Assembly: GCA_916610825.1 (NCBI GenBank)
Contig: OU744452.1
Span: forward strand, 3,383,543 to 3,447,542
Source: Haliclystus octoradiatus
Taxonomy: Eukaryota > Cnidaria > Staurozoa > Stauromedusae > Haliclystidae
DNA length: 64,000 nucleotides
Direction: 5' to 3'
This document shows, piece after piece, positions 1 to 64,000 of this stretch (the stretch's first letter is position 1; every line of letters begins with the position of its first letter). The notes below the pieces were generated by a model, which was not told the DNA's origin, did no database searches, and saw only the letters and a list, made by a program, of their open reading frames with translations. The translations under genes and the position numbers were made by a program.

Positions 1-928
1 TGAACTCCCATCATTGTTTCTGGTCATTTTAAAATCCCATGGGTGCTATGCATCATTTTGATCATTTTGAATTACCTTGGGATTAGACATTGTTTTGGTC
101 ATTTTGAACTCTTTTATTAATTATACATCATTTTTGGTCATTTAGCACACCCTTTGGAATTAACTATTGTTTTTGGTCATTTTAAACACTGTTGGTAGTT
201 GTTCATCATTTATGGCCATTTTGGGACTCTTTTACGAGTTATGGGTCATTTTGCAGTCTTTCAAGAATTAGGCATTACTTTTAGGAACTTGGAGCTCAAT
301 TGGGAGTTAATCATCATGTTTGATCGTTTTGAACTTCCATGGGACATAGGCATTGTTTTTGGTCATTTTGCACAATCTTGGAAATTAGACATTGTTTTTA
401 TTCCTTTTGAACTCTCTTGGTAGTTATGCGTCATTTTGATCATTTTACACTCTTTCGAGAATTAGGCATTACTGTTGGTCATGTTGAACTCCCCTGGAGA
501 TATGCCTCATGTTTGGTCGTTTTGAACTTTAATGGGACTCAAGCATTGTTTTTGGTCATTTTGAACTCTTTTATGAGTTATGAATCACTTTGCACTTTCT
601 TGGGAATTGGGCATTGTTTTTTGTCATTTTGCACATTCTTGGGAATTAGACATTGTTTTTTGTCATTTTGCACTACCTTGGGAATTAGAATATGTTTTTG
701 GTCATCTTGCACACCTTTGGAAATTAGACATTGTTTTTGGTCATTTTGTGAACACTCTTTGTAGTTATGAATCATTTATGGTCATTTTGGGACTCTTTTA
801 TGATGTTTGCGTCATTTTGATCATTTTGAACTTTTTTGAGAATTAGGCATTGCTTTTGTTCATTTTGAACTCCCTTGGAAGTTATGCATCATTTTGGTCA
901 TTTTGAATTACCTTGGGAATGAGACATT
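1..928 (+). repeat. type A-like partial higher-order unit
   Basis: Positions 1-846 follow the same monomer order as about 4150-4998 in the 3048-bp units, including the type A variants 'TTTTAGGAACTTGGAGC' and 'ATGTTTGATCGTTTTG' near 270-330. The match breaks at about 880-935, where the sequence jumps to type B monomers. Only the right portion of a unit is in the window. Confidence 0.75.
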
Positions 929-2508
929 GTGTTTGGTCATTTTAAACATTCTTGGGAATTAGACATTGTTTTTTGTCATTTTGCTGTAGATTGGGAGTTA
1001 GAATATGTTTTTGATCATTTTGCACACCTTTGGGAATTAGACATTGTTTTAGATCATTTTAAATTCCCACAGGAGTTATGCATCATTTTCGTCATTTTGG
1101 GACTCTTTTATGAGTTATGCGTAATTTTGATCATTTTGCACTCTTTCGAGAATTAGGCATTACTTTTGGTCAGTTTGAACACCCATGGGACTTATGCATC
1201 ATGTTTGGTCATTTTGAACTCCTTTGGGAGTTATCTATTGTTTTCGGTCAAATTGAACTCTCTTCGGAGTTATGTATCATTCTTTGTCATTTTGCACTCC
1301 CTTGGGAATTAGGCATTGCTTTTTGTTATTTTGAACTCCCATCATTGTTTCTGGTCATTTTAAAATCCCATGGGAGTTATGCATCATTTTGATTATTTTG
1401 AATTACCTTGGGATTAGACATTGTTTTGGTCATTTTGATCTCTATTGTTAATTATACATCATTTTTGGTCATTTAGCACACCCTTTGGAATTAAATATTG
1501 TTTTTGGTCATTTTAAACACTGTTGGTAGTTGTTCATCATTTATGGCCATTTTAGGACTCTTTTATGAGTTATGGGTCATTTTGCAGTCTTTCAACAATT
1601 AGGCATTACTTTTGGGAACTTGGAACTCAATTGGGAGTTAATCATCCTGTTTGGTCGTTCTGAACTTCCATGGGACATAGGCATTGTTTTTGGTAATTTT
1701 GCACAATCTTGGAAATTAGACATTGTTTTTATTCATTTTGAACTCTCTTGGTAGTTATGTATCATTTTTGGTCACTTTGGACTTTCTTATGAGTTATGCG
1801 TCATTTTGATCATTTTGCACTCTTTCGAGAATTAGGCATTACTGTTGGTCATGTTGAACTCCCCTGGACTTATGCCTCATGTTTGGTCGTTTTGAACTTT
1901 CATGGGACTCAAGCATTGTTTTTGGTCATTTTGAACTCTTTTATGAGTTATGAATCACTTTGCACTCTCTTGGGAATTGGGCATTGTTTTTTGTCATTTT
2001 GCACATTCTTGGGAATTAGACATTGTTTTTTGTCATTTTGCACTATCTTGGGAATTAGAATATGTTTTTGGTCATCTTGCACACTTTTGGAAATTAGACA
2101 TTGTTTTTGGTCATTTTGTGAACACTCTTTGTAGTTATGAATCATTTATGGTCATTTTGGGACTCTTTTATGATGTTTGCGTCATTTTGATCATTTTGAA
2201 CTTTTTTGAGAATTAGGCATTGCTTTTGTTCATTTTGAACTCTTTTATGAGTTATGAATCACTTTGCACTCTCTTGGGAATTGGGCATTGTTTTTTGTCA
2301 TTTTGCACATTCTTGGGAATTAGACATTGTTTTTTGTCATTTTGCACTATCTTGGGAATTAGAATATGTTTTTGGTCATCTTGCACACCTTTGGAAATTA
2401 GACATTGTTTTTGGTCATTTTGTGAACACTCTTGGTAGTTATGCATTGTTTTTGGTCATTTTGAACTCTTTTTTAAGTTATGCATCATTTTGCACTCTAT
2501 AGAGAATT
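929..2508 (+). repeat. type B patch inside type A surroundings
   Basis: From about 929 the monomer order and diagnostic variants match the 2427-bp type B units (compare 16013-17300, offset about 15084 bp). Examples are 'TGCTGTAGATTGGGAG' near 983, 'CAGTTTGAACACCC' near 1170 and 'TTTCAACAATTAGG' near 1590. It contains a local duplication with a period of 304 bp, annotated separately. It returns to A-like sequence after about 2500. Confidence 0.7.
1927..2440 (+). repeat. local duplication, 304-bp offset
   Basis: The segment beginning GAACTCTTTTATGAGTTATG at about 1930 and running to about 2136 recurs at about 2234-2440, 304 bp later, almost unchanged. It spans the run of GCACTC monomers ending in TTTTGTGAACACTC. 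The right ends differ (CTTTGTAGTTATGAATC versus CTTGGTAGTTATGCATTG). The duplication is not seen in the other B-like units, so it looks like a local unequal-exchange product. Confidence 0.75.
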
Positions 2509-4392
2509 AGGCATGGTTTTTGGTCATTTTGCACACCCTTGAAAATTAGGCATTTGTTTAGGTCTATTTGAACTCCAATCATTGTTTTTGGTAATTTTGA
2601 ACAGCGTTGGGAATTATCCATTGCTTTTTGTTATTTTGAATTCCCATCATGGTTTTTGGTAATTATGAACTCTCTCAGGATTTACGCAACATTCTTGATA
2701 ATTTTGAACTTCCATGGGACTCAGGCATTTTTTTGGTCATTTTAAACACTTTTATGAGATATGCATCATTTGCACTCTCTTGAGAATTAGGCAAAAGATA
2801 GGTGAAATTACACTCCCTTGTGATTTAGGCATTGTTTTTTATCATTTTACACATTCTTGGGAATTAGACAAGGTATTTTTCCATTTTGCATAACATTGGG
2901 AATTAGAATATGTTTTTGGTCATTTTCCACACCTTTGGAAACTAGACATTGTTTTAGATCATTTTTAACTCCCATGGGAGTTATGCATCATTTTCGTCAT
3001 TTTGGGACTCTTTTATGAGTTATGCGTAATTTTGATCATTTTGCACTCTTTCGAGAATTAGGCATTACTTTTGGTCATTTTCAAATAACATGGGATTTAT
3101 GCATCATGTTTGGTGATTTTGAACTCCTTTGGGAGTTATCTATTGTTTTTGGTCAAATTAAGCTCTCTTCGGAGTTATGTATCATTCTTGGTCGTTTTGC
3201 ACTCCCTCCATAATTAGGCATTACTTTTGGTCATTTTGAACTCTATTGGTAATTATACATCATTTTTGGTCATTTTGCACACCCTTTGGAATTAGGAATT
3301 GTTTTTGGTAATTTTGCACCCCTTTGGAAATTAGACATTGTTTTTGGTCATTATGAACACTCTTGGTAGTTATGCATCATTTATGGTCATTTTGGGACTG
3401 TTTAATATGATTTATTCGTCATTTTAGTCATTTTGAACTTTTTTGAGAATTAGGCATCGCTTTTGTATATTTTGAACTCCCTTGGAAGTTATGTATCATT
3501 CTTGGTCATTTTGCACGCCCTTGGGAATTAGGCATTGGTTTTTGTTATTTTGAACTCCCATCATTGTTTCTGGACATTTTAAAATCCCATTGGAGTGATG
3601 CATCATTTTGGTCATTTTGATTTACCTTGGGAATGAGACATTGTTTTTGGTCATTTTGAACAGCCTTGAAAATTATCCATTGCTTTTTGTTATTTTGAAC
3701 TCCCATCATTGTTTTTGATAATTTTGAACTTCCATGGGACTCAGGCATTGTTTTTGGTCATTTTAAACATTCTTGGGAATTAGACATTGTTTTTTGTCAT
3801 TTTGCTGTAAATTGGGAGCTAAAATATGTTTTTGATCATTTTGCATACCTTTGGGAATTAGACATTGTTAAAGATCATTTTAAATTCCCACAGGAGTTAT
3901 GCATCAATTTCGTCATTTTGGGACTCTTTTATGAGTTATGCGTAATTTTGATCATTTTGCACTCTTTCGAGAATTAAGCATTACTTTTGGTCATTTTGAA
4001 CACCCATGGGACTTATGCATCATGTTTGGTCATTTTGAACTCCTTTGGGAGTTATCTATTGTTTTTGGTCAAATTAAGCTCTCTTCGTAGTTATGTATCA
4101 TTCTTGGTCATTTTGCACTCCCTTGGGAATTAGGCATTGCTTTTTGTTATTTTGAACTCCCATCATTGTTTCTGGTCATTTTAAAATCCCATGGGAGTTA
4201 TGCATCATTTTGATCATTTTGAATTACCTTGGGATTAGACATTGTTTTGGTCATTTTGAACTCTTTTGTTAATTATACATCATTTTTGGTCATTTAGCAC
4301 ACCCTTTGGAATTATCTATTGTTTTTGGTCATTTTAAACACTGTTGGTAGTTGTTCATCATTTATGGCCATTTTGGGACTCTTTTATGAGTT
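2509..4392 (+). repeat. A/B hybrid higher-order unit
   Basis: Satellite monomers continue in the order seen in 8170-10487, but only one copy of the 416-bp internal segment is present, whereas the 3048-bp units carry two. The interval between equivalent landmarks (1572 to 4393) is 2821 bp rather than 3048. Nothing other than satellite is present. Confidence 0.7.
2967..2982. repeat. 16-bp perfect palindrome (example of recurrent dyad)
   Basis: AACTCCCATGGGAGTT is its own reverse complement. The same or near-same dyad (AACTCCCTTGGGAGTT has a 2-nt mismatched centre) sits at the same place in many GAACTCC-class monomers, and it is usually followed by the palindrome ATGCAT. The GCACTCC...GGGAATT class keeps the arms only partly. 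Confidence 0.85.
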
Positions 4393-7300
4393 ATGGGTCA
4401 TTTTGCAGTCTTTCAAGAATTAGGCATTACTTTTAGGAACTTGGAGCTCAATTGGGAGTTAATCATCATGTTTGATCGTTTTGAACTTCCATGGGACATA
4501 GGCATTGTTTTTGGTCATTTTGCACAATCTTGGAAATTAGACATTGTTTTTATTCCTTTTGAACTCTCTTGGTAGTTATGCGTCATTTTGATCATTTTGC
4601 ACTCTTTCGAGAATTAGGCATTACTGTTGGTCATGTTGAACTCCCCTGGAGTTATGCCTCATGTTTGGTCGTTTTGAACTTTCATGGGACTCAAGCATTG
4701 TTTTTGGTCATTTTGAACTCTTTTATGAGTTATGAATCACTTTGCACTCTCTTGGGAATTGGGCATTGTTTTTTGTCATTTTGCACATTCTTGGGAATTA
4801 GACATTGTTTTTTGTCATTTTGCACTACCTTGGGAATTAGAATATGTTTTTGGTCATCTTGCACACCATTGGAAATTAGACATTGTTTTTGGTCATTTTG
4901 TGAACACTCTTTGTAGTTATGAATCATTTATGGTCATTTTGGGACTCTTTTATAATGTTTGCGTCATTTTGATCATTTTGAACTTTTTTGAGAATTAGGC
5001 ATTGCTTTTGTTCATTTTGAACTCCCTTGGAAGTTATGCATCATGATTGGTCATTTTGAACTCCCTTGGGAGTTATGCATTGTTTTTGGTCATTTTGAAC
5101 TCTTTTATAAGTTATGCATCATTTTGCACTCTATAGAGAATTAGGCATTGTTTTTGGTCATTTTGCACACCCTTGAAAATTAGGCATTTGTTTATGTCTA
5201 TTTGAACTCCAATCATTGTTTTTGGTAATTTTGAACAGCGTTGGGAATTATCCATTGCTTTTTGTTATTTTGAATTCCAATCATGGTTTTTGGTAATTAT
5301 GAACTCTCTCAGGAGTTACGCAACATTCTTGATAATTTTGAACTTCCATGGGACTCAGGCATTTTTTCGGTCAATTTAAACACTTTTATGAGATATGCAT
5401 CATTTGCACTCTCTTGACAATTAGGCAAAAGATAGGTGAAATTGCACTCCCTTGTGATTTAGGCATTGTTTTTTATCATTTTACACATTCTTGGGAATTA
5501 GACAAGGTATTTTTTATTTTGCATAACATTGGGAATTAGAATATGTTTTTGGTCATTTTCCACACCTTTGGAAACTAGACATTGTTTTAGATCATTTTTA
5601 ACTCCCATGGGAGTTATGCATCATTTTCGTCATTCTGGGACTCTTTCATGAGTTATGCGTAATTTTGATCATTTTGCACTCTTTCGAGAATTAGGCATTA
5701 CTTTTGGTCATTTTCAAATAACATGGGATTTATGCATCATGTTTGGTGATTTTGAACTCCTTTGGGAGTTATCTATTGTTTTTGGTCAAATTAAGCTCTC
5801 TTCGGAGTTATGTATCATTCTTGGTCGTTTTGCACTCCCTCCATGATTAGGCATTACTTTTGGTCATTTTGAACTCTATTGGTAATTATACATCATTTTT
5901 GGTCATTTTGCACACCCTTTGGAATTAGGAATTGATTTTGGTAATTTTGCACCCCTTTGGAAATTAGACATTGTTTTTGGTCATTATGAACACTCTTGGT
6001 AGTTATGCATCATTTATGGTCATTTTGGGACTGTCTTATGATTTATTCGTCATTTTAGTCATTTTGAACTTTTTTGAGAATTAGGCATCGCTTTTGTATA
6101 TTTTGAACTCCCTTGGAAGTTATGTATCATTCTTGGTCATTTTGCACGCCCTTGGGAATTAGGCATTGGTTTTTGTTATTTTGAACTCCCATCATTGTTT
6201 CTGGACATTTTAAAATCCCATGGGAGTTATGCATCATTTTGGTCATTTTGAATTACCTTGGGATTAGACATTGTTTTGGTCATTTTGAACTCTATTGGTA
6301 ATTATACATCATTTTTGGTCATTTTGCACACCCTTTGGAATTAGGAATTGTTTTTGGTAATTTTGCACCCCTTTGGAAATTAGACATTGTTTTTGGTCAT
6401 TATGAACACTCTTGGTAGTTATGCATCATTTATGGTCATTTTGGGACTGTTTTATGATTTATTCGTCATTTTAGTCATTTTGTACTTTTTTGAGAATTAG
6501 GCATCGCTTTTGTATATTTTGAACTCCCTTGGAAGTTATGTATCATTCTTGGTCATTTTGCACGCCCTTGGGAATTAGGCATTGGTTTTTGTTATTTTGA
6601 ACTCCCATCATTGTTTCTGGACATTTTAAAATCCCATTGGAGTGATGCATCATTTTGGTCATTTTGAATTACCTTGGGAATGAGACATTGTTTTTGGTCA
6701 TTTTGAACAGCCTTGAAAATTATCCATTGCTTTTTGTTATTTTGAACTCCCATCATTGTTTTTGATAATTTTGAACTTCCATGGGACTCAGGCATTGTTT
6801 TTGGTCATTTTAAACATTCTTGGGAATTAGACATTGTTTTTTGTCATTTTGCTGTAAATTGGGAGCTAGAATATGTTTTTGATCATTTTGCATACCTTTG
6901 GGAATTAGACATTGTTAAAGATCATTTTAAATTCCCACAGGAGTTATGCATCAATTTCGTCATTTTGGGACTCTTTTATGAGTTATGCGTAATTTTGATC
7001 ATTTTGCACTCTTTCGAGAATTAAGCATTACTTTTGGTCATTTTGAACACCCATGGGACTTATGCATCATGTTTGGTCATTTTGAACTCCTTTGGGAGTT
7101 ATCTATTGTTTTTGGTCAAATTAAGCTCTCTTCGGAGTTATGTATCATTCTTGGTCATTTTGCACTCCCTTGGGAATTAGGCATTGCTTTTTGTTATTTT
7201 GAACTCCCATCATTGTTTCTGGTCATTTTAAAATCCCATGGGAGTTATGCATCATTTTGATCATTTTGAATTACCTTGGGATTAGACATTGTTTTGGTCA

Positions 7301-10300
7301 TTTTGAACTCTTTTGTTAATTATACATCATTTTTGGTCATTTAGCACACCCTTTGGAATTATCTATTGTTTTTGGTCATTTTAAACACTGTTGGTAGTTG
7401 TTCATCATTTATGGCCATTTTGGGACTCTTTTATGAGTTATGGGTCATTTTGCAGTCTTTCAAGAATTAGGCATTACTTTTAGGAACTTGGAGCTCAATT
7501 GGGAGTTAATCATCATGTTTGATCGTTTTGAACTTCCATGGGACATAGGCATTGTTTTTGGTCATTTTGCACAATCTTGGAAATTAGACATTGTTTTTAT
7601 TCCTTTTGAACTCTCTTGGTAGTTATGCGTCATTTTGATCATTTTGCACTCTTTCGAGAATTAGGCATTACTGTTGGTCATGTTGAACTCCCCTGGAGTT
7701 ATGCCTCATGTTTGGTCGTTTTGAACTTTCATGGGACTCAAGCATTGTTTTTGGTCATTTTGAACTCTTTTATGAGTTATAAATCACTTTGCACTCTCTT
7801 GGGAATTGGGCATTGTTTTTTGTCATTTTGCACATTCTTGGGAATTAGACATTGTTTTTTGTCATTTTGCACTACCTTGGGAATTAGAATATGTTTTTGG
7901 TCATCTTGCACACCATTGGAAATTAGACATTGTTTTTGGTCATTTTGTGAACACTCTTTGTAGTTATGAATCATTTATGGTCATTTTGGGACTCTTTTAT
8001 GATGTTTGCGTCATTTTGATCATTTTGAACTTTTTTGAGAATTAGGCATTGCTTTTGTTCATTTTGAACTCCCTTGGAAGTTATGCATCATGATTGGTCA
8101 TTTTGAACTCCCTTGGGAGTTATGCATTGTTTTTGGTCATTTTGAACTCTTTTATAAGTTATGCATCATTTTGCACTCTATAGAGAATTAGGCATTGTTT
8201 TTGGTCATTTTGCACACCCTTGAAAATTAGGCATTTGTTTAGGTCTATTTGAACTCCAATCATTGTTTTTGGTAATTTTGAACAGCGTTGGGAATTATCC
8301 ATTGCTTTTTGTTATTTTGAATTCCAATCATGGTTTTTGGTAATTATGAACTCTCTCAGGAGTTACGCAACATTCTTGATAATTTTGAACTTCCATGGGA
8401 CTCAGGCATTTTTTCGGTCAATTTAAACACTTTTATGAGATATGCATCATTTGCACTCTCTTGACAATTAGGCAAAAGATAGGTGAAATTGCACTCCCTT
8501 GTGATTTAGGCATTGTTTTTTATCATTTTACACATTCTTGGGAATTAGACAAGGTATTTTTTCATTTTGCATAACATTGGGAATTAGAATATGTTTTTGG
8601 TCATTTTCCACACCTTTGGAAACTAGACATTGTTTTAGATCATTTTTAACTCCCATGGGAGTTATGCATCATTTTCGTCATTCTGGGACTCTTTCATGAG
8701 TTATGCGTAATTTTGATCATTTTGCACTCTTTCGAGAATTAGGCATTACTTTTGGTCATTTTCAAATAACATGGGATTTATGCATCATGTTTGGTGATTT
8801 TGAACTCCTTTGGGAGTTATCTATTGTTTTTGGTCAAATTAAGCTCTCTTCGGAGTTATGTATCATTCTTGGTCGTTTTGCACTCCCTCCATGATTAGGC
8901 ATTACTTTTGGTCATTTTGAACTCTATTGGTAATTATACATCATTTTTGGTCATTTTGCACACCCTTTGGAATTAGGAATTGATTTTGGTAATTTTGCAC
9001 CCCTTTGGAAATTAGACATTGTTTTTGGTCATTATGAACACTCTTGGTAGTTATGCATCATTTATGGTCATTTTGGGACTGTCTTATGATTTATTCGTCA
9101 TTTTAGTCATTTTGAACTTTTTTGAGAATTAGGCATCGCTTTTGTATATTTTGAACTCCCTTGGAAGTTATGTATCATTCTTGGTCATTTTGCACGCCCT
9201 TGGGAATTAGGCATTGGTTTTTGTTATTTTGAACTCCCATCATTGTTTCTGGACATTTTAAAATCCCATGGGAGTTATGCATCATTTTGGTCATTTTGAA
9301 TTACCTTGGGATTAGACATTGTTTTGGTCATTTTGAACTCTATTGGTAATTATACATCATTTTTGGTCATTTTGCACACCCTTTGGAATTAGGAATTGTT
9401 TTTGGTAATTTTGCACCCCTTTGGAAATTAGACATTGTTTTTGGTCATTATGAACACTCTTGGTAGTTATGCATCATTTATGGTCATTTTGGGACTGTTT
9501 TATGATTTATTCGTCATTTTAGTCATTTTGAACTTTTTTGAGAATTAGGCATCGCTTTTGTATATTTTGAACTCCCTTGGAAGTTATGTATCATTCTTGG
9601 TCATTTTGCACGCCCTTGGGAATTAGGCATTGGTTTTTGTTATTTTGAACTCCCATCATTGTTTCTGGACATTTTAAAATCCCATTGGAGTGATGCATCA
9701 TTTTGGTCATTTTGAATTACCTTGGGAATGAGACATTGTTTTTGGTCATTTTGAACAGCCTTGAAAATTATCCATTGCTTTTTGTTATTTTGAACTCCCA
9801 TCATTGTTTTTGATAATTTTGAACTTCCATGGGACTCAGGCATTGTTTTTGGTCATTTTAAACATTCTTGGGAATTAGACATTGTTTTTTGTCATTTTGC
9901 TGTAAATTGGGAGCTAGAATATGTTTTTGATCATTTTGCATACCTTTGGGAATTAGACATTGTTAAAGATCATTTTAAATTCCCACAGGAGTTATGCATC
10001 AATTTCGTCATTTTGGGACTCTTTTATGAGTTATGCGTAATTTTGATCATTTTGCACTCTTTCGAGAATTAAGCATTACTTTTGGTCATTTTGAACACCC
10101 ATGGGACTTATGCATCATGTTTGGTCATTTTGAACTCCTTTGGGAGTTATCTATTGTTTTTGGTCAAATTAAGCTCTCTTCGGAGTTATGTATCATTCTT
10201 GGTCATTTTGCACTCCCTTGGGAATTAGGCATTGCTTTTTGTTATTTTGAACTCCCATCATTGTTTCTGGTCATTTTAAAATCCCATGGGAGTTATGCAT

Positions 10301-13300
10301 CATTTTGATCATTTTGAATTACCTTGGGATTAGACATTGTTTTGGTCATTTTGAACTCTTTTGTTAATTATACATCATTTTTGGTCATTTAGCACACCCT
10401 TTGGAATTAACTATTGTTTTTGGTCATTTTAAACACTGTTGGTAGTTGTTCATCATTTATGGCCATTTTGGGACTCTTTTATGAGTTATGGGTCATTTTG
10501 CAGTCTTTCAAGAATTAGGCATTACTTTTAGGAACTTGGAGCTCAATTGGGAGTTAATCATCATGTTTGATCGTTTTGAACTTCCATGGGACATAGGCAT
10601 TGTTTTTGGTCATTTTGCACAATCTTGGAAATTAGACATTGTTTTTATTCCTTTTGAACTCTCTTGGTAGTTATGCGTCATTTTGATCATTTTGCACTCT
10701 TTCGAGAATTAGGCATTACTGTTGGTCATGTTGAACTCCCCTGGAGTTATGCCTCATGTTTGGTCGTTTTGAACTTTCATGGGACTCAAGCATTGTTTTT
10801 GGTCATTTTGAACTCTTTTATGAGTTATGAATCACTTTGCACTCTCTTGGGAATTGGGCATTGTTTTTTGTCATTTTGCACATTCTTGGGAATTAGACAT
10901 TGTTTTTTGTCATTTTGCACTACCTTGGGAATTAGAATATGTTTTTGGTCATCTGGCACACCTTTGGAAATTAGACATTGTTTTTGGTCATTTTGTGAAC
11001 ACTCTTTGTAGTTATGAATCATTTATGGTCATTTTGGGACTCTTTTATGATGTTTGCGTCATTTTGATCATTTTGAACTTTTTTGAGAATTAGGCATTGC
11101 TTTTGTTCATTTTGAACTCCCTTGGAAGTAGTGCATCATGATTGGTCATTTTGAACTCCCTTGGGAGTTATGCATTGTTTTTGGTCATTTTGAACTCTTT
11201 TATAAGTTATGCATCATTTTGCACTCTATAGAGAATTAGGCATTGTTTTTGGTCATTTTGCACACCCTTGAAAATTAGGCATTTGTTTAGGTCTATTTGA
11301 ACTCCAATCATTGTTTTTGGTAATTTTGAACAGCGTTGGGAATTATCCATTGCTTTTTGTTATTTTGAATTCCAATCATGGTTTTTGGTAATTATGAACT
11401 CTCTCAGGAGTTACGCAACATTCTTGATAATTTTGAACTTCCATGGGACTCAGGCATTTTTTCGGTCAATTTAAACACTTTTATGAGATATGCATCATTT
11501 GCACTCTCTTGACAATTAGGCAAAAGATAGGTGAAATTGCACTCCCTTGTGATTTAGGCATTGTTTTTTATCATTTTACACATTCTTGGGAATTAGACAA
11601 GGTATTTTTTCATTTTGCATAACATTGGGAATTAGAATATGTTTTTGGTCATTTTCCACACCTTTGGAAACTAGACATTGTTTTAGATCATTTTTAACTC
11701 CCATGGGAGTTATGCATCATTTTCGTCATTCTGGGACTCTTTCATGAGTTATGCGTAATTTTGATCATTTTGCACTCTTTCGAGAATTAGGCATTACTTT
11801 TGGTCATTTTCAAATAACATGGGATTTATGCATCATGTTTGGTGATTTTGAACTCCTTTGGGAGTTATCTATTGTTTTTGGTCAAATTAAGCTCTCTTCG
11901 GAGTTATGTATCATTCTTGGTCGTTTTGCACTCCCTCCATGATTAGGCATTACTTTTGGTCATTTTGAACTCTATTGGTAATTATACATCATTTTTGGTC
12001 ATTTTGCACACCCTTTGGAATTAGGAATTGATTTTGGTAATTTTGCACCCCTTTGGAAATTAGACATTGTTTTTGGTCATTATGAACACTCTTGGTAGTT
12101 ATGCATCATTTATGGTCATTTTGGGACTGTCTTATGATTTATTCGTCATTTTAGTCATTTTGAACTTTTTTGAGAATTAGGCATCGCTTTTGTATATTTT
12201 GAACTCCCTTGGAAGTTATGTATCATTCTTGGTCATTTTGCACGCCCTTGGGAATTAGGCATTGGTTTTTGTTATTTTGAACTCCCATCATTGTTTCTGG
12301 ACATTTTAAAATCCCATGGGAGTTATGCATCATTTTGGTCATTTTGAATTACCTTGGGATTAGACATTGTTTTGGTCATTTTGAACTCTATTGGTAATTA
12401 TACATCATTTTTGGTCATTTTGCACACCCTTTGGAATTAGGAATTGTTTTTGGTAATTTTGCACCCCTTTGGAAATTAGACATTGTTTTTGGTCATTATG
12501 AACACTCTTGGTAGTTATGCATCATTTATGGTCATTTTGGGACTGTTTTATGATTTATTCGTCATTTTAGTCATTTTGAACTTTTTTGAGAATTAGGCAT
12601 CGCTTTTGTATATTTTGAACTCCCTTGGAAGTTATGTATCATTCTTGGTCATTTTGCACGCCCTTGGGAATTAGGCATTGGTTTTTGTTATTTTGAACTC
12701 CCATCATTGTTTCTGGACATTTTAAAATCCCATTGGAGTGATGCATCATTTTGGTCATTTTGAATTACCTTGGGAATGAGACATTGTTTTTGGTCATTTT
12801 GAACAGCCTTGAAAATTATCCATTGCTTTTTGTTATTTTGAACTCCCATCATTGTTTTTGATAATTTTGAACTTCCATGGGACTCAGGCATTGTTTTTGG
12901 TCATTTTAAACATTCTTGGGAATTAGACATTGTTTTTTGTCATTTTGCTGTAAATTGGGAGCTAGAATATGTTTTTGATCATTTTGCATACCTTTGGGAA
13001 TTAGACATTGTTAAAGATCATTTTAAATTCCCACAGGAGTTATGCATCAATTTCGTCATTTTGGGACTCTTTTATGAGTTATGCGTAATTTTGATCATTT
13101 TGCACTCTTTCGAGAATTAAGCATTACTTTTGGTCATTTTGAACACCCATGGGACTTATGCATCATGTTTGGTCATTTTGAACTCCTTTGGGAGTTATCT
13201 ATTGTTTTTGGTCAAATTAAGCTCTCTTCGGAGTTATGTATCATTCTTGGTCATTTTGCACTCCCTTGGGAATTAGGCATTGCTTTTTGTTATTTTGAAC

Positions 13301-13535
13301 TCCAATCATTGTTTCTGGTCATTTTAAAATCCCATGGGAGTTATGCATCATTTTGATCATTTTGAATTACCTTGGGATTAGACATTGTTTTGGTCATTTT
13401 GAACTCTTTTGTTAATTATACATCATTTTTGGTCATTTAGCACACCCTTTGGAATTAACTATTGTTTTTGGTCATTTTAAACACTGTTGGTAGTTGTTCA
13501 TCATTTATGGCCATTTTGGGACTCTTTTATGAGTT
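4393..13535 (+). repeat. type A higher-order array, 3 x ~3048 bp
   Basis: Three nearly identical consecutive units: 4393-7439 (3047 bp), 7440-10487 (3048 bp) and 10488-13535 (3048 bp). Landmarks such as the TTATGGGTCATTTTGCAG site and the TTTCAAATAACATGGG site each repeat with the same spacing. Each unit spans about 78 monomers and contains an internal duplication of 416 bp. Units differ at a handful of positions, and neighbours share private variants. For example 'CACACCATTGG' occurs in the first two units. 'CATCTGGCACACC' and 'GGAAGTAGTGCATC' occur in the third unit and in the partial fourth. Confidence 0.93.
5871..6702 (+). repeat. 416-bp internal duplication within type A unit
   Basis: GAACTCTATTGGTAATTATA starts at 5871 and again at 6287, 416 bp later, and the sequence after each follows the same monomer order through 'TTTCTGGACATTTTAAAATC' and the AATTACCTTGGG monomer. 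The same arrangement is present at 8919/9335 and 11967/12383, so it was part of the unit before that unit was amplified. Confidence 0.8.
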
Positions 13536-14220
13536 ATGGGTCATTTTGCAGTCTTTCAAGAATTAGGCATTACTTTTAGGAACTTGGAGCTCAATTGGGA
13601 GTTAATCATCATGTTTGATCGTTTTGAACTTCCATGGGACATAGGCATTGTTTTTGGTCATTTTGCACAATCTTGGAAATTAGACATTGTTTTTATTCCT
13701 TTTGAACTCTCTTGGTAGTTATGCGTCATTTTGATCATTTTGCACTCTTTCGAGAATTAGGCATTACTGTTGGTCATGTTGAACTCCCCTGGAGTTATGC
13801 CTCATGTTTGGTCGTTTTGAACTTTCATGGGACTCAAGCATTGTTTTTGGTCATTTTGAACTCTTTTATGAGTTATGAATCACTTTGCACTCTCTTGGGA
13901 ATTGGGCATTGTTTTTTGTCATTTTGCACATTCTTGGGAATTAGACATTGTTTTTTGTCATTTTGCACTACCTTGGGAATTAGAATATGTTTTTGGTCAT
14001 CTGGCACACCTTTGGAAATTAGACATTGTTTTTGGTCATTTTGTGAACACTCTTTGTAGTTATGAATCATTTATGGTCATTTTGGGACTCTTTTATGATG
14101 TTTGCGTCATTTTGATCATTTTGAACTTTTTTGAGAATTAGGCATTGCTTTTGTTCATTTTGAACTCCCTTGGAAGTAGTGCATCATGATTGGTCATTTT
14201 GAACTCCCTTGGGAGTTATG
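13536..14220 (+). repeat. partial fourth type A unit
   Basis: Continues the 3048-bp array with the same variants as the third unit (CATCTGGCACACC near 13998, GGAAGTAGTGCATC near 14171), then leaves the type A order at the 68-bp duplication that follows. Confidence 0.8.
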
Positions 14221-14356
14221 CATTGTTTTTGGTCATTTTGAACTCTTTTATAAGTTATGCATCATTTTGCACTCTATAGAGAATTAGGCATTGTTTTTGG
14301 TCATTTTGAACTCTTTTATAAGTTATGCATCATTTTGCACTCTATAGAGAATTAGG
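14221..14356 (+). repeat. 68-bp tandem duplication
   Basis: The stretch CATTGTTTTTGGTCATTTTG through CTCTATAGAGAATTAGG occurs twice, at 14221 and 14289, an exact offset of 68 bp. The usual unit has it once (for example near 11173). The same doubled form occurs at 50851 and 55361. Confidence 0.9.
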
Positions 14357-16012
14357 CATGGTTTTTGGTCATTTTGCACACCCTTGAAAATTAGGCATTT
14401 TTTTAGGTCTATTTGAACTCCAATCATTGTTTTTGGTAATTTTGAACGGCGTTGGGAATTATCCATTGCTTTTGGTTATTTTGAACTCCCATCATGGTTT
14501 TTGGTAAATATGAACTCTCTCGGGAGTTACGCAACATTCTTGATAATTTTGAACTTCCATGGGACTCAGGCATTTTTTTTGGTCATTTTAAACACTTTTA
14601 TGAGATATGCATCATTTGCACTCTCTTGGGAATTAGGCAAAAGATTTTGTGATATTGCACTCCCTTGGGATTTAGGCATTGTTTTTTATCATTTTACACA
14701 TTCTTTGGAATTAGACATTGTATTTTGTCATTTTGCATTACATTGGGAATTAGAATATGTTTTTGGTCATTTTCCACACCTTTGGAAACTAGACATAGTT
14801 TTAGATCATTTTTAATTCCCATGGGAGTTATGCATCATTTTCGTCATTTTGGGACTCTTTTATGAGTTATGCGTAATTTTGATGATTTTGCACTCTTTCG
14901 AGAATTAGGCATTACTTTTGGTCATTTTCAAATAACATGGGATTTATGCATCTTGTTTGGTGATTTTGAACTCCTTTGGGAGTTATCTATTGTTTTTGGT
15001 CAAATTAAGCTCTCTTCGGAGTTATGTATGATTCTTGGTCGTTTTGCACTCTTTCCAGAATTAGGCATTACTTTTGGTCATTTTGAACTCTATTGGTAAT
15101 TATACATCAGTTTTGGTCATTTTGCACACCCTTTGGAATTAGGAATTGTTTTTGGTAATTTTGCACCCCTTTGGAGATTAGACATTGTTTTTGGTCATTT
15201 TGAACACTCTTGGTAGTTATGCATCATTTATGGTCATTTTGGGACTGTTTTATGAGTTATTCGTCATTTTAGTCATTTTGAACTTTTTTGAGAATTAGGC
15301 ATCGCTTTTGAATATTTTGAACTCCCTTGGAAGTTATGCATCATGTTTGGTCATTTTGAAATCCCTTGGGAGTTATGCATCATGCTTGGTCGTTTTGAAC
15401 TTCCATGCCACTTGGCATTGTTTTTAGTCATTTTGCACTCCTTTGGGAATTAGGCATTGTTTTTGATCATTTTGCACACCCTTGTTAATTAGAAATTGTT
15501 TTTTGTCATTTCGAAATCTATTAGGAATTATGCATCATTTTTGGTCACTTTGAGCTTCCAGGAGGCTCAGGCATTGTTCCTGGTCATTTTAAACTCCCTT
15601 GGAAGTTAAGCATCATGTTTGGTCATTTTGAACTCCCTTTGGAGTTATGCATCATGTTTGGTCGTTTTGATCTTCCATGCATCTTAGGCATTGTTTTTGG
15701 TCCTTTTGAACTCTTTTATGAGTTATGCATTATTTTGCACTCTCTAGAAAATTAGGCATGGTTTTTTGTCATTTTGCACACCCTTGAAAATTTATGCATT
15801 TATTTGGTCATTTTGAACTCTCATCATTGTTTTTGGTAATTTTTACCTCCCATTGGAGTGATGCATCATTTTGGTCATTTTGAATTACCTTGGGAATGAG
15901 ACATTGTTTTTGGTCATTTTGAACAGCCTTGGAAATTATCCATTGCTTTTTGTTATTTTGAACTCCCATCATTGTTTTTGATAATTTTGAACTTCCATGG
16001 GACTCAGGCATT
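14357..16012 (+). repeat. type F block
   Basis: Satellite with a monomer order differing from types A and B. Markers are 'CTTTCCAGAATTAGGC' near 15053, 'TCCATGCCACTTGGC' near 15403, 'GAGCTTCCAGGAGGC' near 15551 and 'CTTCCATGCATCTTAGG' near 15673. The same markers in the same order appear at 61068-61710 and 62613-63255, and in shortened form at 56200-56560. It then joins type B sequence at about 16013. Confidence 0.75.
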
Positions 16013-19000
16013 GTGTTTGGTCATTTTAAACATTCTTGGGAATTAGACATTGTTTTTTGTCATTTTGCTGTAGATTGGGAGTTAGAATATGTTTTTGATC
16101 ATTTTGCACACCTTTGGGAATTAGACATTGTTTTAGATCATTTTAAATTCCCACAGGAGTTATGCATCATTTTCGTCATTTTGGGACTCTTTTATGAGTT
16201 ATGCGTAATTTTGATCATTTTGCACTCTTTCGAGAATTAGGCATTACTTTTGGTCAGTTTGAACACCCATGGGACTTATGCATCATGTTTGGTCATTTTG
16301 AACTCCTTTGGGAGTTATCTATTGTTTTCGGTCAAATTGAACTCTCTTCGGAGTTATGTATCATTCTTTGTCATTTTGCACTCCCTTGGGAATTAGGCAT
16401 TGCTTTTTGTTATTTTGAACTCCCATCATTGTTTCTGGTCATTTTAAAATCCCATGGGAGTTATGCATCATTTTGATTATTTTGAATTACCTTGGGATTA
16501 GACATTGTTTTGGTCATTTTGATCTCTATTGTTAATTATACATCATTTTTGGTCATTTAGCACACCCTTTGGAATTAAATATTGTTTTTGGTCATTTTAA
16601 ACACTGTTGGTAGTTGTTCATCATTTATGGCCATTTTAGGACTCTTTTATGAGTTATGGGTCATTTTGCAGTCTTTCAACAATTAGGCATTACTTTTGGG
16701 AACTTGGAACTCAATTGGGAGTTAATCATCCTGTTTGGTCGTTCTGAACTTCCATGGGACATAGGCATTGTTTTTGGTAATTTTGCACAATCTTGGAAAT
16801 TAGACATTGTTTTTATTCATTTTGAACTCTCTTGGTAGTTATGTATCTTTTTTGGTCACTTTGGACTTTCTTATGAGTTATGCGTCATTTTGATCATTTT
16901 GCACTCTTTCGAGAATTAGGCATTACTGTTGGTCATGTTGAACTCCCCTGGAGTTATGCCTCATGTTTGGTCGTTTTGAACTTCCATGGGACTCAGGCAT
17001 TGTTTTTGGTCATTTTGAACTCTTTTATGAGTTATGCATCACTTTGCACTCTCTTGGGAATTGGGCATTGTTTTTTGTCATTTTGCACATTCTTGGGAAT
17101 TAGACATTGTTTTTTGTCATTTTGCACTACCTTGGGAATTAGAATATGTTTTTGGTCATCTTGCACACCTTTGGAAATTAGACATTGTTTTTGGTCATTT
17201 TGTGAACACTCTTGGTAGTTATGCATTGTTTTTGGTCATTTTGAACTCTTTTTTAAGTTATTCATCATTTTGCACTCTATAGAGAATTAGGCATGGTTTT
17301 TGGTCATTTTGCACACCCTTGAAAATTAGGCATTTGTTTAGGTCTATTTGAACTCCAATCATTGTTTTTGGTAATTTTGAACAGCGTTGGGAATTATCCA
17401 TTGCTTTTTGTTATTTTGAATTCCCATCATGGTTTTTGGTAATTATGAACTCTCTTAGGAGTCACGCAACATTCTTGATAATTTTGAACTTCCATGGGAC
17501 TCAGGCATTTTTTTGGTCATTTTAAACACTTTTATGAGATATGCATCATTTGCACTCTCTTGAGAATTAGGCAAAAGATAGGTGAAATTGCACTCCCTTG
17601 TGATTTAGGCATTGTTTTTTATCATTTTACACATTCTTGGGAATTAGACAAGGTATTTTTTCATTTTGCATAACATTGGGAATTAGAATATGTTTTTGGT
17701 CATTTTCCACACCTTTGGAAACTAGACATTGTTTTAGATCATTTTTAACTCCCATGGGAGTTATGCATCATTTTCGTCATTCTGGGACTCTTTTATGAGT
17801 TATGCGTAATTTTGATCATTTTGCACTCTTTCGAGAATTAGGCATTACTTTTGGTCATTTTCAAATAACATGGGATTTATGCATCATGTTTGATGATTTT
17901 GAACTCTTTTGGGAGTTATCTATTGTTTTTGGTCAAATTAAGCTCTCTTCGGAGTTATGTATCATTCTTGGTCGTTTTGCACTCCCTCCATAATTAGGCA
18001 TTACTTTTAGTCATTTTGAACTCTATTGGTAATTATACATCATTTTTGGTCATTTTGCACACCCTTTGGAATTAGGAATTGTTTTTGGTAATTTTGCACC
18101 CCTTTGGAAATTAGACATTGTTTTTGGTCCTTTTGAACTCTTTTATGAGTTATGCATTATTTTGCACTCTCTAGAAAATTAGGCATGGTTTTTTGTCATT
18201 TTGCACACCCTTGAAAATTTATGCATTTATTTGGTCATTTTGAACTCTCATCATTGTTTTTGGTAATTTTTACCTCCCATTGGAGTGATGCATCATTTTG
18301 GTCATTTTGAATTACCTTGGGAATGAGACATTGTTTTTGGTCATTTTGAACAGCCTTGGAAATTATCCATTGCTTTTTGTTATTTTGAACTCCCATCATT
18401 GTTTTTGATAATTTTGAACTTCCATGGGACTCAGGCATTGTGTTTGGTCATTTTAAACATTCTTGGGAATTATACATTGTTTTTTGTCATTTTGCTGTAG
18501 ATTGGGAGTTAGAATATGTTTTTGATCATTTTGCACACCTTTGGGAATTAGACATTGTTTTAGATAACTTTAAATTCCCACAGGAGTTATGCATCATTTT
18601 CGTCATTTTGGGACTCTTTTATGAGTTATGCGTAATTTTGATCATTTTGCACTCTTTCGAGAATTAGGCATTACTTTTGGTCAGTTTGAACACCCATGGG
18701 ACTTATGCATCATGTTTGGTCATTTTGAACTCCTTTGGGAGTTATCTATTGTTTTCGGTCAAATTGAACTCTCTTCGGAGTTATGTATCATTCTTTGTCA
18801 TTTTGCACTCCCTTGGGAATTAGGCATTGCTTTTTGTTATTTTGAACTCCCATCATTGTTTCTGGTCATTTTAAAATCCCATGGGAGTTATGCATCATTT
18901 TGATTATTTTGAATTACCTTGGGATTAGACATTGTTTTGGTCATTTTGATCTCTATTGTTAATTATACATCATTTTTGGTCATTTAGCACACCCTTTGGA

Positions 19001-22000
19001 ATTAAATATTGTTTTTGGTCATTTTAAACACTGTTGGTAGTTGTTCATCATTTATGGCCATTTTAGGACTCTTTTATGAGTTATGGGTCATTTTGCAGTC
19101 TTTCAACAATTAGGCATTACTTTTGGGAACTTGGAACTCAATTGGGAGTTAATCATCCTGTTTGGTCGTTCTGAACTTCCATGGGACATAGGCATTGTTT
19201 TTGGTAATTTTGCACAATCTTGGAAATTAGACATTGTTTTTATTCATTTTGAACTCTCTTGGTAGTTATGTATCATTTTTGGTCACTTTGGACTTTCTTA
19301 TGAGTTATGCGTCATTTTGATCATTTTGTACTCTTTCGAGAATTAGGCATTACTGTTGGTCATGTTGAACTCCCCTGGAGTTATGCCTCATGTTTGGTCG
19401 TTTTGAACTTCCATGGGACTCAGGCATTGTTTTTGGTCATTTTGAACTCTTTTATGAGTTATGCATCACTTTGCACTCTCTTGGGAATTGGGCATTGTTT
19501 TTTGTCATTTTGCACATTCTTGGGAATTAGACATTGTTTTTTGTCATTTTGCACTACCTTGGGAATTAGAATATGTTTTTGGTCATCTTGCACACCTTTG
19601 GAAATTAGACATTGTTTTTGGTCATTTTGTGAACACTCTTGGTAGTTATGCATTGTTTTTGGTCATTTTGAACTCTTTTTTAAGTTATGCATCATTTTGC
19701 ACTCTATAGAGAATTAGGCATGGTTTTTGGTCATTTTGCACACCCTTGAAAATTAGGCATTTGTTTAGGTCTATTTGAACTCCAATCATTGTTTTTGGTA
19801 ATTTTGAACAGCGTTGGGAATTATCCATTGCTTTTTGTTATTTTGAATTCCCATCATGGTTTTTGGTAATTATTAATTCTCTTAGGAGTCACGCAACATT
19901 CTTGATAATTTTGAACTTCCATGGGACTCAGGCATTTTTTTGGTCATTTTAAACACTTTTATGAGATATGCATCATTTGCACTCTCTTGAGAATTAGGCA
20001 AAAGATAGGTGAAATTGCACTCCCTTGTGATTTAGGCATTGTTTTTTATCATTTTACACATTCTTGGGAATTAGACAAGGTATTTTTTCATTTTGCATAA
20101 CATTGGGAATTAGAATATGTTTTTGGTCATTTTCCACACCTTTGGAAACTAGACATTGTTTTAGATCATTTTTAACTCCCATGGGAGTTATGCATCATTT
20201 TCGTCATTCTGGGACTCTTTTATGAGTTATGCGTAATTTTGATCATTTTGCACTCTTTCGAGAATTAGGCATTACTTTTGGTCATTTTCAAATAACATGG
20301 GATTTATGCATCATGTTTGATGATTTTGAACTCTTTTGGGAGTTATCTATTGTTTTTGGTCAAATTAAGCTCTCTTCGGAGTTATGTATCATTCTTGGTC
20401 GTTTTGCACTCCCTCCATAATTAGGCATTACTTTTAGTCATTTTGAACTCTATTGGTAATTATACATCATTTTTGGCCATTTTGCACACCCTTTGGAATT
20501 AGGAATTGTTTTTGGTAATTTTGCACCCCTTTGGAAATTAGACATTGTTTTTGGTCCTTTTGAACTCTTTTATGAGTTATGCATTATTTTGCACTCTCTA
20601 GAAAATTAGGCATGGTTTTTTGTCATTTTGCACACCCTTGAAAATTTATGCATTTATTTGGTCATTTTGAACTCTCATCATTGTTTTTGGTAATTTTTAC
20701 CTCCCATTGGAGTGATGCATCATTTTGGTCATTTTGAATTACCTTGGGAATGAGACATTGTTTTTGGTCATTTTGAACAGCCTTGGAAATTATCCATTGC
20801 TTTTTGTTATTTTGAACTCCCATCATTGTTTTTGATAATTTTGAACTTCCATGGGACTCAGGCATTGTGTTTGGTCATTTTAAACATTCTTGGGAATTAT
20901 ACATTGTTTTTTGTCATTTTGCTGTAGATTGGGAGTTAGAATATGTTTTTGATCATTTTGCACACCTTTGGGAATTAGACATTGTTTTAGATAACTTTAA
21001 ATTCCCACAGGAGTTATGCATCATTTTCGTCATTTTGGGACTCTTTTATGAGTTATGCGTAATTTTGATCATTTTGCACTCTTTCGAGAATTAGGCATTA
21101 CTTTTGGTCAGTTTGAACACTCATGGGACTTATGCATCATGTTTGGTCATTTTGAACTCCTTTGGGAGTTATCTATTGTTTTCGGTCAAATTGAACTCTC
21201 TTCGGAGTTATGTATCATTCTTTGTCATTTTGCACTCCCTTGGGAATTAGGCATTGCTTTTTGTTATTTTGAACTCCCATCATTGTTTCTGGTCATTTTA
21301 AAATCCCATGGGAGTTATGCATCATTTTGATTATTTTGAATTACCTTGGGATTAGACATTGTTTTGGTCATTTTGATCTCTATTGTTAATTATACATCAT
21401 TTTTGGTCATTTAGCACACCCTTTGGAATTAAATATTGTTTTTGGTCATTTTAAACACTGTTGGTAGTTGTTCATCATTTATGGCCATTTTAGGACTCTT
21501 TTATGAGTTATGGGTCATTTTGCAGTCTTTCAACAATTAGGCATTACTTTTGGGAACTTGGAACTCAATTGGGAGTTAATCATCCTGTTTGGTCGTTCTG
21601 AACTTCCATGGGACATAGGCATTGTTTTTGGTAATTTTGCACAATCTTGGAAATTAGACATTGTTTTTATTCATTTTGAACTCTCTTGGTAGTTATGTAT
21701 CTTTTTTGGTCACTTTGGACTTTCTTATGAGTTATGCGTCATTTTGATCATTTTGCACTCTTTCGAGAATTAGGCATTACTGTTGGTCATGTTGAACTCC
21801 CCTGGAGTTATGCCTCATGTTTGGTCGTTTTGAACTTCCATGGGACTCAGGCATTGTTTTTGGTCATTTTGAACTCTTTTATGAGTTATGCATCACTTTG
21901 CACTCTCTTGGGAATTGGGCATTGTTTTTTGTCATTTTGCACATTCTTGGGAATTAGACATTGTTTTTTGTCATTTTGCACTACCTTGGGAATTAGAATA

Positions 22001-25000
22001 TGTTTTTGGTCATCTTGCACACCTTTGGAAATTAGACATTGTTTTTGGTCATTTTGTGAACACTCTTGGTAGTTATGCATTGTTTTTGGTCATTTTGAAC
22101 TCTTTTTTAAGTTATGCATCATTTTGCACTCTATAGAGAATTAGGCATGGTTTTTGGTCATTTTGCACACCCTTGAAAATTAGGCATTTGTTTAGGTCTA
22201 TTTGAACTCCAATCATTGTTTTTGGTAATTTTGAACAGCGTTGGGAATTATCCATTGCTTTTTGTTATTTTGAATTCCCATCATGGTTTTTGGTAATTAT
22301 TAATTCTCTTAGGAGTCACGCAACATTCTTGATAATTTTGAACTTCCATGGGACTCAGGCATTTTTTTGGTCATTTTAAACACTTTTATGAGATATGCAT
22401 CATTTGCACTCTCTTGAGAATTAGGCAAAAGATAGGTGAAATTGCACTCCCTTGTGATTTAGGCATTGTTTTTTATCATTTTACACATTCTTGGGAATTA
22501 GACAAGGTATTTTTTCATTTTGCATAACATTGGGAATTAGAATATGTTTTTGGTCATTTTCCACACCTTTGGAAACTAGACATTGTTTTAGATCATTTTT
22601 AACTCCCATGGGAGTTATGCATCATTTTCGTCATTCTGGGACTCTTTTATGAGTTATGCGTAATTTTGATCATTTTGCACTCTTTCGAGAATTAGGCATT
22701 ACTTTTGGTCATTTTCAAATAACATGGGATTTATGCATCATGTTTGATGATTTTGAACTCTTTTGGGAGTTATCTATTGTTTTTGGTCAAATTAAGCTCT
22801 CTTCGGAGTTATGTATCATTCTTGGTCGTTTTGCACTCCCTCCATAATTAGGCATTACTTTTAGTCATTTTGAACTCTTTTGGTAATTATACATCATTTT
22901 TGGTCATTTTGCACACCCTTTGGAATTAGGAATTGTTTTTGGTAATTTTGCACCCCTTTGGAAATTAGACATTGTTTTTGGTCCTTTTGAACTCTTTTAT
23001 GAGTTATGCATTATTTTGCACTCTCTAGAAAATTAGGCATGGTTTTTTGTCATTTTGCACACCCTTGAAAATTTATGCATTTATTTGGTCATTTTGAACT
23101 CTCATCATTGTTTTTGGTAATTTTTACCTCCCATTGGAGTGATGCATCATTTTGGTCATTTTGAATTACCTTGGGAATGAGACATTGTTTTTGGTCATTT
23201 TGAACAGCCTTGGAAATTATCCATTGCTTTTTGTTATTTTGAACTCCCATCATTGTTTTTGATAATTTTGAACTTCCATGGGACTCAGGCATTGTGTTTG
23301 GTCATTTTAAACATTCTTGGGAATTATACATTGTTTTTTGTCATTTTGCTGTAGATTGGGAGTTAGAATATGTTTTTGATCATTTTGCACACCTTTGGGA
23401 ATTAGACATTGTTTTAGATAACTTTAAATTCCCACAGGAGTTATGCATCATTTTCGTCATTTTGGGACTCTTTTATGAGTTATGCGTAATTTTGATCATT
23501 TTGCACTCTTTCGAGAATTAGGCATTACTTTTGGTCAGTTTGAACACCCATGGGACTTATGCATCATGTTTGGTCATTTTGAACTCCTTTGGGAGTTATC
23601 TATTGTTTTCGGTCAAATTGAACTCTCTTCGGAGTTATGTATCATTCTTTGTCATTTTGCACTCCCTTGGGAATTAGGCATTGCTTTTTGTTATTTTGAA
23701 CTCCCATCATTGTTTCTGGTCATTTTAAAATCCCATGGGAGTTATGCATCATTTTGATTATTTTGAATTACCTTGGGATTAGACATTGTTTTGGTCATTT
23801 TGATCTCTATTGTTAATTATACATCATTTTTGGTCATTTAGCACACCCTTTGGAATTAAATATTGTTTTTGGTCATTTTAAACACTGTTGGTAGTTGTTC
23901 ATCATTTATGGCCATTTTAGGACTCTTTTATGAGTTATGGGTCATTTTGCAGTCTTTCAACAATTAGGCATTACTTTTGGGAACTTGGAACTCAATTGGG
24001 AGTTAATCATCCTGTTTGGTCGTTCTGAACTTCCATGGGACATAGGCATTGTTTTTGGTAATTTTGCACAATCTTGGAAATTAGACATTGTTTTTATTCA
24101 TTTTGAACTCTCTTGGTAGTTATGTATCTTTTTTGGTCACTTTGGACTTTCTTATGAGTTATGCGTCATTTTGATCATTTTGCACTCTTTCGAGAATTAG
24201 GCATTACTGTTGGTCATGTTGAACTCCCCTGGAGTTATGCCTCATGTTTGGTCGTTTTGAACTTCCATGGGACTCAGGCATTGTTTTTGGTCATTTTGAA
24301 CTCTTTTATGAGCTATGCATCACTTTGCACTCTCTTGGGAATTGGGCATTGTTTTTTGTCATTTTGCACATTCTTGGGAATTAGACATTGTTTTTTGTCA
24401 TTTTGCACTACCTTGGGAATTAGAATATGTTTTTGGTCATCTTGCACACCTTTGGAAATTAGACATTGTTTTTGGTCATTTTGTGAACACTCTTGGTAGT
24501 TATGCATTGTTTTTGGTCATTTTGAACTCTTTTTTAAGTTATGCATCATTTTGCACTCTATAGAGAATTAGGCATGGTTTTTGGTCATTTTGCACACCCT
24601 TGAAAATTAGGCATTTGTTTAGGTCTATTTGAACTCCAATCATTGTTTTTGGTAATTTTGAACAGCGTTGGGAATTATCCATTGCTTTTTGTTATTTTGA
24701 ATTCCCATCATGGTTTTTGGTAATTATGAACTCTCTCAGGAGTTACGCAACATTCTTGATAATTTTGAACTTCCATGGGACTCAGGCATTTTTTTGGTCA
24801 TTTTAAACACTTTTATGAGATATGCATCATTTGCACTCTCTTGAGAATTAGGCAAAAGATAGGTGAAATTGCACTCCCTTGTGATTTAGGCATTGTTTTT
24901 TATCATTTTACACATTCTTGGGAATTAGACAAGGTATTTTTTCATTTTGCATAACATTGGGAATTAGAATATGTTTTTGGTCATTTTCCACACCTTTGGA

Positions 25001-28000
25001 AACTAGACATTGTTTTAGATCATTTTTAACTCCCATGGGAGTTATGCATCATTTTCGTCATTCTGGGACTCTTTTATGAGTTATGCGTAATTTTGATCAT
25101 TTTGCACTCTTTCGAGAATTAGGCATTACTTTTGGTCATTTTCAAATAACATGGGATTTATGCATCATGTTTGGTGATTTTGAACTCCTTTGGGAGTTAT
25201 CTATTGTTTTTGGTCAAATTAAGCTCTCTTCGGAGTTATGTATCATTCTTGGTCGTTTTGCACTCCCTCCATAATTAGGCATTACTTTTAGTCATTTTGA
25301 ACTCTATTGGTAATTATACATCATTTTTGGTCATTTTGCACACCCTTTGGAATTAGGAATTGTTTTTGGTAATTTTGCACCCCTTTGGAAATTAGACATT
25401 GTTTTTGGTCCTTTTGAACTCTTTTATGAGTTATGCATTATTTTGCACTCTCTAGAAAATTAGGCATGGTTTTTTGTCATTTTGCACACCCTTGAAAATT
25501 TATGCATTTATTTGGTCATTTTGATCTCTCATCATTGTTTTTGGTAATATTTACCTCCCATTGGAGTGATGCATCATTTTGGTCATTTTGAATTACCTTG
25601 GGAATGAGACATTGTTTTTGGTCATTTTGAACAGCCTTGGAAATTATCCATTGCTTTTTGTTATTTTGAACTCCCATCATTGTTTTTGATAATTTTGAAC
25701 TTCCATGGGACTCAGGCATTGTGTTTGGTCATTTTAAACATTCTTGGGAATTATACATTGTTTTTTGTCATTTTGCTGTAGATTGGGAGTTAGAATATGT
25801 TTTTGATCATTTTGCACACCTTTGGGAATTAGACATTGTTTTAGATCATTTTAAATTCCCACAGGAGTTATGCATCATTTTCGTCATTTTGGGACTCTTT
25901 TATGAGTTATGCGTAATTTTGATCATTTTGCACTCTTTCGAGAATTAGGCATTACTTTTGGTCAGTTTGAACACCCATGGGACTTATGCATCATGTTTGG
26001 TCATTTTGAACTCCTTTGGGAGTTATCTATTGTTTTCGGTCAAATTGAACTCTCTTCGGAGTTATGTATCATTCTTTGTCATTTTGCACTCCCTTGGGAA
26101 TTAGGCGTTGCTTTTTGTTATTTTGAACTCCCATCATTGTTTCTGGTCATTTTAAAATCCCATGGGAGTTATGCATCATTTTGATTATTTTGAATTACCT
26201 TGGGATTAGACATTGTTTTGGTCATTTTGATCTCTATTGTTAATTATACATCATTTTTGGTCATTTAGCACACCCTTTGGAATTAAATATTGTTTTTGGT
26301 CATTTTAAACACTGTTGGTAGTTGTTCATCATTTATGGCCATTTTAGGACTCTTTTATGAGTTATGGGTCATTTTGCAGTCTTTCAACAATTAGGCATTA
26401 CTTTTGGGAACTTGGAACTCAATTGGGAGTTAATCATCCTGTTTGGTCGTTCTGAACTTCCATGGGACATAGGCATTGTTTTTGGTAATTTTGCACAATC
26501 TTGGAAATTAGACATTGTTTTTATTCATTTTGAACTCTCTTGGTAGTTATGTATCTTTTTTGGTCACTTTGGACTTTCTTATGAGTTATGCGTCATTTTG
26601 ATCATTTTGCACTCTTTCGAGAATTAGGCATTACTGTTGGTCATGTTGAACTCCCCTGGAGTTATGCCTCATGTTTGGTCGTTTTGAACTTCCATGGGAC
26701 TCAGGCATTGTTTTTGGTCATTTTGAACTCTTTTATGAGTTATGCATCACTTTGCACTCTCTTGGGAATTGGGCATTGTTTTTTGTCATTTTGCACATTC
26801 TTGGGAATTAGACATTGTTTTTTGTCATTTTGCACTACCTTGGGAATTAGAATATGTTTTTGGTCATCTTGCACACCTTTGGAAATTAGACATTGTTTTT
26901 GGTCATTTTGTGAACACTCTTGGTAGTTATGCATTGTTTTTGGTCATTTTGAACTCTTTTTTAAGTTATGCATCATTTTGCACTCTATAGAGAATTAGGC
27001 ATGGTTTTTGGTCATTTTGCACACCCTTGAAAATTAGGCATTTGTTTAGGTCTATTTGAACTCCAATCATTGTTTTTGGTAATTTTGAACAGCGTTGGGA
27101 ATTATCCATTGCTTTTTGTTATTTTGAATTCCCATCATGGTTTTTGGTAATTATGAACTCTCTCAGGAGTTACGCAACATTCTTGATAATTTTGAACTTC
27201 CATGGGACTCAGGCATTTTTTTGGTCATTTTAAACACTTTTATGAGATATGCATCATTTGCACTCCCTTGAGAATTAGGCAAAAGATGGGTGAAATTGCA
27301 CTACCTTGTGATTTAGGCATTGTTTTTTATCATTTTACACATTCTTGGGAATTAGACAAGGTATTTTTTCATTTTGCATAACATTGGGAATTAGAATATG
27401 TTTTTGGTCATTTTCCACACCTTTGGAAACTAGACATTGTTTTAGATCATTTTTAACTCCCATGGGAGTTATGCATCATTTTCGTCATTCTGGGACTCTT
27501 TTATGAGTTATGCGTAATTTTGATCATTTTGCACTCTTTCGAGAATTAGGCATTACTTTTGGTCATTTTCAAATAACATGGGATTTATGCATCATGTTTG
27601 GTGATTTTGAACTCCTTTGGGAGTTATCTATTGTTTTTGGTCAAATTAAGCTCTCTTCGGAGTTATGTATCATTCTTGGTCGTTTTGCACTCCCTCCATA
27701 ATTAGGCATTACTTTTAGTCATTTTGAACTCTATTGGTAATTATACATCATTTTTGGTCATTTTGCACACCCTTTGGAATTAGGAATTGTTTTTGGTAAT
27801 TTTGCACCCCTTTGGAAATTAGACATTGTTTTTGGTCCTTTTGAACTCTTTTATGAGTTATGCATTATTTTGCACTCTCTAGAAAATTAGGCATGGTTTG
27901 TTGTCATTTTGCACACCCTTGAAAATTTATGCATTTATTTGGTCATTTTGAACTCTCATCATTGTTTTTTGGTAATTTTTACCTCCCATTGGAGTGATGC

Positions 28001-28791
28001 ATCATTTTGGTCATTTTGAATTACCTTGGGAATGAGACATTGTTTTTGGTCATTTTGAACAGCCTTGGAAATTATCCATTGCTTTTTGTTATTTTGAACT
28101 CCCATCATTTTTTTTGATAATTTTGAACTTCCATGGGACTCAGGCATTGTGTTTGGTCATTTTAAACATTATTGGGAATTATACATTGTTTTTTGTCATT
28201 TTGCTGTAGATTGGGAGTTAGAATATGTTTTTGATCATTTTGCACACCTTTGGGAATTAGACATTGTTTTAGATCATTTTAAATTCCCACAGGAGTTATG
28301 CATCATTTTCGTCATTTTGGGACTCTTTTATGAGTTATGCGTAATTTTGATCATTTTGCACTCTTTCGAGAATTAGGCATTACTTTTGGTCAGTTTGAAC
28401 ACCCATGGGACTTATGCATCATGTTTGGTCATTTTGAACTCCTTTGGGAGTTATCTATTGTTTTCGGTCAAATTGAACTCTCTTCGGAGTTATGTATCAT
28501 TCTTTGTCATTTTGCACTCCCTTGGGAATTAGGCATTGCTTTTTGTTATTTTGAACTCCCATCATTGTTTCTGGTCATTTTAAAATCCCATGGGAGTTAT
28601 GCATCATTTTGATTATTTTGAATTACCTTGGGATTAGACATTGTTTTGGTCATTTTGATCTCTATTGTTAATTATACATCATTTTTGGTCATTTAGCACA
28701 CCCTTTGGAATTAAATATTGTTTTTGGTCATTTTAAACACTGTTGGTAGTTGTTCATCATTTATGGCCATTTTAGGACTCTTTTATGAGTT
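16013..28791 (+). repeat. type B higher-order array, 2427-bp unit x5
   Basis: Landmarks repeat at exactly 2427 bp: TTATGGGTCATTTTGCAG sites at 16656, 19083, 21510, 23937 and 26364, then 28792 (2428). A lead-in of the same type starts at 16013. Units are almost identical over 12 kb. Variants have a graded distribution. 'TTTGATGATTTTGAACTC' is in the unit portions around 17890, 20317 and 22744 but not around 25170 or 27600. 'TTATTAATTCTCTTAGG' is only near 19870 and 22297. 'TATACATTG' replaces 'TAGACATTG' near 18470, 20897, 23324, 25751 and 28179. Each unit spans about 62 monomers. Confidence 0.94.
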
Positions 28792-31700
28792 ATGGGTCAT
28801 TTTGCAGTCTTTCAACAATTAGGCATTACTTTTGGGAACTTGGAACTCAATTGGGAGTTAATCATCCTGTTTGGTCGTTCTGAACTTCCATGGGACATAG
28901 GCATTGTTTTTGGTAATTTTGCACAACCTTGGAAATTAGACATTGTTTTTATTGATTTTGAACTCTCTTGGTAGTTATGTATCATTTTTGGTCACTTTGG
29001 ACTTTCTTATGAGTTATGCGTCATTTTGATCATTTTGCACTCTTTCGAGAATTAGGCATTACTATTGGTCATGTTGAACTCCCCTGGAGTTATGCCTCAT
29101 GTTTGGTCGTTTTGAACTTCCATGGGACTCAGGCATTGTTTTTGGTCATTTTGAACTCTTTTATGAGTTATGCATCACTTTGCACTCTCTTGGGAATTGG
29201 GCATTGTTTTTTGTCATTTTGCACATTATTGGGAATTAGACATTGTTTTTTGTCATTTTGCACTACCTTGGGAATTAGAATATGTTTTTGGTCATCTTGC
29301 ACACCTTTGGAAATTAGACATTGTTTTTGGTCATTTTGTGAACACTCTTGGTAGTTATGCATTGGTTTTGTTCATTTTGAACTCCCTTGGAAGTTATGCA
29401 TCATGATTGGTCATTTTGAACTCCCTTGGGAATTAGGCATTGGTTTTTGTTATTTTGAACTCCCATCATTGTTTCTGGACATTTTAAAATCCCATGGGAG
29501 TTATGCATCATTTTGGTCATTTTGAATTACCTTGGGAGTTATGCATTGTTTTTGGTCATTTTGAACTCTTTTATAAGTTATGCATCATTTTGCACTCTAT
29601 AGAGAATTATGCATTGTTTTTTGTCATTTTGCACATTCTTGGGAATTAGACATTGTTTTTTGTCATTTTGCACTACCTTGGAAATTAGAATATGTTTTTG
29701 GTCATCTTGCACACCTTTTGAAATTAGACATTGTTTTTGGTCATTTTGTGAACACTCTTGGTAGTTATGAATCATTTATGGTAATTTTGGGACTCTTTTA
29801 TGATGTTTGCGTCAATTTGATCATTTTGAACTTTTTTGAGAATTAGGCATTGCTTTTGTTCATTTTGAACTCCCTTGGAAGTTATGCATCATGATTGGTC
29901 ATTTTGAACTCCCTTGGGAGTTATGCATTGTTTTTGGTCATTTTGAACTCTTTTATAAGTTATGCATCATTTTGCACTCTATAGAGAATTAGGCATGGTT
30001 TTTGGTCATTTTGCACACCCTTGAAAATTAGGCATTTTTTTAGGTCTATTTGAACTCCAATCATTGTTTTTGGTAATTTTGAACAGCGTTGGGAATTATC
30101 CATTGCTTTTTGTTATTTTGAACTCCCATCATGGTTTTTGGTAATTATGAACTCTCTCGGGAGTTACGCAACATTCTTGATAATTTTGAACTTCCATGGG
30201 ACTCGGTATTTTTTTGGTCATTTTAAACACTTTTATGAGATATGCATCATTTGCACTCTCTTGGGAATTAGACAAAAGATTTGTGATATTGCACTCCCTT
30301 GTGATTTAGGCATTGTTTTTTATCATTTTACACATTCTTGAGAATTAGACATTGTATTTTGTCATTTTGCATTACATTGGGAATTAGAATATGTTTTTGG
30401 TCATTTTCCACACCTTTGGAAACTGGACATTGTTTTAGATCATTTTTAACTCCCATGGGAGTTATGCATCATTTTCGTCATTTTGGGACTCTTTTATGAG
30501 TTATGCGTAATTTTGATCATTTTGCACTCTTTGGAGAATTAGGCATTACTTTTGGTCATTTTCAAATAACATAGGATTTATGCATCATGTATGGTGATTT
30601 TGAACTCCTTTGGGAGTTATCTATTGTTTTTGGTCAAATTAAGCTCTCTTCGGAGTTATGTATCATTCTTGGTCGTTTTGCACTCTCTCCATAATTAGGC
30701 ATTACTTTTGGCCATTTTGAAATCTATTGGTAATTATACATCATTTTTGGTCATTTTGGACACCCTTTGAAATTAGGAATTGTTTTTGGTAATTTTGCAC
30801 CCTTTTGGAAATTAGACATCGTTTTTGGTCATTTTGAACACTCTTGGTAGTTATGCATCATTTATGGTCATTTTGGGACTGTTTTATGAGTTATTCGCCA
30901 TTTTAGTCATTTTGAACTTTTCTGAGAATTAGGCATCGCATTTGTATATTTTTAACTCCCTTGGAAGTTATGTATCATTCTTGGTCATTTTGCACTCCCT
31001 TGGGAATTAGGCATTGGTTTTTGTTATTTTGAACTCCCATCATTGTTTCTGGACATTTTAAAATCCCATGGGAGTTATGCATCATTTTGGTCATTTTGAA
31101 TTACCTTGGGATTAGACATTGTTTTGGTCATTTTGAACTCTATTGTTAATTATACATCATTTTTGGTCATTTAGCACACCCTTTGGAATTTACTATTGTT
31201 TTTGGTCTTTTTAAACACTGTTGGTAGTTGTTCATCATTTATGGCCATTTTGGGACTCTTTTATGAGTTATGGGTCATTTTGCAGTCTTTCAAGAATTAG
31301 GCATTACTTTTGGGAACTTGGAGCTCAATTGGGAGTTAATCATCATGTTTGGTCGTTTTGAACGTCCATGGGACATAGGCATTGTTTTTGGTCATTTTGC
31401 ACAATCTTGGAAATTAGACATTGTTTTTATTCATTTTGAACTCTCTTGGTAGTTATGTATCATTTTTGGTCACTTTGGACTTTTTTATAAGTTATGCGTC
31501 ATTTTGATCATTTTGCACTCTTTCGAGAATTAGGCATTACTGTTGGTCATGTTGAACTCCCCTGGAGTTATGCCTTATGTTTGGTCGTTTTGAACTTCCA
31601 TGGGACTCAGGCATTGTTTTTTGTCATTTTGAACTCTTTTATGAGTTATGCATCACTTTGCACTCTCTTGGGAATTGGGCATTGTTTTTTGTCATTTTGC

Positions 31701-33747
31701 ACATTATTGGGAATTAGACATTGTTTTTTGTCATTTTGCACTACCTTGGGAATTAGAATATGTTTTTGGTCATCTTGCACACCTTTGGAAATTAGACATT
31801 GTTTTTGGTCATTTTGTGAACACTCTTGGTAGTTATGCATTGGTTTTGTTCATTTTGAACTCCCTTGGAAGTTATGCATCATGATTGGTCATTTTGAACT
31901 CCCTTGGGAATTAGGCATTGGTTTTTGTTATTTTGAACTCCCATCATTGTTTCTGGACATTTTAAAATCCCATGGGAGTTATGCATCATTTTGGTCATTT
32001 TGAATTACCTTGGGAGTTATGCATTGTTTTTGGTCATTTTGAACTCTTTTATAAGTTATGCATCATTTTGCACTCTATAGAAAATTATGCATTGTTTTTT
32101 GTCATTTTGCACATTCTTGGGAATTAGACATTGTTTTTTGTCATTTTGCACTACCTTGGAAATTAGAATATGTTTTTGGTCATCTTGCACACCTTTTGAA
32201 ATTAGACATTGTTTTTGGTCATTTTGTGAACACTCTTGGTAGTTATGAATCATTTATGGTAATTTTGGGACTCTTTTATGATGTTTGCGTCAATTTGATC
32301 ATTTTGAACTTTTTTGAGAATTAGGCATTGCTTTTGTTCATTTTGAACTCCCTTGGAAGTTATGCATCATGATTGGTCATTTTGAACTCCCTTGGGAGTT
32401 ATGCATTGTTTTTGGTCATTTTGAACTCTTTTATAAGTTATGCATCATTTTGCACTCTATAGAGAATTAGGCATGGTTTTTGGTCATTTTGCACACCCTT
32501 GAAAATTAGGCATTTTTTTAGGTCTATTTGAACTCCAATCATTGTTTTTGGTAATTTTGAACAGCGTTGGGAATTATCCATTGCTTTTTGTTATTTTGAA
32601 CTCCCATCATGGTTTTTGGTAATTATGAACTCTCTCGGGAGTTACGCAACATTCTTGATAATTTTGAACTTCCATGGGACTCGGTATTTTTTTGGTCATT
32701 TTAAACACTTTTATGAGATATGCATCATTTGCACTCTCTTGGGAATTAGACAAAAGATTTGTGATATTGCACTCCCTTGTGATTTAGGCATTGTTTTTTA
32801 TCATTTTACACATTCTTGAGAATTAGACATTGTATTTTGTCATTTTCCATTACATTGGGAATTAGAATATGTTTTTGGTCATTTTCCACACCTTTGGAAA
32901 CTGGACATTGTTTTAGATCATTTTTAACTCCCATGGGAGTTATGCATCATTTTCGTCATTTTGGGACTCTTTTATGAGTTATGCGTAATTTTGATCATTT
33001 TGCACTCTTTGGAGAATTAGGCATTACTTTTGGTCATTTTCAAATAACATAGGATTTATGCATCATGTATGGTGATTTTGAACTCCTTTGGGAGTTATCT
33101 ATTGTTTTTGGTCAAATTAAGCTCTCTTCGGAGTTATGTATCATTCTTGGTCGTTTTGCACTCTCTCCATAATTAGGCATTACTTTTGGCCATTTTGAAA
33201 TCTATTGGTAATTATACATCATTTTTGGTCATTTTGGACACCCTTTGAAATTAGGAATTGTTTTTAGTAATTTTGCACCCTTTTGGAAATTAGACATCGT
33301 TTTTGGTCATTTTGAACACTCTTGGTAGTTATGCATCATTTATGGTCATTTTGGGACTGTTTTATGAGTTATTCGCCATTTTAGTCATTTTGAACTTTTT
33401 TGAGAATTAGGCATCGCATTTGTATATTTTTAACTCCCTTGGAAGTTATGTATCATTCTTGGTCATTTTGCACTCCCTTGGGAATTAGGCATTGGTTTTT
33501 GTTATTTTGAACTCCCATCATTGTTTCTGGACATTTTAAAATCCCATGGGAGTTATGCATCATTTTGGTCATTTTGAATTACCTTGGGATTAGACATTGT
33601 TTTGGTCATTTTGAACTCTATTGTTAATTATACATCATTTTTGGTCATTTAGCACACCCTTTGGAATTTACTATTGTTTTTGGTCTTTTTAAACACTGTT
33701 GGTAGTTGTTCATCATTTATGGCCATTTTGGGACTCTTTTATGAGTT
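28792..33747 (+). repeat. type C higher-order array, 2 x 2478 bp
   Basis: Units 28792-31269 and 31270-33747. Later parts are nearly identical at a 2478-bp offset, for example the 'CATGGGACTCGGTATTTT' variant at about 30195 and 32673, 'CATCATGTATGGTG' at about 30584 and 33062, and 'TTTGGAGAATTAGG' at about 30530 and 33008. The first 200-300 bp of the first unit still carries type B variants (TTTCAACAATTAGG), so the B/C transition lies inside it. Confidence 0.9.
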
Positions 33748-35737
33748 ATGGGTCATTTTGCAGTCTTTCAAGAATTAGGCATTACTTTTGGGAACTTGGA
33801 GCTCAATTGGGAGTTAATCATCATGTTTGGTCGTTTTGAACGTCCATGGGACATAGGCATTGTTTTTGGTCATTTTGCACAATCTTGGAAATTAGACATT
33901 GTTTTTATTCATTTTGAACTCTCTTGGTAGTTATGTATCATTTTTGGTCACTTTGGACTTTTTTATAAGTTATGCGTCATTTTGATCATTTTGCACTCTT
34001 TCGAGAATTAGGCATTACTGTTGGTCATGTTGAACTCCCCTGGAGTTATGCCTTATGTTTGGTCGTTTTGAACTTCCATGGGACTCAGGCATTGTTTTTT
34101 GTCATTTTGAACTCTTTTATGAGTTATGCATCACTTTGCACTCTCTTGGGAATTGGGCATTGTTTTTTGTCATTTTGCACATTCTTGGGAATTAGACATT
34201 GTTTTTGGTCATTTTGTGAACACTCTTGGTAGTTATGAATCATTAATAGTCATTTTGGAACTCTTTTATGATGTTTGCGTCATTTTGATCATTTTGAACT
34301 TTTTTGAGAATTAGGCATTGCTTTTGTTCATTTTGAACTCCCTTGGAAGTTATGCATCATGATTGGTCATTTTGAACTCCCTTGGGAGTTATGCATTGTT
34401 TTTGGTCATTTTGAACTCTTTTATAAGTTATGCATCATTTTGCACTCTATAGAGAATTAGGCATGGTTTTTGGTCATTTTGCACACCCTTGAAAATTAGG
34501 CATTTTTTTAGGTCTATTTGAACTCCAATCATTGTTTTTGGTAATTTTGAACAGCGTTGGGAATTATCCATTGCTTTTTGTTATTTTGAACTCCCATCAT
34601 GGTTTTTGGTAATTATGAACTCTCTCGGGAGTTACGCAACATTCTTGATAATTTTGAACTTCCATGGGACTCGGTATTTTTTTGGTCATTTTAAACACTT
34701 TTATGAGATATGCATCATTTGCACTCTCTTGGGAATTAGACAAAAGATTTGTGATATTGCACTCCCTTGTGATTTAGGCATTGTTTTTTATCATTTTACA
34801 CATTCTTGAGAATTAGACATTGTATTTTGTCATTTTCCATTACATTGGGAATTAGAATATGTTTTTGGTCATTTTCCACACCTTTGGAAACTGGACATTG
34901 TTTTAGATCATTTTTAACTCCCATGGGAGTTATGCATCATTTTCGTTATTTTGGGACTCTTTTATGAGTTATGCGTAATTTTGATCATTTTGCACTCTTT
35001 CGAGAATTAGGCATTACTTTTGGTCATTTTCAAATAACATAGGATTTATGCATCATGTATGGTGATTTTGAACTCCTTTGGGAGTTATCTATTGTTTTTG
35101 GTCAAATTAAGCTCTCTTCGGAGTTATGTATCATTCTTGGTCGTTTTGCACTCTCTCCATAATTAGGCATTACTTTTGGCCATTTTGAAATCTATTGGTA
35201 ATTATACATCATTTTTGATCATTTTGGACACCCTTTGGAATTAGGAATTGTTTTTGGTAATTTTGCACCCTTTTGGAAATTAGACATTGTTTTTGGTCAT
35301 TTTGAACACTCTTGGTAGTTATGCATCATTTATGGTAATTTTGGGACTGTTTTATGAGTTATTCGCCATTTTAGTCATTTTGAACTTTTTTGAGAATTAG
35401 GCATCGCATTTGTATATTTTTAACTCCCTTGGAAGTTATGTATCATTCTTGGTCATTTTGCACTCCCTTGGGAATTAGGCATTGCTTTTTGTTATTTTGA
35501 ACTCCCATCATTGTTTCTGGTCATTTGAAAATCCCATGGGAGTTATGCATCATTTTGGTCATTTTGAATTACCTTGGGATTAGACATTGTTTTGGTCATT
35601 TTGAACTCTATTGTTAATTATATATCATTTTTGGTCATTTAGCACACCCTTTGGAATTAACTATTGTTTTTGGTCATTTTAAACACTGTTGGTAGTTGTT
35701 CATCATTTATGGCCATTTTGGGACTCTTTTATGAGTT
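33748..35737 (+). repeat. third type C unit with ~488-bp internal deletion
   Basis: This unit is 1990 bp long instead of 2478. Alignment by landmarks keeps a 2478-bp offset up to about 34200 and 1990 bp afterwards. The material equivalent to about 31722-32210 is therefore absent. Both breakpoints fall in copies of TAGACATTGTTTTT, consistent with unequal recombination between two monomers of the same unit. Confidence 0.88.
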
Positions 35738-38433
35738 ATGGGTCATTTTGCAGTCTTTCAAGAATTAGGCATTACTTTTGGGAACTTGTAGCTCAATTGG
35801 GAGTTAATCATCATGTTTGGTTTTTTTGAACTTCCATGGGACATAGGCATTGTTTTTGGTCATTTTGCACAATCTTGGAAATTAGACATTGTTTTTATTC
35901 ATTTTGAACTCTTATGGTAGTTATGTATCATGTTTGGTCACTTTGGACTTTTTTATGAGTTATGCGTCATTTTGATCATTTCGCACTCTTTCGAGAATTA
36001 GGCATTACTGTTGGTCATGTTGAACTCCCCTGAAGTTATGCCTCATGTTTGGTCGTTTTGAACTTCCATGGGACTCAGGCATTGTTTTTGGTCATTTTGA
36101 ACTCTTTTATGAGTTATGCATCACTTTGCACTCTCTTGGGAATTGGGCATTGTTTTTTTGTCATTTTGCACTACCTTGGGAATTAGAATATGTTTTTGGT
36201 CATCTTGCACACCTTTGGAAATTAGACATTGTTTTTGGTCATTTTGTGAACACTCTTGGTAGTTGTGAATCATTTATGGTCATTTTGGGACTCTTTTATG
36301 ATGTTTGCGTCATTTTGATCATTTTGAACTTTTTTGAGAATTAGGCATTGCTTTAGTTCATTTTGAACTCCCTTGGAAGTTATGCATCATGATTGGTCAT
36401 TTTGAACTCCCTTGGGAGTTATGCATTGTTTTTGGTCATTTTGAACTCTTTTATAAGTTATGCATCATTTTGCACTCTATAGAGAATTAGGCATGGTTTT
36501 TGGTCATTTTGCACACCCTTGAAAATTAGGCATTTTTTTAGGTATATTTGAACTCCAATCATTGTTTTTGGTAATTTTGAACAGCGTTGGGAATTATCCA
36601 TTGCTTTTGGTTATTTAGAACTCCCATCATGGTTTTTGGTAATTATGAACTCTCTCGGGAGTTACGCAACATTCTTGATAATTTTGAACTTCCATGGGAC
36701 TCAAGCATTTTTTTGGTCATTTTAAACACTTTTATGAGATATGCATCATTTGCACTCTCTTGAGAATTAAGCAAAAGATTGGTGATATTGCACTCCCTTG
36801 GGATTTAGGCATTGTTTTTTATCATTTTACACATTCTTGAGAGTTAGACATTATATTTTGTCATTTTGCATTACATTGGGAATTAGAATATGTTTTTGGT
36901 CATTTTCCACACCTTTGTAAACTAGACATTGTTTTAAATCATTTTTAACTCCCATGGGAGTTATGCATCATTTTCGTCATTTTGGGACTCTTTTATGAGT
37001 TATGCGTAATTTTGATCATTTTGCACTCTTTCGAGAATTAGGCATTACTTTTGGTCATTTTCAAATAACATGGGATTTATGCAGCATGTTTGGTGATTTT
37101 GAACTCCTTCGGGAGTTATCTATTGTTTTTGGTCAAATTAAGCTCACTTCGGAGTTATGTATCATTCTTGGTCGTTTTGCACTCTCTCCATAATTAGATA
37201 TTACTTTTGGTCATTTTGAACACTCTTGGTAGTTATGCATCATTTATGGTCATTTTGGGACTGTTTTATGAGTTATTCGTCATTTTAGTCATTTGGAATT
37301 TTTTTGAGAATTAGGCATCACTTTTGTATATTTTGAACTCCCTTGGAAGTTATGCATCATGTTTGGTCATTTTGAACTCCCTTGGGAGTTATGCATCATG
37401 TTTGGTCGTTTTGAACTTCCATGCCACTTGGCATTGTTTTTAGTCATTTTGCACTCCTTTGGGAATTAGGTATTGTTTTTTATCATTTTGCACACCCTTG
37501 TTAATTAGAAATTGTTTTTTGTCATTTCGAAATCTATTGGGAATTATGCATCATTTTTGGTCACTTTGAGCTTCCAGGAGGCTCAGGCATTGTTCCCTGT
37601 CATTTTAAACTTCCATGGCAGTTATGCATCATTTTGGCCATTTTGAATTACCTTGGGAATTATCCATTGCTTTTTGTTATTTTAAAATCCCATCATTGTT
37701 TTTGATAATTTTTGACTCCCATGGGAGTTATGCATCATTTTCGTCATTTTGGGACTCTTTTATGAGTTATGCGTAATTTTGATCATTTTGCACTACATTG
37801 GAAATTAGAATATGTTTTTGGTCATTTTCCACACCTTTGGAAACTGGACATTGTTTTAGATCATTTTTAACTCCCATGGGAGTTATGCATCATTTTCGTC
37901 ATTTTGGGACTCTTTTATGAGTTATGCGTAATTTTGATCATTTTGCACTCTTTAGAGAATTAGGCATTACTTTTGGTCATTTTCAAATAACATAGGATTT
38001 ATGCATCATGTATGGTGATTTTGAACTTCTTTGGGAGTTATCTATTGTTTTTGGTCAAATTAAGCTCTCTTCGGAGTTATGTATCATTCTTGGTCGTTTT
38101 GCACTCTCTCCATAATTAGGCATTACTTTTGGCCATTTTGAACTCTATTGGTAATTATACATCATTTTTGGTCATTTTGGACACCCTTTGGAATTAGAAA
38201 TTGTTTTTGGTAATTTTGCACCCTTTTGGAAGTTAGACATTGTTTTTGGTCATTTTGAACACTCTTGGTAGTTATGCATCATTTATGGTCATTTTGGGAC
38301 TGTTTTATGAGTTATTCGCCATTTTAGTCATTTTGAACTTTTTTGAGAATTAGGCATCGCATTTGTATATTTTTAACTCCCTTGGAAGTTATGTATCATT
38401 CTTGGTCATTATGCACTCCCTTGGGAATTAGGC
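35738..38433 (+). repeat. hybrid C/F higher-order unit
   Basis: Begins C-like, then carries F markers (CATGCCACTTGGC near 37422, CTTCCAGGAGGCTC near 37570), then returns to C-like sequence (GTATGGTG near 38011). Spacing to the next copy is 2953 bp measured at the TTATGGGTCATTTTGCAG landmark (35738 to 38691) but 2542 bp at 37002 to 39544, so the copies differ by about 411 bp. It contains the unoccupied counterpart of the insertion target at 37940-37953. Confidence 0.75.
37940..37953 (+). other. empty-site counterpart of the insertion target
   Basis: ATTTTGCACTCTTT occurs here once, followed directly by AGAGAATTAGGCATTAC and, further on, CATAGGATTTATGCATCATG. The flanks match the left flank of the insert (before 40482) and the right flank (after 50380), so this is a paralogous copy of the site without the insertion. 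Confidence 0.85.
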
Positions 38434-38446
38434 ATTGCTTTTTGTT
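38434..38446 (+). other. duplication breakpoint microhomology, left
   Basis: ATTGCTTTTTGTT in ordinary satellite context (preceded by GGC, followed by ATTTTGAACTCCC). It is one of the two parental sequences of the duplication junction. Confidence 0.85.
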
Positions 38447-40481
38447 ATTTTGAACTCCCATCATTGTTTCTGGTCATTTGAAAATCCCATGGGAGTTATG
38501 CATCATTTTGGTCATTTTGAATTACCTTGGGATTAGACATTGTTTTGGTCATTTTGAACTCTATTGTTAATTATATATCATTTTTGGTCATTTAGCACAC
38601 CCTTTGGAATTAACTATTGTTTTTGGTCATTTTAAACACTGTTGGTAGTTGTTCATCATTTATGGCCATTTTGGGACTCTTTTATGAGTTATGGGTCATT
38701 TTGCAGTCTTTCAAGAATTAGGCATTACTTTTGGGAACTTGTAGCTCAATTGGGAGTTAATCATCATGTTTGGTCGTTTTGAACTTCCATGGGACATAGG
38801 CATTGTTTTTGGTCATTTTGCACAATCTTGGAAATTAGACATTGTTTTTATTCATTTTGAACTCTCTTGGTACTTATGTATCATTTTTGGTCACTTTGGA
38901 CTTTTTTATGAGTTATGCGTCATTTTGATCATTTTGCACTCTTTCGAGAATTAGGCATTACTGTTGGTCATGTTGAACTCCCCAGGAGTTATGCCTCATG
39001 TTTGGTCGTTTTGAACTTCCATGGGACTCAGGCATTGTTTTTGGTCATTTTGAACTCTTTTATGAGTTATGCATCACTTTGCACTCTCTTGGGAATTGGG
39101 CATTGTTTTTTTGTCATTTTGCACATTCTTGGGAATTATCCATTGCTTTTTGTTATTTTGAACTCCCATCATGGTTTTTGGTAATTATGAACTCTCTCGG
39201 GAGTTACGCAACATTCTTGATAATTTTGAACTTCCATGGGACTCAGGCATTTTTTTGGTCATTTTAAACACTTTTATGAGATATGCATCATTTGCACTCT
39301 CTTGGGAATTAAGCAAAAGATTGGTGATATTGCACTCCCTTGGGATTTAGGCATTGTTTTTTATCATTTTACACATTCTTGAGAATTAGACATTATATTT
39401 TGTCATTTTGCATTACATTGGGAATTAGAATATGTTTTTGGTCATTTTCCACACCTTTGTAAACTAGACATTGTTTTAGATCATTTTTAACTCCCATGGG
39501 AGTTATGCATCATTTTCGTCATTTTGGGACTCTTTTATGAGTTATGCGTAATTTTGATCATTTTGCACTCTTTCGAGAATTAGGCATTACTTTTGGTCAT
39601 TTTCAAATAACATGGGATTTATGCAGCATGTTTGGTGATTTTGAACTCCTTCGGGAGTTATCTATTGTTTTTGGTCAAATTAAGCTCTCTTCGGAGTTAT
39701 GTATCATTCTTGGTCGTTTTGCACTCTCTCCATAATTAGGCATTACTTCTGGTCATTTTGAACACTTTTGGTAGTTATGCATCATTTATGGTCATTTTGG
39801 GACTGTTTTATGAGTTATTCGTCATTTTAGTCATTTGGAATTTTTTTGAGAATTAGGCATCACTTTAGTATATTTTGAACTCCCTTGGAAGTTATGCATC
39901 ATGTTTGATCATTTTGAACTCCCTTGGGAGTTTTGCATCATGTTTGGTCGTTTTGAACTTCCATGCCACTTGGCATTGTTTTTAGTCATTTTGCACTCCT
40001 TTGGGAATTAGGCATTGTTTTTGATCATTTTGCACACCCTTGTTAATTAGAAATTGTTTTTTGTCATTTCGAAATCTATTGGGAATTATGCATCATTTTT
40101 GGTCACTTTGAGCTTCCAGGAGGCTCAGGCATTGTTCCTGGTCATTTTAAACTTCCATGGCAGTTATGCATCATTTTGGCCATTTTGAATTACCTTGGGA
40201 ATTATCCATTGCTTTTTGTTATTTTAAAATCCCATCATTGTTTTTGATAATTTTTGACTCCCATGGGAGTTATGCATCATTTTCGTCATTTTGGGACTCT
40301 TTTATGAGTTATGCGTAATTTTGATCATTTTGCACTACATTGGAAATTAGAATATGTTTTTGGTCATTTTCCACACCTTTGGAAACTGGACATTGTTTTA
40401 GATCATTTTTAACTCCCATGGGAGTTATGCATCATTTTCGTCATTTTGGGACTCTTTTATGAGTTATGCGTAATTTTGATC

Positions 40482-40495
40482 ATTTTGCACTCTTT
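40482..40495 (+). repeat. target-site duplication, left flank (copy 1)
   Basis: ATTTTGCACTCTTT directly precedes the first non-satellite base (TTGTTTCCTAAATAG). The identical 14-mer begins the satellite on the far side of the complete insert at 50367. Confidence 0.8.
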
Positions 40496-40516
40496 TTGTT
40501 TCCTAAATAGTAACTA

Positions 40517-40540
40517 TCAATGGAATGTTCGTTCCATTGA
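40517..40540 (+). other. perfect 9-bp stem hairpin at insert left end
   Basis: TCAATGGAA, loop TGTTCG, TTCCATTGA: nine perfectly paired bases starting 22 bp inside the insert boundary. A second smaller inverted repeat (AAGGGT-ACTA-ACCCTT) lies at 40579-40594. Their closeness to the presumed 3' end of the element could matter for RNA recognition, but that is speculation. Confidence 0.7.
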
Positions 40541-40790
40541 CATTACTACAGTTTTAACCTTCAACGTCCCTCATGGGAAAGGGTACTAACCCTTGATTCT
40601 TTATGGGTGTGTGATCGCTGGGAGGGAGGCTGCATGTCTCGAATAGTGTTCCTGTCCTAGTAATTATAACGGACTGTTTCTCTATCTGATTGTTGTATAT
40701 CACTGATTGTACAAAATTAATGTTATATAGCTACAGTGAAACTATTATATAAGACACTATTCTTTGGCATTGGATTAGTGGTCATTAAGA

Positions 40791-40824
40791 GAGGTGATCA
40801 CTATATTGAGGTGATCATTATATC
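40791..40824 (+). repeat. short 17-bp direct repeat
   Basis: GAGGTGATCACTATATT is followed immediately by GAGGTGATCATTATATC. Each contains the palindrome TGATCA. The same pair is at 46649-46682. No function is inferred. Confidence 0.6.
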
Positions 40825-41589
40825 ATGTTTGATTCTATCCAGTAATTGTTATCATTCAGAATTATACCTTCATGTCATTAGGGGTATTGGATATCACTGC
40901 TCCATTGATCCTGTCTCGTTTTTATGTTAGTATTTTTGTTTGCCTACTGATTTTCCTGTTAATTTTTTAGTATTATTTTTCCGATTTATTAATTCTAATT
41001 TATGTTTTAGGGTCTTTACTTGGTTTTAGAGAAGTCAGTTGATGTTCTCAATTTGTCTGGATCCAGATACGGCCTTTGGTGTAGATTTTATTGGTTGGGT
41101 TATGCTGATCCGCTGCTGTTCTGTGTGCTGTTACATATTTATATTGTTAATACATCCTGTGTATATTTATTTTAATTATTAATTATTACTATTATTACCT
41201 TGGTATGATGTCTGTTGTGATCCTCTTGGAGTTAGCTTCATTTGCCTTTCACTGTCCTGAACGTTAATATTCTGTTCGTGATTTTGTAATGATGTGTTAA
41301 TTTATTATATCTTGCCTTTGGAGAACCATATTAGTCGTTGTAGACAGGTGGTCTCTGTTTTAGGTGTTCATATCTCGTTATCAGGTTCCCATTGAGTCAA
41401 TGGACGATTTAATTGTTTTACATTTGTTATGTCTGATTTAGAGTGATGTGAGATAGGACCAGTTGGTTAGAAGTGATATCCGCCCATCCCATGACATGAC
41501 TGGGGCTATAGGAGTTGTTTTGGTGTTTCTTGTATAGTTCATAGTTTTAGGGTGGACACCATCTTGTGTGTCCCCCACTGATTCTACAT

Positions 41590-41750
41590 TTTCGCGCTTG
41601 ATACTGAGCAAGGCAGTTTGGAGTTCGGCGCGCATAAAATCAGGCTGACGCGTTTCGTTTGTCGAGAGCCCAGGTTAAAACCCGTTGGCTAAAGCAAACT
41701 CATCAGAGCGACGCACCGAGAGGGTATGTCCGGAGACACGGGGATCCGAG
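41590..41750 (+). promoter_or_regulatory. CpG-dense stretch in insert (copy 1)
   Basis: Well over a dozen CG dinucleotides fall within about 160 bp (for example TTTTCGCGCTTG, TCGGCGCGCATAAAA, TGACGCGTTTCG, GAGCGACGCACCGAG), while the surrounding insert and the satellite are CpG-poor. A TATA-like CATAAAAT lies just after GGCGCG. It could be a promoter, the 5' end of a transcript, or older GC-rich coding sequence. I cannot tell which strand would be transcribed. Confidence 0.35.
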
Positions 41751-42967
41751 TCAGTATCGAAAAAGCAAGCCTTGATTGGAAAAGGAATGGTATTTCCTCT
41801 TCAATTCAGAGTTTTGAAAATATTTGAAAGTGTTCATCAATCAGTTCAAAAAATGTTAAGTTTTCTCAAATTGTTTGCAAGAATTTTCTATCATATAAAT
41901 GCCGAAAAACTCACTGTAGGTATCCCTACTCGGAGATGTGTTTTGGAGCGTCTTTTTCATATAAAAAAGTTTGAATTTTTTGGCGAGATGTTCGTTTCAG
42001 TGTTCGAAATTCGATCAAGGGTTAAAATAAAATCAATAATAAAATAAAAGATAACGAAAACATAGTATACTTGCAATAAAAATATCCAATAGTTAGATGT
42101 AACAGTGCCTATATATATTGATAATTCATTGAGGACAAAATATGCTGAACTGTGTTTCATATCAATTGGCAAATGTTCAATGATTTCATCAAGTGGTCCA
42201 TGATGAAGCACGTGGTGGCGTGATGGTGCGTCTTCTGAAAACCTAGTTATTGGAGCATGCCCTGCATCCGTCTTATGATATCAATTGCCTTGTTGATAAA
42301 TTATCATAGTCCTACAGTTTATTTTGTAATAGGTGTAGATTAATAAGTGTACCTTGGATTGATATTTTGATAATAATTTTTGATTTGTGTCTTTTGACTA
42401 ACTCTAGTGATGATAAATCGGGAAGAGAAATTTTAAGGCCAAGCACGAGGTACTTATCGATTTTATTTGCCCTTCGTTCATTGGTTGTAGTCATGGTTAT
42501 TTATTGGGTGGAGGATTATAAATCCTTTGGCTCAGGAGGAGGCTCTGCTCCGAGAAAGAGGTTCGTTAGCTAGATCCGATCGGGTTTATTGGATTCAGAA
42601 CATTCCTAAATATAGGATCCAAAATGGTAGAGCTGAATTGTATTTATGGAGTATTATTAAACTTAAATTACTTGGGAATTGGGATTACTTTGTTATTAGT
42701 TCATGGGTATATGGTTCGGGATTCATCTACGAATTGTTTGTTGGGGGACATTGGAAAGTGGAATGTCCACTGGTAAGTTTTTTAAATCATTGTTTTATCG
42801 TATCTTTGACTTGGTCTTTCTAACTGTCTTTCCTTCGGCTTCGGTCACCTGACGGTCATAGGGCTGTTGCTGTTGGTAGAATCATATAGCATTATATGAT
42901 TAGGTGGAGGTATTATGTGCTGTAATTCTCGTCTAGCTGGTTTGTTGGAGCCTGTTTTCCTATTAAA

Positions 42968-43378
42968 ATATGGAGATGTCAGATGGGGTTCTGTTGTATT
43001 TTTTGGACTTGTGGAGATGGTATATAGTTATAAAATGGGAGGTATCAGGTAGAAGTGTTTGGTGGGGTTATACTGTGTCTCATGGATCTGCTATGCTGAC
43101 TGACGGTTTAAAAGTATTTTAAGTGGGGAGGGGTCAGATAGGGGGTGTTTAATGGGATTATTTTGTGTTTCATGGTTTTGTTTTACTGGTGTGTATTGTA
43201 TAAAGTGGGGGGTATTAGATAGGAATGTTTTATGAGCTTTTACTGTATCTCATGGATCTGGTGTGCTGGTTTATGGTTCAAATGTGTTCTAGCCGAAAAG
43301 TGTCTGATAGGGGGTGTTTGATGAGGCTCTGTTGTGTTTCTTGGATTCGATGAACTGGTTCAATAGGTCTAGTATTTT
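42968..43378 (+). repeat. diverged minisatellite, period 82-90 bp (copy 1)
   Basis: About five related units start near 42968, 43033, 43123, 43205 and 43293. Each opens with a G-rich GTGGGG(A/G)GG..TCAG/TTAG-AT motif, continues with GGGGTGTTTGATGGG-like and TGTGTTTCATGGATCTG-like segments, and ends in an A/T-rich joint. Units are substantially diverged from each other, unlike the satellite. No frame is open across it. Confidence 0.65.
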
Positions 43379-44271
43379 AAAACCAAATTATTATTGTAAT
43401 AAATACGGATTGGAGATAATAAATGTAGCCTGAAGGGTATTTATTGATATTTTTTAATCATCTTGAAATTAAGACCAATACATGCTATTTTTTGTTGATA
43501 TTGTAAGTTATATAGAGATAATCAAATTAATGTTGTTGTATATAAGAACTCATAACTATTGTTTGTTGTGATCCGTTGTTTAACTTGATATTTCAGTTAT
43601 CAACTTGTTTAATTATAGTGCTATGAATATATAGATATACGACTCTGGTTTTTGAAAATAGGAGTCAATTAGTCAAATACATTAAATTGTATGGAGCTAC
43701 TAAATGTAGGCTGATGTGACATACATGTGATTGTTATCAGTATTTTTAAATTTTTAACATTGATAGATAATTAGGTGGGTATGTCTATTTTATATATTTA
43801 TTCATATAGTTCATGTCTCATAGTTTTTTATCCATTGGTTGTTTCCTTGGTTATGTTGCCATGGCCATTCTCTATTTCTCATGATTGTATTCTGTTTTTG
43901 GCCGACTTTCGATGCATTGGTCTGAAGTTGAGGAGTCTATTTATTTATCCTATGTTCGAGGTCAAATAACGTGGGTACTTGTACCATGGAGGGAGTATAA
44001 TAGTGGATCTATTTACTGAATCTATGGGTTAGTGTTTGATAAGTAAGAGTTGCATTGTAATTGAGATATATTTGACGTTCCTTCAGTCATTAATTTCAGG
44101 GTGATAGGGATGGCCTAGGTTATCAATGTGGGGGGGGTGTCTAGATATTTGATTCATTGTTTTGAAGTTGATTTCGGAAGTGCTCACAGTGGAGTTGGTC
44201 CCTGGTATGGATCAGGTGGTTTTTTATGTTTAAATGCCGTTTATAAGTGAGTGTGGGTTGAAGGCGACAGA

Positions 44272-44284
44272 ATTGCTTTTTGTT
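44272..44284 (+). other. duplication junction with 13-bp microhomology
   Basis: ATTGCTTTTTGTT joins insert sequence on its left (AAGGCGACAGA, as at 50119-50129) to satellite on its right (ATTTTGAACTCCC, as at 38447). The 13 bases are shared by both parents (38434-38446 and 50130-50142), so the exact crossover is ambiguous within them. Confidence 0.9.
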
Positions 44285-44635
44285 ATTTTGAACTCCCATC
44301 ATTGTTTCTGGTCATTTGAAAATCCCATGGGAGTTATGCATCATTTTGGTCATTTTGAATTACCTTGGGATTAGACATTGTTTTGGTCATTTTGAACTCT
44401 ATTGTTAATTATATATCATTTTTGGTCATTTAGCACACCCTTTGGAATTAACTATTGTTTTTGGTCATTTTAAACACTGTTGGTAGTTGTTCATCATTTA
44501 TGGCCATTTTGGGACTCTTTTATGAGTTATGGGTCATTTTGCAGTCTTTCAAGAATTAGGCATTACTTTTGGGAACTTGTAGCTCAATTGGGAGTTAATC
44601 ATCATGTTTGGTCGTTTTGAACTTCCATGGGACAT

Positions 44636-44656
44636 TGTGCTACATTGTGCTCAAAT
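44636..44656 (+). other. 20-bp net insertion with 10-bp direct duplication
   Basis: Copy 1 reads GGGACATAGGCATTG (near 38790). Copy 2 has 21 bases in place of one A. ACATTGTGCT is present twice in a row at 44632-44641 and 44642-44651, followed by CAAAT. This looks like a templated filler insertion in the second copy. All other satellite copies examined have the short form. Confidence 0.85.
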
Positions 44657-46339
44657 GGCATTGTTTTTGGTCATTTTGCACAATCTTGGAAATTAGACAT
44701 TGTTTTTATTCATTTTGAACTCTCTTGGTACTTATGTATCATTTTTGGTCACTTTGGACTTTTTTATGAGTTATGCGTCATTTTGATCATTTTGCACTCT
44801 TTCGAGAATTAGGCATTACTGTTGGTCATGTTGAACTCCCCAGGAGTTATGCCTCATGTTTGGTCGTTTTGAACTTCCATGGGACTCAGGCATTGTTTTT
44901 GGTCATTTTGAACTCTTTTATGAGTTATGCATCACTTTGCACTCTCTTGGGAATTGGGCATTGTTTTTTTGTCATTTTGCACATTCTTGGGAATTATCCA
45001 TTGCTTTTTGTTATTTTGAACTCCCATCATGGTTTTTGGTAATTATGAACTCTCTCGGGAGTTACGCAACATTCTTGATAATTTTGAACTTCCATGGGAC
45101 TCAGGCATTTTTTTGGTCATTTTAAACACTTTTATGAGATATGCATCATTTGCACTCTCTTGGGAATTAAGCAAAAGATTGGTGATATTGCACTCCCTTG
45201 GGATTTAGGCATTGTTTTTTATCATTTTACACATTCTTGAGAATTAGACATTATATTTTGTCATTTTGCATTACATTGGGAATTAGAATATGTTTTTGGT
45301 CATTTTCCACACCTTTGTAAACTAGACATTGTTTTAGATCATTTTTAACTCCCATGGGAGTTATGCATCATTTTCGTCATTTTGGGACTCTTTTATGAGT
45401 TATGCGTAATTTTGATCATTTTGCACTCTTTCGAGAATTAGGCATTACTTTTGGTCATTTTCAAATAACATGGGATTTATGCAGCATGTTTGGTGATTTT
45501 GAACTCCTTCGGGAGTTATCTATTGTTTTTGGTCAAATTAAGCTCTCTTCGGAGTTACGTATCATTCTTGGTCGTTTTGCACTCTCTCCATAATTAGGCA
45601 TTACTTTTGGTCATTTTGAACACTTTTGGTAGTTATGCATCATTTATGGTCATTTTGGGACTGTTTTATGAGTTATTCGTCATTTTAGTCATTTGGAATT
45701 TTTTTGAGAATTAGGCATCACTTTTGTATATTTTGAGCTCCCTTGGAAGTTATGCATCATGTTTGATCATTTTGAACTCCCTTGGGAGTTTTGCATCATG
45801 TTTGGTCGTTTTGAACTTCCATGCCACTTGGCATTGTTTTTAGTCATTTTGCACTCCTTTGGGAATTAGGCATTGTTTTTGATCATTTTGCACACCCTTG
45901 TTAATTAGAAATTGTTTTTTGTCATTTCGAAATCTATTGGGAATTATGCATCATTTTTGGTCACTTTGAGCTTCCAGGAGGCTCAGGCATTGTTCCTGGT
46001 CATTTTAAACTTCCATGGCAGTTATGCATCATTTTGGCCATTTTGAATTACCTTGGGAATTATCCATTGCTTTTTGTTATTTTAAAATCCCATCATTGTT
46101 TTTGATAATTTTTGACTCCCATGGGAGTTATGCATCATTTTCGTCATTTTGGGACTCTTTTATGAGTTATGCGTAATTTTGATCATTTTGCACTACATTG
46201 GAAATTAGAATATGTTTTTGGTCATTTTCCACACTTTTGGAAACTGGACATTGTTTTAGATCATTTTTAACTCCCATGGGAGTTATGCATCATTTTCGTC
46301 ATTTTGGGACTCTTTTATGAGTTATGCGTAATTTTGATC

Positions 46340-46353
46340 ATTTTGCACTCTTT
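46340..46353 (+). repeat. target-site duplication, left flank (copy 2)
   Basis: The same 14-mer, ATTTTGCACTCTTT, left of the complete insert copy. It pairs with 50367-50380. Confidence 0.82.
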
Positions 46354-46374
46354 TTGTTTCCTAAATAGTAAGTA

Positions 46375-46398
46375 TCAATGGAATGTTCGTTCCATTGA
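46375..46398 (+). other. perfect 9-bp stem hairpin, second copy
   Basis: Duplicate of the hairpin at 40517-40540, with stem and loop unchanged although a base just upstream differs between the copies (TAACTATC versus TAAGTATC). Confidence 0.7.
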
Positions 46399-47447
46399 CA
46401 TTACTACAGTTTTAACCTTCAACGTCCCTCATGGGAAAGGGTACTAACCCTTGATTCTTTATGGGTGTGTGATCGTTGGGAGGGAGGCTGCATGTCTCGA
46501 ATAGTGTTCCTATCCTAGTAATTATAACGGACTGTTTCTCTATCTGATTGTTGTATATCACTGATTGTACAAAATTAATGTTATATAGCTACAGTGAAAC
46601 TATTATATAAGACACTATTCTTTGGCATTGGATTAGTGGTCATTAAGAGAGGTGATCACTATATTGAGGTGATCATTATATCATGTTTGATTCTATCCAG
46701 TAATTGTTATCATTCAGAATTATACCTCCATGTCATTAGGGGTATTGGATATCACTGCTCCATTGATCCTGTCTCGTTTTTATGTTAGTATTTTTGTTTG
46801 CCTACTGATTTTCCTGTTAATTTTTTAGTATTATTTTTCCGATTTATTAATTCTAATTTATGTTTTAGGGTCTTTACTTGGTTTTAGAGAAGTCAGTTGA
46901 TGTTCTCAATTTGTCTGGATCCAGATACGGCCTTTGGTGTAGATTTTATTGGTTGGGTTATGCTGATCCGCTGCTGTTCTGTGTGCTGTTACATATTTAT
47001 ATTGTTAATACATCCTGTGTATATTTATTTTAATTATTAATTATTACTATTATTACCTTGGTATGATGTCTGTTGTGATCCTCTTGGAGTTAGCTTCATT
47101 TGCCTTTCACTTTCCTGAACGTTAATATTCTGTTCGTGATTTTGTAATGATGTGTTAATTTATTATATCTTGCCTTTGGAGAACCATATTAGTCGTTGTA
47201 GACAGGTGGTCTCTGTTTTAGGTGTTCATATCTCGTTATCAGGTTCCCATTGAGTCAATGGACGATTTAATTGTTTTACATTTGTTATGTCTGATTTAGA
47301 GTGATGTGAGATAGGACCAGTTGGTTAGAAGTGATATCCGCCCATCCCATAACATGACTGGGGCTATAGGAGTTGTTTTGGTGTTTCTTGTATAGTTCAT
47401 AGTTTTAGGGTGGACACCATCTTGTGTGTCCCCCACTGATTCTACAT

Positions 47448-47608
47448 TTTCGCGCTTGATACTGAGCAAGGCAGTTTGGAGTTCGGCGCGCATAAAATCA
47501 GGCTGACGCGTTTCGTTTGTCGAGAGCCCAGGTTAAAACCCGTTGGCTAAAGCAAACTCATCAGAGCGACGCACCGAGAGGGTATGTCCGGAGACACGGG
47601 GATCCGAG
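47448..47608 (+). promoter_or_regulatory. CpG-dense stretch in insert (copy 2)
   Basis: Duplicate of 41590-41750, without visible loss of CpGs to TpG/CpA between copies in this stretch. That fits a recent duplication. Confidence 0.35.
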
Positions 47609-48825
47609 TCAGTATCGAAAAAGCAAGCCTTGATTGGAAAAGGAATGGTATTTCCTCTTCAATTCAGAGTTTTGAAAATATTTGAAAGTGTTCATCAATC
47701 AGTTCAAAAAATGTTAAGTTTTCTCAAATTGTTTGCAAGAATTTTCAATCATATAAATGCCGAAAAACTCACTGTAGGTATCCCTACTCGGAGATGTGTT
47801 TTGGAGCGTCTTTTTCATATAAAAAAGTTTGAATTTTTTGGCGAGATGTTCGTTTCAGTGTTCGAAATTCGATCAAGGGTTAAAATAAAATCAATAATAA
47901 AATAAAAGATAACGAAAACATAGTATACTTGCAATAAAAATATCCAATAGTTAGATGTAACAGTGCCTATATATATTGATAATTCATTGAGGACAAAATA
48001 TGCTGAACTGTGTTTCATATCAATTGGCAAATGTTCAATGATTTCATCAAGTGGTCCATGATGAAGCACGTGGTGGCGTGATGGTGCGTCTTCTGAAAAC
48101 CTAGTTATTGGAGCATGCCCTGCATCCGTCTTATGATATCAATTGCCTTGTTGATAAATTATCATAGTCCTACAGTTTATTTTGTAATAGGTGTAGATTA
48201 ATAAGTGTACCTTGGATTGATATTTTGATAATAATTTTTGATTTGTGTCTTTTGACTAACTCTAGTGATGATAAATCGGGAAGAGAAATTTTAAGGCCAA
48301 GCACGAGGTACTTATCGATTTTATTTGCCCTTCGTTCATTGGTTGTAGTCATGGTTATTTATTGGGTGGAGGATTATAAATCCTTTGGCTCAGGAGGAGG
48401 CTCTGCTCCGAGAAAGAGGTTCGTTAGCTAGATCCGATCGGGTTTATTGGATTCAGAACATTCCTAAATATAGGATCCAAAATGGTAGAGCTGAATTGTA
48501 TTTATGGAGTATTATTAAACTTAAATTACTTGGGAATTGGGATTACTTTGTTATTAGTTCATGGGTATATGGTTCGGGATTCATCTACGAATTGTTTGTT
48601 GGGGGACATTGGAAAGTGGAATGTCCACTGGTAAGTTTTTTAAATCATTGTTTTATCGTATCTTTGACTTGGTCTTTCTAACTGTCTTTCCTTCGGCTTC
48701 GGTCACCTGACGGTCATAGGGCTGTTGCTGTTGGTAGAATCATATAGCATTATATGATTAGGTGGAGGTATTATGTGCTGTAATTCTCGTCTAGCTGGTT
48801 TGTTGGAGCCTGTTTTCCTATTAAA

Positions 48826-49236
48826 ATATGGAGATGTCAGATGGGGTTCTGTTGTATTTTTTGGACTTGTGGAGATGGTATATAGTTATAAAATGGGAGG
48901 TATCAGGTAGAAGTGTTTGGTGGGGTTATACTGTGTCTCATGGATCTGCTATGCTGACTGACGGTTTAAAAGTATTTTAAGTGGGGAGGGGTCAGATAGG
49001 GGGTGTTTAATGGGATTATTTTGTGTTTCATGGTTTTGTTTTACTGGTGTGTATTGTATAAAGTGGGGGGTATTAGATAGGAATGTTTTATGAGCTTTTA
49101 CTGTATCTCATGGATCTGGTGTGCTGGTTTATGGTTCAAATGTGTTCTAGCCGAAAAGTGTCTGATAGGGGGTGTTTGATGAGGCTCTGTTGTGTTTCTT
49201 GGATTCGATGAACTGGTTCAATAGGTCTAGTATTTT
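48826..49236 (+). repeat. diverged minisatellite, period 82-90 bp (copy 2)
   Basis: Duplicate of 42968-43378. I noticed no unit-number difference, so the array has not expanded or contracted since the tandem duplication. Confidence 0.65.
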
Positions 49237-50098
49237 AAAACCAAATTATTATTGTAATAAATACGGATTGGAGATAATAAATGTAGCCTGAAGGGTATTT
49301 ATTGATATTTTTTAATCATCTTGAAATTAAGACCAATACATGCTATTTTTTGTTGATATTGTAAGTTATATAGAGATAATCAAATTAATGTTGTTGTATA
49401 TAAGAACTCATAACTATTGTTTGTTGTGATCCGTTGTTTAACTTGATATTTCAGTTATCAACTTGTTTAATTATAGTGCTATGAATATATAGATATACGA
49501 CTCTGGTTTTTGAAAATAGGAGTCAATTAGTCAAATACATTAAATTGTATGGAGCTACTAAATGTAGGCTGATGTGACATACATGTGATTGTTATCAGTA
49601 TTTTTAAATTTTTAACATTGATAGATAATTAGGTGGGTATGTCTATTTTATATATTTATTCATATAGTTCATGTCTCATAGTTTTTTATCCATTGGTTGT
49701 TTCCTTGGTTATGTTGCCATGGCCATTCTCTATTTCTCATGATTGTATTCTGTTTTTGGCCGACTTTCGATGCATTGGTCTGAAGTTGAGGAGTCTATTT
49801 ATTTATCCTATGTTCGAGGTCAAATAACGTGGGTACTTGTACCATGGAGGGAGTATAATAGTGGATCTATTTACTGAATCTATGGGTTAGTGTTTGATAA
49901 GTAAGAGTTGCATTGTAATTGAGATATATTTGACGTTCCTTCAGTCATTAATTTCAGGGTGATAGGGATGGCCTAGGTTATCAATGTGGGGGGGGTGTCT
50001 AGATATTTGATTCATTGTTTTGAAGTTGATTTCGGAAGTGCTCACAGTGGAGTTGGTCCCTGGTATGGATCAGGTGGTTTTTTATGTTTAAATGCCGT

Positions 50099-50366
50099 TT
50101 ATAAGTGAGTGTGGGTTGAAGGCGACAGAATTGCTTTTTGTTGTTCTAGGAACGGTGTTAAGTAGTTCTTAAAGATAGGTTTTAGGAGTCGTTCAAAGTC
50201 AGGATGATATGGGAGTACTATTGGTAGGATTTGTTTGGATGTTGTTGGTGAGGGTTGTTCACTTTTCTGTTTTGAAAGTGTCAGTTTCATAGCTTTGAGG
50301 AGGGCGAGGGATGGATAGTCTCTCTCTATGAATGAAAGGTAGAGTAGATAAAGTCTGATGTGTAGG
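50099..50366 (-). pseudogene. coding-like remnant, possibly retroelement RT-linker region
   Basis: Reading the minus strand leftwards from the insert edge, one frame is open from 50365 to a stop at 50099, about 88 codons. It has no start needed at the edge. A methionine at 50290 is internal. The peptide contains ERDYPSLALLKAM, then a Ser/Gln/Pro-rich stretch, then LPIVLPYHPDFERLLKPIF and KNYLTPFL. The order R-x-Y-P...LL.KA, then LP-[IV]-V-x-x-Y-H/N-P...L..I...L recalls the segment after the reverse transcriptase core in Penelope-like and related animal elements. That is recall of a family pattern, not a database match. The frame ends soon after, so any protein is a fragment. It is cut at the insertion boundary, as expected for 5' truncation. 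The duplicate at 44241-44284 retains only the last codons. Confidence 0.35.
50130..50142 (+). other. duplication breakpoint microhomology, right
   Basis: ATTGCTTTTTGTT in its original insert context, preceded by GGCGACAGA and followed by GTTCTAGGAACGG. Left of it the sequence is present in both copies, and right of it only here. Confidence 0.85.
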
Positions 50367-50380
50367 ATTTTGCACTCTTT
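50367..50380 (+). repeat. target-site duplication, right flank
   Basis: ATTTTGCACTCTTT where satellite resumes, followed by GGAGAATTAGGCATTAC. The base before it differs from the left copy, and so do the bases after, so the repeat is exactly 14 bp. Confidence 0.82.
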
Positions 50381-50990
50381 GGAGAATTAGGCATTACTTT
50401 TGGTCATTTTCAAATAACATAGGATTTATGCATCATGTATGGTGATTTTGAACTCCTTTGGGAGTTATCTATTGTTTTTGTTATTGTTTAGTTATGTATC
50501 ATTCTTGGTCGTTTTGCACTCTCTCCATAATTAGGCATTACTTTTGGCCATTTTGAACTCTATTGGTAATTATACATCATTTTTGGTCATTTTGGACACC
50601 TTTTGGAATTAGGAATTGTTTTTGGTAATTTTGCACCCTTTTGGAAATTAGACATTGTTTTTGGTCATTTTGTGAACACTCTTGGTAGTTATGAATCATT
50701 TATGGTCATTTTGGGACTCTTTTATGATGTTTGCGTCATTTTGATCATTTTGAACTTTTTTGAGAATTAGGCATTGCTTTTGTTCATTTTGAACTCCCTT
50801 GGAAGTTATGCATCATGATTGGTCATTTTGAACTCCCTTGGGAGTTATGCATTGTTTTTGGTCATTTTGAACTCTTTTATAAGTTATGCATCATTTTGCA
50901 CTCTATAGAGAATTAGGCATTGTTTTTGGTCATTTTGAACTCTTTTATAAGTTATGCATCATTTTGCACTCTATAGAGAATTAGGCATGG
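50381..50990 (+). repeat. C-like satellite flank right of insert
   Basis: Continues the interrupted C-like unit (CATAGGATTTATGCATCATG, then CATCATGTATGGTG near 50425). At 50477-50492 the expected GGTCAAATTAAGCTCTCTTC is replaced by a shorter TTATTGTTTA, a small deletion with substitution. A 68-bp tandem duplication starts at 50851. Confidence 0.75.
50851..50986 (+). repeat. 68-bp tandem duplication, second locus
   Basis: ATTGTTTTTGGTCATTTTGA through AGAGAATTAGGC starts at 50851 and again at 50919, 68 bp apart. It is the same duplication as at 14221 and 55361. Confidence 0.88.
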
Positions 50991-53270
50991 TTTTTGGTCA
51001 TTTTGCACACCCTTGAAAATTAGTCATTTTTTTAGGTCTATTTGAACTCCAATCATTGTTTTTGGTAATTTTGAACAGCGTTGGGAATTATCCATTGCTT
51101 TTTGTTATTTTGAACTCCCATCATGGTTTTTGGTAATTATGAACTCTCTCGGGAGTTACGTAACATTCTTGATAATTTTGAACTTCCATGGGATTCAGGC
51201 ATTTTTTTGGTCATTTTAAACACTTTTATGAGATATGCATCATTTGCACTCTCTTGAGAATTAGGCAAAAGATTGGTGAAATTGCACTCCCTTGTGATTT
51301 AGGCATTGTTTTTTATCATTTTACACATTCTTGGGAATTAGACAAGGTATTTTTTCATTTTGCATAACATTGGGAATTAGAATATGTTTTTGGTCATTTT
51401 CCACACCTTTGGAAACTAGACATTGTTTTAGATCATTTTTAACTCCCATGGGAGTTATGCATCATTTTCGTCATTCTGGGACTCTTTTATGAGTTATGCG
51501 TAATTTTGATCATTTTGCACTCTTTCGAGAATTAGGCATTACTTTTGGTCATTTTCAAATAACATGGGATTTATGCATCATGTTTGGTGATTTTGAACTC
51601 CTTTAGGAGTTATCTATTGTTTTTGGTCAAATTAAGCTCTCTTTGGAGTTATGTATCATTCTTGGTCGTTTTGCACTCCCTCCATAATTAGGCATAACTT
51701 TTGGTCATTTTGAACTCTATTGGTAATTATACATCATTTTTGGTCATTTTGCACACCCTTTGGAATTAGGAATTGTTTTTGGTAATTTTGCACCCCTTTG
51801 GAAATTAGACATTGTTTTTGGTCATTATGAACACTCTTGGTAGTTATGCATCATTTATGGTCATTTTGGGACTGTTTTATGATTTATTCGTCATTTTAGT
51901 CATTTTGAACTTTTTTGAGAATTAGGCATCGCTTTTGTATATTTTGAATTCCCTTGGAAGTTATGTATCATTCTTGGTCATTTTGCACGCCCTTGGGAAT
52001 TAGGCATTGGTTTTTGTTATTTTGAACTCCCATCATTGTTTCTGGTCATTTTAAAATCCCATGGGAATTATGCATCATTTTGGTCATTTTTAATTACCTT
52101 GGGATTAGACATTGTTTTGGTCATTTTGAACTCTATTGTTAATTATACATCATTTTTGGTCATTTAGCACACCCTTTGGAATTTACTATTGTTTTTGGTC
52201 TTTTTAAACACTGTTGGTGGTTGTTCATCATTTATGGCCATTTTGTGACTCTTTTATGAGTTATGGGTCATTTTGCAGTCTTTCAAGAATTAGGCATTAT
52301 TTTTGGGAACTTGGAGCTCAATTGGGAGTTAATCATCATGTTTGGTCGTTTTGAACGTCCATGGGACATAGGCATTGTTTTTGGTCATTTTGCACAATCT
52401 TGGAAATTAGACATTGTTTTTATTCATTTTGAACTCTCTTGGTAGTTATGTATCATTTTTGGTCACTTTGGACTTTTTTATAAGTTATGCGTCATTTTGA
52501 TCATTTTGCACTCTTTCGAGAATTAGGCATTATTGTTGGTCATGTTGAACTCCCTTGGAGTTATGCCTCATGTTTGGTCGTTTTGAACTTCCATGGGACT
52601 CAGGCATTGTTTTTTGTCATTTTGAACTCTTTTATGAGTTATGCATCACTTTGCACTCTCTTGGGCATTGGGCATTGTTTTTTGTCATTTTGCACATTCT
52701 TGGGAATTAGACATTGTTTTTTGTCCTTTTGCACTACCTTGGGAATTAGAATATGTTTTTGGTCATCTTGCACACCTTTGGAAATTAGACATTGTTTTTG
52801 GTCATTTTGTGAACACTCTTGGTAGTTATGAATCATTTATGGTCATTTTGGGACTCTTTTATGATGTTTGCGTCATTTTGATCATTTTGAACTTTTTTGA
52901 GAATTAGGCATTGCTTTTGTTCATTTTGAACTCCCTTGGAAGTTATGCATCATGATTGGTCATTTTGAACTCCCTTGGGAGTTATGCATTGTTTTTGGTC
53001 ATTTTGAACTCTTTTATAAGTTATGCATCACTTTGCACTCTATAGAGAATTAGACATGGTTTTTGGTCATTTTGCACACCCTTGAAAATTAGGCATTTTT
53101 TTAGGTCTATTTGAACTCCAATCATTGTTTTTGGTAATTTTGAACAGCGTTGGGAATTATCCATTGCTTTTTGTTATTTTGAATTCCCATCATGGTTTTT
53201 GGTAATTATGATCTCTCTCGGGAGTTACGCAACATTCTTGATAATTTTGAACTTCCATGGGACTCAGGCA
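50990..53270 (+). repeat. 2.28-kb block, first copy (7324-bp offset pair)
   Basis: Shares private variants with 58314-60594 at an exact 7324-bp offset: 'AAAATTAGTCATTTT' at 51016/58340, 'GTTACGTAACATT' near 51155/58479, 'GGTGGTTGTTCATC' near 52215/59539, 'TTTTGTGACTC' near 52241/59565, 'TTGGGCATTGGGC' near 52662/59986 and 'ATTATGATCTCTC' near 53205/60529. The match ends at about 53271. Confidence 0.88.
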
Positions 53271-55360
53271 TTTTTTTGGTCATTTTAAACACTTTTATGA
53301 GATGTGCATCATTTGCACTCTCTTGAGAATTACGCAAAAGATTGGTGAAATTGCACTCCCTTGTGATTTGGGCATTGTTTTTTATCATTTTACACATTCT
53401 TGGGAATTAGACAAGGTATTTTTTCATTTTGCATAACATTGGGAATTAGAATATGTTTTTGGTCATTTTCCACACCTTTGGAAACTAGACATTGTTTTAG
53501 ATCATTTTTAACGCCCATGGGAGTTATAAATCATTTTCGTCATTCTGGGACTCTTTTATGAGTTATGCGTAATTTTGATCATTTTGCACTCTTTCGAGAA
53601 TTAGGCATTACTTTTGGTCATTTTCAAATAACATGGGATTCATGCATCATGTTTGGTGATTTTGAACTCCTTTGGGAGTTATCTATTGTTTTTGGTCAAA
53701 TTAAGCTCTCTTCGGAGTTATGTATCATTCTTGGTCGTTTTGCACTCCCTCCATAATTAGGCATGACTTTTGGTCATTTTGAACTCTATTGGTAATTATA
53801 CATCATTTTTGGTCAGTTTGCACACCCTTTGGAATTAGGAATTGTTTTTGGTAATTTTGCACCCCTTTAGAAATTAGACATTGTTTTTGGACATTATGAA
53901 CACTCTTGGTAGTTATGCATCATTTATGGTCATTTTGGGACTGTTTTATGATTTATTCGTCATTTTAGTCATTTTGAACTTTTTTGAGAATTAGGCATCG
54001 CTTTTGTATATTTTGAATTCCCTTGGAAGTTATGTATCATTCTTGGTCATTTTGCACGCCCTTGGGAATTAGGCATTGGTTTTTGTTATTTTGAACTCCC
54101 ATCATTGTTTCTGGTCATTTTAAAATCCCATGGGAGTTATGCATCATTTTGGTCATTTTGAATTACCTTGGGATTAGACATTGTTTTGGTCATTTTGAAC
54201 TCTATTGTTAATTATACATCATTTTTGGTCATTTAGCACACCCTTTGGAATTTACTATTGTTTTTGGTCTTTTTAAACACTGTTGGTGGTTGTTCATCAT
54301 TTATGGCCATTTTGTGACTCTTTTATGAGTTATGGGTCATTTTGCAGTCTTTCAAGAATTAGGCATTACTTTTGGGAACTTGGAGCTCAATTGGGAGTTA
54401 ATCATCATGTTTGGTCGTTTTGAACGTCCATGGGACATAGGCATTGTTTTTGGTCATTTTGCACAATCTTGGAAATTAGACATTGTTTTTATTCATTTTG
54501 AACTCTCTTTGTAGTTATGTATCATTTTTGGTCACTTTGGACTTTTTTATAAGTTATGCGTCATTTTGATCATTTTGCACTCTTTCGAGAATTAGGCATT
54601 ATTGTTGGTCATGTTGAACTCCCTTGGAGTTATGCCTCATGTTTGGTCGTTTTGAACTTCCATGGGACTCAGGCATTGTTTTTTGTCATTTTGAACTCTT
54701 TTATGAGTTATGCATCACTTTGCACTCTCTTGGGAATTGGGCATTGTTTTTTGTCATTTTGCACATTCTTGGGAATTAGACATTGTTTTTGGTCATTTTG
54801 TGAACACTCTTGGTAGTTATGAATCATTTATAGTAATTTTGGGACTCTTTTATGATGTTTGCGTCATTTTGATCATTTTGAACTTTTTTGAGAATTAGGC
54901 ATTGCTTTTGTTCATTTTGAACTCCCTTGGAAGTTATGCATCATGATTGGTCATTTTGAACTCCCTTGGGAATTATGCATTGTTTTTGGTCATTTTGAAC
55001 TCTTTTATGAGTTATGACTCACTTTGCACTCTCTTGGGAATAGGGCATTGTTTTTTGTCATTTTGCACATTCTTGGGAATTAGACATCGTTTTTTGTCAT
55101 TTTGCACTACCTTGAGAATTAGAATATGTTTTTGGTCATCTTGCACACCTTTGGAAATTAGACATTGTTTTTGGTCATTTTGTGAACACTCTTGGTAGTT
55201 ATGAATCATTTATGGTCATTTTGGGACTCTTTTATGATGTTTGCGTCATTTTGATCATTTTGAACTTTTTTGAGAATTAGGCATTGCTTTTTTTCATTTT
55301 GAACTCCCTTGGAAGTTATGCTTCACGATTGGTCATTTTGAACTCCTTTGGGAGTTATGC
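53271..55360 (+). repeat. C/A-like mosaic units, 2069-bp spacing
   Basis: The TTATGGGTCATTTTGCAG landmark at 54332 lies 2069 bp after the one at 52263. The unit around 54332-54816 has lost a monomer group in the same place as the truncated type C unit at 34200 (compare 54770-54800). At about 54990 a further copy of the GAACTCTTTTATGAGTTATG run follows, giving local duplication. Only satellite is seen. Confidence 0.7.
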
Positions 55361-55496
55361 ATTGTTTTTGGTCATTTTGAACTCTTTTATAAGTTATGCA
55401 TCATTTTGCACTCTATAGAGAATTAGGCATTGTTTTTGGTCATTTTGAACTCTTTTATAAGTTATGCATCATTTTGCACTCTATAGAGAATTAGGC
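55361..55496 (+). repeat. 68-bp tandem duplication, third locus
   Basis: Repeat starts at 55361 and 55429. It has the same boundaries as the duplications at 14221 and 50851, and is followed as at 14.36 kb by type F sequence. Confidence 0.88.
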
Positions 55497-56872
55497 ATGG
55501 TTTTTGGTCATTTTGCACACCCTTGAAAATTAGGCATTTTTTTAGGTCTATTCGAACTCCAATCATTGTTTTTGGTAATTTTGAACAGCGTTGGGAATTA
55601 TCCATTGCGTTTGGTTATTTTGAACTCCCATCATGGTTTTTGGTAATTATGAAATCTCTCGGGAGTTACGCAACATTTTTGATAATTTTGAACTTCCATG
55701 GGACTCAGGCTTTTTTTTTGGTCATTTTAAACACTTTTATGAGATATGCATCATTTGCACTCTCTTGGGAATTAGGCAAAAGATTTTGTGATATTGCACT
55801 CCCTTTAAGGGATTGTTTTTTATCATTTTACACATTCTTTGGAAATAGACATTGTATTTTGTCATTTTGCATTACATTGGGAATTAGAATATGTTTTTGG
55901 TCATTTTCCACACCTTTGGAAACTAGACATAGTTTTAGATCATTTTAAACTCCCATAGGAGTTATGCATCATTTTCGTCATTTTGGGACTCTTTTGTGAG
56001 TTATGCGTAATTTTGATCATTTTGCACTCTTTCGAGAATTAGGCATTACTTTTTGTCATTTTCAAATAACATGGGATTTATGCATCATGTTTGGTGATTT
56101 TGAACTCCTTTGGGAGTTATCTATTGTTTTTGGTCAAATTAAGCTCTCTTCGGAGTTATGTATCATTCTTGGTCGTTTTGCACTCTTTCCAGAATTAGGC
56201 ATTACTTTTGTTCATTTTGAACTCTATTGGTAATTATACATCAGTTTTGGTCATTTTGCACACCCTTTGGAATTAGGAATTGTTTTTGGTAATTTTGCAC
56301 CCCTTTGGAAATTAGACATTGTTTTTGGTCATTTTGAACACTCTTGGTAGTTATGCATCATTTATGGTCATTTCGAAATCTATTGGGAATTATGCATCAT
56401 TTTTGGTCACTTTGAGCTTCCAGGAGGCTCAGGCATTGTTCCTGGTCATTTTAAACTCCCTTGGAAGTTAAGCATCATGTTTGGTCATTTTGAACTCCCT
56501 TTGGAGTTATGCATCATGTTTGGTCGTTTTGATCTTCCATGCATCTTAGGCATTGTTTTTGGTCCTTTTGAACTCTTTTATGAGTTATGCATTATTTTGC
56601 ACTCTCTAGAAAATTAGGCATGGTTTTTTGTCATTTTGCACAACCTTGAAAATTTATGCATTTATTTGGTCATTTTGAACTCTCATCGTTGTTTTTGGTA
56701 ATTTTTACCTCCCATTGGAGTGATGCATCATTTTGGTCATTTTGAATTACCTTGGGAATGAGACATTGTTTTTGGTCATTTTGAACAGCCTTGGAAATTA
56801 TCCATTGCTTTTTGTTATTTTGAACTCCCATCATTGTTTTTGATAGTTTTGAACTTCCATGGGACTCAGGCA
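55497..56872 (+). repeat. type F block with ~280-bp deletion
   Basis: Same marker order as 14357-16012 (CTTTCCAGAATTAGGC near 56187, CCAGGAGGCTC near 56419, CTTCCATGCATCTTAGG near 56534). 'TTTATGGTCATTTCGAAATC' at about 56360 joins two points that are about 280 bp apart at 15230-15515, so the CATGCCACTTGGC portion is missing. Confidence 0.75.
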
Positions 56873-58313
56873 TTGTTTTTGGTCATTTTAAACATTTTTG
56901 GGAATTAGAAATTGTTTTTTGTCATTTTGCTGTAGATTGGGAGTTAGAATATGTTTTTGATCATTTTGCACACCTTTGGGAATTAGACATTGTTTTAGAT
57001 CATTTTAAATTCCCACAGGAGTTATGCATCATTTTCGTCATTTTGGGACTCTTTTATGAGTTATGCGTAATTTTGATCATTTTGCACTTTTTCGAGAATT
57101 AGGCATTACTTTTGGTCAGTTTGAACACCCATGGGACTTATGCATCATGTTTGGTCATTTTGAACTCCTTTGGGAGTTATCTATTGGTTTCGGTCAAATT
57201 GAACTCTCTTCGGAGTTATGTATCATTCTTTGTCATTTTGCACTCCCTTGGGAATTAGGCATTGCTTTTTGTTATTTTGAACTCCCATCATTGTTTCTGG
57301 TCATTTTAAAATCCCATGGGAGTTATGCATCATTTTGATTATTTTGAATTACCTTGGGATTAGACATTGTTTTGGTCATTTTGATCTCTATTGTTAATTA
57401 TACATCATTTTTGGTCATTTAGCACACCCTTTGGAATTAAATATTGTTTTTGGTCATTTTAAACACTGTTGGTAGTTGTTCATCATTTATGGCCATTTTA
57501 GGACTCTTTTAAGAGTTATGGGTCATTTTGCAGTCTTTCAACAATCAGGCATTACTTTTGGGAACTTGGAACTCAATTGGGAGTTAATCATCCTGTTTGG
57601 TCGTTTTGAACTTCCATGGGACATAGGCATTGTTTTTGGTAATTTTGCACAATCTTGGAAATTAGACATTGTTTTTATTCATTTTGAACTCTCTTTGTAG
57701 TTATGTATCATTTTTGGTCACTTTGGACTTTCTTATGAGTTATGCGTCATTTTGATCATTTTGCACTCTTTCGAGAATTAGGCATTACTGTTGGTCATGT
57801 TGAACTCCCCTGGAGTTATGCCTCATGATTGGTCGTTTTGAACTTCCATGGGACTCAGGCATTGTTTTTGGTCTTTTTGAACTCTTTTATGTGTTATGCA
57901 TCACTTTGCACTCTCTTGGGAATTGGGCATTGTTTTTTGTCATTTTGCACATTCTTGGGAATTAGACATTGTTTTTTGTCATTTTGCACTACCTTGGGAA
58001 TTAGAATATGTTTTTGGTCATCTTGCACACCTTTGGAAATTAAACATTGTTTTTGGTCATTTTGTGAACACTCTTGGTAGTTATGAATCAGTTATGGTCA
58101 TTTTGGGACTCTTTTATGATGTTTGCGTCATTTTGATCATTTTGAACTTTTTTGAGAATTAGGCATTGCTTATGTTCATTTTGAACTCCTTTGGAAGTTA
58201 TGCATCATGATTGGTCATTTTGAACTCCCTTGGGAGTTATGCATTGTTTTTGGTCATTTTGAACTCTTTTATAAGTTATGCATCATTTTGCACTCTATAG
58301 AGAATTAGGCATG
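56873..58313 (+). repeat. type B patch
   Basis: Diagnostic type B variants return: GCTGTAGATTGGGAG near 56930, CAGTTTGAACACCC near 57117, TTTCAACAATCAGG near 57537. The order F then B is the same as at 14.4-17.2 kb, about 41 kb away. The patch ends where the 2.28-kb block begins. Confidence 0.75.
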
Positions 58314-60594
58314 GTTTTTGGTCATTTTGCACACCCTTGAAAATTAGTCATTTTTTTAGGTCTATTTGAACTCCAATCATTGTTTTTGGTAATTTTGAAC
58401 AGCGTTGGGAATTATCCATTGCTTTTTGTTATTTTGAACTCCCATCATGGTTTTTGGTAATTATGAACTCTCTCGGGAGTTACGTAACATTCTTGATAAT
58501 TTTGAACTTCCATGGGATTCAGGCATTTTTTTGGTCATTTTAAACACTTTTATGAGATATGCATCATTTGCACTCTCTTGAGAATTAGGCAAAAGATTGG
58601 TGAAATTGCACTCCCTTGTGATTTAGGCATTGTTTTTTATCATTTTACACATTCTTGGGAATTAGACAAGGTATTTTTTCATTTTGCATAACATTGGGAA
58701 TTAGAATATGTTTTTGGTCATTTTCCACACCTTTGGAAACTAGACATTGTTTTAGATCATTTTTAACTCCCATGGGAGTTATGCATCATTTTCGTCATTC
58801 TGGGACTCTTTTATGAGTTATGCGTAATTTTGATCATTTTGCACTCTTTCGAGAATTAGGCATTACTTTTGGTCATTTTCAAATAACATGGGATTTATGC
58901 ATCATGTTTGGTGATTTTGAACTCCTTTAGGAGTTATCTATTGTTTTTGGTCAAATTAAGCTCTCTTTGGAGTTATGTATCATTCTTGGTCGTTTTGCAC
59001 TCCCTCCATAATTACGCATAACTTTTGGTCATTTTGAACTCTATTGGTAATTATACATCATTTTTGGTCATTTTGCACACCCTTTGGAATTAGGAATTGT
59101 TTTTGGTAATTTTGCACCCCTTTGGAAATTAGACATTGTTTTTGGTCATTATGAACACTCTTGGTAGTTACGCATCATTTATGGTCATTTTGGGACTGTT
59201 TTATGATTTATTCGTCATTTTAGTCATTTTGAACTTTTTTGAGGATTAGGCATCGCTTTTGTATATTTTGAATTCCCTTGGAAGTTATGTATCATTCTTG
59301 GTCATTTTGCACGCCCTTGGGAATTAGGCATTGGTTTTTGTTATTTTGAACTCCCATCATTGTTTCTGGTCATTTTAAAATCCCATGGGAATTATGCATC
59401 ATTTTGGTCATTTTGAATTACCTTGGGATTGGACATTGTTTTGGTCATTTTGAACTCTATTGTTAATTATACATCATTTTTGGTCATTTAGCACACCCTT
59501 TGGAATTTACTATTGTTTTTGGTCTTTTTAAACACTGTTGGTGGTTGTTCATCATTTATGGCCATTTTGTGACTCTTTTATGAGTTATGGGTCATTTTGC
59601 AGTCTTTCAAGAATTAGGCATTATTTTTGGGAACTTGGAGCTCAATTGGGAGTTAATCATCATGTTTGGTCGTTTTGAACGTCCATGGGACATAGGCATT
59701 GTTTTTGGTCATTTTGCACAATCTTGGAAATTAGACATTGTTTTTATTCATTTTGAACTCTCTTGGTAGTTATGTATCATTTTTGGTCACTTTGGACATT
59801 TTTATAAGTTATGCGTCATTTTGATCATTTTGCACTCTTTCGAGAATTAGGCATTATTGTTGGTCATGTTGAACTCCCTTGGAGTTATGCCTCATGTTTG
59901 GTCGTTTTGAACTTCCATGGGACTCAGGCATTGTTTTTTGTCATTTTGAACTCTTTTATGAGTTATGCATCACTTTGCACTCTCTTGGGCATTGGGCATT
60001 GTTTTTTGTCATTTTGCACATTCTTGGGAATTAGACATTGTTTTTTGTCCTTTTGCACTACCTTGGGAATTAGAATATGTTTTTGGTCATCTTGCACACC
60101 TTTGGAAATTAGACATTGTTTTTGGTCATTTTGTGAACACTCTTGGTAGTTATGAATCATTTATGGTCATTTTGGGACTCTTTTATGATGTTTGCGTCAT
60201 TTTGATCATTTTGAACTTTTTTGAGAATTAGGCATTGCTTTTGTTCATTTTGAACTCCCTTGGAAGTTATGCATCATGATTGGTCATTTTGAACTCCCTT
60301 GGGAGTTATGCATTGTTTTTGGTCATTTTGAACTCTTTTATAAGTTATGCATCACTTTGCACTCTATAGAGAATTAGACATGGTTTTTGGTCATTTTGCA
60401 CACCCTTGAAAATTAGGCATTTTTTTAGGTCTATTTGAACTCCAATCATTGTTTTTGGTAATTTTGAACAGCGTTGGGAATTATCCATTGCTTTTTGTTA
60501 TTTTGAATTCCCATCATGGTTTTTGGTAATTATGATCTCTCTCGGGAGTTACGCAACATTCTTGATAATTTTGAACTTCCATTGGACTCAGGCA
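58314..60594 (+). repeat. 2.28-kb block, second copy (7324-bp offset pair)
   Basis: Nearly identical to 50990-53270. It differs at scattered bases, for example ATTACGCATAAC versus ATTAGGCATAAC near 59012, GGTAGTTACGCATC near 59163, and CCATTGGACTC near 60580. The right end passes directly into the 1545-bp repeat. Confidence 0.88.
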
Positions 60595-63500
60595 TTTTTT
60601 TGGGTCATTTTAAACACTTTTATGAGATATGCATCATTTGCACTCTCTTGGGAATTAGGCAAAAGATTTTGTGATATTGCACTCCCTTGGGATTTAGGCA
60701 TTGTTTTTTATCATTTTACACATTCTTTGGAATTAGACATTGTATTTTGTCATTTTGCATTACATTGGGAATTAGAATATGTTTTTGGTCATTTTCCACA
60801 CCTTTGGAAACTAGACATAGTTTTAGATCATTTTAAACTCCCATAGGAGTTATGCATCATTTTCGTCATTTTGGGACTCTTTTATGAGTTATGCGTAATT
60901 TTGATCATTTTGCACTCTTTCGAGAATTAGGCATTACTTTTTGTCGTTTTCAAATAACATGGGATTTATGCATCATGTTTGGTGATTTTGAACTCCTTTG
61001 GGAGTTATCTATTGTTTTTGGTCAAATTAAGCTCACTTCGGAGTTATGTATCATTCTTGGTCGTTTTGCACTCTTTCCAGAATTAGGCATTACTTTTGGT
61101 CATTTTGAACTCTATTGGTAATTATACATCAGTTTTGGTCATTTTGCACACCCTTTGGAATTAGGAATTGTTTTTGGTAATTTTGCACCCCTTTGGAAAT
61201 TAGACATTGTTTTTGGTCATTTTGAACACTCTTGGTAGTTATGCATCATTTATGGTCATTTTGGGACTATTTTATGAGTTATTCGTCATTTTAGTCATTG
61301 TGAACTTTTTTGAGAATTAGGCATCGCTTTTGTATATTTTGAACTCCCTTGGAAGTTATGCATCATGTTTGGTCATTTTGAAATCCCTTGGGAGTTATGC
61401 ATCATGATTGGTCGTTTTGAACTTCCATGCCACTTGGCATTGTTTTTAGTCATTTTGCACTCCTTTGGGAATTAGGCATTGTTTTTGATCATTTTGCACA
61501 CCCTTGTTAATTAGAAATTGTTTTTTGTCATTTCGAAATCTATTGGGAATTATGCATCATTTTTGGTCACTTTGAGCTTCCAGGAGGCTCAGGCATTGTT
61601 CCTGGTCATTTTAAACTCCCTTGGAAGTTAAGCATCATGTTTGGTCATTTTGAACTCCCTTTGGAGTTATGCATCATGTTTGGTCGTTTTGATCTTCCAT
61701 GCATCTTAGGCATTGTTTTTGGTCCTTTTGAACTCTTTTATGAGTTATGCATTATTTTGCACTCTCTAGAAAATTAGGCATGGTTTTTTGTCATTTTGCA
61801 CAACCTTGAAAATTTATGCATTTATTTGGTCATTTTGAACTCTCATCGTTGTTTTTGGTAATTTTTACCTCCCATTGGAGTGATGCATCATTTTGGTCAT
61901 TTTGAATTACCTTGGGAATGAGACATTGTTTTTGGTCATTTTGCACACCCTTGAAAATTAGGCATTTTTTTAGGTCTATTTGAACTCCAATCATTGTTTT
62001 TGGTAATTTTGAACAGCGTTGGGAATTATCCATTGCTTTTGGTTATTTTGAACTCCCATCATGGTTTTTGTTAATTATGAACTCTCTCGGGAGTTACGCA
62101 ACATTCTTGATAATTTTGAACTTCCATGGGACTCAGGCATTTTTTTGGGTCATTTTAAACACTTTTATGAGATATGCATCATTTGCACTCTCTTGGGAAT
62201 TAGGCAAAAGATTTTGTGATATTGCACTCCCTTGGGATTTAGGCATTGTTTTTTATCATTTTACACATTCTTTGGAATTAGACATTGTATTTTGTCATTT
62301 TGCATTACATTGGGAATTAGAATATGTTTTTGGTCATTTTCCACACCTTTGGAAACTAGACATAGTTTTAGATCATTTTAAACTCCCATAGGAGTTATGC
62401 ATCATTTTCGTCATTTTGGGACTCTTTTATGAGTTATGCGTAATTTTGATCATTTTGCACTCTTTCGAGAATTAGGCATTACTTTTTGTCGTTTTCAAAT
62501 AACATGGGATTTATGCATCATGTTTGGTGATTTTGAACTCCTTTGGGAGTTATCTATTGTTTTTGGTCAAATTAAGCTCACTTCGGAGTTATGTATCATT
62601 CTTGGTCGTTTTGCACTCTTTCCAGAATTAGGCATTACTTTTGGTCATTTTGAACTCTATTGGTAATTATACATCAGTTTTGGTCATTTTGCACACCCTT
62701 TGGAATTAGGAATTGTTTTTGGTAATTTTGCACCCCTTTGGAAATTAGACATTGTTTTTGGTCATTTTGAACACTCTTGGTAGTTATGCATCATTTATGG
62801 TCATTTTGGGACTATTTTATGAGTTATTCGTCATTTTAGTCATTGTGAACTTTTTTGAGAATTAGGCATCGCTTTTGTATATTTTGAACTCCCTTGGAAG
62901 TTATGCATCATGTTTGGTCATTTTGAAATCCCTTGGGAGTTATGCATCATGATTGGTCGTTTTGAACTTCCATGCCACTTGGCATTGTTTTTAGTCATTT
63001 TGCACTCCTTTGGGAATTAGGCATTGTTTTTGATCATTTTGCACACCCTTGTTAATTAGAAATTGTTTTTTGTCATTTCGAAATCTATTGGGAATTATGC
63101 ATCATTTTTGGTCACTTTGAGCTTCCAGGAGGCTCAGGCATTGTTCCTGGTCATTTTAAACTCCCTTGGAAGTTAAGCATCATGTTTGGTCATTTTGAAC
63201 TCCCTTTGGAGTTATGCATCATGTTTGGTCGTTTTGATCTTCCATGCATCTTAGGCATTGTTTTTGGTCCTTTTGAACTCTTTTATGAGTTATGCATTAT
63301 TTTGCACTCTCTAGAAAATTAGGCATGGTTTTTTGTCATTTTGCACAACCTTGAAAATTTATGCATTTATTTGGTCATTTTGAACTCTCATCGTTGTTTT
63401 TGGTAATTTTTACCTCCCATTGGAGTGATGCATCATTTTGGTCATTTTGAATTACCTTGGGAATGAGACATTGTTTTTGGTCATTTTGCACACCCTTGAA

Positions 63501-64000
63501 AATTAGGCATTTTTTTAGGTCTATTTGAACTCCAATCATTGTTTTTGGTAATTTTGAACAGCGTTGGGAATTATCCATTGCTTTTGGTTATTTTGAACTC
63601 CCATCATGGTTTTTGTTAATTATGAACTCTCTCGGGAGTTACGCAACATTCTTGATAATTTTGAACTTCCATGGGACTCAGGCATTTTTTTGGGTCATTT
63701 TAAACACTTTTATGAGATATGCATCATTTGCACTCTCTTGGGAATTAGGCAAAAGATTTTGTGATATTGCACTCCCTTGGGATTTAGGCATTGTTTTTTA
63801 TCATTTTACACATTCTTTGGAATTAGACATTGTATTTTGTCATTTTGCATTACATTGGGAATTAGAATATGTTTTTGGTCATTTTCCACACCTTTGGAAA
63901 CTAGACATAGTTTTAGATCATTTTAAACTCCCATAGGAGTTATGCATCATTTTCGTCATTTTGGGACTCTTTTATGAGTTATGCGTAATTTTGATCATTT
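60376..64000 (+). repeat. type F-derived tandem array, 1545-bp unit
   Basis: Units 60376-61920 and 61921-63465, plus a partial unit from 63466 to the window end. Landmarks repeat at exactly 1545 bp (60891/62436, 61830/63375, 60523/62068/63613). Units 2 and 3 share a variant that unit 1 lacks (CTTTTGGTTATTTTGAAC and TTTTTGTTAATTATG near 62035-62075 and 63580-63620). The shared junction 'GAGACATTGTTTTTGGTC' to 'TTTTGCACACCC' defines the unit boundary. The array continues beyond the window. Confidence 0.92.

Follow-up and report, generated by a model that had tools for sequence, protein, structure and literature searches.

The window analysed here was the whole 64,000-nt stretch, and all coordinates are window positions. 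It contained no N bases and carried a tandem duplication whose first copy (W1, 38434-44284, plus strand) and second copy (W2, 44272-50142, plus strand) were 99.46% identical by self-alignment. W1 consisted of satellite (38434-40495) followed by a retrotransposon fragment that ended at the junction. Similarly, W2 consisted of satellite (44285-46353) followed by the retrotransposon up to the point equivalent to the junction, and its element ran on past 50142, to about 50366-50371. The repeat period was 5838 at the left and 5858 beyond a 20-bp insertion that was present only in W2 (44637-44656, plus strand) and had no other window site at up to 2 mismatches. In total, 13 differences separated the copies, namely 12 bases and this insertion, and the 2 kb of satellite lying between the two element copies was near-identical. 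A 5.8-kb repeat with such identity was far beyond chance, and the tandem duplication was real within the assembly. The initial annotation had described a 5.85-kb tandem duplication at 38434-50142 whose breakpoints lay one in satellite and one in an insert. Both points stood: the copies were joined at 44272-44284, and the insert was copied along with the satellite.

The join was occupied by a 13-bp word, ATTGCTTTTTGTT (44272-44284, plus strand), with element on its left side and satellite on its right side. The same word was located at the left breakpoint in the satellite parent (38434-38446, plus strand) and within the longer element of W2 (50130-50142, plus strand). Thus, element DNA lay to the left of the word at both 44272 and 50130, and satellite followed it at both 38447 and 44285. 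The plus strand of the window had 47 occurrences of ATTGCTTTTTGTT, all of them in satellite by position except 44272 and 50130; genome-wide, these two window sites were the only ones where the word was found with an element flank.

The insert was a 5'-truncated retrotransposon on the minus strand, probably Penelope-like. Comparison with genomic copies placed its ends in W2 at 46354-50366 (minus strand), with the 3' end at the left and the truncation at the right; the right edge was given as 50366-50371 because ATTTT was common to the element and the target-site duplication. The W1 copy (40496-44275, minus strand) was cut by the duplication junction, so that the element extended to 44271 and ATTG at 44272-44275 was shared. 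A target-site duplication of 9-14 bp, read from the sequence by eye, flanked the W2 element on the left (ATTTTGCACTCTTT, 46340-46353, plus strand) and on the right (ATTTTGCACTCTTT, 50367-50380, plus strand, where ATTTT was also element). With up to 4 mismatches allowed, the left sequence was found uninterrupted 23 times in the window. W1 had the left target-site duplication as well (40482-40495, plus strand), and no partner was seen at the other end of this copy, from 44285 onward.

The C-terminal piece of a reverse-transcriptase (RT) frame (50143-50371, minus strand) matched the 3' part of a 623-codon frame in the genomic copy L030. This longer frame contained RVT_1 (E=1.8e-14), and its motifs were probably of the telomerase-like type of Penelope-like elements (PLEs). 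Three window frames had no Pfam match, the RT frame had no PDB relatives at E 0.01, and scanning the minus-strand frames of W2 for motifs revealed no convincing GIY-YIG. A hammerhead-ribozyme-like motif was present in W1 (41647-41717, minus strand) and W2 (47505-47575, minus strand), where the RF00008 match reached 22.6 bits (E 0.45) against a gathering score of 48.5. No RF00008 match at gathering level was obtained in 10 sources, and the predicted fold was no more stable than shuffled sequences (z-score 0.20). Of 58 loci scanned, 16 that lay outside the window had the hammerhead core pattern; these made up about 15 distinct places, with L027 and L052 being places already in L015 and L024. The genome contained at least dozens of matches to the element; among the matches listed, its clusters were of mixed orientation on C2 and C4 and of uniform orientation on C6 and C7. 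Thus, what had initially been regarded as foreign DNA was instead a resident retrotransposon.

Besides the junction word, W1 and W2 had five further private changes in common, which occurred in none of the other copies that were scored at these positions. In this comparison, L045 was W1 itself and was left out of the other-copy counts, L046 was left out since it gave no alignment at 90%, and repeats were dropped where the first piece of L035 was the L021 copy and the last piece of L021 was the L035 copy. Changes shared by W1 and W2 and absent elsewhere showed that a single insertion gave rise to both.

The initial annotation had proposed that the 13-bp word was present in both parents and guided the duplication. 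This was not supported, since ATTGCTTTTTGTT was found in 0 of 17 other genomic copies of the element. All 17 lacked an inserted C and had TA where W1 and W2 had CTT. The native word had 12 exact, 6 one-mismatch and 5 two-mismatch matches genome-wide (a reversed control pattern gave 3), and the reading frame passed through it in frame in L030 and L033, the two copies whose frame was inspected. Therefore, the identity at the original join was about 4 bp, and comparison of the native element reading with the satellite at 38434 gave ATTG as the microhomology common to both parents. The absence of the word from all 17 copies was also the reason to read 50130-50142 as a conversion patch. The length of the shared word was not exceptional: among element surrogates (order-1 Markov, n=60), the longest exact match to window satellite was at least 13 bp in 46 of 60, and a second 13-bp match between element and satellite was located at 48529.

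All 13 differences between W1 and W2 were confined to 38798-41889, and none occurred in the following 2395 bp, which ended exactly at the join. The putative conversion tract thus comprised 41890-44284 in W1 (plus strand), identical to 47748-50142 in W2 (plus strand), the likely recipient. A difference-free end gap of this length had P about 0.001, and any gap so long had P 0.015; the identity run alone was only moderately improbable. The copies were likewise identical over the initial 351 bp that follow the word in the repeat. Polarised by other copies of the sequence, 10 of the 13 differences had arisen in W2 and 3 in W1, an asymmetry that was not significant by itself (two-sided binomial about 0.09). 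Since most differences were derived in W2, it was mainly changes private to W2 that the tract lacked, which is what overwriting of W2 by W1 would predict. Shared private changes numbered 3 in the 2395 bp within the tract (plus the junction pair) and 2 in the 1395 bp outside, so that their density was about equal and neutral with respect to this reading. Thus, the marks that pointed to gene conversion were a 2395-bp identity block in otherwise more diverged copies and satellite bases in W2.

Taken together, the locus probably records an insertion, a subsequent duplication through about 4 bp of microhomology, and a later conversion from W1 to W2. At the first step, a retrotransposon, probably Penelope-like, entered the satellite in minus orientation, 5'-truncated and with duplication of a 9-14 bp target, as the anatomy of the insert shows. 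At the second step, about 5.84 kb of satellite together with most of the insert was duplicated in tandem. The join itself is visible, connecting the element to upstream satellite via about 4 bp (ATTG), and it may have formed by end-joining or by a replicative template switch. At the third step, the W1 element, which ended in satellite at the join, would have served as a template for the repair of W2. Copying would have covered about 2.4 kb of the element common to the two copies, continued for 3 to 9 bp of satellite and then returned to W2 within TTTGTT, which both have. This would have erased W2's private changes in the tract and placed a satellite word in the longer element. We infer this step from marks that agree with one another at a single locus of a single assembly: conversion running to the end of homology would leave both 2395 bp of identity up to the join and satellite bases in W2. 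Accordingly to this order of events, the 13-bp match was more likely a product of the later conversion than the cause of the duplication.

It was unlikely that mutation came first, with two chance changes creating the 13-bp satellite match that then guided the duplication by the mechanism of the initial annotation. The word is now present in both copies, and longest matches of 12-16 bp between element surrogates and satellite were common (60 of 60 surrogates). However, when 7 random changes (6 substitutions and 1 insertion) were simulated, at least one fell in a new 13-bp satellite word in 523 of 20,000 runs and at least two fell in one such word in only 5 of 20,000; a single complex change made such a word in 321 of 100,000 simulations. 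Moreover, this order of events gave no account of an identity tract ending at the join. A role for imperfect homology at the native junction site in guiding the exchange was also disfavoured, although some such guidance may have taken place. When the native-word element was compared with the whole satellite, 957 of 1098 local peaks scored no lower than this site; set against the 120 bp of satellite where the left breakpoint actually fell, it ranked 104 of 1103 similarity peaks, in the top tenth. A single replicative event with repeated template switching, where the first switch made the duplication and a brief switch and return on the second pass made the patch, would explain the word and the duplication together, the switches falling at ATTG and TTTGTT. 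Nevertheless, it needed the same switch twice and did not predict the 2395-bp identity tract, which made it very improbable.

An assembly or polishing artefact, in which W2 was corrected with W1 reads or two haplotypes were placed in tandem, seemed quite unlikely. Satellite arrays are difficult to assemble, and mis-mapped polishing reads could imitate both the identity tract and the patch. On the other hand, W1 and W2 differed at 12 bases and the 20-bp insertion and were therefore not one sequence placed twice, a false haplotype join alone would not put satellite bases into W2, and the window was free of N. Finally, PMC3846280 reports that Penelope-like elements can be arranged as partial tandems in which one copy is full-length and the other 5'-truncated, which would allow the structure to arise from retrotransposition itself; two separate insertions would be another route. 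Both were extremely improbable. The five private changes found in W1 and W2 alike ruled out independent insertions, and the copies were separated by 2 kb of near-identical satellite and had the same target flank, which ruled out a retrotransposed tandem; a second target-site duplication was also not seen at the W1 junction.

The insert had further been described as part of a new higher-order unit. A genome-wide word search found two copies of the compound unit of satellite and element among the matches listed, so there was no higher-order repeat yet. As to the contrast drawn with ordinary satellite exchange, three other duplication blocks had edges that looked in monomer phase by eye, a motif-distance count agreed at 3 of 6 edges, and flank identity at these edges in a 60-bp global comparison was no higher than for random satellite stretches. 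Since this comparison was undiscriminating and the count reached only half of the edges, the in-phase reading was one made by eye.

Rearrangements are commonly attributed to the microhomology seen at their breakpoints. In this case, comparison with outgroup copies of the element indicated that most of the 13-bp match arose afterwards, when the products of the duplication underwent conversion. On balance, this may well be a natural trace of gene conversion in which the junction copy replaced sequence in its partner, continued past the homology for 3-9 bp of unrelated DNA and switched back inside a 6-bp match. If true, apparent breakpoint microhomology of tandem duplications can be written in later, and surveys of breakpoints that do not consult an outgroup copy may therefore give too high a figure for it. 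The events were individually of known kinds, and microhomology written in afterwards was the instructive twist. Insertion, duplication and conversion would also form one ordered case of a transposable element starting to be copied with a satellite. A literature search did not find this locus named in the titles or abstract openings retrieved, and we do not claim its absence from print.

The element resembled Penelope-like elements in the RT reading frame of its longer copies, the 5' truncation of the window element, a short target-site duplication (9-14 bp, in the window copy only, by eye), a palindrome near the 3' end (also by eye), a hammerhead-like motif below the gathering score, and the clustering of copies elsewhere in the genome. 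Canonical PLEs carry a C-terminal GIY-YIG endonuclease and endonuclease-deficient PLEs lack it; unlike the former, the element pieces examined showed no such endonuclease. Another difference was the several kb that followed the RT frame on its 3' side. With respect to satellite, ATHILA retrotransposons in Arabidopsis centromeres have reportedly inserted in satellite arrays and been duplicated with them. Similarly, the present element entered satellite and was copied locally with flanking satellite, whereas this locus had two copies found and one breakpoint inside the element. As for the conversion step, PMC5104497 describes gene conversion in mammalian cells that ends where the second end offers no homology and that is finished either through microhomology joining or through the addition of nucleotides. 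Those events followed induced breaks in mouse cells, whereas ours is reconstructed from natural sequence with an overrun of just 3-9 bp; both would share copying past the second-end homology and closure by microhomology.

The sequence ATTGCTTTTTGTT occurred 47 times on the plus strand of the window. At 38434 this 13-bp word had satellite on both sides, at 44272 it had the inserted element on its left and satellite on its right, and at 50130 it was enclosed by the element. Alignment of W1 (38434-44284) with W2 (44272-50142) gave 99.46% identity, the two differing by 12 substitutions and by 20 bp inserted in W2. With the three word sites, this confirmed the tandem duplication and its coordinates as proposed in the initial annotation. 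The insertion, at 44637-44656, was private to W2 and together with its flank contained ACATTGTGCT twice in tandem. At 46474, 47085, 49034, 49226, and 49856, W1 and W2 had a common base that was absent from the other places scored (18, 18, 14, 14, and 15, respectively, leaving out rows repeating a place and the row that was W1 itself). Both also had the same target flank, and some 2 kb of satellite was common to them. Two independent insertions were ruled out by these features, and, judging from the sequences, a single insertion was subsequently duplicated.

The element was compared with a genome of 262 Mb in 33 contigs. Its left edge (46353/46354) was common to copies elsewhere, and most of them extended past 50371, where the window copy ended and satellite started. 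Two longer printed copies, at loci L030 and L033, contained a 623-codon frame on the minus strand that was open at the locus edge, and the L030 frame matched a reverse transcriptase (RVT_1, E=1.8e-14). Thus, the window copy was a minus-strand retrotransposon truncated at its 5' end. The sequence ATTTTGCACTCTTT flanked it on both sides (46340-46353 and 50367-50380); since ATTTT also belonged to the element, the target-site duplication was 9 to 14 bp long. There were 23 uninterrupted target sites within the window. A hammerhead-III-like motif on the minus strand (47505-47575 and 41647-41717) scored 22.6 bits, under the Rfam gathering score of 48.5, and folded no better than shuffled sequences; it had a long stem-loop II. 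A pattern scan of 58 loci located its core at 16 loci outside the window, or about 15 distinct places.

The duplication had been attributed to 13-bp microhomology present in both parents. If it were a simple duplication, 50130 would be untouched parental sequence and should match other copies, but its reading differed. Namely, the junction site read ATTG-TATTTGTT or a close variant in all 17 other element copies, and the inserted C and A-to-T change of W1 and W2 appeared in none of the 17. In a genome search, the word with its element flank was found at two places, both within the window. The native word was matched exactly at 12 places, with a single mismatch at 6 more, and with two mismatches at another 5; a reversed control pattern gave 3, so some of these matches may be due to chance. 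The native word was read through in frame in L030 and L033, where W2 was shifted by one base. For these reasons we took the native reading as ancestral, and the 13-bp match was apparently not.

Random changes in the element might have created the satellite match before the duplication. However, of 20,000 simulations, 5 placed at least 2 of 7 such changes inside the same new 13-bp satellite word and 523 placed at least 1 of 7 inside such a word; for a single complex change, the yield was 321 of 100,000. Alternatively, imperfect similarity of the native site to satellite could have guided the junction. Against its actual 120-bp partner, the site with the native word ranked 104 among 1103 peaks, but against the whole satellite 957 of 1098 element peaks scored at least equally. 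A polishing artefact in the assembly might also have mimicked conversion.

In the history that we propose, the join would require ATTG alone. W1, with element followed by satellite, would then have overwritten W2 by gene conversion, copying through the common element and 3 to 9 bp past ATTG into satellite, and returning to W2 inside TTTGTT, present in both sequences. All 13 differences between W1 and W2 were confined to 38798-41889, and the last 2395 bp before the join were identical; for 13 randomly scattered differences, the probability was about 0.001 for a last gap this long and about 0.015 for any such gap. Polarisation placed 10 of the 13 in W2 and 3 in W1 (6 and 1 in the element, 4 and 2 in the satellite), an asymmetry not significant alone. 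The identical tract would thus lack mostly W2's own changes, as expected of a recipient. Both observations fit conversion of W2 by W1, which we infer from one locus in one assembly. Insertion, join, and conversion are all steps of a known kind, and one report on mammalian reporter cells describes gene conversion ending past second-end homology and closed by microhomology (PMC5104497). What the window locus illustrates is that microhomology at a breakpoint can arise later than the event itself.

The 39-bp-period satellite contained three other higher-order duplications, at 2835-14447 (unit about 3.05 kb), 15267-29404 (about 2.43 kb), and 28473-34525 (about 2.48 kb). By eye, their edges appeared to be in monomer phase, but counting motif distances bore this out at only 3 of 6. 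Flank identity at these edges was 0.58-0.68, no higher than for pairs of random satellite stretches (median 0.63). What distinguished the W1/W2 join from these blocks was its one non-satellite partner. The compound unit of satellite and element was present in two copies among the matches listed, so it was not yet the new higher-order repeat suggested initially. Since the satellite matches listed were all on contig C8 (about 3.12-3.52 Mb), this satellite may be restricted to a single chromosomal region.

The reverse transcriptase motifs of the frame were ones that we took to be Penelope-like, and an endonuclease domain was not found in the element pieces examined; membership of the Penelope-like family was therefore likely rather than proven. 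The best genomic copies were 94-99% identical to the window copy (46354-50366), and an open reverse transcriptase frame was read in two. Among the matches listed, clusters of several copies in both orientations were located on contigs C2 (17.84-17.86, 31.99-32.00, and 37.36-37.37 Mb) and C4 (27.96-27.98 Mb), and further clusters of several copies on C6 (14.82-14.83 Mb) and C7 (1.69-1.70 Mb). As two reports describe Penelope-like elements (PMC3846280, PMC11167929), the short target-site duplication fits this group, as would the hammerhead-like motif, here below the gathering score, and clustered copies, some in both orientations, are common to it and the window element.
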